Positions 1 to 64,000 of a DNA stretch of 64,000 nt are shown piece by piece. Every line of letters starts with the position of its first letter. The stretch's first letter is position 1. A program made the position numbers and the translations under genes. The notes beneath the pieces were generated by a model, which searched no databases, was not told where the DNA came from, and was given only the letters and a program-made list of their open reading frames with translations. The stretch spans positions 124,001-188,000 of the forward strand of contig JAKSYS010000031.1 of the NCBI GenBank assembly GCA_022925895.1, given 5' to 3'. The stretch is from Fragilaria crotonensis. Its lineage: Eukaryota; Bacillariophyta; Fragilariophyceae; Fragilariales; Fragilariaceae.

Positions 1-469
1 CAAGCGATTTTTAGAATTTCTCAAGTTGCATACGACAGCATCAAAAGTGAAGGCTAGTAGGAAGAAGCATTGACCGCCTCTTTCATCGTTTTATTTGGAA
101 TCTGCTGAGGCTATGTATGCTGAATGTAAACCATAAAATAATACGATAGAAATTCATGAGGCAGAATACCTCTGGTAAATGAATTGTGCAAGTATTCGTA
201 GTTAAACCAGGCAAGTTGTATGATACAAGCAACGGAGCATGTTTGATGCGTACTGGACCTGGCACCTGGCACTTGTGATGAGTCTTTCGTGCAGTAGACG
301 AAGAACTTGTACTACCGTACTAGTATACTGGTGCAAGATTGTCACACGCCTACTGCCTACTGTATTCTGTATAGCTAATACTCGCAGAGTGCTCCAATAC
401 TGTTACTGGCCTACCAGGTGCTGTGTATTGTAGGCGGATCCTGCACTCTCACGCAAGTGCTCGGTGTGG
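1..469. other. Intergenic, no gene recognised
   Basis: No reading frame with recognisable protein character on either strand. The stretch from about 290 to 430 is rich in short GTAC/TACTG motifs like other intergenic parts of the window. It ends at the target-site copy TCCGCGGT (470-477) of the next element. Confidence 0.5.
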
Positions 470-1389
470 TCCGCGGTCAGGCCGGTTTAATTGGGGGACG
501 TCCCCCAAAATACCCAATTAGGCTAATTGGGGGAGATTTTGGAGGCTAATTGGGGGCTAATTGGGGGAGATTTCTGAAACGACAGGAAAATGTAGCTTAA
601 TCTCAGCTTCACGAGTCTATGCTGCTATAATTTTTTTTAACGAAGAGGTAAGTGTTTGCAATGGAGCAGGATACTTCCAACAATGAAAAATTAGTTGATA
701 TGAATTTCATCCAAACTGATGACTGCAACATATGACTTGACTAGCTATGCGTGTTCCTGGGGATGCACCATAGTGGTATGATAGTACCATATCTGCCATA
801 CAAGCACTTCTTCAGGTTGGGGAAGCAACAACCTCATGTCATGAATGCCCGTTGACCATTGCAAGATATCTTCAAACAACTGGAGCCATATAAAGGCTTT
901 TTCAGAATGGTTTGATTCTTCTTTGGGTACTACATGCTGACAAATTCTAGGAATTCATCGTTGAGTCGATCCATAGCTACTATCTTGCTTGTTCATCAAC
1001 GTTGCTTCTTGTTTGTTATCAATGTAAAAGTTCAGCAAAATCAGAGCCAGCTGATGAGGTAGGCATTGAGGTGTCTCCAAATCAGAACCGTTCCTCTCCT
1101 TGTCCCACAATATTGGAAGGTCCACCATCAATTAGAAAACCAAACACTCCGTGGAACCACCAATTCTCCTTCTTGAGACAGAGAATATTTATCTGATACC
1201 CTCAATGAAGATATAATTGTGTTTTGGACATCTTTTATGTGATGATCTGGAGATGTACTTGCATTCTACTAATTGGTTTAATTGGGGGAAACCGAATCCT
1301 GCCCACACATTACAGAGCACATAACCCAATAAAAACGCTTAATTGGGGGAGATTTTGAAACTCGATTGGGGGAAATGACCCCCAATTAA

Positions 1390-2685
1390 GGCCCACCGTT
1401 ACGTAATTACATTTCACGACAACGAAAACTTTTTCGTTTTCGAGGGTCCATTTTACCACCGTTACGTACGAAAACGGGTCCCCAAAAACTTTCAGGAAAT
1501 CACTCAGATGCGCCTCATATCCAGGGGTGTCCTATTTAAGGCGGGCGCCTTAATTTTGGGGCCAATCGCCTTTTTGAAGCCTTGAAATAGCGCCTTAAAT
1601 AAGGTCCTGTAGATTCTACGCTACAAACATACCATCATGTAGAATTGTACGTGTAAGTTTGTACGGAGCATTCTCGTAGCATAGTACGACAGTACTCCAG
1701 TAGATAATAAACAACATACAGTAGACATGGATACAGTACCTTGTTGTACAGTACTCCAGTATATCCGTAGCCAGTAGCAAGATGCTTTACTTGGACTTGG
1801 AACTCAACTGTTGCAGTGAAAAAGCTGAAACAATTGAAGTTACTTCCATGATTGTTCATGGTGAGCTGTGAGGTCTGTTGGCAGTGTTATTTTCATGATG
1901 GACTGAAGTGGGGATGAGCGTTGCAGCTGCTCTGTACAGTCATGAACCTTAACTCTAAATCCCCAAAACCCTAACCCCTAACCCCCACCGCCTTACACCG
2001 CCTTTTTGAAGGTCCAAAAAAGCGCCTATATTAACTAATTAAGGCGCTGCTAGGCGCGCCGGCCCGGTCGCCTTAAATAGGACACCCCTGCTCATATCCC
2101 ATCGTCAACGAAAATCTGCCGAGGTTTTCGTTGATCCGCGAAAAAAACAGCCTCTCCTCGAAATATCTCAAGATTCTGGATTCCTTCTGGTAGGTCTACT
2201 GCTGTGTGCGTTTAACTCGCCCTGTTGACAGATGCTACTGTCTACTGTCACTGCTGGCATCAAACATGAACGTGGTTTTCTCGCCAGATTATGATCAGAT
2301 GAAGACGTCGTTTCTACCATTGCATGCGCCGTAGAGAAACGACGATCGATGCTAGTGCGGTGGTTTGTGGTGGTTCTACATGAGGAACATTGTCAAAATG
2401 GTCGTCATTGTCGGATTTCGATGAGCGACGATCTAATAATTTTTGGTTCCAATTCGTACAACTTTACCGTATCTGTAGACGTACCCAGTACACAGTACGA
2501 CTAGGATGGAGCGAACGATTGGAACATACATGTGTTTCACATCAAGATTCCTATCTTGACTCAGTCGACTTGATGTTTTCGTATTTGTGGACTGCTTTCT
2601 ACGTAACGGTGGGGACGAGCATTTTACATGAACGAGAAGTCAAAACTTCTCGTTTTCGTGAAATGTAATTACGTAACGGTGGCCC
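1390..2685. mobile_element. Harbinger-like non-autonomous transposon (nest level 2)
   Basis: Inverted ends of about 30 bp: GGCCCACCGTTACGTAATTA at 1390-1409 against GGGCCACCGTTACGTAATTA read inward from 2685, with one mismatch in this part and the match continuing to TTTCACGA. The flanks are a 3-bp duplication TAA at 1387-1389 and 2686-2688. A TWA duplication with G-rich TIRs is the PIF/Harbinger pattern (family knowledge). The motif CCACCGTTACGTA is repeated a second time inside both ends (near 1458 and 2595). Without the hAT-like element inside it and that element's duplicated site it would be about 719 bp. No transposase seen. Confidence 0.82.
1522..2090. mobile_element. Inner hAT-like MITE (nest level 3)
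   Basis: Perfect TIR of 22 bp beginning CAGGGGTGTCCTATTTAAGG at 1522 and its complement ending at 2090, flanked by the 8-bp duplication CTCATATC at 1514-1521 and 2091-2098. The total is 569 bp. GCGCCT and CGCCTTTTTGAAG motifs recur near both ends (about 1550-1600 and 1990-2050). It also holds a telomere-like CCCTAA stretch at 1968-1986. No coding capacity seen. It lies wholly inside the Harbinger-like element, so it is the youngest of the three. Confidence 0.88.
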
Positions 2686-2819
2686 TAAGGTGATTTCCCC
2701 CCAATTAAACCGGCCTGTCCGCGGTCCGAGTCTGAAGTCTGGAGACTGGAGATCTCACATTGGCCCACCGACAAGCATCCTCCTCACACTCGAGTCTCGA
2801 GAAAACGATCGCAATTATT

Positions 2820-3611
2820 ATGGTTCAATCGATCAACACCAAGGCAATCTTCACACTGGCTTCCGTGTTGAGACGGCAGGCCCTGATTGTCCCGCATGTC
2901 AGCGTTGCAACTGTTTCAGGTTAGTTGAAATGTGTATTTATGGCACAATGACATGCAGGCTCACGCATTTCCATTCGATGTTTCCACTGGATGGCGTCAA
3001 CTGCAAAAACCACTTTGATAGATCTCAATTTCACTGCAATTCATCAATACGCCGATGTGGTCGTCTTTGACAAGGACAATACATTGACGAGTCCATATGA
3101 GAATGAAATTCATCCAGACGCTCAACGAGGACTCCAATACGCACTGGAGATTTTTGGGAGGGATAGGATTGCCATTGTGAGCAACTCGGCTGGTACAAAG
3201 GACGATGTAGAATACAAGGATGCACTTGCTATCGAAGAAGCATTGGGGATCAAAGTCATTCGACACGATGAAAAGAAACCAGGTGGTCTGGATGAAGTCT
3301 TAAAACATTTCGGAATCGACGATCCAGCTAAAATCTGCATGGTCGGTGACCGTCTTTTGACCGACGTTGTCTTTGGGAATCTATATGGAATGCTAACTAT
3401 CCATACGCTACCACTTTGCCGTGGAGAGGAAAATGCAAAAGATAACAAGGTGTCAGCCATGGTTCGCTCGGCGGAGAATGCCCTCTTGTATTCGAATCCG
3501 AACAGAGCGCTACGCTATCAGCGATGCAAGTTGCCACACAAATACTGGCCTGGTGCCGATGAGGCCCCATTAACTGTAGTGTTGGAAGGCCGGCAAGCTC
3601 AAGATAATTAA
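2820..3611 (+). CDS. GEP4: GEP4-type mitochondrial phosphatidylglycerophosphate phosphatase (HAD family), two exons
   Basis: It likely dephosphorylates phosphatidylglycerophosphate to phosphatidylglycerol in the cardiolipin pathway at the inner mitochondrial membrane (family knowledge). The HAD motifs are plain: FDKDNTLTSPYENEIHP (motif I, DxDNT), VSNSAG (II), the Lys in RHDEKKPGG (III) and VGDRLLTDV (IV). I model exon 1 as 2820-2919 and exon 2 as 3022-3611, with an intron GTTAGT...TAG at 2920-3021 (102 bp). The splice gives V-S-D-L-N-F and restores the N-terminal ALIVPHV segment that GEP4 proteins carry before the catalytic loop. An unspliced start at 2991 would lack it. The product is about 229 aa, near the family size. 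The protein has Asp at both positions of motif I. The outer transposon of the nest ends 102 bp upstream, so the promoter is compressed or lies inside that element. Confidence 0.87.
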
Positions 3612-3639
3612 GGTTAAAGTTGTCGAGCCAGAGTGTAGC

Positions 3640-4266
3640 CATCGCTCTCTTCGATAGACCTGAAAACCGAATGTTGACATTCGGCGCAGATGTCTTACAA
3701 ATCGTCGGGGCGAAGTTCACTAAAGCCCCATTTGGATTGTCATACAAATCATGAAGCGCCAATTCCATTCCAAAGAACCAAGCCGCTGATCGTAATTCTC
3801 GCACTGCCCAAGAAGATATCTGTATCGCCAAGATCCAAATTATCATCATACACCTCTCGCACCAGCTCGTGATCCCTCTGGTGACAACACAAAATGAGAG
3901 GAAACCTCCCATCTCGGATTGCGTGTGTTTTGGAGGGTTCTCATCCCCAACACTTGGGACCCAACAGCAAAACTGCCATTAATGTCTGGGACATTACCAA
4001 CAATGGAAGTTTTGGAATCTTGAATTACGTCAAGCCCCGGACCATCGCAACAAGGACAGTCATGACACTCATAGCGGTGTGAGGTGAAGCCTTGCCATTC
4101 TTACTTGGTTGTCCAGTCTCGGTTCTGCTGGATGTATTGATCAAGCTGACACTTGGCGACGGTAAAGCACCCGCGACAAGTATGGTGATGGCCGCAGATG
4201 GACTTGTCACTTGTACTGGGAGAAACACTTGGCTGGGCGACCCCAGAAGGTGCAGTCATTGGATCA
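3640..4266 (-). pseudogene. Degenerate C2-domain gene remnant
   Basis: Read on the minus strand, one frame gives a Cys/His-rich stretch (ICGHHHTCRGCFTVAKC, then RYECHDCPCCDGPGLDV) followed by a C2-like segment, TLQNTRNPRWEVSSHFVLSP. The next part, VYDDNLDLGDTDIFLGSARI, lies in another frame. NPxW followed by VYDxD and DxFLG is the order expected of a Ca2+/phospholipid-binding C2 domain (family knowledge). At least one in-frame stop and one frame change interrupt it, and no start codon or splice model fits well. It converges on the GEP4-type gene and ends just past that gene's stop. A multi-exon live gene cannot be ruled out. Confidence 0.42.
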
Positions 4267-4826
4267 GAATGCTAATTAATGTTGTTTATACTAATGCGCC
4301 GATGGGCTACCCAAACAACTTATTTCATGCATCAAGTCATTTATGGAGCGTTGAACAACAACAATGATGAGCAGGAAATTTTTCTCCGCGGATTTGTCGG
4401 GGATTCTCGAGTCCATTCACGGTTTTTTTCAGTAACACCTTCTTGGAGTACGGAGCGATTCCTATGAGAATATGACAACACAAGACGATCCATCATGAAA
4501 CTAACGGGCGAGTACTCCTGGACTTGTAGTTCCAATGGTACGAACTCCGCGGATATGCCACAGAAGCTGTGGATGCCATGGTTAAAATGCTTCCTAATGG
4601 CCTAAGCTACATGTGAGCTCTCCATACGAAATGAGGCACACTGTCAAATTAGTTCTCGCGGCTTCGGCACTATGAACAAGGAACAAAAAAATGCTAAGTT
4701 CTGATGCGCTCATACGTTTCTCGTAATTCTAACACATGTAATACACTTTTTAATTCAAAATGATTAAGTCAAGACGCCCTTTCACATGACTTCACTTCAT
4801 TGAATTCACTGGTTGTACCGGAAAGC
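4267..4826. other. Intergenic, nothing recognised
   Basis: Only short frames without family resemblance. It may contain more of the decayed gene to its left. Confidence 0.4.
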
Positions 4827-6291
4827 CTACGCGTTGGTGGATGTCAAACTGCGCTCCTTTCCTTCGCCCTTCACTTTAGGAGCTTTCTTATCTTTCTTCG
4901 CGCCCTTCTTCTTCGGAGGAGGAGGTGGAAGAGAGAGGGACAAGGAGTCACTCTCGACAGTGACTCGTTCCCAGAACTTCTTGTTTTCCTCATCCGGCGT
5001 GTTATCATGGGATGTCAAACTGCGCTCCTTTCCTTCGCCCTTCACTTTAGGAGCTTTCTTATCTTTCTTCGCGCCCTTCTTCGGAGGAGGAGGAGGTGGA
5101 AGAGAGAGGGACAAGGAGTCACTCTCGACAGTGACTCGTTCCCAGAACTTCTTGTTTTCCTCATCCGACGTGCTGTCATTTGATGTCAAACTGCGCTGCT
5201 TTCCTTCGCCCTTCACTTTAGGAGCTTTCTTATCTTTCTTCGCGCCCTTCTTCGGAGGAGGAGGAGGTGGAAGAGAGAGGGACAAGGAGTCACTCTCGAC
5301 AGTGACTCGTTCCCAGAACTTCTTGTTTTCCTCATCCGACGTGCTGTCATTTGATGTCAAACTGCGCTGCTTTCCTTCGCCCTTCACTTTAGGAGCTTTC
5401 TTATCTTTCTTCGCGCCCTTCTTCGGAGGAGGAGGAGGTGGAAGAGAGAGGGACAAGGAGTCACTCTCGACAGTGACTCGTTCCCAGAACTTCTTGTTTT
5501 CTTCATCCGGCGTGTTGTCATGGGATGTCAAACTGCGCTCCTTTCCTTCGCCCTTCACTTTAGGAGCTTTCTTATCTTTCTTCGCGCCCTTCTTCGGAGG
5601 AGGAGGAGGTGGAAGAGAGAGGGACAAGGAGTCACTCTCGACAGTGACTCGTTCCCAGAACTTCTTGTTTTCCTCATCCGGCGTGTTGTCATGGGATGTC
5701 AAACTGCGCTCCTTTCCTTCGCCCTTCACTTTAGGAGCTTTCTTATCTTTCTTCGCGCCCTTCTTCGGAGGAGGAGGAGGTGGAAGAGAGAGGGACAAAG
5801 TCACTCTCGACAGTGACTCGTTCCCAGAACTTCTTGTTTTCCTCATCCGGCGTGTTGTCATGGGATGTCAAACTGCGCTCCTTTCCTTCGCCCTTCACTT
5901 TAGGAGCTTTCTTATCTTTCTTCGCGCCCTTCTTCGGAGGAGGAGGAGGTGGAAGAGAGAGGGACAAGGAGTCACTCTCGACAGTGACTCGTTCCCAGAA
6001 CTTTTTGTTTTCCTCATCCGGCGTGTTGTCATGGGATGTCAAACTGCGCTCCTTTCCTTCGCCCTTCACTTTAGGAGCTTTCTTATCTTTCTTCGCGCCC
6101 TTCTTCTTCGGAGGCGGAGGTGGAAGAGAGAGGGACAAGGAGTCGCTCTCGACGGTGACTCGTTCCCAGAACTTTTTGTTTTCCACATCCGGCGTGTTGT
6201 CATTTACTCCCTCCGCCTTGCGGGCTCCTACCGTTAAGGTCGAAGACGCGACGAGGGTGAAAAAAACCCAACACAAGGAGCTGAATCTCAT
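4827..6291 (-). CDS. Secreted Lys/Pro/Ser tandem-repeat protein, silaffin-like candidate (frame broken once)
   Basis: The start is the ATG at 6291 (MRFSSLCWVFFTLVASSTL, a clear signal peptide ending near VGA). A short linker leads into eight 57-residue repeats, ending SLTSTNA and a stop at 4827. Each repeat has three parts: FWERVTVESDSLSLSL, then five or six prolines, then KKGAKKDKKAPKVKGEGK followed by RSLTS. Lysines in the basic block are spaced KxxKxxK twice, the pattern known from silaffin-type proteins of diatom silica, and serines are concentrated just before the prolines. These are similarities of composition, not homology. In repeat 3 the DNA lacks 2 bp relative to the other units (about 5796-5801 on the plus strand), which shifts the frame. 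The product would otherwise be about 490 aa. It may be a real null allele or an assembly error. Function is not known. Confidence 0.7.
4840..6205 (-). repeat. Eight-copy 171-bp coding tandem repeat
   Basis: The anchor GATGTCAAACTGCGC recurs at 4840, 5011, 5182, 5353, 5524, 5695, 5864 and 6035. All steps are 171 bp except one of 169. Units are nearly identical. The two outermost units share a KKK variant with one Pro fewer, while the six inner ones are KK with six Pro. Two neighbouring units share STSD and QRSLTSND variants. Because 171 is a multiple of three and lacks stops, long frames are also open on the opposite strand; I treat those as shadows. Confidence 0.95.
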
Positions 6292-8764
6292 TTCTGCTGT
6301 ATGCACTCGGAGTGCGCAAGCACTGAAAGAGGATGATTATGAGAGACGAGTGAATGGGTGTGTCCCAAGTCCCAAGTTGCCTCCAAACTTGAACGTTTGA
6401 GACGGCTCGTATAACTTGATGGACACTATGTTCATAAGATATAAGATATAATTTAAACTTGCGTTTGATTTCTTTCTCTATACTCTATACGACTCCGTTG
6501 ATATATGTTATCGGAGTATTACTTTCATTTTTGGCCAAGGGCATTCAGACGCGATAATATGGGGAGTCACAATACGCGTCTGTGTCACAATGTCCCATTC
6601 CCCTGAGCCGATCAATCTTTCAAAATTTCGACTTCGTGAAATTAACAGCAGAATTTGTCTGCATGGCACTTTGAGGATGGTTTTTACGGCATCAAAAAAT
6701 TCATCTCGAAACACAGCTCAGCCGGCTCGAAAAGGAACATAGAAAACCAATATGACAATACTAAGTTTGAGTCTAAGTCTCTAATTAACTTCTTATGGTA
6801 TTACGGACTACCTGACCAAACCGCTGCAATATTTTAATCTTAAAACGCGTCGTTTGACGCGATCGACGAGTTTATCTTTGGTACGATCGAAGCATCGAAT
6901 TTACCGTGTACTGTAGCTTATGAATCTCAGCCTGTACGATTTGTGAAACGTTCCCAACAGTAGTTTTCTCACAGTACTGTGTACGATGTACTACATCCTC
7001 CGATCATGGGAGGCCGTGTATGTCCCAAAATTGAGCCGATCGAACTTTTCTAAAATAATCGACTCCATAAATTATATTGCAAATTAAGTTACGCATCAAC
7101 TTGACCTACGAATCTCAGACTGCTCGTCTGAGGATAGAAATTCCGTACAATTTACCAGTAGTTAGTAGAACTCAGTACTCCCGTACAGTACTGCAGGTGA
7201 TGTCCGGCTCGATTAGGGAACTACACGGGCTCCCATCTCCGGTGATACTCTCAAGCAGGTATTGGAAAAAAGTTATTACCCGTACCGGATACCAAATACC
7301 GATGGTATATAGTATATACCCACCAAAACCGAGATTTCCCACGGCCTTAGTGTCCGATAACTGAATTCACAGCGGTACTGGTTATACCTACCAGGGTGCT
7401 TTCGAGTTTACCAACCAGTAACCCATACCCTTGGTTATTATTTACCAAGGAAGGTCGTTGGTATGTCGAAAGGCGGTACATCGACGTGTATAGTATGTAC
7501 ATTCAGCAAAGGATTCTTAAACACGTATGATGGCACATTTTTAATTTTAACAGCAAATATCTATGCAAAAGCCAGTTCTGTTAGAAGTTACAGTACTGTA
7601 ATGCACCCTACTGCATGTTTCAGTAGTACTGATACCTACAAGACTGGAATAAACGATACCGTTCATTTACCCAAGCTCAAAATAAATGGGCAATATATTT
7701 TATACCTACCATTTGGACTTCATATTATTGAATAACTATCCGTTGTTCGTACAAATTTACAACGGGTTATACCAAATATTTACCAGATGCTCTTCTTGAT
7801 ACTGAAATCCAAGTCCTGCAGTATTAATTTTCCAATCCCTGCTCTCAAGTGGTTATTTTGCCAAATCTATAGGCCACTAAACCCCCTCACCACGCTTCCT
7901 TCCAGGCAAGCCAATTCCTCTCTAAAGGAATTTATTGTTTCCTTTCCAAGGACCCAAGAAGTCTATCCTTTCCAAGGATTTATTCTCCGATTGCTCCGCA
8001 ATCATTGACGCCGCAGCTTTAAGGCAATGCCGTCGACTCCTCTACGGCTTCCAACCTAACAAGTCTCGCCAAACGCCTAAATACCAACTTCTCCCTCCGT
8101 CCAATATTGATTGCAAAAAAATAAGGATGAAAAAATACAAAAGCTGCATTTCACTGAAATGTCATCAGGATTGTTTTAGACACAATGAAAAAACTCTTAG
8201 TAGTAGTATGTCATTGAATACTGGCATCTGAGTTCGAATGTTCATTTGGGAGGTTTTAGTTTCCGAAAAGTATCAAAATTCCAAATTATGCAGAACAGTA
8301 CCAAAAGCGGGACTATCCTGCTCCAGATCCTCAGTTAGCATCTCTTCACCAGTTACTAATTTAGATGACTTGTTGACTTGAGAGTAACGGCAATATGTTC
8401 ATGCTTAACCGCAGGGGGGAGCACATAGTTGAAGGTCTGAATAAAACATTCCAGCAAGCATAAATAAAACGGCCATTACAAAGTACAAACGGCTTGCACC
8501 TATGAAAAGTAACGGACAAATGGTCTAATTCTAAAAAGTTCAATAGAAAAGTATGTGCAAAATCCATAGAGTAAAGCATGTACCACATTGTACGTGATAT
8601 CATCTCTAAATAGTGTCGGTTGAAACAACGAAGGCGTCGCCGATGCGTGGAAATATACCAGCAGCCAGCCTACAAAGAAATGACTGAAAGACACTCAATG
8701 AGAACCCCAAACCAATTTTTTAGCAAGTAATATTGGACTGAGGGAGCATGCTATTTATTCTACG
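6292..8764. other. Long intergenic stretch
   Basis: No supported gene. A weak direct similarity links about 6598-6640 and 7030-7070 (both begin GAGCCGATC and run into TCGACT). 7250-7460 is dense in TACCAA/GGTAT motifs. The end of the region leads into a retroelement relic. Confidence 0.4.
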
Positions 8765-9563
8765 TTGGAAAGCACGCCGTGCTCAGCCCTTCTAAGACCT
8801 TGCCTAGTTCTTCCTTCTGATCTCTCCAAGATAGAATCTCCAACACCAACTTCCAACCCCGTTGCTGTGTCTCTGACCCTACTATTGCTGCTTCTGATAG
8901 GCCCAATAAGCCCATTGTGGGCAACATCGTGTCCCTTTTTAGGGATGACTGGTCTGTTTGGACTGGCGGTAAGCCAGCTCCTGCTGGTTGGGTCCTCGGC
9001 CTCAATCCGAGCGCCGCTGATGACATCACGTCACCAAATCAACTTTGCCCTGCCATGCCCCCTCCGCCTCACAAAGGGGTAAAACTTTCATCATACCTGC
9101 ATGACGACCATCTTTACTCAAGCCAGCAGCCTCATTGACTTCCAGAATGCTGTCTGGGACCTTCTCACCAATTGTGGGATGGATACCATTGCTTACCTCC
9201 CTGATCCTGAGAGCTCCTCAATGGTGACAAATGTCGTCAAGAGTCACTCTCACTACACCGTTGCAACAGCGAAGACCCCTAGTTCCCAGCTGCTCCTCCA
9301 CTACAACAAATACCACAAATCGAAAAATCTCGCCGCCACCAAGTTCCTCATTACCTCTCTCAATCCCGCTCTCATGAGTAAAGTCAAGAGAAAACCGAGG
9401 ATTATGACTCGTTTCATGTCGTCTGGTTCCACCTCATCAAAGCAATCCAGTCGACCTAAATTGAGTGCTTCGAAGATCTCAAAACCGCAATTTAGGCTCG
9501 TCACCCATCTCAGTCATTATCTCAAAACTGCAATTTAGGCTCGTCACCCATCTCAGTCATTGA
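8765..9563 (+). mobile_element. Ty1/copia gag relic
   Basis: Fossil fragment. The plus strand encodes SLIDFQNAVWDLLTNCGMDT, which aligns with the gag of the copia element at the right edge of the window (LISFQNVVWDHLKDTGMDS). An upstream part shares TSPNQL. Only gag is present, with no LTR or pol. It is broken, with several breaks, and clearly old relative to the other copia copies. Confidence 0.72.
9478..9561. repeat. Two-copy 43-bp tandem repeat
   Basis: Copies at 9478-9518 and 9521-9561, differing at one base, at the right end of the gag relic. Confidence 0.8.
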
Positions 9564-9759
9564 TGTGGATTTGTAGTGATATGCACTCACGCACATGCAA
9601 GGCAGTATAGATTCTACGGTTAAAAATCGTAAATAGTGACTTATAGCGGTTTTTTCCACCAAACGCCACTTTTAAAGTGGCCTGACGCCTGACCATTGAC
9701 CATGAGCAGGCATGGTTCAAAGAGCCAACCTCCCGGTTTCCCGCCTCATCTTCCTAAAG

Positions 9760-10491
9760 TAGGCCTTGGCAGGGTAAGGTTATAACCTTTTACCCCAGTG
9801 GTAAAGGGTAAAGGTAGTTGGGGTAGGGGTAGAGGTAACAACTTTCCTTAAAAGGTACATCAGAAGGTGGGTTTTTGTCAGTATGTCATTATTTGTTGTG
9901 ATAAAGGATATGATTGAGCAATATTTTGTTCAAACATACATATACGTGATCACAAGTAACTAAAATTTTGCATAGTACTTAAACTTATTTTGTTTTCATT
10001 ACAACAACATAAGTTGGAGAAGAACCTTTATGTGATTAACGCACATCAACATTTTGCAGCTTACTAGTAATTTTTCAAAGGGTAAAGGTGATGAATTTTT
10101 ATCCTTGTGGTATTCATTTCCAGAATAATTACCTTTTACCCTATGTTTTACACTTTAACGAAGATTCAACTTCAATGAGCATTGTGGGATTGCAGCTCCA
10201 TTCTACTTTGTGCTTTGTCATATAATTATTGAACTGTTAGTACAGCACACACAGCTTTCACAGGAGATAAGTTGCTACTTGGGTACTGTAGTGCTCTTAC
10301 ATGATTACCCAAGTAAACGGTAATTTTCCGGGTAAAGGTAAAAGTAACACCCTCTGGTAAAGGGTAAGGTAAAGGTAAAGCCATCAGTTTTACCCTAGTA
10401 AGGGTATGGGTAACGCTATGCTTAAGGGTAAGGTAATGGGTAAGGTAGCTAAAGGTACCCTTTGACTTTTACCTTACCCTGCCGAGGCCTA
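9760..10491. mobile_element. hAT-like MITE with GGTAA-rich subterminal arrays
   Basis: TIR TAGGCCTTGGCAGGGTAAGG at 9760-9779, with its complement (one mismatch) ending at 10491. The flanks are the 8-bp duplication TCCTAAAG at 9752-9759 and 10492-10499. The left 100 bp and right 180 bp are packed with GGTAAAGGGTAAAGG-type motifs in both orientations; the middle is AT-rich and lacks them. Length 732 bp, no coding capacity. The 8-bp duplication supports hAT. Confidence 0.88.
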
Positions 10492-10499
10492 TCCTAAAG

Positions 10500-12777
10500 T
10501 AAAGTTGACACGGAGCCTTTACTAAGTGGTATTTTGCTCGTGTGCCTAATCGGAGGTTGAGTTTTGCCTACAAGAAGCACTTTTTGCTCGTTGAATCACT
10601 CCCCCATTCCAGTCAACAGTACGTTAGTAGACAGTTCATGTTAAATTTCTCCTTAGAAATGGTCGTACTTTGTGAAATGCCTAGACAATGGGCGGCCATA
10701 TTCTCATTCTGTGCCTAAACAAAGCTCTTTTAGGAACGTAAGGCGATTGCCTTATCAAACCATGCCTGACCATACATTTTTTTCTTGCACTTTCTTAAAT
10801 TTCTTAAGTTTTCTCAAACTTTCTTACAAAATTTTACAAGATTTCAGTTGCTTAAAAATCTTAAATATCTTCGTGAATCTGGTTATAAAATCACGCATTC
10901 TAAAATTTTCTAAAATAATCTCAAACTTTCTCTATCGGACGTGAAAAATGATGTTCCTCATGTTCAGAACCTTTCTCATACTTTCTCAACTCTTCTTAAT
11001 GCGAGATTCCTATCTGCAACACTTGTTCTAAAACAGTTTGTCCAAACTATGATCTGTCAACTATAGGACAATAAATAATCACCATATGGTAGTGTAATTA
11101 GTGTGGTATACAGTAGGATGGTTAAAGTCACTTTTGGTACGACACAAATAGTGGTAAGTAAATCAGATTATGTGCTTTGCGTACCTACAGGTCAAGAGGG
11201 ATGACAAGTTATCGCAACGGACTATGGACTGGTAACTAAAAGGCAAATTGGATTGACCACTGTCTTAGTTCACTAACTGAATCTGCTACTGTACAAGTCC
11301 TTCATGCCAGATCTCAGAGGTCACTCATTAGACGTTAGATCGGAAGGTCGATTCAGTACTTGTTCCCGGGCACCGTCCGATCTGATTCACTGATGTAATG
11401 ATGACCACCATGAGCATTAGACTCATGGCGCCCACTCAAACTCAGTACTACACCATGTCGGTCACTTCAACATCGACTTCACGATAAGCGTCAGTGCCTC
11501 TCATGCTTGTTTCAGTTGACTGAAACAATCGTTTCACTCACAAATCGAGAAATCAGCATCGACTATCATCCTCGGACCGTTCATCCAAGGCCTGAAGTCA
11601 TTCACTTCTTGAGGGATATATTTTTCTTTTTCCCCACCCACCATCCCTTTGATTCCAAGAAGGAAGACTGCCGGCTTAGAGCCGGTAGCCTCACTTCTGC
11701 GATTGATTGTATTGGGTTCAGATCGAGCAAGGGAATTCCGAGTTGAAGGAATTGCACCTCGCACAGGTACATCTTGTCTGTCGCCTCTCCCGCCTCGGCC
11801 GATGACTTTCCATGCTGATACGCATGACTTGAGGAGGTTCACTATTGTAAGTTGTAAGGTGTAAGTTGTGCCCTACCGTGCCCTCGATACGCGAGTTGTA
11901 ATGCCATTGCTGAATCTAGGATCATCTTCAATCAACCCAATCTCAGTAATCTGGCGTCGTCAAAGGCCATTTTTAGATGTTTTACGCAGTGTAATTACTG
12001 TACTAGCTCAATTTTTGTCGAGTAAATGTACCTGCTTTTCTTTGCATTGAACGTGCGGGGTGTGGGCTGTGGGGTGGCGTGTGCCGTACCTACAATACTT
12101 TGTGCTTTATGCTCATTTCTTATATGTGTGAGATACACCTAAAATTCAGGGTGTGAAGCAGAAGTTGACGAGCACGATGACGAGGAAGTCAGGAAATCAA
12201 GATGTAGTAGTATGTCGTGGTATGGTACAAGTACGCAGTGCCATGGTACTCCAGTACCAACCAGCACACTTCTGAGCAGTCACCCGCTCCACTCACTTAG
12301 CTTGGAAGAGAACAATTCTTTAGCCCACAAATGCATGACAATCGTTGCAGAAAGCCCCTGTCCGTAAGAACAATAAAAACAATCCTCCAAGACAAAATCA
12401 TGGCAACTTGCCCGCTGAAGTTAAAAAGAGAATTGAATGCTCGCTCTACGGATAGTTCCAGCGCAGCATTGGGTGATGCAACAGAATCGTACGAACGACA
12501 ATTCAGACGTTCATAGCGCAAGTTGAGCTCGGGGTGGACATGTGCATCTGTACTAATACACCAAGGTTGATTTACACAGCGTGCGTGCTTCGATATGCCG
12601 CCCTCCATTAGTAAGGATCTGCGAGAAGATTTGGCAGGTACGTGTGTGCTTCGTGACTAACAAAAAGCTCCTTGCAAGAGGGGTGCTCGTCATCGTCAAC
12701 ACTTGGTGAATCTCACGCAGGACGTGATCGCGTTCTGTCACTTCACGTTCTTCACCCTCCACCTTCAGTAGCAGTCT
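10500..12777. other. Long intergenic stretch
   Basis: No supported gene. 10780-10990 is rich in repeated CTTTCTCAAACTTTC-like pyrimidine motifs. A near-perfect palindrome lies at 11507-11528. The frames present are short and show no family character. Confidence 0.4.
11507..11528. repeat. 22-bp palindrome
   Basis: TTGTTTCAGT, a two-base centre TG, then ACTGAAACAA: two perfect 10-bp arms. It could be a dimer-binding site or a hairpin; no gene nearby decides this. Confidence 0.6.
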
Positions 12778-13107
12778 CTAGGGAACCAATAATGCGTCAT
12801 CATTGCTATCATCATCGTGTCCTTCTCCTTCAATGGCGCGCTTGTTTAGATTTGCCTCCCTCGTTACTAGATCTTTGTCCTTCTGTTTGACGTCGTCAAT
12901 ACGCATACCGTGCTGTTCGTCGTCTGGTCGTAGACAGGATCGCATCAGTCGTCGCTGAGCACTCCACGCAGCATCAATGTGTTGAAGGGCTTCGGCTCTC
13001 AACAATTGCTCCAAAACCTCCATCTCCAAAATCTTGACTGGCTCAAGTGGAGGTGTACTTGATCTGTCCCGCCGTTCGTAATCGTCGTTCCCGTTTGCAT
13101 CTGCCAT
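12778..13107 (-). CDS. Small charged hypothetical protein
   Basis: 109 codons from an ATG at 13107. The protein is highly charged (MADANGNDDYERRDRSS..., a helical middle LEMEVLEQLLRAEALQHID, then an acidic tail). No family recognised. Composition and the run of predicted helix look more like a real protein than chance, but there is no homology, splice or promoter evidence. A second minus-strand frame just downstream (12553-12762) could be a further exon. Confidence 0.3.
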   Translation of the reverse strand: MADANGNDDYERRDRSSTPPLEPVKILEMEVLEQLLRAEALQHIDAAWSAQRRLMRSCLRPDDEQHGMRIDDVKQKDKDLVTREANLNKRAIEGEGHDDDSNDDALLVP

Positions 13108-13600
13108 GATGGAGGAAAGGATCGCAGAACAGTTGTGCTGTTGTAGTTGTGATACATCGATGGTCGAGGCACACTTGACAATTCGCTCTACGAGGTGCAG
13201 GTACTACCACAGCTAACAGGTACTACGGTAGTAGTACTACATACTTGCCTTTACAAAACAGACTACAATAGAGAGATCCTCTTTTTATATTGTTTACAGT
13301 ACGGAACCCGTAACCTTACGAAGATTTGGCGTATTTTTGTTACAGTAATTTACATTGTAAATTTATGTCCTCTTTTTAGAAAATATAAGATGAATTTCAC
13401 TACTCAGATTCCTTCGAAATTTCTCACATCATTCAACAAGATTCCGTTTTCTTTTCAAAACACTTGGACTCTCGGACTAGAGATCATGCAACAGCAAGAC
13501 AGCAAGTACATCGACTCTATCACTCCCTCTATCGGTGTTGTCCTATCTCTTTGTACGTAGTATAAAAAGTAGGATGATGATTCACTATTTTTCACTACTG

Positions 13601-13990
13601 CTACTCTAGTTCCTTCGCTGTTTTTCTGCCCTTTGACAAATGCTGCTGAAAATTTTTGAACATGTCGGCTTTTTGCAGCTTCATTGCCTGCTTTTCAATT
13701 TGATCAGCCTGTCCTGTTGAACATCCTTCATTTGAAGATGCTTGGTTAAAGTCAATCTTCTCCTTCTGATACACTCCTTTGTGTGGCTTTTTGTCTCCAT
13801 GTGCTCGCCGAAGCCTTCGTTGAACGCCATGATACAAAGTCATCGAGAATCTCTTTAACAACAGTCTCATCAAATTCTCCAAACAAGGCTTGTGCAATAT
13901 CATTGTCCGTGCAATCTGCTGGAGTGAGAGAGATTGCGTCCAACTGGCATTCCACTTCACGGTTGTCATCGTCGATTTAACCAAAGAAAT
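13601..13990 (-). pseudogene. Decayed hypothetical coding fragment
   Basis: One frame gives an acidic, protein-like stretch (ECQLDAISLTPADCTDNDIA, then LFGEFDETVVKEILDDFVS). Another frame continues as a Lys/Gln-rich helix (EKQAMKLQKADMFKNFQQHL) to a stop at 13601. The two pieces suggest a single gene with a frame change or an unrecognised intron near 13840. Family unknown. It lies inside the 17-bp inverted-repeat pair, so it may be the element's own gene. Confidence 0.3.
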
Positions 13991-14303
13991 TGCCAGTGCC
14001 TGTGATAGGTTTCAGCTGTTTCTATGGAAGTAGTAATCATCCGCAAGACCGACCTCTTGCATCGTTTCCTTTCATTGGATCAAAACGTCACTTTTCAAGC
14101 TTGACTGTCACCGAACTACTTGGGCATTGGCATCCTCCTTGTTGCTTTCAGAGCTAAGCCACATACAGTGGCCGATGCGTAGCCAGCGACATCCATCTGC
14201 CTTCGGTACAAGATGTCAAGTTTCTTGTGTCCACGCCACCGCAGATAGATGTCGTTTCTTCCGTTGAATCACCCGCAACAAGGGCGATCGAATGACCAAC
14301 ATA

Positions 14304-14336
14304 GCGATGTGGTTGTTCTTAGAACGACCACATCGC
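14304..14336. repeat. 33-bp near-perfect palindrome
   Basis: GCGATGTGGTTGTTCT, one base, then AGAACGACCACATCGC: 16-bp arms with a single G-T type mismatch. Confidence 0.75.
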
Positions 14337-15071
14337 AATAACGAACGTCATCGTCGAGTTCCGATGAGGACTTCATGCAAGATACAATTTTTGTGCGTTA
14401 GCGAACTCCCGGACTCCCGTGCCTCAGAGTATGTCAGGTTGCGCAGCAAGATGAAAAGTCATCAAACTCTATCGTTGTAGGCCGTATCATACGCTGATAT
14501 ACACAAATCATGTTCCATGTGGAAGTTCTTTCTGAACAAAGTAAACACGTGGAACGGAATTTGTTCAGTGTCAAGTCGAAGGGAAATTCAGGCTTCAAAT
14601 TTACCAAAGGACACCAAAATTCATGAAGTTAAGGGAAAATCGAATCTCAACTTTACAAAGCTGAGGACCCAGAACCGGTACTGGGTCCGGAGTTCTGTAA
14701 ATTTGTATTGTAAAAATTCAAAAGAGGATCTCTCTAATGACAGTATCTACCGTAAGTCTGGTACCGTGCATAACTGGACACTAACTGGACTATATACTAT
14801 ATACAGTACTATACACACATGTCTACACGTGTATTTTTTTTGTCCATGGACACCAAGTAGCTTTTATCGAAACCTATATTTTCAATAGGCACCTTTTGGT
14901 GTCTTTCTTGCTCCGGTGCAACGTGCAACGCTAAACTTATTGGCTAACGACCTGGTGAGCCAAAAAAAATTGAAATTTCTACGTGTTCCAGCATCGTATC
15001 GATCAACAAACTTCTTGCTTCTCTGATGCCACTTTTATAGTCTTTCCTGCTATCCTCCCACTAGTACCACC

Positions 15072-15269
15072 ATGGAGGAGGATGCCAACGAAGATTTCCT
15101 GATGCAGCAGGCTCTGCTTGCCAACAACAGAAGGCAATATCAGGCTGGACGCACCGAAGGGCAGCCCAATTTCAAAATTGACGAAGATATGAAGTTGGCA
15201 AGTGCATTTGACACTAGTGCCGGTTCACTCTACCTACTGCCGGCAGCAGGTACGTGTGGACTAGACTAA
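15072..15269 (+). CDS. Small ORF or first exon, unknown function
   Basis: The ATG at 15072 has strong context (ACCACCATGG). The frame encodes an acidic, Gln-rich 65-residue peptide starting MEEDANEDFLMQQALLANNR. A consensus donor, CAG/GTACGT, lies near its end (about 15251), so it may be exon 1 of a longer gene. A likely acceptor at about 15423 (CCAAAG) opens onto a coding-looking stretch, but the phase does not fit cleanly. Family not recognised. Confidence 0.3.
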   Translation: MEEDANEDFLMQQALLANNRRQYQAGRTEGQPNFKIDEDMKLASAFDTSAGSLYLLPAAGTCGLD

Positions 15270-15778
15270 TAGTAGTAGTTGTAGGTATGCATACTTATCA
15301 GTGGCGTTTCTGGACACTCCAAACGCGAGCTCTACCGGTGACCATTGCGCGAATTTGTCATGTTCACTCGCCTATCTTGATGCCTCACTGCTGCGTGTTG
15401 TGTTTGCTGTTTCCATATCCAAAGGATCGAATTGAATGGTAGCTCTGTTCCGTCGTTGTATGTGAAGTACTGGAAGTTGCCATGCTACTGGGTCCCGCGT
15501 CCGAGGTGCTCAGGAATCGCTGCGAGCGACAGGTATAAACTACCGTAGATTAGCATTGATTAATGATCGGTTCTGGCACCAATCATGAAGAGCCTACTAG
15601 ACCTTTAAAAAGGATTATTTGGGCTAGCATTGGTACTAGAAACACGATAGCTGGAGGACTTTTGGCCTTCTGTCTTTCGTATCGACGAGAAACACCCTAG
15701 TCAATGAGATTTGATGCTGCAGATTTTTGCAAACCTTTCTCGCGCTGGAGCGACGTGCCACATGCCTTACAGTCGACA
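15270..15778. other. Possible intron/second exon of the small ORF, otherwise intergenic
   Basis: Contains a stretch (about 15424-15530) that reads as NGSSVPSLYVKYWKLPCYW in one frame and ends at a GTATAA donor-like site. No confident gene model. Confidence 0.3.
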
Positions 15779-17732
15779 CTACAGAACAAGTTCTTGGAGA
15801 TCAGTTCCCCCAATCTGCTTGGTCCATTTTTCAAGCTCGGTAGCCGCGCCCTTGGTACAAAGAGACACGACGGTGCCAGGATTAATCACCACGCCGCCCT
15901 CCTGGGAGTCTGACGTTGACGAACGGCCAACACGACCCGCGAGGTGGAGGTAAGACGCTGCGGACGATGGACGGCCCAGAACAAAGACAGCATCCACGGC
16001 GTCGAAGTGAAGACCACGGGCAGAACCTTCGAATGTAACCAAAAACGGAGGAGGCTCCTCTTGGTCGTCATCAACATCCTTGGCATTTTGTTCAAGACCA
16101 AGCGCGACATGGAGTGGCTACATGATACCAAACAAAGTGAGCGAGAACGATGACAATAGGAAACGAAGACTGTACAGCAAGTTTGCGCGAACGCTTCAAA
16201 ACATAAACCACAAGAGCACCTACCTGAGCCTCGATTCCGTAGCTTCCCAGAATATCGCACGTTTTGCGCGCAGATAAAACTGACTCGGCCGGAGCCAAAT
16301 TTGAGCCGCGAGACGTGGATGCCATCATGGCCATTGCCTTCTTGTCGATTTCCCGTTTGGAATTCCTACGCGCCTCACTAGTCTTGCCCTTTGGCAATGG
16401 CTTTGCAATTTCCTTGCTCTTGACGTTGGATTTGGCGAACTCCCCGCAAAGAAAGACAAGAGCGCTTCGAGGTTTCATCACAGCGGCGGCCTTGGCCACC
16501 GCCGCAAGGACAGCATCGGCGGAGGAGGCGGATTCCTTGGTGAGCGAAATATAGCGATGACTCACTTGCGACGGCACCGTCACAGCCCGAATCGTGTGCT
16601 GTTGCGCCACGGCCTCTCGCGCTTCGTCGTCCACCTCCTCCTCATCTTCGACGACTGAAGAAGGATTAATTTCGTCGACTTCTTCTTGAGGACGGCACAC
16701 AATCACATCCTTGGCCCAAATGGTTTCAAAATCTACATTTGCAGCTGCGCTTGCAGCTCGCATGGCTCGATTCAGGCGATCCAGAGTACGACGACTTGCA
16801 GTGGCGCTTCCCGCCAGAATTTGGGGAGGTGCGCTTCCTCCTGCGACGATTCGACTGGTGGCGATCAAACGGAGCAATCGTTCCGTGGGAACGACAATCT
16901 GCTTGTTATCCGATGTGAGTTCAGTACCGGCTCGTTTGGCGGCATTGAGTTTGCGAGTCAAAGCCAATTTTTGCTTTTCTTCTTGTTGTCGGCGTCGTTC
17001 CATATCTGCTGAATTACTGGGTTTTCGTGACTTCTCGCCCTTACTGTCTAGGCTGGTTCGAAAGACCTTGGGAGCCAAGGGAAGTAGTACATCAACTTCA
17101 TCTAAAACAATCGCACGCAAAGTATCGCCTGCCACGAACTCTCTTCCTCCCTTGACATTCGTCAATACATGTAACAGTTCCACAGGCGTTCCGATCAGTA
17201 CCGCCGCATTCGAAATGTCGGTGGGAGGCAGAATGCCCCGGACTGCCAATACGACAGCCTCCATGGCGGTGTCCGGGTCGTCGATTCCCAAAACCGCCAC
17301 GGTATCGCGCTGGAGCTGTGCCGCGAGTTCTCGCGTTGGTGCCACTACCAGAACCGTGCCGTCATGGAGAATAGCCTTTGTCAAGGCGGGAAGTAGGTAG
17401 GCCAAAGTTTTTCCAGATCCGGTCGGCGCAATCAAGAGCAAATTGTTATTGTCGGCGTTGGCACTGACGGCTGATGCGGATTGAATTGGAGTGGGAGATG
17501 AAAATCCAAGGCGGATCAGGGTTGGAGCCAAGGTGGGAAAGAGTAAAGGAAGAGTTTGCTCAGATTTAATCAGGGGTGTTGAGGCTTCGTCCACCACCGC
17601 TCTCATAAGTGGTGGTATTGACCGTTGTCCCTTACCAAGCAATGAAAGGGGAGAAAATGCAATGACACCAACGCCACTTGTGATGCTTATAACTAGGAAC
17701 ATGGACCATAGTATTTGCGACGAGAGCATCAT
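15779..17732 (-). CDS. Plastid-targeted DEAD-box RNA helicase, two exons
   Basis: ATP-dependent RNA helicase, probably of plastid ribosome or RNA metabolism. Exon 1 is 16224-17732 and exon 2 is 15779-16117. The 106-bp intron (GTAGGT...TAG) removes a frame break and joins motifs III and IV to V and VI, giving about 615 aa. Motifs by residue: Q (TPIQS, 81-85), I (APTGSGKT, 102-109), Ia (PTREL, 132-136), II (DEVD, 211-214, not DEAD), III (SAT, 309-311), then EGSARGLHFD (V) and HLAGRVGR (VI, first Arg replaced by Leu). About 85 charged residues are inserted between II and III, and an acidic linker follows III. The N-terminus has a hydrophobic signal and VIA/FSP, the stramenopile plastid-presequence pattern. 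It is divergent from the small plastid-type gene at 18106. Confidence 0.9.
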
Positions 17733-18105
17733 TGTGATATCGCGTGAAGATCAGACTGATTCTCAATGAAGTCAGATCGAAGAACGTTATGCTGAATGTT
17801 TTCTTCAGTTGCCCCATCATCACAAATCACTACAGATCTCACATACTACTCCGTACATCGGCACAAATCAAGAACAACAAGGAATTTCGAAAATTTCGGG
17901 AGTAAAAATAGCAAACTTCAATGGCTGCGTCGTTCGTGGCCCTGTACGTCGTCAGACGTTTTTGGAATCTCATTGAAGTGTCAACGCGGTGTCACTGCCT
18001 TCCCAACATGAGAACCGCCCACACAAATCCACCATGCTCACGGCACACTTGTGACGACATCGACCAGTTTTCTCAAACACGTCCATTTCACAGTTCTCGT
18101 CTCCA

Positions 18106-18611
18106 ATGACATTGACAATGAGCAAGACCTACTTGTTCCTACAACTCGCATTGCTCTTCACATGCGCCGTAGGCTTTGGACCGCATATTCAGGTCACACA
18201 CCAACGACAAGGACGCTCCCGATCATCATCAGCTCTATACAAGGCCATTTCGGAACAGGACGCCACTTACTTGTTGGCCAAGGCACAAGAATGTGCCTTT
18301 TCTGATTCAGCGACCGTGGAGGATGCTAAACAGTATTTGCGAGAATTGTTGCATATTCAAAGTGGATGCGTAGTGGGCACTATTGCGGGGCGCGACTTGT
18401 GCGACAATCAAGACCTTTATGCAGACATTGTCGGACGACTGCAAGCCAAAGTCGACGAAAAGTCACATGGCAGCATTGCGAGGAAGGAGCCATAGAAACA
18501 AGAGACCATGACATGGAGGAAGCCATTGAAGCGGCGGCTGAAAATCAGTTTGTGGGTCCTGTTACTGAGAAGTTGTGTTACGTGTTCGACTTATGTATTC
18601 AGATCGCCTAA
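18106..18611 (+). CDS. Small plastid-type protein, unknown function (one frame disruption)
   Basis: The ATG at 18106 opens MTLTMSKTYLFLQLALLF, a signal peptide ending CAVG/FGP, again with F after the predicted cleavage. A soluble helical domain follows, containing DATYLLAKAQECAFSDSATV and IQSGCVVGTIAGRDLCDN. The first frame stops at 18495. A second frame carries on with matching character (EEGAIETRDHDMEEAIEAAA to a stop at 18611). One extra A in the run at 18458-18461 would join them, so this is either a 1-bp deletion or a sequence error. Family not recognised. It is transcribed away from the helicase, with 373 bp between start codons. Confidence 0.6.
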
Positions 18612-19374
18612 TAGTAGTTCGACCAGTAGGCAGCTATTCCCTGCACTTAACCTGTTAATGCCCGAATCAAGTGAACTTCTGACTCATCTAGACTATACTA
18701 CTACTTCAAAAGCAGTCGATTGCACTGATCCGGAGTCATGATAAGGGAGGTTGGAGTGAGCACAAAGTAAGGAAGTACTTGTGCTCCTTGCAGTGTCCAA
18801 TGTCCTGGGACGTAAAGTAAGGGAAACGTGCCTATGCCTTCCTCTGAAAAGTGAGATGTGGAATACCTGGTATATATTATCTCGATGGTTTTAAATCTAC
18901 ACCACTTGCTTCTTACTTCTGGTCGAATCTGTGTAATACCGTCCCGTCATCTACGTTGTTTTTGCGTTATGGTACGAGTACGCTGTTCACTGTGCATTGT
19001 GCATGCATGCTGATGTACTGGGTAGGGACTACTAGTACGGTACTTTTACTGTACCTGGCATCCTGGCATCGTATTGTAGAGCATCTCTGCGCAGCTCGTG
19101 GTTCGCAAACGTGACTCGTGACACCATCTAACACAATATGTAGTCATGTAGTAGTGTCATAGTACAGGGATAACATCTAAAAGCATCATTTCAAGATACC
19201 TCTGCTGTCCATCGCACACTTCAATGTCAACAGATATGAAATTACATTTGTTCGCTCGAACCATAACAAGAACGACGCTTTCCACTTCGCGACTGTCGTA
19301 CGTCTAAAGCGCCAGAGGCTCCAATTGGAGGGATAAACAATATACCGGGGCTTGTCACCAGAGTGTCACCAGTT
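18612..19374. other. Intergenic with a hairpin
   Basis: No gene seen. An inverted repeat at 18758-18786 (GAGCACAA ... TTGTGCTC, one bulge) could form a stem just beyond the end of the 18106 gene. The rest is GTAC-rich. Confidence 0.4.
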
Positions 19375-21627
19375 ATGTCGTTTACTATGAATCACAAAAC
19401 GCCCAAGCATTACAAGAATCGATATCACTATGCTTTTGACGCGGCGTCGTCACTCCGCACATGTCGGATGCGTCTCATGTGTCGAAACACCATCCAAAGT
19501 GGTACCCTATCGGAACTTGACCATGCTCTGGGTAGCATCGAGAATCATTTGCATGCCTACTTTGTGCAATTGATCGAATGCGAACGGCATGCCGCAGTTC
19601 ACGACCATGACATCATCCTGGATGATGATAATCATAATGATGATGCTGACGACATGGACAGCATCCCCTGCAGTCTTGACGAAAGTTTGCGCGTCTTGAC
19701 CAAACTGGTGAATTCGTCCAAAACACCACCATCCTCGGTCCAAACCAGTCCCAGGACTCGCAGTGGAAGCTGGTCGGACCTCACGTCCGAGCCACCCATT
19801 GCGGCACCTGACCTGCGAAGGACCGCATCCTCGTCACCATTATCGTCGTCAACATCGTCCACGCCCAACCCGTTGGTGGAACGGGAGCGATCAGTCACGG
19901 ATTCATTGTTGTTTCGATTGATAGTCATACTGCAACTATGTTTGGTTCGGATCAATGACGTACGGAATGTCATGGGCTGGAAAGATAATGATGAGATTAT
20001 GAGTATCAACAACACCAACGGCAACGGATTGCCAGTGGTGGTATCTTCTGCTGTTTGTCTTGGAGCCGGGATGGTGGCATTGCGACCGTATTTTCGCACG
20101 AATCGACGAGGGACATTGGAGGCATTGGCAAAAGTCACAGTCATGGCACTATCAGTCAGCTATGTGTATAGGTGGTGGATGAGACTGTGGATGGTGGGCA
20201 AACTCTCCAACAGCATTATTGGATTGGAGGAGTGGCAAGAGCAATGGGTGAAGAGTGGTGCAGCGTCATTCTTGACTAGTGATGCCAGGACACAAACACT
20301 GATTGAGTTTGCTCGGAATCATAGCCCTAAAATGTCGTTCTGGCAGTCTGAAGGGGAATTGCGATTCCTAGTCCTGAAACGTGCCATGGATCTGCTGTAC
20401 GCATCTGTCGGAATGGCCCTGGAAGTGAACAAACCCAACCGGCCTTCGAACGACGGTCCGTCATGGCAAATCTCACTCACTGCCATGGCAGCTGCATCGT
20501 ATCTATCTGTCATTGGGCCGAACAAGCGAGCTGCACAAGCAGTTAACGAGGCATCGTCAGAACTGATCCAAAACGCCTGGGGTATGGTATCGTTGCCTGC
20601 CATAAAACTGCTTTCACTACGTGCAACGCGGCTTCTGAAGGGTGCAGCACTAGCGGAGAGGATTATAATTTGTGGTGTACCGTGTTTTATTTTATCTAAG
20701 GACCCTTGTCCCGATGTTATTGTCGCATTGAAACGCTTTGCTCGCCAGGAACGCCGGCGATCGGTATGTTCACGTTTGTCTACCATTGATGAATTGGGCA
20801 ATGGCATGCGACGGCGAAGCAATTCCATCAGCGTTCGACGAAGGAACGTCATTTTTCACCTGACTGGTGGTGGCTTTTTCGCTCACACCTTGGCAAGTGA
20901 TCTGCCCTACTTGTTGGATTGGAGCAAAACGACAGGAGCCATGGTGATTTGTCCCGAGTACTCCCTACTCCCAGAGCACACGTTCCCTGTAGCCCTTGAT
21001 GAAACCACTCGTGTATACAGCTCCCTCTTTGATGGCAAGGGGGCTTCGCAACTGGGCTTTGACGTGGAACGCATCGTCGTAACGAGGGAATCGACTGGTG
21101 GAAATCTAGCAGCAGCAATGTGCGCGAAGCTCGTCATGTCTGGAGCGCACAAATGCGATTCTTCGATCGACGGCCACCTATCGGGTAATGAAGAAGACAT
21201 TGATCCTATCCGACTTCCGGATGCCCTCCTGTTGTCATGTCCAGCAGTCAACCTTTCGTTGGAACTCAGCCCCTCTCGTGTGATTGGTGACAAGGACCCC
21301 GTCTTGCCCTCTGGTTTGATATCAGCAATTAGCGACGCATACGCTCCTGTTTCCAAATGCGACCCTCTCGTTTCGCCACTGTACGCATCGGACGAATGTC
21401 TGCGGCACTTTCCACCCACATTGATCTATTGCAGTTCCGACGACCCGCTCTTGGACGATGCAGTGCACTTCAATGCAAGATTGAAGCGCAACGGGGTTGA
21501 ATCAGATTTGCGGGCGACTCATCACATGCCACATGCGTATTGGGGATTGGGAACGGCAGGATTTCCCGAAGCGCAACAGGTGCAAGTGGAATGCGCTGAA
21601 TTTCTCAGAGATAAATTGGGAAGGTAG
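19375..21627 (+). CDS. Hormone-sensitive-lipase-like alpha/beta hydrolase
   Basis: Likely an esterase or lipase acting on acylglycerols or related esters. I start it at the ATG at 19375 (750 aa); the longer frame begins with GTG. The N-terminal half carries an acidic patch (DDDNHNDDADD), a Ser-rich linker and two hydrophobic segments that may hold it to membranes. The catalytic half has the oxyanion motif as HLTGGGFF (residue 495 on; HGGGF in the family), CPEYSLLPEHTFP, the nucleophile elbow RESTGGN with Ser573, and a C-terminal DPLLDDA (Asp) and MPHAYWG (His). In the family the elbow is GDSAGG; here the first Gly is Arg and Ala is Thr, which may lower activity. It converges on the J-domain gene with 74 bp between the stops. 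Confidence 0.85.
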   Translation: MSFTMNHKTPKHYKNRYHYAFDAASSLRTCRMRLMCRNTIQSGTLSELDHALGSIENHLHAYFVQLIECERHAAVHDHDIILDDDNHNDDADDMDSIPCSLDESLRVLTKLVNSSKTPPSSVQTSPRTRSGSWSDLTSEPPIAAPDLRRTASSSPLSSSTSSTPNPLVERERSVTDSLLFRLIVILQLCLVRINDVRNVMGWKDNDEIMSINNTNGNGLPVVVSSAVCLGAGMVALRPYFRTNRRGTLEALAKVTVMALSVSYVYRWWMRLWMVGKLSNSIIGLEEWQEQWVKSGAASFLTSDARTQTLIEFARNHSPKMSFWQSEGELRFLVLKRAMDLLYASVGMALEVNKPNRPSNDGPSWQISLTAMAAASYLSVIGPNKRAAQAVNEASSELIQNAWGMVSLPAIKLLSLRATRLLKGAALAERIIICGVPCFILSKDPCPDVIVALKRFARQERRRSVCSRLSTIDELGNGMRRRSNSISVRRRNVIFHLTGGGFFAHTLASDLPYLLDWSKTTGAMVICPEYSLLPEHTFPVALDETTRVYSSLFDGKGASQLGFDVERIVVTRESTGGNLAAAMCAKLVMSGAHKCDSSIDGHLSGNEEDIDPIRLPDALLLSCPAVNLSLELSPSRVIGDKDPVLPSGLISAISDAYAPVSKCDPLVSPLYASDECLRHFPPTLIYCSSDDPLLDDAVHFNARLKRNGVESDLRATHHMPHAYWGLGTAGFPEAQQVQVECAEFLRDKLGR

Positions 21628-21701
21628 TTGTGCTGAGTCTGTGAAACCTCGGTATAGTGAGTTCTCAGAGTACTGGAGTCAACACTACATCCTCGTCATG
21701 A

Positions 21702-22421
21702 TCATCGTCCTGTAGTTGGCTGGTACATGGAATGTTTAACTTGATCGCGTGGTACCAATTTGAGTTTTGGTGGTTGCTTCAAGTTTCGATAGGCAGGATC
21801 CCACGGCGCCGGCAGTTCCCACTGTCCCGTGGCTGGATTTTTCCACGCTTCCACCATGGCACTGCCACCTTTGTCACGTCGAAGACGTTCTCGTTCTGGA
21901 TCGTGTTGGTAATAGGAGCGGGCGATCCACATGGTTGCGACGCCCAAGGTCAGAGACAAGAACACGACGCGGGGTCGAAAGATTCGTTCCAACACTCCAT
22001 GTACTCCATCGTGATATTGTGAACGTGGCGGTTTTGGAGCACCATGCATGCCACCACCAAACCCACTACGACCACCAGTACTATTGTTACCAAAGTACCG
22101 CGATGAAACCTCTAAATCATAGAGACCACGTTCTGTTGTGTTGGAGAGGACGCGGTATGCTTCAGCGATTTGTTTGAATCGTTCGGCCTGAGTCTTGTCC
22201 TTGGCAACATCAGGATGAGTTTGCATGGAAAGCACACGAAAGGCCTTTTTGATATCGTTCAGAGAAGCATCCTTGGGAACGCCGAGTGTTTCATAGTGAG
22301 ATCTGTTGTTCATGTTGCCTTGTAATTGCCGTTGTTGTATTCGTCGTTGGAATGGAAATTGAATTCGCACCATGGGCGTCGAAGTCGAAGGCTGTGCACT
22401 GTGCAGTACGACTACTGTCAT
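21702..22421 (-). CDS. J-domain (DnaJ) membrane protein
   Basis: Hsp70 co-chaperone. The J domain runs from about residue 41 (HYETLGVPKDASLNDIKKAF) with the HPD triad in MQTHPDVAKDK and ends near RGLYD. A Gly-rich linker, one transmembrane segment (VVFLSLTLGVATMWIA) and a C-terminal tail with WELPAPWDPAY follow. The basic, Gln/Arg-rich N-terminus suggests mitochondrial or other organelle targeting. The ATG at 22421 gives 239 aa; ATGs at 22373 and 22313 are alternatives. A copia element begins 122 bp upstream of the start and must shape its promoter. Confidence 0.87.
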   Translation of the reverse strand: MTVVVLHSAQPSTSTPMVRIQFPFQRRIQQRQLQGNMNNRSHYETLGVPKDASLNDIKKAFRVLSMQTHPDVAKDKTQAERFKQIAEAYRVLSNTTERGLYDLEVSSRYFGNNSTGGRSGFGGGMHGAPKPPRSQYHDGVHGVLERIFRPRVVFLSLTLGVATMWIARSYYQHDPERERLRRDKGGSAMVEAWKNPATGQWELPAPWDPAYRNLKQPPKLKLVPRDQVKHSMYQPTTGR

Positions 22422-22588
22422 ACTACCGGCAGACTTCTCTGGTCGTATATACCGGTAATCGAGTACTGTACTCCAAAAAAATTGTTGAGTCAGGGGTCAA
22501 GGCGGACCGGAGAGTACGCGACGAAAAACGAAAAACTGACCTCTGAGCGAAAGACGACGTGAAAGAAGGAAAAGCGGTCGTAACGTTA

Positions 22589-25500
22589 GAAGCAGGATGA
22601 ACGGTTTGGCCAAGATATTTCGAAAAAATCGTACTCATCCCCTTGACATTTATTTCACATTTTGAATACGCCATTCGACAGATCTCAATTAGCCCTTTCC
22701 AAAACTGTTTCATATTTAAAAATCGGATAAGCATATTCCACAGAATTTCCATTCCCGCAAATCCTCCCATATCTGCCCAAATTGGCCAAGCTGAATCAAT
22801 TGTACCACGGTGATTTTACTAGTAAAATGAGGGTACTGTGTACTGTGCTGCAAGCACATTGACTCGGCCACTAATGTTCACATATTATTGCATTTTTGGA
22901 TAGACCAGGTCCAGCTCTAAAACAAAGCAGCTGGATGATTGTCAACAAAGATCGAACTTGTGGAGAAATATGCATTTTAAAGAGAGCAGTCTATGAGCAA
23001 CTAGTGCTGCTACTAGTAGTACTAGTTAGTGCCCTTCATCTCCCGTAGTAACGGCACCAGCACCTGCGGGTAAATCCGCGGGCTGTCTCACCACAAGGTA
23101 CTTGGCAACCTCTCTAATCAGATCCACCTTCTTCATAGATGCTATGCCCTTCAACTTGATATTGTAGTAGTACTTGAGGATCTCTTTTAGCACCTTTCCA
23201 GAGAGTGCATTCAGGCTCGACACATTTTCTTCGCCCGTTTCGAACTTTTCCATCAACGGAATTAGGTACCCCATCACTTCCAGCCTACGTGTTTTCTCAG
23301 AGCATTCCACTGTTTGTTTCTTGTTAGCCTTCCTCAATGCCTGTGCTGCTGTGGCTTCTTTCTTACGTTTTCTATCGTCCTCTTTATCCCTTGTGATTTC
23401 TGCAACTGCTGCCGCAAGTGCGTTTACTTCCTTGATTTGCTCCAGGCGGGCGCTTGAATTCAGGAGGCGACTGTAGCTCCCAACATTTCCATCCAAAGCA
23501 TCAATACGTCGCTTTGCAATTAGCTTTGTTGCGCCGGGTCCCATCGTGTCTTTTAGAATAAACCCCATCACAACATTTTTGTGTGTCGGCTTCAATAGCT
23601 TTATTTGATCAGCCTTGACGTCAACGTCAAGATATGCTGAGGGCACCAGATTTGCGTCGCTTGATGATGCTGCACGTGCAACAAAGTTGGTGATATGGTG
23701 GAAATAGGCTTTTTGGTTTTCGGCGTTGTGTCGTGATGATGTGTATTTTGTCAAGAGGTCCCGGGGTCTCCACGAGCAAACCAGATCAATCTTGGACTGT
23801 TGGTGCTGTTCCTGCGGATATTCTTGCTCCTCCTCCACAGCAGGGCAGTTGGGCACGGTCAGTGAAACCTCCTCATCCTTTCTCGACTGAACAGTCAGCA
23901 TGTCATCGTCGTAGACAAATACAGATGGATCAATCTTTGCGGCAAGGTAAGAAGAGCGAAGCTTACCAACATCCCCGATAGGGACATATTTTACGAGCTG
24001 CAAAACATTACCTTTGGTCCAGATAGGAACATCTTCAAACTCGCTGCTGGAATAAAAACCATCGATGAGTGCAACAACATTGTGTCGGTCTTCAACTGAG
24101 AGCTTCTTCCAAACAGCAGGCATTGCATCAAACAGACTGGTTCTGTTTGAAAAGAATTTCCGAGGAGTCAGCTTTCCATCTATTTTCCTTAACCACAAGT
24201 CAAAAGACATCCGGAATCGGGGATGAAGGTTCACTTTGATGAATGATTCTATCCATGCAGATGGCTGTACTCGCTTCAAAGCTTCAATCGCGATTGTGAT
24301 AAGATACCACTGATCTAAACGCGTGCCGATATGGGGACGAATCAAGTCCAGGTTTGCTCGCATCCCTGCTTTATCATTCTTTGCAACCGACTGATCATAA
24401 GCCTGATTAATGTGCGAGGTGTCGCCTTCTTCTTTCAGGATCAGGATCTTGCGCTTGTAGAACACTTCTTGCGCCTGATGAACATTCACGTGACTTCCAA
24501 ATCCGTCAAGGCTTACCACAACCCACCAAGATGGATGCTCACAAATGAATGGCATCTTTCGTATACCATCAGCAAGCTCAGGTGCAATATCCGCATACAC
24601 GCAATCGGTCATGTATGCTGATGGTGTCATGTAAACCTTTGAGTTCGGAGGGACACCATCTCTCTTACTAATATTTTTTAAAGCTCGGCAAGTAAGCTCC
24701 TTTCCAGCTGCGAGGAAGATCCATGGCCCAGAGCTACCACCTGCAGCACCTGTGCGGAGAACAGTCACAGATGCACGACAGTCACTCATTATCTTCTCAG
24801 TTTTTGATTTGCATGATGCACCAATAACCCTCACAGTACCATCGCTTCCCAACAAGCATGATTCATCCATGTTGCAGAAGAAATGCTCTTTAACTTGTTC
24901 AAACTCGTCAGCTGGAAGGTTTAGGCGTATCTGCTCTGATAATGCAAAATCAACTGATGTGTGCCATCGAAGCTGTTGTTCCATTGTTATTTGGGTACGC
25001 TTGGTCGTTGTCTTCTGGCATGTCACAACTTTTCCACCTCTCTTCAACCCATCTAGATACCCTGCACGAACAAGATAGTCAAAGTGGTTCTTGGCCTGAG
25101 TTCGTGATGTGCATTGTGCAAGCTCCATAATTGTTGTGATCATTTCCGATCGAGTCATGCCATTATTCCGCAAATCACGGCTGATTGCTATGTCTGACAG
25201 GAATTTCCTGTCGCTTTCACTCAATAAAGGGGTTGAGCTAGCCGTCACTCCAGAGAAGACCATCTCCCGAGTCACATTTGGGAGTGAGACACCATTTGAT
25301 TTTGCCGCCAACTCAAATTTTGTTTGGTACCAACTCACTGTTGACCTAGCGACTTGCACATTGGCTACCACTTCGGAGGACCGTATATTTGGGCCCGCAC
25401 ATGCATTCACCACCGCAGTCTTGAGTGTGTCAAATATTTCATCAGTACTGTTCCACTTGTTGTATGTTCCTTGTTCTCGCATTCGCTTTGGATCACATTG

Positions 25501-26000
25501 AGGTACAAGAGTGCCAGGAGCTGCACGCTTCGTAGTATACCCGGCGGTACTAGCACTCGCAGTGGTACGAGCATGCGCGGTACTTGGAGTAGTACTAGTG
25601 GTACTTGTCTTCTCGATCTGCTTGTCTCCTTCCTTGGGCCGACCCCTCGGCAGCTTTGCAAACCATCCGCGAATATCACCCTTATCCTTTGCATCGGCAA
25701 TCTGCTTTCTCGTTGTGAGCTTCGGATGATATACATCCTTCTTCTTGCGGCATGTCGAAGCACGCAACATGATGATTTGGCAAAACCCGAAATATGACGC
25801 GCGTCGACGACTGAAAGTTCAGTTTTATTGCAGATATGAATAGCTGAGGCTTAGAGCTATTCATAGACAACGTTACATTTATTGTAAAATCAAAATTGAA
25901 TAAGTAATTAAATATATAAATTCTAAAGGAGTTTCTACGGGGTATGTACCGGAGCACGGATGCCAAAACTGTCAGCTGTCAAATTGATTCATCCTGCTTC
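22589..26000 (-). mobile_element. pogo/mariner-like DNA transposon inside the copia LTR
   Basis: TIR GAAGCAGGATGAA at 22589-22601 and its complement at 25988-26000, flanked by the TA duplication at 22587-22588 and 26001-26002. The empty site is visible in the other LTR (CGTTAGTCGATT), which proves the ends. It is 3,412 bp and carries one long transposase gene on the minus strand. TA duplication and a DDD-type nuclease place it in the Tc1/mariner-pogo group. Appears autonomous and recent. Confidence 0.92.
23026..25770 (-). CDS. DDE/DDD transposase with AT-hook and SAP domain
   Basis: 914 aa, uninterrupted, ATG at 25770. N-terminal AT-hook-like PRGRPKEG (about 41-48), Ser/Thr-rich linker, helix-turn-helix-like region (about 105-240), then the nuclease core: CNMDES (Asp302), VVSLDGFGSH (Asp422) and HINQAYDQSVAKND (Asp459). 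The layout matches the DDE superfamily endonucleases of pogo/jerky type, where the third acid sits in a QPLD-like motif. A charged Lys/Glu coiled region follows (about 790-830). Near residues 857-892 there is a SAP/HeH-like DNA-binding motif (LSGKVLKEILKYYYNIKLKG ... DLIREVAKYL). The C-terminal SAP addition is not typical of well-known pogo transposases (from memory). It is the only gene of its element. Confidence 0.88.
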   Translation of the reverse strand: MLRASTCRKKKDVYHPKLTTRKQIADAKDKGDIRGWFAKLPRGRPKEGDKQIEKTSTTSTTPSTAHARTTASASTAGYTTKRAAPGTLVPQCDPKRMREQGTYNKWNSTDEIFDTLKTAVVNACAGPNIRSSEVVANVQVARSTVSWYQTKFELAAKSNGVSLPNVTREMVFSGVTASSTPLLSESDRKFLSDIAISRDLRNNGMTRSEMITTIMELAQCTSRTQAKNHFDYLVRAGYLDGLKRGGKVVTCQKTTTKRTQITMEQQLRWHTSVDFALSEQIRLNLPADEFEQVKEHFFCNMDESCLLGSDGTVRVIGASCKSKTEKIMSDCRASVTVLRTGAAGGSSGPWIFLAAGKELTCRALKNISKRDGVPPNSKVYMTPSAYMTDCVYADIAPELADGIRKMPFICEHPSWWVVVSLDGFGSHVNVHQAQEVFYKRKILILKEEGDTSHINQAYDQSVAKNDKAGMRANLDLIRPHIGTRLDQWYLITIAIEALKRVQPSAWIESFIKVNLHPRFRMSFDLWLRKIDGKLTPRKFFSNRTSLFDAMPAVWKKLSVEDRHNVVALIDGFYSSSEFEDVPIWTKGNVLQLVKYVPIGDVGKLRSSYLAAKIDPSVFVYDDDMLTVQSRKDEEVSLTVPNCPAVEEEQEYPQEQHQQSKIDLVCSWRPRDLLTKYTSSRHNAENQKAYFHHITNFVARAASSSDANLVPSAYLDVDVKADQIKLLKPTHKNVVMGFILKDTMGPGATKLIAKRRIDALDGNVGSYSRLLNSSARLEQIKEVNALAAAVAEITRDKEDDRKRKKEATAAQALRKANKKQTVECSEKTRRLEVMGYLIPLMEKFETGEENVSSLNALSGKVLKEILKYYYNIKLKGIASMKKVDLIREVAKYLVVRQPADLPAGAGAVTTGDEGH

Positions 26001-26232
26001 TAGTCGATTAAAAGTTATAAACGTAAAACGGCGTGCACTATGACAGTACGGTATACAACCATACCAGTGGTAGTGTATCATGCGAGCGTGTTTAATCAGT
26101 CCCCTCGAGCTAATGGGGTAACCTTGACGCATTAGGTCGTTGTAGTCTAACATACACTGATATTTAGATGTGCATCGTAGGGCATCATCAGGGGAACCCA
26201 TGGTAACCCGCGAACCTCAATGAGGGGGATAA

Positions 26233-29200
26233 TCAAGTGTAGTCGGCGAGGTCATGGAGAATTAGACCGACAAGGTGGTCTCGTTTGCGTCCTCCGGCGA
26301 TTATCTTTGTGCATATATCGGCAGGATTCTCATGCGTAGAGACATGTCCCGTCAAACATTCGCCCATTGCGACAGCTTCTCGAATGGCATGATAACAAAT
26401 AGAATTCGATTTCTTCTTAAGGACGGATTCCGGGCGCTGGGTATTGTGGATCACGGACATGTTGTCTCCATATATATAAGACGGTCCAGAGATACTCACA
26501 CCCATCATTCGTAATTTATAACGCAGTCCACGTAGACATTCCATCCCTTGCTTCATAGCCACAAACTCAGCACCAAATACGCTGGTTTCGATGGTCGATT
26601 GTTTCTTTGAGTACCAGATAATTGGTGCCATATTCAAATATATAAGGTATCCAGTCCGTGAGCGTCGGGCACGTTTATCACCTGCGTGGTCCGAATCAAC
26701 GAACATACGGAGGTCGACGTCCTTTCCACGCGGTGGTGGTGCGTTTGGGGGAATCGCTTCACTGACGTCCCCATAAAACGATTTCCAATCATATCCATCC
26801 TTGAAAATAGAAAGGTCAATATCGGGGTAGCTCGGATCGAAGACAATCCTCGCATTGTGTCGTTTCTCAAGGTGATTGAAGATATGGAACACAGCATCGA
26901 GGTGTCCCTCGCGTGGCATTGCAAGGAACGATGACAGTTCGGAGACTTCAGTAATGATGTCAATCCGACCGAGTTCCACTATCCATCGTAAAACACCAAT
27001 TTGTGTCTGATAGAACGTTGACGCTGCGGCGTCCAGAAGCTCCGACGTATCAAGCTCTGGTGCATAATCCAGAGGGAATGGTCCCGAAGTCCGCTTCTGC
27101 CATTTCCTCGTCGGATAATGTTCGACGTGATATGCCTTTACATTGGCGACCGCTGCTTGGATGTATTTACTGGAACTCATACTCCATGCAACAACGCCGT
27201 TAGCAAGAGTCATCGGTCGAAGTTTGGCGCCCAAGTAGAAGTCTGGGTCACCTATCGAACCATCTTTTGTTTTGAAGAAATGATCGATCTCCCTGAGTGC
27301 TTTGACTCCGTCGTGATGTACCATGAGTATATCGTCAACGTACAGTAGACAATACGCATAGTACTGGAAGTTATCCTCGTGTCGAACTTCAGGCTTGAAC
27401 CATAAGTCGTGATCAGCCTTACATGACTCCCAACCGAGGTGACGCATGCAATCTGCGAGATGATTCCGAAAGGAAGCACCCGCAGACTTAAGTCCGTATA
27501 ACGCACGAACAATGATTGCTTGCTTACCGGCATTGCTTCCAAATTCGGGTCCGAGTCGACACCAAATTTTCTCACCTATCGGGGCGGTCAGATACGCGTT
27601 TTCAATATCTGCGGTCTTGACTTCAAGGTCATTTAGGGCTGCAAGAGTGAGAGCAATGCGAACAGACTCTCTCGACACAACGCTTGCGTACGTGACGGTC
27701 GATGAGGTAATTTCTGTCATATGCCCACCTGCAACGAGTCGCGCCTTTCGCTGGAAATTTTCCATTTTTACATCGAAAATCATATGACAGCGCATCTGTT
27801 GGAACGTCGGCGGAGGGGACTCGTTGTCTTCAAGTATCTTGAAAGCAACTATCACCTTGTTCATCTCCTTTCGTATTGCGTCCTGCCATAGCGTATTGCC
27901 GTTTGTCTTATCGATCCTAACGCAATCGTCGTAAGTTTTGGGTATTTCGATACCGAACTTGTGTGTGCGTTTGTGGTATCGGCTATTGACAGCGGCAATA
28001 ATACGGTTTCTCCGGCGTAACGTATGTGGGACCCACCACGCGAAGGCAGGTTCGCCATCAATTCCGTGGAGTACAGCATAATCGGCCACTTCCACAGGAT
28101 TCGACTCTTTTAGACTAACCAACCGTTCCCAGGACGTACTACCATCTTTCCATTCCACGCAGAAACTCCAGCCTTTCGTCGTCTTTCGTAATTGGCGGTT
28201 GGAGCCTCGTTGAATGTACATGTCGGAGCGTTCGACGGCATCGGAGTCGCGTCTATGATCAACAATGCCAGCGAGGAGAAGGTATTGATTCCCTTCACTA
28301 TCGCATTGTGCGTACATGTTTTGGGCGATGACATTCGCCGCGAGTTCAGCTGTCTGACCATCTGCAAACTCAACCTCGTATGTACGAGTGTCAAGGATCG
28401 GGTTCGCGTTAGATTTCCCGAGTAGGGTTCCGTCCAATTGCCGCTTCCGACCGCGGACTTTCGCGTTCATCACTCTGTCCCCTATCGGCAACTGAACTTC
28501 CGCACCCACATATTGATCGTACGTATCGGCGTCTGGCTCTTCGTCGGCCTCGGGTAGGACCTGGGCTTCGTCACCATCATTGTCGGCGTATGGCTCATGC
28601 AACGGTGTGCCAAGGTCCTCGAGCTCGGGGTCATTCACAAAGTCTTCAAACTTGAAGGAATCACCAAGTGCCTTTTCGACCGACTCAGTGAATTTCTCCT
28701 TCTCCCTCTTCATTGCGTCGTCTGCAATTTCATCCGGCGTTAACGATCGCACTGTCGAGCGATACACCACTTGACCGTTTGATTTCAGGATCTTCCGTGT
28801 CATCGCCGGGCCAATGTCGATTGCGGGCCCGAGGTCGCGGCCCAAAATCATTGCATCGTCGGGGTAGGTGACGGATGTATCCCTGAAAAGGATCCATTCG
28901 TACCACTTAAAAGCAGCAAAAGGCGAGATGTCCGCCGTCTCACCGCTAACAATTGTCTCCGGAACTTGTCCGTCAAGGCGATAGATGTCATGAGCAGTCA
29001 TGGAGCGAACGTACGATTCGCGTTCCAGACAGTCGTCCCATAACCTCTTCGGAGCTTTCGATCGTACCATCTGGCGACCGACGCCCCTCTTCAATTCCCG
29101 TATTGCTGCTTCGGCAGCATTTGACCACGGAGTATAGGGTTCAGTCTGTTTGACTCGAGCCCCCGCTTCACGGCATTTTCGTCGAAATAGTCCCATGGTC

Positions 29201-30351
29201 TGCTCTTTCGCCCCGTCCATTATCAATGTGTTCGGGACTCCGTCGCGCTGGAATAATAATGATAATCCTTCATGTGCCTGCGATTTCGTTACCATTGGAT
29301 ATGCGCGGCACCATCCATCAGGCGTCGCAAAGATCTGGGCACACTTGTTGTTCCTGCGAGATGGTGTATTCGCAAACAGGGTGTCTGTAAAACAATCAAT
29401 CGGGAGTCGTCGATACCTTAACTGTCGGTCATTTGTTCGAAACCGTCGCGACAGTGTGGGGTGAAGCACGGTGCGAATGCCTCTTTGTGTCGTGACGTTG
29501 ACCGTACGAGTTGCGGTTCGTATATCAATGCCCCAATTGGCCGCCAGGACCTGCGGTGTCAGGTTCGGTCCAGCCGAGGTGGAGCGAAGTGATGAGACGT
29601 TCTTGTGTAATAACCTGACAAAACCAAGTTCATCATGTGCGGACGAGATTTGGTTGAGGGAAAGTATTACCCTGTCAAAATGCGTGGCCGGCGGAATTTT
29701 GGAGACCAAGCAGAGACGATTTGACGGAGATACAATCCCTGCTCCGATCCGGTCCCCTGTCTCCAATATTGCTCTGGCTAGAACGTTCTCGTGATCCGCA
29801 AGAGACTGGTCGTGTGGATCATACGGTGGATCCTCACTCGTAAGAACGAGGTGAGGTAGTGTCTCGTATTCTTCAATGGTTGGCTTGCGTGTTGGGAAGG
29901 AAGAAGCCACGCCATGGAGTGTCATCGGAATGACATACGGAGTGTCGGGTTCCTCTTCGGTAGGAATTAGCAGCGAATGCGTCAACAGCGTTGGCTTATC
30001 AGTAAGGAAACGAGGGACGTCGTTTACCACTACGTCATTCAGCCGTAGTTGCATTGTAGACAGCAGATTGTGCTGAAGATTCGGTAAGTGGATCGCTTGG
30101 TGGATCACAAGAATTACCGATTCACCCGTTGTTGCATTGTCGTATGCGAGGGCCGCAGTGACCGTGCGTAGGTTGTTTTGCGTCGGTCCATTCGGATCGT
30201 AACCGGAAACGTTGATCGGGCGTTCGAAATCGTGAACTATTAAAACGTTGTTACCTACCGCACATTGATCGGCGTGCGAATCTAGGTCGGTTCGGGTCTC
30301 GGTAACGGTTATGTCGATGGAACCGAGTGTCCTTAGGACCGAGAGAGACAT
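26233..30351 (-). CDS. copia Pol polyprotein
   Basis: 1,372 codons, long and open. Domain order by eye: aspartic protease (DLDSHADQCAVG, near the N-terminus, with DSHA where DSGA is common), integrase core (PIDCFTDT, LIMDGAKEQ, PWSNAAEAAIRELK), a chromodomain-like segment (FCVEWKDGSTSWERLVSLKE), reverse transcriptase (CLLYVDDILMVHH) and RNase H (MFVDSDHAGD ... ENPADICTK). Protease-integrase-RT-RNase H order is that of Ty1/copia. The usual HHCC zinc finger before the integrase core is not obvious. Confidence 0.92.
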   Translation of the reverse strand: MSLSVLRTLGSIDITVTETRTDLDSHADQCAVGNNVLIVHDFERPINVSGYDPNGPTQNNLRTVTAALAYDNATTGESVILVIHQAIHLPNLQHNLLSTMQLRLNDVVVNDVPRFLTDKPTLLTHSLLIPTEEEPDTPYVIPMTLHGVASSFPTRKPTIEEYETLPHLVLTSEDPPYDPHDQSLADHENVLARAILETGDRIGAGIVSPSNRLCLVSKIPPATHFDRVILSLNQISSAHDELGFVRLLHKNVSSLRSTSAGPNLTPQVLAANWGIDIRTATRTVNVTTQRGIRTVLHPTLSRRFRTNDRQLRYRRLPIDCFTDTLFANTPSRRNNKCAQIFATPDGWCRAYPMVTKSQAHEGLSLLFQRDGVPNTLIMDGAKEQTMGLFRRKCREAGARVKQTEPYTPWSNAAEAAIRELKRGVGRQMVRSKAPKRLWDDCLERESYVRSMTAHDIYRLDGQVPETIVSGETADISPFAAFKWYEWILFRDTSVTYPDDAMILGRDLGPAIDIGPAMTRKILKSNGQVVYRSTVRSLTPDEIADDAMKREKEKFTESVEKALGDSFKFEDFVNDPELEDLGTPLHEPYADNDGDEAQVLPEADEEPDADTYDQYVGAEVQLPIGDRVMNAKVRGRKRQLDGTLLGKSNANPILDTRTYEVEFADGQTAELAANVIAQNMYAQCDSEGNQYLLLAGIVDHRRDSDAVERSDMYIQRGSNRQLRKTTKGWSFCVEWKDGSTSWERLVSLKESNPVEVADYAVLHGIDGEPAFAWWVPHTLRRRNRIIAAVNSRYHKRTHKFGIEIPKTYDDCVRIDKTNGNTLWQDAIRKEMNKVIVAFKILEDNESPPPTFQQMRCHMIFDVKMENFQRKARLVAGGHMTEITSSTVTYASVVSRESVRIALTLAALNDLEVKTADIENAYLTAPIGEKIWCRLGPEFGSNAGKQAIIVRALYGLKSAGASFRNHLADCMRHLGWESCKADHDLWFKPEVRHEDNFQYYAYCLLYVDDILMVHHDGVKALREIDHFFKTKDGSIGDPDFYLGAKLRPMTLANGVVAWSMSSSKYIQAAVANVKAYHVEHYPTRKWQKRTSGPFPLDYAPELDTSELLDAAASTFYQTQIGVLRWIVELGRIDIITEVSELSSFLAMPREGHLDAVFHIFNHLEKRHNARIVFDPSYPDIDLSIFKDGYDWKSFYGDVSEAIPPNAPPPRGKDVDLRMFVDSDHAGDKRARRSRTGYLIYLNMAPIIWYSKKQSTIETSVFGAEFVAMKQGMECLRGLRYKLRMMGVSISGPSYIYGDNMSVIHNTQRPESVLKKKSNSICYHAIREAVAMGECLTGHVSTHENPADICTKIIAGGRKRDHLVGLILHDLADYT

Positions 30352-30381
30352 ACAATGACAGTGCGAGTCTGTGCACTGTCG

Positions 30382-31911
30382 TCACTTACTAGTAGATGCC
30401 TTCTTTGGCTGACGTGTTAAAGCCGCATTGCTGCGGTTGCCCTTGGTGGGCGACCTTCCGGCTCCTTTCTTGGGTGTCGCATCGGAGGAAGAGTCACTTG
30501 ATTTAGCTGTAGACCCGTCTCCCTCCTCGTTTTGCGCAATTTGTTTGGTGAGCTGAGCAACACCGCGTTTGACAGCCTTAAGGTTCTTGATTACGTCGGC
30601 GGAGTCGCCTTTGGATTTACCGTCAGAGCTGCCGCGTTTGACTACCTTGCTATCTCGAGCTCCGGGCTTATGCCCACGTTTGAGACGCTTGGCCGCGAGA
30701 CTTTTCTTCTGTTCGGTAGAAAGGGCGTCGTATTCAGACTTCGTGTAGTAGCGGTCCTCAATGGCATCGGACTTGCGCTTGGATCCGCCTCCACTTGTCT
30801 TGATTTCGGCAATGCCGACGGTAGGGTTCCCTTTGGACTTCGACGTTTGCTTAATGAAATCCTGATAGAGGGTTACACAAGCATCAAAATCGTTACGCAG
30901 AGTTGCATCCGACATGATTCGAGTCTTCACGGAATCGAATTTATCAGTCTTGATCCCGTCGAGCAGGAATCGAACCTTTGAGCGAGGGTCAATCCCCGTG
31001 TATCCATGTTCCACCAATCCTTCCATGATGGAATGCTGGGTCTTGTGAACATTGACGTACTTTTCAAAATCCCATCTGCGTTGTTCTCCGTGGTAGACAG
31101 TGGTTTTCAACTTGTCTTCGGCCATCGTGGCCATATTGTCCACGTTGTTTGGTCCAAGGAAGTGCATATAAAGCCCTTCATAGGCCAGTCGGCCATCGCG
31201 AGTACGTTGTGCTGGTTTCACGTATGTCCAGCACGCCTGATCGCGGGTGATTTTGGCAATGATCTCCCAGACCCTTTCACGATTCGTGATATATGTCGGG
31301 TCGGGAATCTTAGAGTCATCGGCCCTGAGGGTGTAATGTTTCGCGCGGGAAATCATTTCATCCTGAACGGTCGCGTATCCCATTTCAGGGTCAACAGTTG
31401 GAACTTCTTCGTTCTTTCTAACAACGTATGCCAGCGGGATTTTATGGTCCCCTAAGTGCGAACGCAAATACTCAAGGATGGTCTCCATCGTCTTGGGCCA
31501 ATCCTTTGCGTTAATGGTCGGGGGTTCATCGGTCGGGGCCTTGTAAGTCGTCTCATATTCGCGAAGTTCACGAAACTGTCGGATGGACTCCAAGGTAATG
31601 TTGGCAACTGCGACGTCACGACTTACGCGGTCTTGATGTCGGAGATAAAATGCCAGAAGCTTAAGATGATTCTCAGCTCGAAGGTTAACGGGGGTCCCCG
31701 GATTGATAACGGGTGCAGCTCCGGGGACTGCGGCGGGGATCGTGCCGCCAGGGCGACGGATGACGTTACAAAGGCTCTCAATCTCTACATCCGTCAAGAG
31801 CTTGATCTCGTCGAGTGTATCGAGCCCCTGTTCATCCACAATGACTTGGGACGCGGCGGCGGTAAAACCAATCCGGGTAAACATCGTGCGCATGGCTACT
31901 TGAGCGGCCAT
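30382..31911 (-). CDS. copia Gag
   Basis: 509 codons from an ATG at 31911. Helical N-terminal half and a basic C-terminal tail rich in Lys, Ser and Gly, fitting nucleic-acid binding. No CCHC knuckle is visible. Identity rests on position between the 5' leader and Pol rather than on sequence motifs. Confidence 0.75.
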   Translation of the reverse strand: MAAQVAMRTMFTRIGFTAAASQVIVDEQGLDTLDEIKLLTDVEIESLCNVIRRPGGTIPAAVPGAAPVINPGTPVNLRAENHLKLLAFYLRHQDRVSRDVAVANITLESIRQFRELREYETTYKAPTDEPPTINAKDWPKTMETILEYLRSHLGDHKIPLAYVVRKNEEVPTVDPEMGYATVQDEMISRAKHYTLRADDSKIPDPTYITNRERVWEIIAKITRDQACWTYVKPAQRTRDGRLAYEGLYMHFLGPNNVDNMATMAEDKLKTTVYHGEQRRWDFEKYVNVHKTQHSIMEGLVEHGYTGIDPRSKVRFLLDGIKTDKFDSVKTRIMSDATLRNDFDACVTLYQDFIKQTSKSKGNPTVGIAEIKTSGGGSKRKSDAIEDRYYTKSEYDALSTEQKKSLAAKRLKRGHKPGARDSKVVKRGSSDGKSKGDSADVIKNLKAVKRGVAQLTKQIAQNEEGDGSTAKSSDSSSDATPKKGAGRSPTKGNRSNAALTRQPKKASTSK

Positions 31912-32416
31912 CGTTAGGTCTTCGAGTTTTCCAGGATCTTGGGTTGTGCACCGTTACCCACTGTAGAGTGTTTCGCTGATGTTCTTCCGAGAACTCAAAC
32001 GATCACTATAACGGTACAGGCACGGCCAAATTTTAACCGTAGAGCTATATAATATCTTTTCCGGACCCTAAGTCCTATATTCTTTCAGATTTCGCTAAAA
32101 AACGTTTCCCTCCGATGACAAGAGGAGGAATGAAGGCGTCCCTTCGTCCCTATCGTACGAGTGCAATCTAGCCGATGGTTAAACTTCAATCGGATGACCA
32201 AAGCAGGCCACACGAGTCATCGTTCGTGTGATGGGGCACTGCTGGTGGATAGTTCGAGGCGTATCCAGGCATGCACAATTTGGGAAATATGTTCATGACG
32301 CACATTTCCACAGATTTAAGGTTCTGCAACCGCGAATGACTACCGGGACGCAGTATCGTCATAATCACCTTATTTCCATGCCAATAAGCGACGGCAATGA
32401 ATTGGGTCTGATAAAC
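31912..32416 (-). other. copia 5' leader and primer-binding region
   Basis: Non-coding leader between the right LTR and Gag. The first bases next to the LTR, read on the minus strand, include TTATCAGACCC, similar to the initiator-Met primer site. Confidence 0.55.
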
Positions 32417-32557
32417 TGAGCGAAAGACGACGTGAAAGAAGGAAAAGCGGTCGTAACGTTAGTCGATTAAAAGTTATAAACGTAAAACGGCGTGCACTAT
32501 GACAGTACGGTATACAACCATACCAGTGGTAGTGTATCATGCGAGCGTGTTTAATCA
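32417..32557 (-). repeat. 5' LTR of the copia element
   Basis: 141 bp with TG...CA ends. Its reading direction places it upstream of gag on the minus strand. Confidence 0.9.
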
Positions 32558-32561
32558 CCTC

Positions 32562-33397
32562 CAAACTTTTCTTTCTTCATCGTGAACAAAGGAAAAGTTG
32601 TGTTTTCCAGGTATTTTTTGTCCTTAGGCCTTAGTGTCGCATTTTTATTCCATGCTCCATACGCCAGGAGAACTTTTATAGGACGAGCCAATTCCACTAA
32701 CGTCGTTGCTCGTGACCATGCTGCCAACATCATTGAAGAAGTCACGTTATAGCAACAAGACAGAGTGTTGTCATTGTTGCAGGTTTAGTGTTGCTAGTGT
32801 TGTCGTCGTCGACGACAACTACTAGGTAGTAGTGCTGCGGCCAAGGTCTTCGTCGTCGCGAGGTTTAGTCTTGCCGTCGCTAGCGTCTAGCATCGTTTGT
32901 GTCATTGTCGACAACGTCTAGTGTTGCCGTCGTCATGGTCAGTACTCTAGTCACCGATGTCCTTGTTGTCGTTGGTAGTGTTGGAACAAGGTGCTGTCAC
33001 AACCACGAACAATACAAGCATCGAAGTCGCAGTTACCTAGGAAGACATCACTAACTCACGCAAGTGCAGCAATAACCCAACGGAGCACCAGGACAGATGG
33101 ATCATGGTACATTGCAAATACAAGGGGCAGGGTCATTTGTGGTGAGGTACATTCCATGACCACACAGGACCACATTCGTGAATGACAGTGACGAAACAAA
33201 GTATGGAGCAAAGGCTCATAGCATCATTCTATTTCACACCTGGTTTGATTACTACTATACACCACCACCCTGGTTAGGGCAGTGCCTGCTGTCCCTGCTG
33301 AATTGTTGCATGTACCACACGAGGGTGTTGTCCAGATTGGTGGTTTCAATCAGGGCTGCGCACACTAGCATTGTTACTGCACCATCCTCGCATCTTG
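32562..33397. other. Intergenic, GTCGTC-rich
   Basis: No gene recognised. 32790-32960 is a degenerate run of GTTGTCGTC/TAGTGTTG motifs including the palindrome GTCGTCGTCGACGAC. Confidence 0.4.
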
Positions 33398-33640
33398 AAT
33401 ATGCAATACAATATATTGCAATAGTTGCTTCAGATTGACAATAAAATATATTGCAATACTTGCTACAGATTGACAATAGTACAATATATTGTAATACTTC
33501 AATTCAGCATCAATACATTGCTATACTTCAGAATGACAAGAATACAATATCTTGCAATCCTACTTTTAATCATACAATATAGTATTTTGCAATACTTTTA
33601 ATCATACAATATAGTATTGTATTGGTAACAATTCATTGCA
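33398..33640. repeat. AT-rich degenerate tandem repeat with CAATATATTG palindromes
   Basis: Units built from ACAATATATTGCAATACTT and CAGATTGACAATA recur at spacings of about 40-47 bp, then as two copies of CTTTTAATCATACAATATAG. Confidence 0.7.
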
Positions 33641-33714
33641 ATGCATTGTAGTTATGCAAATGTCAATATTGTTGCACAGCCCTGACCTAGTAAGCAGTAA
33701 GCACCAATTGTATG

Positions 33715-33993
33715 TGTGCATCCAAGAAGGGTGAGGAGGTCGTAGTGGAAGAAGACGGGATGAAAAAGAACAAGAAGGACAAGGTCGGGGAGTTGGTGGC
33801 TGGATGTGATGATGAGGCGGTTGAGCTGGAGGAAGAGGAGGGGGCAAAGAAGAAGACGAAGAAGAAGAAGGAGGAGGAGGGGGGAAAGAAGAAGAAGGTG
33901 GCTGGATGTGATGATGAGGAGGAGGAGGAGGAGGAAGAGGAGTGGGTGAAGAAGACAAAGAAGAAGGTGGCGGCGGCAGAACTGGCGAAGTAG
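33715..33993 (+). repeat. Purine-rich GAAGAAG/GAGGAGG tract
   Basis: Strongly purine-biased plus strand; an open frame encoding Lys/Glu runs arises from it. GGCTGGATGTGATGATGAGG occurs twice (about 33799 and 33899). More likely low-complexity DNA than a gene, although a short acidic-basic protein is possible. Confidence 0.55.
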
Positions 33994-34275
33994 GGGAAGA
34001 AAGGAAAGAGGACGAGGCGCTGTTGATGCGGCTCTGTACACCAAGATTCTATTCATAGCTGGTGTCGCCGTAGGAGCTCAGCACTGACGTCGCTGGTGAA
34101 TTAAGAGCATCATTTCCATAATATTGAAATAGGCATCTCTGTGATTACGTAATAACCAGCAGAGGAGCATTTTAATAGCTTTGAGTTATGACTTCGTGGT
34201 ATACCTCCCTAACTCTGCCATCACGAGAGTGTCCTGGCTACGGGTTAAGCATTAAAAGAAAGGATACCCGGCCTC

Positions 34276-34555
34276 TTACTCAACAACTTGTCCGCGTTTG
34301 CAATAATGCTCCACAAATTTGTATCGATGAACAATTCCATGCGCTCCACAAATTGTGTACACTAATGGCATGCTTGACACCGTGTCCAAGGATGTCATAA
34401 TCACAGGCACAATCAAGGAAATGAAGCTACTGGCTTGGTATGCAACTTCCTCGCACGCCTCCTTACCAACCACCCCAAAGCTGTAGACGAGCGGATCACT
34501 TAGATTAAAAAGTTCAAAGAATGAGTCTGGTGAAAGGCACGATGCCATGGAAGGA
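34276..34555 (-). pseudogene. Possible globin-domain remnant
   Basis: The minus strand reads PDSFFELFNLSDPLVYSFGV, then AYQASSFISLIVPVIMTSLD, then GAHGIVHRYKFVEHY. This resembles a single-domain globin from the LFSFG element through the Gln at the distal (E7) position to the F-helix His in LGxxH, with HY following. No start or N-terminal helices can be placed with confidence. Either a decayed gene or one exon of a spliced one. Confidence 0.35.
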
Positions 34556-34995
34556 TGCTCCGGCAGGACCGGCAAACGTCGGAATATGCCATATTCGGAG
34601 GACGCAATACTCGCCCACACGTATTGGTTACGAGTGACAACAATACGCGGTACAGTACTTGTACCAGGTACTCCTCTGCGAGTGCTCAGTGATGCGTACT
34701 GTACTCCATATTCCAGTAACCTTGTATACAGTAGCCAGTACTGAAAAACGAATCTGTAGATACTGTACGTCATTTGGAGTACACTACCGGCATAGTTACA
34801 CGAAGGAGTATGGAGTGTCTATTGTTGGACTTGAAATGATGATGGGCAATTTCGCAATCCCGATTGACTCATCGACTCACCACTCGTCACGTATCACATG
34901 TCGACCGTTTTTGAAACAAACTACGACAGCGGTTTATAGTTACGTTTCATTCCTCCTCTTGATCACTTGTCTCGTGTATTTTATATTTGTAAACG

Positions 34996-35910
34996 ATGAC
35001 ATCTCGAGGATATCTGATATCGATTGTTGCGATACTGCTGATATGCCCAACCCCCGTTTTGGGCTTCACGACGTTACCTGCCTTTGCTCAACGCGCAAGC
35101 ACAATAGCATCCACAGCGGCAACAGCAAAGGTCACGACTGCCTCAAGTATTCGTAGTGCCACCAGTACCACCTCGAACCTGCTACACTACGCGACAACGC
35201 CATCAACGTCATTACCGGCATCGTCCTCATCTGATATCCTACAACGGCGAAAAGTGCTTCTGAGTCGAACCGGACCATATTTTCGAGTGGACTCCTCTAC
35301 AGGCGACGTGGAATTTGGTGCCACTGTCAACCTCACGACCAAACTAGATGACGGAAGTGTTACAAACAGCGTCATTATTGCAGAATGGCTGTCGGATGAA
35401 AAGCGTGTAGCCAAGGCCATTTGGGACGAATCGTTATTACTCGCCAAGGGAAATTCGGTTTATCAATTGCAGCTCATGACGTTGCAATTCGTTACGCTCC
35501 AGCTCCATCCCAGCGTCACTATCAAAATGTGGAGTTCCGTTCGTCCCAAAGACGGGTCTCCCGTGTTTTATTTGCAATCTGTCGGATTCGAACCCAACCT
35601 TTCTCTTCTCGGTGGAGGACTCGGCAAAGTCGACGCCAAAACATTGGGACTCGAGATTGATGTTGTGGGACAATTGGCACCCTCGTCTTCGGAACAAGGT
35701 GGCGTCAAGGGAAAAATTACCTTTTCAACTCGCGGTGTTCTGCCTCCACCCTTACGCATCCTGCCAGAAGGTATATTGCAGGCTGCATCGGATCGCATTT
35801 GTCAAACCGTGGCAGATTTTGCCATTGCATCGTTCCAAACCGGTGCACGGGATTCCTATCAAGATTTCAAAATGACACGGAATGATCTTGAGCAAAAAGT
35901 GGTATTGTAG
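34996..35910 (+). CDS. Plastid-targeted DUF1997-like protein
   Basis: 304 aa from the ATG at 34996. N-terminal signal peptide (LISIVAILLICPTPVLG) followed by FTT and a Ser/Thr-rich transit-type region up to about residue 80, the bipartite plastid signal of stramenopiles. The mature part has beta-rich segments typical of DUF1997: FEPNLSLLGG and, near the C-terminus, LPPPLRILPEGILQAASDRI, which matches the family's PPPLRLLP signature. DUF1997 proteins occur in cyanobacteria and plastids; their function is unknown to me. It converges with the metallo-beta-lactamase gene (187 bp between stops). TTTTATATT about 17 bp before the ATG could be a TATA-like element or leader sequence. Confidence 0.8.
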   Translation: MTSRGYLISIVAILLICPTPVLGFTTLPAFAQRASTIASTAATAKVTTASSIRSATSTTSNLLHYATTPSTSLPASSSSDILQRRKVLLSRTGPYFRVDSSTGDVEFGATVNLTTKLDDGSVTNSVIIAEWLSDEKRVAKAIWDESLLLAKGNSVYQLQLMTLQFVTLQLHPSVTIKMWSSVRPKDGSPVFYLQSVGFEPNLSLLGGGLGKVDAKTLGLEIDVVGQLAPSSSEQGGVKGKITFSTRGVLPPPLRILPEGILQAASDRICQTVADFAIASFQTGARDSYQDFKMTRNDLEQKVVL

Positions 35911-36097
35911 AATTCTGATCATTTAGTACTCATTTTGCTAGTTCTATTATCATAGCGAGTGATTTGAATTGGTGTTACAATCTTGCTCTCGTACGCAAGA
36001 AGCACAAGCGTCTACCGGTTGGTGATCTGACCTGCAATACCGATGACACCTCCACCCTAACTCCTGGTATTGTTCATTTGTCTATTGTCGCCGTCGA

Positions 36098-37523
36098 CTA
36101 CAAGTACTTGCCCTTCTTCAAAACTCCAACAATAACCCGTCGTACGCCAAAGAAATGTCCCAAGTCTTTGTAGTGTTCTTGCAAGTACGCGTTCATCTCG
36201 TCATGTGGTGGGAAGGAATCGCAGCTCATACCCACCAGTAGCGTCTTTTTGGCACCGAGTTCTTTCGCCAAGGCTACTGCTTGACGGAGATTGAAATGAA
36301 CCGGATGAATCTTGTCGTCCATCAATAACGTATCGACAATGAATATATCAGTCGGAGGTAGTTGAGTTTGAATGTAATGCAACGTTTCCTCCTTCATGCG
36401 TGAAATGTCAGATAGGTACACAATATTCTTGGTGGGAGCGGCAGTTGTTGCGTTTGTTTCATCCCTCTTTTCGTTGTCATTGTCCAATGATAATGGCAAC
36501 GAAAATGCAAACCCCAAACAAATTAAATCATCCCCATGCCATACGGGCAATGCGGTCACTTTCAATCCATACACGTCAAAGGTTTCAAAATCACTAATGA
36601 CATTCACCTTCAGGGCCGCAACATCTCGGTGCACGATAACGCCACCACAAACATGATCGGTGACCTTTTTTGTCAATGCCTTTGTCAATACCCATCACGT
36701 CAGGACTAGTTCTCGTTTTGGCGTAATTCGGAACAAGCCACGGAAATTGTTTCGCCACTTGATCCCAACATTCATGAGATGCATAAATGGGAATCGGAAT
36801 CCGAATGGGTGGTGACGCTACATCTCTTGTTGTTGTTGCACTGTCATGTGACGTTTTGAGTGGAGGTGCAGTTCGTTGAAAGCCTCGCAAATCGTCCAAT
36901 CCCGCCACAGCATCCATATGATGGTGCGTCAACAAGACGGCATCCAAACTTTGAATGGCATATCGTGGCATCCATCTGATTGCTGTCTCACGGAATGTTT
37001 TACCCACGTCAATGACAACGTTGCGCCGGACAGATGTGTCCCTGTTCACAGGTTCGACAAATTGAATCAAGAGCGAAGGGTTATTGCGATAATTCTTATT
37101 GTTGCGAGGATCCCCTTGCATGGCCAATCGTGATGTTCGACAGGCTGATGCATAAGCTAATTGATCTTGGCGAAGAGTGTCAGTCCAATCGGGATTTCGT
37201 GATCTGTCGCTGGTGCCGACGCCTTGTTCTGGAAACAACAAGGAACACAAGGGTTTCGGACATCCAGTTGAAGATCCCGATCCGAGAAAGAGAAGTTTAC
37301 TTCCCGCACTGCTACTACTGGTAGGACTATTCGCGAAACGTGGTGGTTGCGGTGCAGATGTGGATATGATTCTGGAATTGGACGCGAAGGAATCTGTGGT
37401 CGTTGTCGTCGTGGATTCTCCTACTGGTGCCTCCGATGCTGAAGCAAATGGTCGGTGATACCAAGCCACTGCAGCAACGGCAACGGATGCTGTGGGAGAA
37501 AATCGACGCAGTATGTTGTTCAT
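36098..37523 (-). CDS. Metallo-beta-lactamase-fold hydrolase (one frame disruption)
   Basis: Zn-dependent hydrolase of the eukaryotic group with the THxHxDA signature, related to PhnP-type phosphodiesterases. The likely start is the ATG at 37523 (MNNILRRFSPTASVAVAAVA, mitochondrial-looking); the frame extends upstream but overlaps duplicated non-coding sequence. Motifs: FLGSGSSTGCPKPLC, LLTHHHMDAVAGLDDLRGFQ with the metal-binding His/His/Asp, LPVWHGDD (later His) and IVDTLL (bridging Asp). The first frame ends at about 36594 and a second carries on to 36098. They meet at a run of six A on the coding strand (36666-36671); five A would keep one frame. This is a real indel or a homopolymer error. 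Confidence 0.78.
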
Positions 37524-37616
37524 AGCCTGTGATTGAATGGAAAGGAATAGAACGGCATGGAACAGTGGAGTGCTACCGGTAAACTTCGTGTTGTTGTCGA
37601 ATCTAATCCTTGGGCC

Positions 37617-37710
37617 AATGAAACGTGGGAAGTGTGGAGCATCAAGCGTCACTGCCACATTTGATTCTTGCATGCCCTTGCTGTACGAGTTAAGTACTTT
37701 AGTATGAGTA
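37617..37710. repeat. Segmental duplication copy A, left part
   Basis: GTGTGGAGCATCA ... TTGATTCTTGCATGCCCTTG ... GAGTATAT corresponds to 43862-43965. It lies just upstream of the hydrolase start codon. Confidence 0.75.
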
Positions 37711-38362
37711 TATCTACGTTAGTACAGTAGCACTGCTAAAGATCTACTGTCACTCTGTCACACTGTCACTCGTAATTACTGTAAGGTTAAATACCATACG
37801 GTAATACGATAGACAGTCCTATATTTTTCTTAGCCTGTCCGTGACCCGTTCCAGTAGTTCTGCGAATCAGAACTCTGGGTCCCGCGACCACGCAAGGAAT
37901 TTAAATTATGTTGCCCTGAGTTTCCCTAAGTGAAAGTATTCAAATCTGTTGTGTTGTCAATTTTATTGACAACACAACTTTTACTATGGGATCCATAACT
38001 CAAACACCACTCAACAAGTGGGATTAAAGCAACATAACTTTTGTGAGACTCCAACTAATATTGGAGATCTCACCTTCATTTTTCATCTACATTTTAACTT
38101 ATAATTTCCACAAACCAAAAACAGTAAAGGCCTTTACTACTTAGTTCTACATCTTCTACATATTTGTAACAACAAATCTACCATCATGGTCCATATCTTC
38201 AGGACTCCTATGCCCAAGGCTGGACGATCCGTCACGTTCGCTTCCTCTCCCGTCAAGTCCAACGGCAGACTTCTAGGTCCTACTAACCTTAAGTCTACCA
38301 TCGGCCAGTACTCGTGTACCGATCACACAAATACTGTCAAGCACTTGGTGAACGGATTACGT
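37711..38362. other. Non-coding with a possible copia LTR/leader relic and a short ORF
   Basis: 37950-37980 holds the hairpin TTGTGTTGTCAA ... TTGACAACACAA. 38186-38383 is a short frame (MVHIFRTPMPKAGRSVTFAS...) with no recognised family, cut by the hAT-like element at 38371. Its leader (TTGTAACAACAAATCTACC) and position recall a retroelement 5' region, but this is weak. Confidence 0.3.
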
Positions 38363-38370
38363 ACTGTAGT

Positions 38371-39516
38371 CAGGGTGTGTTAGTCAGTAAGTCCACCAGT
38401 AGGTTTGACTACTAAAGTAGCCTACTAAAGCTAACTTTACTTGGATAACTAACGCACCTTTTCCTTAGTAAGTTCAACTTACTAACAAACCTACTATTTT
38501 ACTGTTGTGTTTTGTACTACTACCAGTACTACAAACATGAAATGACGTGAGATGTGACAGGTGAACACCTTCATTTCATCCATGTCCATTGTATACTTAC
38601 AATCAACAGATTGGATGGTGAAGATGAAAATGTGCAAAACCAAATAGTTAGTTTAAGTATATCCTGCATCAGAACTAATAGTGAAGAGGGGATTGTTCAT
38701 TAAATTGCACAAACATCAATGGGCAGTTTGCATAAAAGATGACTAGAGAGTGTCATTCCAATTGAGACATATGATCATGCCCTATATCACCATTCTTTGC
38801 ATCTAAGCCAGCGCTCAGATGTTGTTTCTAAGTAGGAATCCTGCATCTACAAAAGTGGGGCAGGGAGTGTGGATTGCTTGCTCAAAAGTCAACGGTAGGC
38901 ATGTTTGATTGTATGATGACAAATGGTGCAACTAAAGCCTCCTGCAAGAAATGCAATGGTAGAGTGCCAGCCATGATGCTGACAACGTGCTTCCAATGCA
39001 TTTCATGGTGGTTTAAAGAGTGACGAAGCATTTACATGGATTCTTCCTCAGGCAGAGGCCTTAATTCGATGCTTGTATATGCATGCCACCAATTGTAGAA
39101 CACCTTGACAATTGGTGCCATCCCTCCTGCTCGGACTCATGACATTTTCTATGTTGGCTTGCTGAAGCTGTGTAAGGGGTTGCTGTTCAATGAATGGCAT
39201 GTGTAAACAGCACATGTAACCTCTCATTTTTGCCTACCTTGAGAGACTTGACATGCTGGCATCATTTTCAGTATTGCCAGATGAATAGAAAGCCTCCAAA
39301 CCTAACTGCAAAGCAGGGATGCTAAACAAACTTGACCACAAACTAGATTTGCACTAGTTGTACATGCACACCTTCTGACTCTTCAATGAACCAAAATATT
39401 GTGAAGTTCAGCTGTAATTGCAGATGAAACAGCAATATAACAGTAAAATCCATGTTTATTACCCTCTATTCAAGCACAAAAAAATTTGCGAAAATGCTAG
39501 TTACTAACACACCCTG
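38371..39516. mobile_element. hAT-like non-autonomous transposon
   Basis: TIR CAGGGTGTGTTAGT at 38371-38384 and its complement at 39503-39516, flanked by the 8-bp duplication ACTGTAGT at 38363-38370 and 39517-39524. Subterminal TAGTAGG/TACTAAAG motifs cluster in the left 130 bp. 1,146 bp, no coding capacity. It interrupts duplication copy A. Confidence 0.88.
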
Positions 39517-39539
39517 ACTGTAGTACATTGTACATAGTA

Positions 39540-39700
39540 CTGGTACTGCAAATCAGTATACTCGGAGTACGCAACAGTAAGAATACAAACGCGAATCACA
39601 TGGAAAGGCCTTGCTCTTTCCTCTTTCCACGCATGTCCATAGTCGTCGGAGTACCGCGCAGAAACGCGCCTGAGGGCAGAGGAACGGAGGGCTGGCAGGA
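39540..39700. repeat. Segmental duplication copy A, right part
   Basis: Shares GGAAAGGCCTTGC, TTTCCACGCATGTCCATAG and TCGGAGTACC in the same order with 44130-44280, at perhaps 80-85 percent identity by eye. Confidence 0.75.
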
Positions 39701-40056
39701 TGCTTTAAGTACAAATCGTGAGATGTGGGCATCATCTCTATGACATGTATGCATAGACTGTAGACTGTAGACAGACAGATCAAGTGAAGTCCACTGTGGT
39801 ACGGTTGTACCGTCATACCGTTCGCATGTATGTGACACCTGGTTCTATGCACGATTGCACGTTCCTTGAAGAGTATGAACCTCTTCGCATCGATGGTCTA
39901 CTAGACATAATATTTTATAATTGCCTTTATCATCATCTTCGTAAGTTTCATCTTTGTTATCATCGTTATCGCAACCGCTTTTATTTGAGATCACACACGA
40001 AGGTGCATCCTGCATCCAAGGCATCAACCATCAGATCATAGGTCTCCTCTGCAGCC
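39701..40056. other. Upstream region of the short-chain dehydrogenase
   Basis: No gene. Contains repeated ACTGTAGAC units (about 39757-39772). Confidence 0.4.
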
Positions 40057-41271
40057 ATGGCATCGAACAAGACGCAATCCACCGGTTACGTTCTCCTTAC
40101 GCTTTCTATCGCATTTGTGGCCCTTATTGCTATCTTGGTAGCACAGCCACAACCGAGACTAGATTGGGACAAGGACTTCTTGCCTCAGGCGAAAGCCTAC
40201 AGGAATCGGAACACATCGACCGGAACCCTCGCAACCGACATGAACAATGCCGAACAAGTCTTTTCCGGCCTGACTGTTGTGATTACAGGTGCTACCAGTG
40301 GCATTGGCATGGCATTGGCGCAATTCATGCTGGCCAAGGGAGCCACTGTCGTTGCCGTGGGACGCTCCCCGTCAAAACTGGATAAACTAAATACTACAAT
40401 AGCTACCAACGACGACGAACGAAGCCGCATCGTCCCCATCGAAATCGAAATGAGCGATCTAGATTCCGTGGCACGGGGTGCAGAGAAAATTAAACAACAG
40501 TTCGAGTCAATTGACATTCTAGTTTGCAATGCTGGGATACATTATGCCAAGAATATCAATATCTTCGCCAAGGGTCCCAAGACGAACCGAGGACTTGATC
40601 TGTCCTTCACAGTCAACTACCTCTCCCACTTTCTCTTGACTGAAATACTCCTTCCCGCATTATTGTCAAGTCCCAAACCCCTCTTGTTGCACATGTCCAG
40701 TTCCTACCACTGGGGCGCGGATGGTCGTGATTTGAGATCTCCGGACGGGATCGCACCTCCACCGGCAGCTCGTCCTGGCGGAGGAGCGGTCGGACTCGAG
40801 CGCGATACCCGCGCGTATTCCAATTCCAAATTGGCACAATTGCTTCACGCCCGTGCCGTCGTCGCGACGCAGGCCCAGAACCACAGTAGTAGCAACAAAA
40901 GCAACCACATTCGGGCTGTGAGTGTTTGTCCTTCCTGGGTTGCAACTCAGATTGTTGGAGATGCCGGATCCCTGCCGTACAAAATTCTTGGACTCTTGGC
41001 CTATCCGCTGCAAGAGAATGGATGGGGTTTGGCGTCGACACTGCGCGCCATTGTCGATTACGACAATTCAAAGGAAGACTTTTATATCAATTGTGCATTG
41101 TCCGAAATTCTGCATCGGTTCCCAAGACAATTTGCATTTCCAAAGTGGGTCACCGATTCCGGTCTGCGCAGTTTATTGATGTTCAATTTGGCCAACATTT
41201 TGTTGGTGACGCAAAAAGTTCTTCTACTCGGCACGTCCGGCACGATCCTCCGTGGAGTCGTACGATATTGA
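40057..41271 (+). CDS. Membrane-anchored short-chain dehydrogenase/reductase
   Basis: NAD(P)-dependent oxidoreductase of the retinol-dehydrogenase/WWOX-like SDR group; substrate unknown. The ATG at 40057 has good context (GCCATGG) and gives 404 aa. One N-terminal transmembrane anchor (about residues 8-28, YVLLTLSIAFVALIAILVA). Cofactor motif TGATSGIG at 77-84, NAG at 158-160, catalytic Ser within HMSSSYHW, and YSNSK with Tyr254 and Lys258. All catalytic residues are present, so it looks active. A hydrophobic C-terminal segment may associate with membranes. Single exon, no neighbour within 500 bp. Confidence 0.9.
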   Translation: MASNKTQSTGYVLLTLSIAFVALIAILVAQPQPRLDWDKDFLPQAKAYRNRNTSTGTLATDMNNAEQVFSGLTVVITGATSGIGMALAQFMLAKGATVVAVGRSPSKLDKLNTTIATNDDERSRIVPIEIEMSDLDSVARGAEKIKQQFESIDILVCNAGIHYAKNINIFAKGPKTNRGLDLSFTVNYLSHFLLTEILLPALLSSPKPLLLHMSSSYHWGADGRDLRSPDGIAPPPAARPGGGAVGLERDTRAYSNSKLAQLLHARAVVATQAQNHSSSNKSNHIRAVSVCPSWVATQIVGDAGSLPYKILGLLAYPLQENGWGLASTLRAIVDYDNSKEDFYINCALSEILHRFPRQFAFPKWVTDSGLRSLLMFNLANILLVTQKVLLLGTSGTILRGVVRY

Positions 41272-41824
41272 TCTTGCTATGAATTTGTACAGATGGAGTA
41301 AACAGGAGGTCAAGGAGTATCTTTAACTACTATTGTAGAATTGGATACAGATGCAGTTTGCTTGCCATCGGTATAACTAGTCCTCCGGGTATAACTTGCA
41401 ATTGAAGTCCTTGGGACTGACGACGACCATATCTCCTAGGCAGGTCAGCTGTGAATTCCTTATTGCTTTGACTTGAAAGTTCATAGTCTATTTGTTCTCG
41501 TTTTCTCAGTATGACATGTACTCATGTACTCGTTCCGAATTGGTGCGGTACAACACTGCTGTATTGCTGCCAGGAAAACTGGACCTCATGTATTGTACCA
41601 ATTGTACTATACGTCGTACATCGTACCCGCGGAGAGCATGTGTTATCAGTTATCAGGAGTCCCATTATATGTCATACCGTCATACCGTCATACCGCGCCT
41701 ATGTGTTGAGAATCCCAGATATTCGTGAGCGCGGTACCAGGTACCACAGTACTTAATCTGGTTATGGGGTGATAACTTCGGTGTCAGGCCTTAACAAAAT
41801 CAGCAAAGTAAAAAAGTTATGAGT
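41272..41824. other. Intergenic, GTAC-rich
   Basis: No gene. Three tandem GTCATACC units at about 41672-41696. Confidence 0.4.
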
Positions 41825-41879
41825 TTAGGCCATTCCTTATGGTGTTCACAAAAACAAGAACAAAAATTGATGACATGGA

Positions 41880-42715
41880 TATACAGTCAAGTTTATGATG
41901 CAATTCTTGTTGACATCCCCAACGGTTTTTACGAATACAAGAACAAATATATTAACCCTTATCCTTTTGGTGTGGCAAATCGATACGTATAAATTGTTGC
42001 ATTCGGGAGAAATTTTGGATGATAATGTCTTTGAGCTTTACGCCTATGGTGCTACTGGTGAAATCATTAAGAAAAATACCGTTGATGCTGGCTTCTTGTT
42101 GACCATGGTTACCACTCACATATGAGAAGGATTCCCCCGATAAAGTGGACAACCAGCAGGATGGAGATCCGATTCTCCACATGGCTTAAGAGTCTCCGTA
42201 AAGATGTTGAATGTACATTTGGTATTCTCAAATTCTATGGCTGGTGTTTAAGACAGGTATTTGATTGTTAGGGGTACGGGCTTGATCAGAAATGGGAGGA
42301 TGGTGTTGATTGTGACTGGGTTGCCGACCCTGACAGAAAAGGAGATGATGACGATGATGACGAATTCGATGATGAAGAATTCGAAGGAGACGAGGACGGC
42401 ATTGTCACAAATCGAAATTCCGATCATGCAAATTCTGATGTGAATGAGCATCGAGCGAAATCATTCTGCAGAATACGTGGAAGGAAACAAGGACTACAAG
42501 AACAATGATGGCAGGGCTGCGAAAGCCCCCAGCACAAAGACCTCAACTGTTGGTCCAATGCAAGTCGTTCGCAATCTCAGTCTCAAGAAATTTCGAAAAC
42601 GACTCGATATTCATTTCGCAATCGCAGCATGCTGTCGGAATGAAGTCAAATGGCCTTCTCGACTTGGAAACATAAGTCCGACACCAGCTGCTGGTGTTCT
42701 CGATAAAGAAACATG
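41880..42715 (+). pseudogene. Harbinger (DDE_Tnp_4-type) transposase remnant
   Basis: Pieces in successive frames keep family order: ILDDNVFELYAYGATGEIIK, then RIPPIKWTTSRMEIRFSTWL with SLRKDVECTFGILK just after it, then LDQKWEDGVDCDWV with an acidic tail, and finally VRNLSLKKFRKRLDIHF. The segment that should hold the DNGYL-type catalytic Asp reads DAGFLLTMV and looks damaged. Several frame changes; the N-terminal third is missing or unrecognisable. Confidence 0.82.
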
Positions 42716-42749
42716 AAATGCAATAAACTGATTTGTTTGATTTGGTATA

Positions 42750-43235
42750 CTAGCTAGTACTACTAGTAAACAAAGCTAGATGACGACATTCAAACAAGAG
42801 GCTGCAGTTTTGGTTGGCATCGTCGTCATCAGAGATGTATTCGTGATCACGGATTGTTTCTGGATGTGTGTGCTGCCTGCGCTTGTTGACGAAGCAAGAA
42901 CCACACCACCAAGTTCCATCTAAACCTCGCTTCGAAGCACAACACACGCCACAGACTATCAAATCGCATTTGCGACAGTGATGGTTGGATGGGTTTGTTC
43001 TACACTCAAGAACACATATCCTCGTCAACGATCATCCTTCTGTCACAGATGGTGACAATGCCATTGTAAAACTCACTGTTGCCGATGAAGTTGATCCTCC
43101 GAGGACAACACAAGGACCACCGCCACTCCTCGGACTGCTACTGCCATCCTCGTCACTAATTCCACTAATGGGCGAGCTCCTGCTGCTGGTCCGAACAACC
43201 TTCTGCTTCTTGGTTTTTTGGTGTTGCTTTGACAT
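42750..43235 (-). pseudogene. Cys-rich zinc-finger gene of the Harbinger element
   Basis: ATG at 43235. A basic and Ser-rich N-terminus is followed in the same frame, after one in-frame TGA (about 43034), by CRTNPSNHHCRKCDLIVCGV, CASKRGLDGTWWCGSC and an acidic tail. The Cys/His spacing resembles a treble-clef (FYVE/PHD-like) finger. Harbinger elements commonly carry a second DNA-binding protein, usually Myb/SANT; a finger of this kind here would be a substitute. It is antisense to and downstream of the transposase remnant. Confidence 0.6.
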
Positions 43236-43861
43236 TCCTTCAAAAACAGGAGTATGACAACGACGATAAGCACAAAGAACGCCATGATTGTTGATCTTAG
43301 AATCAATGGCGTAGAAGATGGCAGCACTAACAAGGGCACAGCATTCTTAGTACTACTAGTACCTTGTTGTTTGTTCATGTTGCCTGCGAGCGATGTCATC
43401 TCTGTTGCCTGCTATTATTCTTGTCGATGGACCGAGACAATGAAGCTCGGGTTTGATAAGTCAAATGGTGTCAATTTGACGGTCACTATGCAATCGCTTG
43501 TATGAGAGATTGATTTGAGCCACAGATAGCTAATAAATATGAATATACTCAAAATGATAAGGAGATGTGATGATCGAGCACAGCGAGATGTATACGCAAA
43601 GATGAGGGCCGATGTCAAATGAGCAAAGCAATCGCATCGATCAAAACATTCTTGTTCACCGAACAAAAATGAATTTTGTTTTCGTTTGCCGCAAGAAGGT
43701 GTTTATGTTATGTTGGTACTCTTGTCACCATAAGGGTCGTATTTTACAATAACAAAGACGATAACACATTTTTGTTTTGATTTTTGTTCACCGTAAGAGA
43801 CGGCCTTAGCAGGTTCTAACTAAACTCCTCTTCCAGGTTCCCTTCTCTGTCTCTCCAGAAC

Positions 43862-43965
43862 CTATGAAACGTCTGCAGTGTGGAGTGTGGAGCATCACTG
43901 CCTCAATTCACGCAGATTTTGATTCTTGGATGCCCTTGCTGTATGAGTTACGTACTTGAGTATAT
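43862..43965. repeat. Segmental duplication copy B, left part
   Basis: Counterpart of 37617-37710. Confidence 0.75.
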
Positions 43966-43970
43966 GGATC

Positions 43971-44124
43971 CGATTAGAATGCAAGGAAATGACGTCAAGC
44001 CGTACCAGTCAGCATGCTCTCCATATGCTACTGTCTTACTGGAGTACTGTATCACCGTAGGTAGTACGTGAAGGTGTCAGTATTATGACGTCATGATTGA
44101 CGTCATTTCCTTGCTTTCTAATCG
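43971..44124. mobile_element. Short inverted-repeat element with TGACGTCA sites
   Basis: 28-bp inverted ends (one mismatch): GATTAGAATGCAAGGAAATG... at 43972 and its complement ending at 44123. 154 bp long. TGACGTCA or close forms occur at about 43990, 44085 and 44098. No clear target duplication. It sits between the two parts of duplication copy B. Confidence 0.65.
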
Positions 44125-44129
44125 AAACC

Positions 44130-44280
44130 GGTACTGCACATTGCACATCAGTATAAGAATAGGAACGCGAATCAGATGGAAAGGCCTTGCGCTTTCCACT
44201 TTCCACGCATGTCCATAGCAATCGGAGTACCACGCACACACGCGCATGAGCGCAGAAGGAAGGGAGGGGTGGGTACGAAT
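44130..44280. repeat. Segmental duplication copy B, right part
   Basis: Counterpart of 39540-39700. Confidence 0.75.
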
Positions 44281-44926
44281 CCTGTGGATTCCCAGAAGTC
44301 GCCTCAGCTGAACTGCAACGTTGAACGATATGGGAGTGCTACAGTGATAGTATACACTACGTGTATGCCGAAATGCCGCAGTAGTACGCGCTTGCAACTG
44401 CTACGCATATACAGTGGTATTGGGCTAAAAACGTAGTAGTTATGACGTTAAATATCCGAGGAGTCTAACGGCTCCCGGATGGTTCACTAAAGCACTGGCC
44501 TGCCCATGTCGTCTGCTGACGCTGCTATACGCAGTGTAGCAGGGTTTGGAGCCACATCGATCGGCGGCAGACAGCCAGAAAAAAGAAAAACAGAAAAAAA
44601 TCAATGTTTGGTTGGGTTGTTGTAATTGGGTTGAGCAAGACAAAGAGACAGGGGGAAGGGACCTTAACCTGTGTTGGTGCGGGTCGTTGTTAGGAGGAAC
44701 TTGTACATACTGTAGTATCAAGGGATCAAAGGTACTACGGATGTACCTATAATTCATGAAACAAATAAAGCAACCATGTAGGGCATAGTATATTCCCCAA
44801 GTAGAAAAAACTCCGTGCTGTCGCCGTGCTAAAATGGAGGATTCCGGCGTCCGGCGTACGACAGTACGTATAAATGGTAAGAAATAGTTTTGTATCGTAC
44901 TAGTACAGTAGAAAACATGCGGCGAG
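44281..44926. other. Intergenic, nothing recognised
   Basis: No gene or repeat of note. It precedes the 3' end of the Crypton-like gene. Confidence 0.4.
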
Positions 44927-46966
44927 CTAAACTCGGAAGTTGGGATTCAGAGTCCCATCCTTCTTATCCCTCTTAAGTCCATTAATGATGTTGGTCACTG
45001 AAGTCTGACCGCCATAGACAGCATAAATCTTGTCAATGGCAGTCTCTGCCGTGTCACCTTGCCGAATCAGTTGTCCCACCAAATCCCACACCACCTTTCG
45101 GCGGTGGTACCGATGCTTTGAGCAACCTCGCTCAGAGTAGGAGAACAGTCTAGCTGCTTTCCTCCCACCGACACCATGATGATACTCTTGCCAGAGGTCG
45201 TGAAGACTTCTGGGCGTCGGCATCAGCGTCGCCATCATTGCGAGGTCGTTCGCAGCAGCTCGTTCGGGTACCTCCGCTGCGCCTTCGTCGTCTCCTCTCC
45301 CCCCACCAGCAGTCCGTCGTCTCGCAGGTTGCAATGCAATTTGCCTCATGCTACCATTCAAAATGCCAAAGCACCGCTCCAGATTCACCTTGATTATGTT
45401 AATCGCTGTTTTGAGCTCCAAGTTGTCTTGTTGTAGTGAGAGTAAACCTGATTGCATTCCCAGCAACTGATTTCGAATTGCCACATTGTTTGTCCCGGGC
45501 ACACCGCCATGTTGTCCAGCAACTCCGTCAACTTCAATTGTCCCAACCATGTCAATAAACACTGCTCCATGATCGCCCGACACTGTCACTGCCATCTTCT
45601 TGATTGGATTAAACTCGGCATCATAGTCAGCACCACGAACATGCTCCCATTCCAAAAGTACATCTCGTTTGAAATCATTCGGAATATACTCGTCAGCAAC
45701 TGGCGAGCAAATCAGCCACAACAAAGCCTTACCAAGTACAAGACAAGCGGAATCAGGGAGTCGCTTCCTGATATTCGGAACGACGTGACTCAGGACAAAT
45801 GTGTTCATCATCGTCGCGTCGAGTGCGGGATCTGACACATAAAAGCAAGGACCACCACCACACAACTTCTCAGCAACCTTTGCGTCTGGGTAAGGAAGTT
45901 CAACGTCATCATACATGTCTGATACTCTACCTGATCCCTTCCATCGGCCTCTGATATCCTTCTCATCCTTGGTCACTCCACATCTTTGCGCGAACGTAGC
46001 GGCATACTTTCGAATACTGTGACTTCCCAGCATGGACACTTCACCTCCTCCCCTTTCGGCACCTTGTTGTTTGCCTCTGAATTCCTCACGCCTGAACAGG
46101 ACAGTAAATGCAGCTTGAATCATTGCCTTAGACTTAAGTCCGCCTTCAGGAACACGTACGTCGTCGCTGATACCAAAAACGTACGGCGAATTCATTGCTG
46201 TCGGATTTAATTTCAGATTCAACTCAAGCCACAAAGCAAGTGAGCAAAGAACACAATACACAGGATTTAGAGAACCAAGCACAATTTGCCACGGTGCATC
46301 TCATTTGTCATCCACATTTTTGGACCAGTTCAACCTTGTTTTCAGAGCGCTCGCAAACGTGTCATGTACTTGAATGTGTTCCAATACTAGTTGCATTGAG
46401 CGAGCGAGTCATCCACCCGAGCTATCAAATGAAATTGAAAGTTTGTCATCGCCAATATACCATACCTTTTCCAGAAAACATCATGTGCATTATCGCTCCT
46501 ACGGCCTGCAGATAGAACATTACGATTCAAAAGGTCATGCATAGCAACAAATTCCTGACCTAACATTGGACGTCGAGTTTGCAAATCCACCCCTTGTTTT
46601 CTCGCCTCCTTCTTCTTGACACGCTTGATGAGGGCATTCACCAGCGCACTGCGGGTAGGGTTTCCTTTACTTCTAGTCATACTCCACGTGTCGCGATTCG
46701 GCATGAAAAACGAAATTGCTTTTTTGTCCATTGCCAACGAGTTTGCTCGTGCCGAAATTGAGTTTGCATCCCCCTGCCGGCTCCGTTGTCCCAAACACCT
46801 TCATATTAAGATACCTTGACACATCACTTGGGGTAATAGCAGCCAACAATTCCATTGCATGCACATGATCATGAGAATACTCACTTCCAACTGCTCGGTT
46901 GTGAACAAACAACATGAATGAAGCAAGAATACATTTGTACTTATTCAGAGTTTTGGTGTCAACCAT
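44927..46966 (-). pseudogene. Crypton-like tyrosine recombinase, decayed
   Basis: Minus strand, start probably ATG at 46966 (MVDTKTLNKYKCILASFMLF). The N-terminal core-binding region continues as KKAISFFMPNRDTWSM and GNPTRSALVNALIKRVKKKE in a second frame, then LARxDD-type IARVDDSLAQ. A third stretch (about 46380-46290) reads RLNWSKNVDDK, an in-frame TGA, then DAPWQIVLGSLNP. The last 1.3 kb is one open frame with the catalytic HSIRK (HxxR), RGRWKG and the candidate Tyr in MYDDVELPYPD, plus a Leu/Gln-rich helix. R-H-R-Y recombinase without terminal repeats fits Crypton DNA transposons. At least two frame changes and one stop; introns might explain some. Confidence 0.72.
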
Positions 46967-47416
46967 GATAAGAACAGTACTCTTGTTTTGTGGGGCGAAT
47001 GTACTACAAACACGTAGAAGAGTACCTCGGGAAAAAAGTTGCATTCGTTCCATATACGAAGGACGTAAGTATACCGTAGGTGCAACAGATGTTGCAGATC
47101 CCAAAATGCTGGTACTATCGTTTGCAGTTGATATGCCCCACGCAAACGCACGAAAAACGTCATCAAGTACCCCTATTACGCAACGTAGTACCAGTTCTAA
47201 TTAATCCGCAAGATCCCTGGATTCCTATTGGATAGTACAACACCGGTTGCATTTCCGAAGTTATACTACAGTACAAGGTACTCGGAGTACTGCAGATTGA
47301 AAACTCCGAATTAACGGTCAATATCTTCTAGTTGAATTTACCGTTGTAGGGTTAATGTCAGTACCTGGGACATGTACAGTACCTGGTACTATGATAGAAA
47401 GTAGTGCGGAGTGGTC
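46967..47416. other. Spacer between two tyrosine-recombinase elements
   Basis: No gene seen. GTAC-rich; TTAACGGTCAA and TTTACCGTTG form a weak inverted pair at about 47313-47345. The border of either element is not visible. Confidence 0.4.
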
Positions 47417-49465
47417 TTAAACGAAATTAGGGATTTCACTGAAATCGTTCGGAGCATCGTTTTGGCGTCGGGAAGTAACCGGCAAGTTGCGGAGGTGCGT
47501 CATAAAAGCGTTACTCTTCCATCGCAGGAGATATTGTATTTCCATCTCACTAAAGCCCTTTGAGTACAGCAATGTACAGGCTCCCAAACGGAGAGAATGA
47601 CTTGACCACAGTAGCAATGTCTTGCGATGCGTAGAGATGTCAAGGTTGTACAGCTTGGAGGCTGCTTGGCGGATGACGAGCTCAATGTCTGTTGATGTGA
47701 TGTTATAAATACACTGGTCCGCTGCGCGATAGACACTGAGCCGGTGTACTGGAGAGGAGCGGGTAAGGCGCTGGTGCCTTGCCAGGATGCTCATGAAATG
47801 GGTCACAAAGCAGAGATTGGGTTTATTGTGGTTACGAGTGAAGAGCTTCCATTCACCATTCTCACCATTCTTTTGTTCTTCGAATCGTAGTTTCACTTTT
47901 TCGACGAGAGCAGGAGTCGTGAGCACTTGGATTAGGGAGAGAGGGCTCGAGTTGGCTGTGAAACATTGCACATCGGCAAGGGTGAATGCGTACGCGTTAC
48001 CAAACCGATTCTTGTGAAAGTCGTTAAGTGAACGGTGGACTGATTGTGTTTGCGCCCATTCGATGCCGCGACAACCGGCGTACAAATTGCAGAGTGTCCA
48101 GTTGGCCATGGCAGCGTTTAAGCAACAATCATCCTCGCAAGCGGCCGCTGTGGCCGCTGTGGCCGCGATGGTCAAGTAGAGGTCGACAGTGAATGGTTCA
48201 CGTCGATTGGGCACAGCCTCCAAACGTTTTTGTTCGGCTAAAACCTGGGCGATCACCGGGGCAAGGGTCGTATCGGCTGTGGACACAAAGCGGGGATCGA
48301 TGGATTGGAATTGCCCCAGAAATGTTGCGACATCGTGCAGATAGCTCGCAATGGTGCTGGCCTTGATAGCGCGAAAGTGAAGGGAAGAGCCTGTTGCAAG
48401 GTGCGTAGCATACAAAGCCAGCTGGAAGTTGGCTCGTGCTTGCGACTGGGCTCCCAACAACCAATCGTCGGTAAGTTTCATATGAAAACAGAACATGAAG
48501 TAGTGGATTCGACGATTTCGAATTGTCCGAGCACCTTTGGGAGTGGCGGGCTTGCCTGCCAATGTGCGGTGGACAGCCTGGACACCAGGCGATATCAGCT
48601 CCTCGTGAAATATCTGTTTGCAGCGCTGGGTGTGAGATACAGTAGCGGTTGGCTCAGGGCGGGAAATGAAGTCAGCAAGATGATTGTTGCTGCCAGCAAT
48701 GTGAGAACAGGCAATGGTGAGGTGGGTACGATCAATCAACTTGGCATAGATGCTCACGAATAACTGTCCACGCTCGGATTTTGCGGAAACTTTGTGTGCC
48801 CAATTACAGCTTGGTGAATTGTCGGAGTGGATGACCAGCTTTGACAACGGTTGGATTAGGGAATTGCTGGGGCCTGTCTGTTCCTCGCGAGTAATAGCTG
48901 CGGCGAGTTGGAGGATCACTACGATGAACTCCAAAATGTTGATATGGACCTGACGTTGTGTGAAGAGTGACCGGGTTCCAGCCGACCACACGACATCAAA
49001 CCAGTATTCAAGCTCGTGAGAATATGCACCTCCCCCCAATCCACATGCGTATCCCACACTAACAAATTGAGCATCCCTTGGGATGATATGGCCCATGCTG
49101 ATCGACCATGGGCGTGAAGTATCTGCCATGTGCTCATGGAAATGGCGGAGTTCAGTGATAACAGCTTCCGAGAGCGTTATAGGTGTTTTGGAATGCCACA
49201 AAAGTGCGGCCATGTTGCGTGCTATAAGTTGGTCAAGGCGTTGGTGCAGATGCTTTGGCAACTGCTGGGAAAAATGGTGAATGCATTGGGTACGCGAATA
49301 GAAGCCTTTGACTTGGTGGAAACGGGTACGAATTGCTCGACGGAGAGCGTTTGCAGCCCGAAGAACATCGCTCGCCCTTTTCTGTTGGCTAGTGATGCGT
49401 TGGCCAACGTCCCATGAAGTTCGGCGGCTTCGACGATCGTACACGTGGTTTTGGTGGTGATCCAA
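47417..49465 (-). CDS. RNase H plus tyrosine recombinase part of the DIRS-like element
   Basis: The best preserved part, 682 codons open. The N-terminal third is a DIRS/bel-type RNase H (ACGLGGGAYSHELEYWFD, ILEFIV, HSDNS). The C-terminal half is a phage-integrase-type recombinase with AGCRGIEWAQTQ (first Arg), HSLRLGA (His-x-x-Arg) and a C-terminal LRWKSNAFMTHL; the catalytic Tyr is not obvious in this last motif. Confidence 0.8.
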   Translation of the reverse strand: MDHHQNHVYDRRSRRTSWDVGQRITSQQKRASDVLRAANALRRAIRTRFHQVKGFYSRTQCIHHFSQQLPKHLHQRLDQLIARNMAALLWHSKTPITLSEAVITELRHFHEHMADTSRPWSISMGHIIPRDAQFVSVGYACGLGGGAYSHELEYWFDVVWSAGTRSLFTQRQVHINILEFIVVILQLAAAITREEQTGPSNSLIQPLSKLVIHSDNSPSCNWAHKVSAKSERGQLFVSIYAKLIDRTHLTIACSHIAGSNNHLADFISRPEPTATVSHTQRCKQIFHEELISPGVQAVHRTLAGKPATPKGARTIRNRRIHYFMFCFHMKLTDDWLLGAQSQARANFQLALYATHLATGSSLHFRAIKASTIASYLHDVATFLGQFQSIDPRFVSTADTTLAPVIAQVLAEQKRLEAVPNRREPFTVDLYLTIAATAATAAACEDDCCLNAAMANWTLCNLYAGCRGIEWAQTQSVHRSLNDFHKNRFGNAYAFTLADVQCFTANSSPLSLIQVLTTPALVEKVKLRFEEQKNGENGEWKLFTRNHNKPNLCFVTHFMSILARHQRLTRSSPVHRLSVYRAADQCIYNITSTDIELVIRQAASKLYNLDISTHRKTLLLWSSHSLRLGACTLLYSKGFSEMEIQYLLRWKSNAFMTHLRNLPVTSRRQNDAPNDFSEIPNFV

Positions 49466-52400
49466 TTGAGGAGGGTAGTTGTTATGGCTGTTCGTTTATC
49501 GTTGGGCAAGGCAAATGTGAGGTCACGGGTGTTAACTTCCCACCCAACCACTCAACGGATATGGGAGTGGGTCAACTCAAACTTGTCCCAAGAGATAGGA
49601 TCAGGAATTCTTCCGTCGGGGTAGCCCACGATTTCGTAAAGCGCAATGATGCTGGCTGCTGCTGCCCGTGGAAGCAATTCTGTTGTGTCTGCATGCAGAT
49701 TATCATCCACGTGGTGGTCGTAAGTGGGTGCACGTCGGTGTCCTTTGGAGTCGAGTACTCCGGTATTCAAAGAGTCGGGAATAGCCCGTACGAATGCCTT
49801 GCGTTCGGTTGCGGTTGCTGGTGGTGCAAAGATAAACGGCGGGAGGAACTGTTAAGCTCGGGTTATGATATCAGGTTTGTGCCACAAGTGCTGCGCTAAT
49901 TGCTGGCGCGCTCGGGCAATCGGTTCCCAATTAGATGGGCTCGAATTGTCTCCAAAGGATAAATCTGTGCTCATACTCAACGTTCCGTTTGAGATTGAAC
50001 TGTGCATTGCAACCAGTTGGGGATTGTATTTGATTCGAGGGAAGGCACATTGTACGTCGTCGTCACCTGTATGACGGTCAGAATCTGGACAAGTAAGGGC
50101 CAGGTTCCACTGCCAGATGCAAAAGTTCAAGAACGATTGTGCAAAGTGGAGCTTTGGTTTGTTGTGTTTGCTCATCCAATCATTGATAGCCATTGCTCCC
50201 GGCCATGGACGAAAGATACTATTTGATAACAAGGGACGAGGTTTTCGGCGATCATGGAGTACGTCCACTAATCCTTGCGGCGAAGCAAAGGTGAGCATTC
50301 AGGGTGAAATGAATTAGGGCGGGATCCATAATGAGTGTGAGACCTCGCCTGCTTTGCTTCACAATGGTACTGGCGAAGACGCTTTGGTTGTTTGACACCG
50401 AATCGTGGTTGCCATACTTGTAGAATGCTTGGAAGTTCTCTTCGGTTGCCTCCCCTTGACACAACGCTGGTGCTCCAACAGTCATGATACGACGAAGGTC
50501 AGTGAAAATGTCCTTCGAGACAATTGTTTGCAATTCATCAAGGATCGCAGCAGGATTGAGATGCGCGTTTACGTGAGGCCCCCCAATCTATCGTACCATC
50601 GATGTGACATCCCCATTGAAGTGAAGGAGACACGCCGAGGTCATGGCCTTCCAATCATCGCTGATGGTAGTGCTGGTCTGATCTCAATCATCTTGAAAGC
50701 CCTGGAGAGGTAGGAAATTGACGCCTCCATATTTTTTCTGCAACATGTGCAACTGTTGTGCACGACGTGATGCTTTTTCGAGTCGTTTGATATCGCAGCA
50801 AGAGAGGAGAAAGCCGCTTTTATACAATGGTAACAATATGTGGCGACAACATTTTTGTGCAAAAAACAAGTGTGAAATGGAGCGAATCCTTACCAAATGG
50901 CTGAGCAAGTTGCTTATTCACGCTCGGTGGCAGAACAAGTGTTGCGAATGTATCAAGGCGTTTCGATGTAAGCGCTCCCGTTGTCCACGTGTCACTGCCC
51001 AACAAGACTTCTGATGAAGGTGCTCCTGAGATATTTGCTGGCGCTGGCTCAGGGGGTTGGGTTGCGGTTCGATTACTTATAGGGCTTACAGTCTGCAGAT
51101 ACTGAGACGTGATTGGGTTAGAGATTTCCATGCTTGTCAAGCTTGTTGATGGTGGATGACACCAGTGCATCTTGTCTTTTGATGTCGCAGTCGTTGGCAA
51201 TCCCGTTGGTGTTATGCGTCCTTCATATGCACTGCGGCAGCATAGCACGGTGAATTGGTTTGGGCGGTTAGGGTGTGGGAATATGGCTCCTGGGTGCGGT
51301 AGCTTTGTTGGGGTTGGAGCGGAATGGACAAGTACAATTTTCCCGGTAGAGTTTGGCCATTGCTGTTTGGGCTTTGGTTTGGTGTCACCACGTGAGGTGG
51401 GTTGCCTTGAGAACACTGGCAAATTCCCCCTCCCGTTTGTTGAAATGGACGGTTGCGAGTGTTGTTGTTTGGCAGGGTGTGCTCGGAGTTACATCTGTGC
51501 TGGCTTCTCGCTTACGGGAGTTCTCTTTCGCTTGCTCCGGTTAGAACAGTTTGTAAATAATAGATGCATCCTTATAAGTGCCCGCTGTCATAGTCAGTAT
51601 GGTACCCGGAAATTTCGGCGAAGCTCTGTTCCTTGATGTTGCGCCATATCAAAGATGAGCGGGGAGATCGCGGTTCCGTTTTTCATCGCGGCTTTGTAAT
51701 TGGTTTTTCGGGCTTCAGAAACAAAACCCGCAATTGTAGATTGGATATCTTGCCCAACATTGAATATGACTTCGCGTATATTGCGGTGCAGGGCAGCCCA
51801 CTGGCGACCTTCATTAGTGCGCAGGATTTGAGCGAATTTCGTGACTTCAATCCATAGGAGTGGAGGGTTAGCACAATCGAATTCGATGATGACGCACATG
51901 ATGGCATAGAAATTGCCAATCATTTTGTAAATATCAGGTAGGGTACCCATGCATCCAGTGTGATAGAGTTCGGTAGCTTTGGCTCCAATCCGACTTCTGT
52001 CTTCTTCAGCTTGCTCTGGTTGGGTAAGTTTGGTTTCACCTTCCTGCCTCGTTTTGTAATTTGCACTCCACGTGCGGGGAGGCGCAAAGTGGTGGATACC
52101 CAAGTTACTCTTGACGCTAACGGGGTTCAGCACGGTGTGCTGGTACTCCCACTGTCCTGTGCGTAACGCAGCGGTAAGTGGTTGATCAAACATACGAGGG
52201 AAGATGTTACTTGCTGATGCGTAACGATCATCCTGGGTACTCAGCTCAGCTGCCATAGATTCGACTGCTTCTTGCATTGCCTTCGTTGCCTTGGAATTCT
52301 TGTTGGCGGTGAGTACAGGAATAAAGAGAGGGTGGATTTTGGCTTTCACAAATGTTTTAGCGGAGACTCCATTGTCCTCGTCTTGAATATCTTGAATTGT

Positions 52401-53492
52401 TGCAAACAAGATGCTGTAGAATCGCATAGCATCTTCGGCCTCGCTCGCCTTCTCACGCTCGATTCCTGTCAAGGTCTTGGACGAAGACTCAGAGATTGCT
52501 TTTGCCAATCCGTCAAGTAAGGCCAAAAGACCGGTAGGATTATGCTGGGCAGTGAGATCAATTGTGTTTGGTGCAAAGTTGTGAGTAGGGACATTGTTTC
52601 CTCGGGGAGGCATAAGATTGAGAATTTTAGTACCGTAGACAATAGTTACTTTGTCTCTGTGATACAGAGGGTCATCTGGTGTCAAAAATGTTACAATTGT
52701 AGTGAAACGCGATGCGAGGTTACGGTTTTCATGGAGAAATTCACCTTTTTCGATGCCCGCGTAGTCGAAGAGAGTATTGGTTGCTTGGATAGAGTAGTTA
52801 TCCAGGTTGCGAATACCATACTACCTCATGGATTCATACCAAATCGCTTCCATACTATTGCTTGCAAAGTTAGCGAGAGAAGGGGTGGAATGAATTGACA
52901 TGGTGGGTTCGGTTTGGATGCGAACGCCGCTGGTAACAGGGTCAACCTTTGGAATTGCAACAAAGCACGTTTCCTTAGTAGCCACATTGAGATTGACCAT
53001 GATGCGATCTGGTCCTGGTGGGATGGGCTCTTGGCCTTTAGGTGGTGGTAGTCCTTCTTTTTCGAGGGGGTCGGTTTCAGACGTGGCGAGGTGGTACTTG
53101 GTGATATCAGGACGAGACTCGCAGATTCTCACGACATCTCCCCGGACATCTTTCATCCTGATTGTAACTGGGCAGAGGAGGTCCATCGAGTCCCCAAGAC
53201 TGCCAGCGAAGACATCCTCGTTGTTGCGTCCCATGGCTAGGAAAGGGCAAGAGAGGGTTGCCAACTTGAAATTGGGATGGATGAAAACAAGTTGTTTGAC
53301 CACGTTTGTATCGCAATGGGTAGCGAGTCTGGTGAGAGGAGCACAGGTCTTGGCAAAGGTAGACACAACTCGAGCTGCGTGAGCTGGGTTGAGTTCGCCA
53401 GCGGTAGCAAAACTGGAGAGTTGAGCAGACGCTGCGGCTTGGAGAGCTAGTTCTCGGACGGATAAGTCCTGGGAGGCGACGATCAACAACAT
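47417..53492 (-). mobile_element. DIRS-like tyrosine-recombinase retroelement, broken
   Basis: Fossil, minus strand. Parts in order: gag-like region (about 51.6-53.5 kb), proline-rich linker (about 50.8-51.4 kb), reverse transcriptase (about 49.2-50.5 kb, with HHVDDNLHAD as the YxDD box and DLSFGDNSSP), RNase H (VIHSDNSP, AGSNNHLADFISRPE) and tyrosine recombinase (SSHSLRLGACTLL, LLRWKSNAF). RT-RNase H-YR order with no DDE integrase defines DIRS-like elements. The ends (split or inverted repeats in this group) were not found. It has several breaks; moderately old. Confidence 0.8.
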
Positions 53493-54256
53493 CTTGGTAG
53501 GTTTGAGATTGAAGGGAAGCGTATCAACAAATTCGACGGATTGTGAGATCTGAGTTTAGTTTACAGCAGTTGGTTTTTGGGATGTGTGTGTGGCTCAGAA
53601 CTCTGTGTTTGAGCTTGAGAGTATTTTTTATTCTTATCTTTTATAATATACCATGTGTGTCTGGACCCGATTGAACAGTAGTTAAATGAATTCGATATTA
53701 TACATGATGTATTTGATTTGTTGTTGTAAGTACTCTACGTTAAGTAGAGGAGAGGGAGTGCATTTAAGATGTGAAATATGATTAGTTTGGCTCCCCATCG
53801 TTGATTAATGATGGTTGTTTAAGAAATATGAATAAGGTGAGAATTATTGATTCGTCAGATGGGGTTTGGATTTATGTGCATGTGTGAACAAATTGTTCCC
53901 GAGGTTGAGCCGCAAAAGAGCAGAATTAATACATAGGCGGGGTGTCAAGTATCCGGTCATTTTCAGACATAAATGCACATATGAGATTCTGTTTTGTCTT
54001 ATCTATAGAGGTTTTGTACTATACACCTTACTGGGTATGTTTTTCTTGGAAATTTAAATTGAACCACGATTACGAGAAATTGTGTTCGGAGTTTGGCAAA
54101 CGACCATGGGATGATTTGACGGGTAACAGAATGATTGTTTCTGCAAGATGCATCTCTTCTCCTCTGTTCTATTAGAACATGTATTGCATACAAAGGGGTA
54201 ATTAAGGATACAATGTAGCGATACTTGTGTTGGCCCATTGCGTGTTGTATTGTGTA

Positions 54257-54478
54257 AATGATGTACCTTTCTGGGTCTCGATCGTAATGGGTATTGCAAT
54301 GATTGATATGTTTTTGTTCGCAGGGAACGGAAATATAAGGAATGGTCGAATGATGTACCTTTTTGGTCTCGATCATTGCCAAAGAGATAAATATGAAATC
54401 GGGCGCGCTAGAGTAGCCACGAGAAAGGCAGAATCGTGCTTAGTGTAACAAAAATGTTGTACCTCTCTGGGTCTCGAA
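54257..54478. repeat. Three-copy motif GATGTACCTTTCTGGGTCTC
   Basis: Copies begin at about 54257, 54349 and 54452, each about 27 bp (AATGATGTACC...TCTCGA), separated by 92-103 bp. They lie upstream of the DIRS-like gag region on its strand and could be part of its terminal repeat structure. Confidence 0.65.
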
Positions 54479-54920
54479 CACTTTGAGATAATAGAGCTTA
54501 GTTAGTAGACATTCATGGGTGCCTTGTTGACATTGTTATGTATAGAAGCGAAAAAAAATGCATCAGCAGATGTGTCATCACAAATGCATTCAAATCGTTC
54601 AGATACAAACAAGTGAGCGATTTCCATCAGGGAGTTGTTATTTTCCGTCAACTGGCCCGCTTGGCGTTGACTGTCCTCTAGGGCCGACAGTAATGTACTA
54701 CGTAGCGACTGTGTGTAGATAGACAGTAAGATTGGTATGACCGTATACTAGAGGTACTGCCCTACGCGCAAAGTAATCAGTTTTATTTTGTAGACTAATT
54801 TGTAGCTAATTTAAAGGGAGGTAATAGTTGTAGACTTATAAAAGTTATGAGACTAGTCAACAACAAAGAGAGATCAGTCCCATCCCTGGTGGGATTGAAG
54901 TGATCATCTTAGATTACCTA

Positions 54921-54939
54921 GGAGACTCAGTGAGTCTCC
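54921..54939. repeat. 19-bp perfect palindrome
   Basis: GGAGACTCA-G-TGAGTCTCC. A second hairpin (TCCCATC ... GGTGGGA) lies 30 bp to its left. Confidence 0.65.
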
Positions 54940-57029
54940 AGGAGTTGTCAACCAGTTCTCATTTTTACTGGTTACTCACCTAATGTGTACGGTTGTACTG
55001 CTGTACAGGATCAGTGCTCTACTGTTGCACTGTACTATAGTATTACTAGTCTACCGGTATATCCAAGTACTATACATGGCCATTGTATTGTAGTACTGGA
55101 TACTAGTAATTAAGTATACTGTATCGCTCTACGCTAAGGGCATGTGCGGTGTACTGCAGGTACCGTTTACTGTTGCATTGGCTTATTGTCTCATCCAGGC
55201 TTTCATAAAATAATACTGCACCCTGAAAAATTTGGTACATTTGGATGCCGGTACTAGTACGTATTATGGTGTACCACCCCCCATGTGGACTTGCACCAAT
55301 GATCACTGGGTGTGCGAACGTCTTCACGGTTTTTATTACGGTTGTACCGACTCGTTTATTCGCCTGGCAGTAAATAACGGGTATTTGAAATTTGGTGTGG
55401 TAGGTGATTCACTAACTGTCAGCTACTGTACCGTATTCACACGACAGTACAGCAAGTACAGTAGACTTCAAGGATGATTGCGCTCATAGTAACCTTCTGG
55501 TAAAGACAGTTTACTTCACGATATGTCTCAAATACAGGATTTGAAAATATCACCGGACAAACTTGGTATATGGACACCACAGGGTGACGCTTACTGGTCA
55601 GTGTATTGCCCTCATTCCGGTGGTGGGATACCTGGTACTCCAACGTCTGACGACCTGGTGGTCGGACACTGCAGGCTGCTGCAGAGAAGGTATTGGTACG
55701 GTATAAAACCTGCAGTATAATACCTCCGGTAGCGGTGGTACAGTCGAAGTACACGGCGTGATCAAGGCTGCGTACTAGTTCGTAGAAATCCGGGTTCGGT
55801 CAAACGTAGAGTTATTAATTCTAGAGTTGTTTAACTTATGAGCTTATTTCTAGGTTTCACTTTGAAGGAACCAATTCAATCCAGGTCCGATTGAATCTTG
55901 CAGATCTACTTTCGCGAAGTTAGAGGGTTGTGGGAGTGAACATTCAAAGCCTTCATCCCACTGATAAGGGCATTGAAATGTCAGGACCAACTCCGCCTTC
56001 ACGAGCGAATTGACGGTCGCAACAACTGTTGCAACATGGCCAGACTTAGCCAACATGATGAGGGACACATGTTGGAAATTAGTTGGCACATGAAGGGAAA
56101 TTGCAGTTGAATTGCACTGGGTTAATGTGGACAAATTGTTGTTGTAGAAAAGGAGGTTATGAGGGCGGAAAGCAGTCCGGGACAACTGTAGTTTTCGTAC
56201 TGGCGATCGCCGTGTACAGTTGGCGTGAAAATCTTCGTATCCAAAGCCGGATGGGACTCAGCTGGCGGGGACAAAATTTCAACGTCAATAACGGCACAAT
56301 AACAGCTGTCAGCTGCTGTACCTTGACTCTCCCTCTCATTCAATGAAACAAGAAATAGATTAGTGATGGTGTGGTGAAAATGTAGGACATGAACAATAAA
56401 CATATGGGCTTGCAGGATAAGAGGGAACACTCTTAAATCCACCCAACACAAATGCGATGGTGCCGCGTGTCACCAACCTTGAGCAAGCTTTCGAATGCGT
56501 TCAAAACCTTCTCGATTGAGGCCCTTGGTAAGGTAGTCAGCCAACTGGTCAGTGGTTGCAATCTTGAGCACTTCAACATCTCCGTTGCGGACGTGGTGCC
56601 AAAAGAAGTGCCACTTAACCAGGAAGTACTTGGTGCGATTAGTAATGCATTGCTTGGTAGCGAGCAGCAGAGCACCATTGTTGTCTTCAAAGACTCGGCA
56701 GCGAATAGTAGACTTGAAGTCAGGTGGCAGAGTCAATTCCTTGCAGATTTCTCCAAGAAGATCACGAAGTGGCAACAGAGTCCTCATGCTTGCACTGAGA
56801 GCAGAGTACTCAGATTCCAATGTGGACAGGGAGATCTCTGTTTGTAGTTGAGACTTCCAGAGACATCACAAGGTGGTTTTTGGTGACTTTTTAAAAATAA
56901 AATGCATTCAATATATATTGTGAGTGGACGGGGACTATTCACCAAATAAAATTGTTAACAACATTTAGTTTGATTATTCATCGTTAATATTCATATTACA
57001 TTTTAAAAGTTTAACATTTGTCACTTGCT

Positions 57030-57270
57030 TTGTTGATTTATATCACCATGTGGATTGTAATTACAATGTTAAAATTGAATACAATGACAATTATAAAGTC
57101 AAAACAGGCTTAAACTTCAAGTACATACATACTCATTTTTAATACATCACATGTTGGTTGATTTATACCAGCATGTGGATTGTGTGACCATTGTTTAAAT
57201 TATGTGCTACGACAATTTCAATTCAAAACACGCCTAAAACTCTAAGTATATTCACGCTCTGATCCATTCA
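57030..57270. repeat. Two-copy degenerate direct repeat of about 120 bp
   Basis: TTGATTTATATCACCATGTGG (57033) and TTGATTTATACCAGCATGTGG (57159) each lead into a matching block with CAATTATAAAGTCAAAAC / CAATTTCAATTCAAAAC and CTTAAACT / CTAAAACT. Confidence 0.65.
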
Positions 57271-57824
57271 AGGTTTGAACCAAATCGAGGCTCCTCCTTT
57301 TCTCCCTCATCCAAAATACACAATGCTGCACCCCAAACAATTCAACACTTTTTGACTCAACCCTGATGGCACCTGACTTGAGTCAATCCTCGTTGCCTGG
57401 CTGCATTTGCATTGTAATGACCATGACAATGTTGTTATAAACCGAACAACGACACGGCAATCCTCGAATGTTGGTGCTTTTGGCATTCGATGATTACTTT
57501 GTCGTCGTTTTCTTGATCAGTCTTGTCATTGCTGTTGTGTTGTGCTACACGTACACTTAGTACATTTCTTATTTGAAACCAGTCCGGGAGAATCAGCAAT
57601 TTGAATTCCTGTAGAGATGTACAGTGGTCCTCCTACACGCACAATTTCTGGCGGTTTTTTTTCAATTTCAAACCAGATGGAGCTGGAATAGTAAATCTTT
57701 GAATACCAGCCATTGTCAGTACCTTGTTGTTAACCTTTTTTGTTATAAATGAATTTTAATAGTGATGTGAAAACACCAAATTCATCTCTTGAAAAAACGG
57801 TTGTTACTGCAGAAATAGATTTAT

Positions 57825-57995
57825 GGTTTTGTTGACTCCAGTAGAAACAAATTATGGAATCCACCATTTGTTGATTATTAATTAGTGGGATTCACCCTTT
57901 TGTTGAGTCCAGCAGAAATATAATTACGGGATCCAACAATTTGTTGACTCCAGCAGAAATAAATTTATGGAACCCACTGATTTGTTGACTCCTAA
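57825..57995. repeat. TTGTTGACTCCAGCAGAAAT tandem repeat
   Basis: Three to four copies of a unit of about 56 bp (TTGTTGACTCCAGCAGAAAT followed by AATTTATGGGATCCA variants) within the AT-rich insertion. Confidence 0.7.
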
Positions 57996-60900
57996 AAATA
58001 TACATTTGTCATAGTTTGATAAACCATCAATTCAATCACCAACTCATTAAATACTTTGATTTTTATACATTTAAATCTTAATACAAATTATTTATGCGTA
58101 GATATCACTTTTTAATGTTGAAAGGGGCCATAATTTTAACCATAAACAGTCATTATTGACTACAACTATATCAACTCACTTTTTGCCACCTTGTGATGGA
58201 ATTGGACAACCTCCAAGGGTGATGATGTAGCCGGTGCGGGACTTGGCGCTGGTGTCAGAATGATCAGGGTCACAACCATGGAGTCCAGCAAAGTCAGCAT
58301 CAACATAGCAATCAAGAGAGAGGTCTCCAGTTGGGAGTCACAACAGTTCCTTTGTCAGCAGTACGATGCAAGTAGCGGACAATGCGTTTGATTGCAATGG
58401 CATGGCTCTTCTTGGGAGAATGATTGAACCTGGCAACTTGACTTACTGCAAATGTGATGTCTGGTCTTGTGTTTGTTGACAAGTACAAGAGCATTCCAAC
58501 AATGGAGCGGTAGTTCCAGAACTCATCCATGGGTTCTCCATCAGGGTCAATCCCAAGGCATGCTTGCAAAGCAGGGATGTGGTTGGAGTTGCAGTCTTGA
58601 AGTCCTGTTGCCTTTATGATCTTCTGGATCAAACCCTTTTGTGTTAGGGTGACAGTGTTGGCAACGTCATCCTTGACAAACTTGATTCCAAGAAAGTCAG
58701 TGAAGGTGCCTTCACAAGTGAACTCCAAACCCAAATCAGTAAGATCCTGGAACAGTTTGTCAAGATCCTTCTTGTTGGAGTAGGCAATCCCAAGATCATC
58801 AACATGGAGAACAATCATGATGGTCTTGCTGTACAAGAGGCATGAGTCTGTGGCACTCTGCTTCAATCCTTGGAGGAGGAGTGCTTCACGAATGTGTTGA
58901 TACCAAAGGCGGGGAGCAACCGAGAGACCGTAGAGGCTCTTAACAAGTTGTAGGCAGGTCCTTTGGTCGCTTGATTGATCGGACTTGAAGCCTCTTGGCA
59001 TGTGGATCCAGACTGGGTCAGTTAGGTTGGCTTGGACAAAGGCACTGCTGAAGTCAATGGAGCAAGTTTGCCATCCCAATGTTAGGGACAAGACAAGGAA
59101 CAATCGAACTGAACTCCAAGCAACAACTGGGGCATAGGTTTCAGGTTCTCCTTCTTCAAGGTTGCCTCAAACACAGTAGCGCGCTTTGTACTTGGTGACT
59201 TCTCCATCTGGGGATCGCTTGCGCCAAAATACCCAAGTCCCTGGGAGAATCTTGGTCTTGGCTTCAAGGATACTGACTTCCTTCCAAGTCCCATTATTCT
59301 CAAGGCTTGCCACTTCCTTAGCAGCTGCCTCCATCCACTTGGTCACATGCTCAATGTCAGCCATAGCTTGGTCAAAGCTCAGAGTGTCAGGATCAGATGC
59401 AGCTGCCTTGAAGGCAGTTGGGGAAAGGATGATTCCATTTTCCTCAAAGATCCAAGCACTTGGAGAGGCAAAGTATCCATGGCCTTGAGTGTTATCATAT
59501 CCAAGGCGTTGTGGTGCTGCGCGAATGCGGTTGGACCGGCGCGGAGACGTTGGTGGCGGAGGCGACTTGACTGGTTGCTCGTCACGTGGTGAGTCAAGGG
59601 CGAATGCATTGTCTGGAACAGGACTCTCCCTCGTTTCAGACATTGGGGTCTGCTCCCGGGAGAAGATTGGCTGATGAACTGGGGAGATCGGGGTAGCTGG
59701 GACCTTGCGTGGCGTCTCTTCCTTGGCTTGTGAGCTGGAGTGTGGACGGCGTTGCAGAGGTGAAGTTCTGATGTCTGGCGTTGGAGGAGACTGGAGAGAC
59801 CGAGGATCGATAGACTGCTCCCTCGTTTGAGACATCATGGGAGTTGGAGGCCTTGGAGTGAGCAATGGAGAACTTGGCAATGGCTGTGGAACAGTTGGTG
59901 TCCTGGGTGGAGCCTCAGCCAAGGGAGGAACTGGGAGTTGTTCAATTGCAACAGCTTCATCCATGGAGGCAGCAACTCTTGTTTGGTTCTCATTGATGGC
60001 TTCTGTAGCTTGGGAGTCCATTCGCGCTTCCTCTGTGGCATTGTTGTCGTCGTCATCGAATGGGAACTGATATCTTGAGTGGCCAAACAAACGGGCCCAA
60101 CGCGTTGTATTAAAATCCGGGAGGGCATCCACATTGGTAGCCACTGTTGCAAACCAGTCATCAAACACAATGTGATATTGGGGAGTGATGTACCCTGTCT
60201 CTGGATTCAAAACCAAGGGGACTGTGCTTACATGTTTCTTGGAGAGCCCCATGTTAACACAGCGGATGGACCGAGGCTTCCAGCGAGGCAGCTTCTTTCC
60301 ATCTGCAATGGTCTTCTCAAGAGCATACACAGGACATCCCCACACATGCAGATCATGATACTTCCTTTGCTCCCATCTGGACTTGGTGAAGACATCACTT
60401 GGACAGAGACCTGTTGCCAAATCAGGAACATGGTTGTGGAGGAAGATAGCATGGGAGACTGCCATTGGCCAAAGTGTTGCATCAGCCACATCTGGCCAAT
60501 GTACTGCTGAATGGAGCATCATTGTCCGAGCGATTGACATGATCGTTTGGATTGCCCTCTCAGCATGGCCATTGTGATGGTGAGCTCCAACTCCAGCAAA
60601 CTTGACAACTTGCTTCAGAGTTCCAAGGTGCTCAGTGAACTTAGCTGAGGTGAAGCTCCCACCATTGTCAGAGAGATAGGATTGTGGAATGACTCCACTG
60701 TCCCTTGCCATCAACTCAAAGTTCTGCTTGGCCTTCAAGTCTCATGAGTGTTCAGATGCTTCTGAAACTCAACATGCACAAAGTTGGAAGCATGATCAAT
60801 GAAGAGGCAGCCTCCAGCGAACATGTCTGAGTTCAGACTCCTTCCAGCTGAAGAGAAGAGCCTTCCCTTTGTTCCACAAATGAAGTGATCAATGGAGACT

Positions 60901-63900
60901 TGTTGGCCAGGGAGCAAGTTGTCTGCCTTGAGAACTCCAGCTCGATCCTTGATAACAGTTGTGATCTTGGCAGGAGCTGGTCGCTGATGTTGCTTCCCAT
61001 ATTGGCATGCGGCACACTTGGGAGGGTTGACAATTCGGCAGCAGCAGTATGGAGTGATCGATGCGACTCACTCCGACTCAGGACTCCAGTTCGCATGATG
61101 AATTGGATCTTGCGAAAGGAAAGGTGTCCAAGGCGGTGGTGCCACCTTAACAACTCCTTCTCAGCTTCAGTCAAGTTGAGGTTGCTCTCATGAACAGTGT
61201 TCAGAGTAATGTTGAGAGCTGCAACTGCCTTGGGAGTGTCTGAGCTGCGGTGTGCATCAGAGGTAGGCAAGTTGTTGTCAGGGTTGACTCTTGCAATGAG
61301 TTGCCCTCTGGCTTCATCAGAGGTGCCACTCAAGGTCAGTTGATGAGCTTCAATGGTGATGGTCTCTCCAGGATAAGCTTGGAGCAAGCTTGTGGTGGAT
61401 AGGAGCCTGACCTTGATGCAAGACACCAAGTATGCTGGGACCTTGAGCATCCTTAGGTTGCCCAGAGTATCTTGCATTGCCCACAGAACATGACCTTGAC
61501 CTTCAATCCTGAGTCCCTTTGCAATGCCCTGCAGTTGAGTGATAGGGCCAGGAGTGTTGATGGGTCCAACAAAGTCCTTGCGGTCAGGAGTGATTGAGAT
61601 GCTTGCACCGGAGTCCCAGATGACTGGAAACGTTGAAGTCTTGGGAAGGGATTCGCGGAAGCGGTCGGTTGACTGGAGAGCCATGCGAAGGATTGTGGAA
61701 TAGTTGCCGTTGGGAAACTTAGCCATGTTCACTTGCATTGCCATCTTGCGAGCAGCTTGAAGTTGCTTGGAGGTCCACTGATGGTTCCCTAGGCCTTGGA
61801 AGCCAATGGGAGAGACGGGGCGATAGACGCCGTTGGACTTGGGAAGCCTGCGAGCGCGGCGTCGCTGCTGGCGAAGCGGAGCGTCGAGGTAGGCGTCGTT
61901 GACATCGCAGTGGTTGATCCTTGGCCCTTCCTCTTGCGTCGACAAATCCGATGGCGAGCGGGATGTGTTACGGAGCTTGGGGCAAGGTTCAGTTGGCCCA
62001 TGGACGATTGTATCGTTGCAGTGGCGGCAGGTCCAGTGAGTTGATCGCGGAATGGAGCGCTTGAGCGAGTCGACACGCTGAAGGAGAGTTGCAACCTTGG
62101 AATGAAGGTCGTTCAACTGCACTTGCTGCTGTTGTTCAACCAACGTTGGTGCATTCCTCCGAATGTAGCGTCCCATGGATCGCAAGTTAATGGGGTACCT
62201 GCGATGCAGTCCATGGGAGCGAATACTTCCGGGTTGGGGAACATTCGCGCGTCGTGTGACCTTGCGATTGTGTTGCTTGAGAGCACGACGATGGCGGCGA
62301 GAAAGGTAGCTCCTTAGGATCAGGCTCAGGGGATGTTGAGCTGGGCTTAGGAAGCCAGAACAGTACGACCGTGGCCAGTAGGGCCCAAAGCAATGGAGCA
62401 ATGAGCGCCTCCTGGTGAGCCTCCAAAAATTGCGAGACGTGCGGGCGAACGACCATGACATGCGCTCGAAGGATTGCCATGACTTGGCTCCAATCGACGG
62501 CGTTGAAATGCGCCATGGCGAGTTGAATAATTTCCAGCGTGGAGGTCCACATAGCTTTTGCAAACGGGACTGAAAATATTGCCATCACGTAGGTGAGCAG
62601 TAGAACGAGTACGGGGAGGATCCGGGTCACCATGGTGCGCAGGATAAAGAGCGCGTCAGTCACACTTGGGACGACCTCAATTTCCATGGTCCACACCGAT
62701 GGATCGAAGGCAAGGGAGACATTGTTGATTACAGAACCAACACCTTGAGGGCCCTCAGAGCTCTTCTTGACACCAGTGTGCGTTGCCGTTGCGTGAGTAG
62801 TGGTCCAACGCTTGCAGCTTGCGCACCAGTTGAAAGCCTTTTCCGTTGGCTTGCTTGACTTGAGGTGCTCCAGATGGAGGAGGAGTAGACTTCCAGGACT
62901 TGACATCCTTTGGTCTTTCATTGCCATTCCCATTCCTGCCCTTGCCCTTGTTGTTCTCTGGGCATTCGCGCGACCAGTGTCCAGGCTTGTTGCACTTGTG
63001 ACAGACTCCTTTCTTGGCAAGTCCGGCACCATTGTTGGAGGTCTTGGACTGGATGAGGTTGAGTACCTCAGCTCTGGTGATTGGAGTTGCCATGTTTCCA
63101 AATGCAGCTGGTGGAGCCTTGGGAGTCGCGAGTGTGACGTGCAGGTGGCCACTCCTTCCTGTCGAAGAGCGTCCTGTAGGCATCCTCTGCGTGAGCGCAG
63201 ATGTCCTTGTAGGTCAGCTTGTTGACTTGCATGTGAAGGTTGGCAGCTTCCTTGTCCTTGAATCCAATGTCCAACAGAGCTTGCTCCAAGTTCTGCTTGA
63301 CAGATCTCAGGGGGAAGCGGAAGTCCTCATTGCCAGAACCACCAGCCAAAAGAAAGATCTTGAGCATGGCCAGAGTGAGGTTGTGGTCATACTGGCCAGC
63401 AGTTGTCAACTCATTTGCATCCTTGCGAAAGTGAGCTGCCAATTGTTCAAGGTTCTCTCCAGAGTACTGACTTGGGAGCCTGGCCTTGATGATGGCCTTG
63501 AGATCTTCAAACCTCTCAATGGAGGTGGACTGGATGGACTTGAGGAACTGGAGCCAAACAACTGGGAAGGAGTCAGAATCATCCAACTTCTCAGTCACCT
63601 TGTTGCTGAGCTCAGTTGAGAGTGAGGATAGCAAGTAGGTCCTGGCTGCCATGTCGTTGGTCCTGTCATACTTGTCGTAACGTTGAACTTGAGTTTCCGC
63701 CAACAACTTTGCCGACTGGACCGTGTACCTGGCGTGAGCCTTGATAACGTTAGTCATCTTGGCGTTGTCAGTTGGGTCCCTGAGGTAAGCAATGGAGTCC
63801 ATGCCAGTATCCTTGAGATGATCCCAGACAACATTCTGGAAGCTGATCAAATCATCACTTGGCTTGAAGGAGATCTTGTGCCCAGTTCTCCTGAAGTTGT

Positions 63901-64000
63901 AGCCCTTCTGGGCTGCAGAAACATAGACAGGGCGGAGCTGGTTGGGAGAGGTGTGCTCTAGGAGAGCAATGGAGCCATCCAAACCTGTCCAGGTGTGGTT

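Follow-up and report, generated by a model that had tools for sequence, protein, structure and literature searches.

We found, on the minus strand of a 64,000-nucleotide window (the whole stretch of DNA analysed here), a tandem array of eight near-identical units that is probably the gene for a secreted protein rich in lysine and proline. Our leading explanation, to which we would give almost an even chance, is that this locus codes, or did so until very recently, for a disordered, lineage-specific repeat protein that an alga with a red-lineage secondary plastid, probably a diatom, secretes into its wall or its extracellular matrix. As sequenced, a 171-bp unit (57 codons) is present eight times in tandem, with 97% matches, at positions 4839-6203, and read on the minus strand units 1 to 8 extend from 6207 to 4842. 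A 20-base piece of the repeat unit occurs eight times, compared with no occurrence in 100 shuffles, and the array is thus not a chance match. No second copy of it was found elsewhere in the 64,000-nucleotide window. The locus contains the following features:

6223-6291, minus strand: signal-peptide-like N-terminus MRFSSLCWVFFTLVASSTLTVGA, with the start ATG at 6291 and a hydropathy peak of 2.14 at residues 5-16
6208-6222, minus strand: linker RKAEG, joining the signal peptide to the array
6037-6207, minus strand: repeat unit 1, an outer unit of the PPPPPKKKG form
5866-6036, minus strand: repeat unit 2
5697-5865, minus strand: repeat unit 3, 169 bp, its frame broken by the loss of two bases near 5798; apart from this, identical to unit 4
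5526-5696, minus strand: repeat unit 4
5355-5525, minus strand: repeat unit 5, KQRSL variant
5184-5354, minus strand: repeat unit 6, SNDSTSD and KQRSL variants
5013-5183, minus strand: repeat unit 7, SNDSTSD variant
4842-5012, minus strand: repeat unit 8, an outer unit of the PPPPPKKKG form
4827-4841, minus strand: C-terminal end STNA with the stop codon, ending 15 nucleotides past the array
5743-6291, minus strand: signal-peptide open reading frame as sequenced (182 amino acids), consisting of the signal peptide, units 1 and 2, part of unit 3 and an out-of-frame tail

Each intact unit (SHDNTPDEENKKFWERVTVESDSLSLSLPPPPPPKKGAKKDKKAPKVKGEGKERSLT) consists of an acidic, serine-containing block, a proline block and a lysine block, just as an earlier note on this DNA had described, and the KxxK spacing mentioned there is present as KGAK, KKDK, KDKK and KAPK. 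Serine accounts for 10.5% of the unit, which includes a single tryptophan and no tyrosine. The two outermost units (1 and 8) carry the PPPPPKKKG form and the inner units the PPPPPPKKG form, while the 5/6 and the 6/7 junction have the KQRSLTSNDSTSD variant in common. This distribution of outer and inner forms, together with the shared junction variant, is the expected trace of homogenisation and of a one-unit duplication by unequal crossing-over. Judged from these variants, the array is recently homogenised, and the active repeat turnover that had been proposed from the near-identity of the units is thereby borne out.

A long open frame alone is weak evidence for coding in such an array, since at least one open frame was present in 76% of dinucleotide-shuffled 171-bp units; in the real unit, three of the six frames are open. 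The array could accordingly be read as a non-coding minisatellite of 171-bp monomers with accidental open frames, which would also tolerate the frame-breaking indel in unit 3. We consider this improbable, because a signal-peptide-like start and a stop lie in frame near the array edges, six of the seven unit spacings are exact multiples of three, the composition is strongly biased towards lysine, proline and serine, and the open plus-strand frame with its DVKLRSF repeat has no ATG start. A plus-strand gene at 4813-6237, where that frame is open, is disfavoured for the same lack of an ATG. The codon-composition score was highest in the minus-strand frame among all six (0.216), and synonymous codon choice alone does not tell the frames apart (0.02). 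Seven of the 14 substitutions are synonymous in the minus frame and none creates a stop, a mild excess in favour of coding that is not significant (P 0.085); plus-strand frame 1 likewise has 7 of 14 (P 0.105).

The probable gene begins with the ATG at 6291, which shares its frame with units 1 and 2 and lies 84 nucleotides ahead of unit 1. The signal peptide reported in the earlier note is supported by the sequence, as MRFSSLCWVFFTLVASSTLTVGA directly follows this ATG and combines a hydrophobic core, an arginine at position 2 and a V-G-A cleavage context (by a rule-based test, not SignalP). The same rule picked out 13 (1.4%) of the window's 913 ATG frames. The protein is thus probably a product of the secretory pathway. 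The short STNA-stop end includes neither a C-terminal membrane segment nor an ER-retention signal, and plastid targeting of the repeat protein was ruled out, as the cleavage site has no phenylalanine.

The signal peptide was previously thought to be followed by eight 57-residue repeats; the eight units stand, whereas a continuous frame through them does not. In unit 3 (5865-5697), CTCCTTG is shortened to CTTTG near 5798, and this 2-base deletion leaves the unit at 169 bp, so that the signal-peptide frame stops early and units 4-8 lie in another frame. A single continuous eight-repeat open reading frame at 4827-6291 is therefore ruled out for the given sequence. The signal-peptide frame ends at 5743 after 182 amino acids, or about 2.4 units followed by the foreign tail DFVPLSSTSSSSEEGREER, and only a different frame is open across units 4-8, running to the stop at 4827. 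A scan for introns of the type GT[AG]...[CT]AG with lengths of 50-400 nucleotides revealed none that restores the frame across the deletion. Long repeat open reading frames thus need to be checked unit by unit for such breaks.

The deletion, which is present in the given sequence and which no simple intron repairs, may be real, and the locus would then be a recently broken allele or pseudogene with at most a 182-amino-acid product that contains two complete repeats. This seems to us unlikely, although it is the most serious of the competing possibilities: unit 3 matches unit 4 in all other bases, no further lesion was seen, and another conserved gene of the window is split in a way that fits sequence error. 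This second gene, which has a metallo-beta-lactamase fold and is located about 30 kb from the array (36098-37673, minus strand), matches the Lactamase_B_2 profile at positions 1-60 in the open reading frame 36594-37673 and at positions 64-199 in the overlapping frame 36098-36694, with the break near a run of six A. Sequence error, a lesion or an unrecognised intron are all possible causes of this split. As a second conserved gene is also affected, a sequence error is favoured for the deletion in unit 3 as well, and it is plausible that the frame break in the array arose in sequencing or assembly; failing that, the lesion would be very recent. For a DEAD-box gene of the window, which is likewise split, an intron is the likelier cause.

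Relatives of the protein were found in none of the collections searched (Pfam, PHROGs, NCBIfam, PDB, IMG/VR, GTDB genomes and phage records). Algal genomes are few or absent in these, and absence from them therefore does not show novelty; conservation lends the proposed function no support. Family membership would have called for a score above the curated cut-off (Pfam, NCBIfam) or a credible match (PHROGs); only short, low-complexity matches below threshold appeared in these three databases. Among them, the Pfam matches to Adeno_shaft and HTH_92 (about 1e-5, below cut-off, 12 residues) were dismissed as low-complexity chance. Searches for tRNA and Rfam families gave no match. An AlphaFold model of units 4-8, built from the single sequence, had a mean pLDDT of 48, which fits disorder and decides nothing.

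A disordered protein secreted into the matrix is the most likely reading, judged from the missing plastid phenylalanine, the lack of a membrane segment at the C-terminus and the low confidence of the model. In the mature protein, zwitterionic blocks of 57 residues would follow one another in a disordered array, each with an acidic, serine-containing head, a stiff proline stretch, a lysine cluster and the tripeptide R-S-L. The protein would most likely be imported into the ER, be exported to the wall or matrix outside the cell and bind anionic matrix, phosphate or silica through its lysine clusters. Cleavage at each RSL, which would free near-identical peptides, is also possible.

KKGAKKDKKAPKVK is a dense cluster with eight lysines in 14 residues, and only 0.7% of shuffled units contain one this dense; the clustering therefore exceeds what composition would produce, in agreement with the Lys-rich blocks named in the earlier note. 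R-S-L, which the earlier note had missed, ends every intact unit (7 of 7) and fits RXL, the motif at which the wall precursors of diatoms are proposed to be cut (PMC4557024). Since 14% of shuffled units contain an RXL by chance, and since RSL counts as one event among units that are copies of each other, we regard this tripeptide as a lead and not as proof.

A narrower form of the matrix-protein reading is a silaffin-like biosilica precursor. Such a protein would enter the silica deposition vesicle, its lysines would be modified and its serines phosphorylated, and cutting at RXL would release peptides that aid silica formation. In line with known biosilica proteins, the predicted protein has a signal peptide, tandem repeats, RSL in each intact unit and a lysine cluster of the pentalysine kind. 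The pentalysine cluster of silaffins has been described as five lysines interspaced within 12-14 amino acids (PMC9650480), which KKGAKKDKKAPKVK matches loosely, though several of its lysines are adjacent. A host that has a red-lineage plastid and is probably a diatom also agrees with this form. The ASAFAP-like motif marks nuclear-encoded plastid proteins in algae with red-lineage secondary plastids (PMC4329603), and three predicted proteins of the window carry bipartite signals of this kind (GVIAFSP at 16092-17732, PVLGFTT at 34996-35910 and AVGFGP at 18106-18495), which points to such a host.

Two published screens nevertheless argue against silaffin membership. The composition screen of Scheffel et al. 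asks for a signal peptide as well as serine of 18% or more and lysine of 10% or more per 100 amino acids (PMC3478156); here, the protein passes on its signal peptide (by the rule-based test) and on lysine, which reaches up to 23%, and fails on serine, with at most 15-16% per 100 amino acids, and no 100-residue segment combines both. A second screen for silaffin-like proteins uses repeated KXXK with X = S or G (PMC5501833), and this motif is absent from the unit. Moreover, silicanin-1 has an RXL soon after its signal peptide, while the first RSL of this protein (residues 82-84) lies only where unit 1 ends. As the protein falls short in both screens, we do not claim membership among the silaffins, though it may still work like a precursor of the wall or of the silica matrix; a silaffin-like precursor appears to us doubtful, a little more so than a broken allele. 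The earlier statement that the locus combines "exactly" the features of silaffins was too strong, given a serine content below 18%, the missing KXXK with X = S or G and the broken frame.

The combination of a signal peptide with near-identical cationic repeats would also suit a secreted precursor from which repeated bioactive peptides, either pheromone-like or antimicrobial, are cut. KR and RR kexin sites are absent from the unit, however, and no relative was found, which makes this the least probable of the explanations considered, with only a very slim chance.

A further form of the matrix-protein reading, which we consider distinctly unlikely though less so than a minisatellite, is a new type of biosilica or cell-wall polyprotein. 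Each 57-residue block would unite an acidic, phosphorylatable head, a rigid proline spacer and a lysine-cluster tail, and RXL cutting would release up to eight near-identical zwitterionic peptides, whose copy number would shift by unequal crossing-over. If true, a precursor with separate acidic, proline and lysine blocks would show how such proteins originate and spread by repeat expansion. Its 57-residue unit could readily be made on its own and tested for silica binding.

The window furthermore contains several candidate mobile elements. Copia-type retrotransposon open frames with an RVT_2 reverse transcriptase are located at 26233-31911 and at 58312-62563 (minus strand), and a separate open reading frame upstream in the element at 26233-31911 may be gag; Copia-type reverse transcriptases occur in diatoms (PMC2806351). 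At 44927-49465 (minus strand), an open reading frame with a GCR1_C domain lies near one with a weak, sub-threshold Phage_integrase match, possibly representing a tyrosine-recombinase mobile element. Nested inverted repeats at 468-2727 (468-497/2698-2727, 93%, and 1389-1442/2633-2686, 85%) perhaps belong to a non-autonomous element. A 914-amino-acid open reading frame at 23026-25770 (minus strand) had no Pfam match.

What defines silica-wall proteins is often their composition and their motifs and not homology, and many of them are lineage-specific. The predicted matrix protein resembles several of them in its architecture. The silaffin precursor Sil1p of Cylindrotheca fusiformis likewise combines a signal peptide with tandem Lys-rich repeats and RXL-type tripeptides at the repeat ends (PMC4557024). 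Likened by description and not by sequence, the unit found here is longer (57 amino acids), includes proline and acidic blocks, and has less serine and no KXXK with X = S or G. In the cingulins of Thalassiosira pseudonana, which are repetitive, Lys-rich regions alternate with other blocks as they do in our array (PMC4557024, PMC9650480). Their lysines are spaced by S and G, whereas those of the array are spaced by G, A, D, P, V and E, and although the tryptophan in each unit is a further likeness to cingulins, the unit has only this one and no tyrosine. Thaps3_24597, a T. pseudonana gene of the silaffin cluster with an expression link to silica, encodes 53-amino-acid repeats with lysine motifs (PMC3478156). 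Its 18.7% serine, mostly in KSSK, contrasts with 10.5% and no KSSK in the unit described here.
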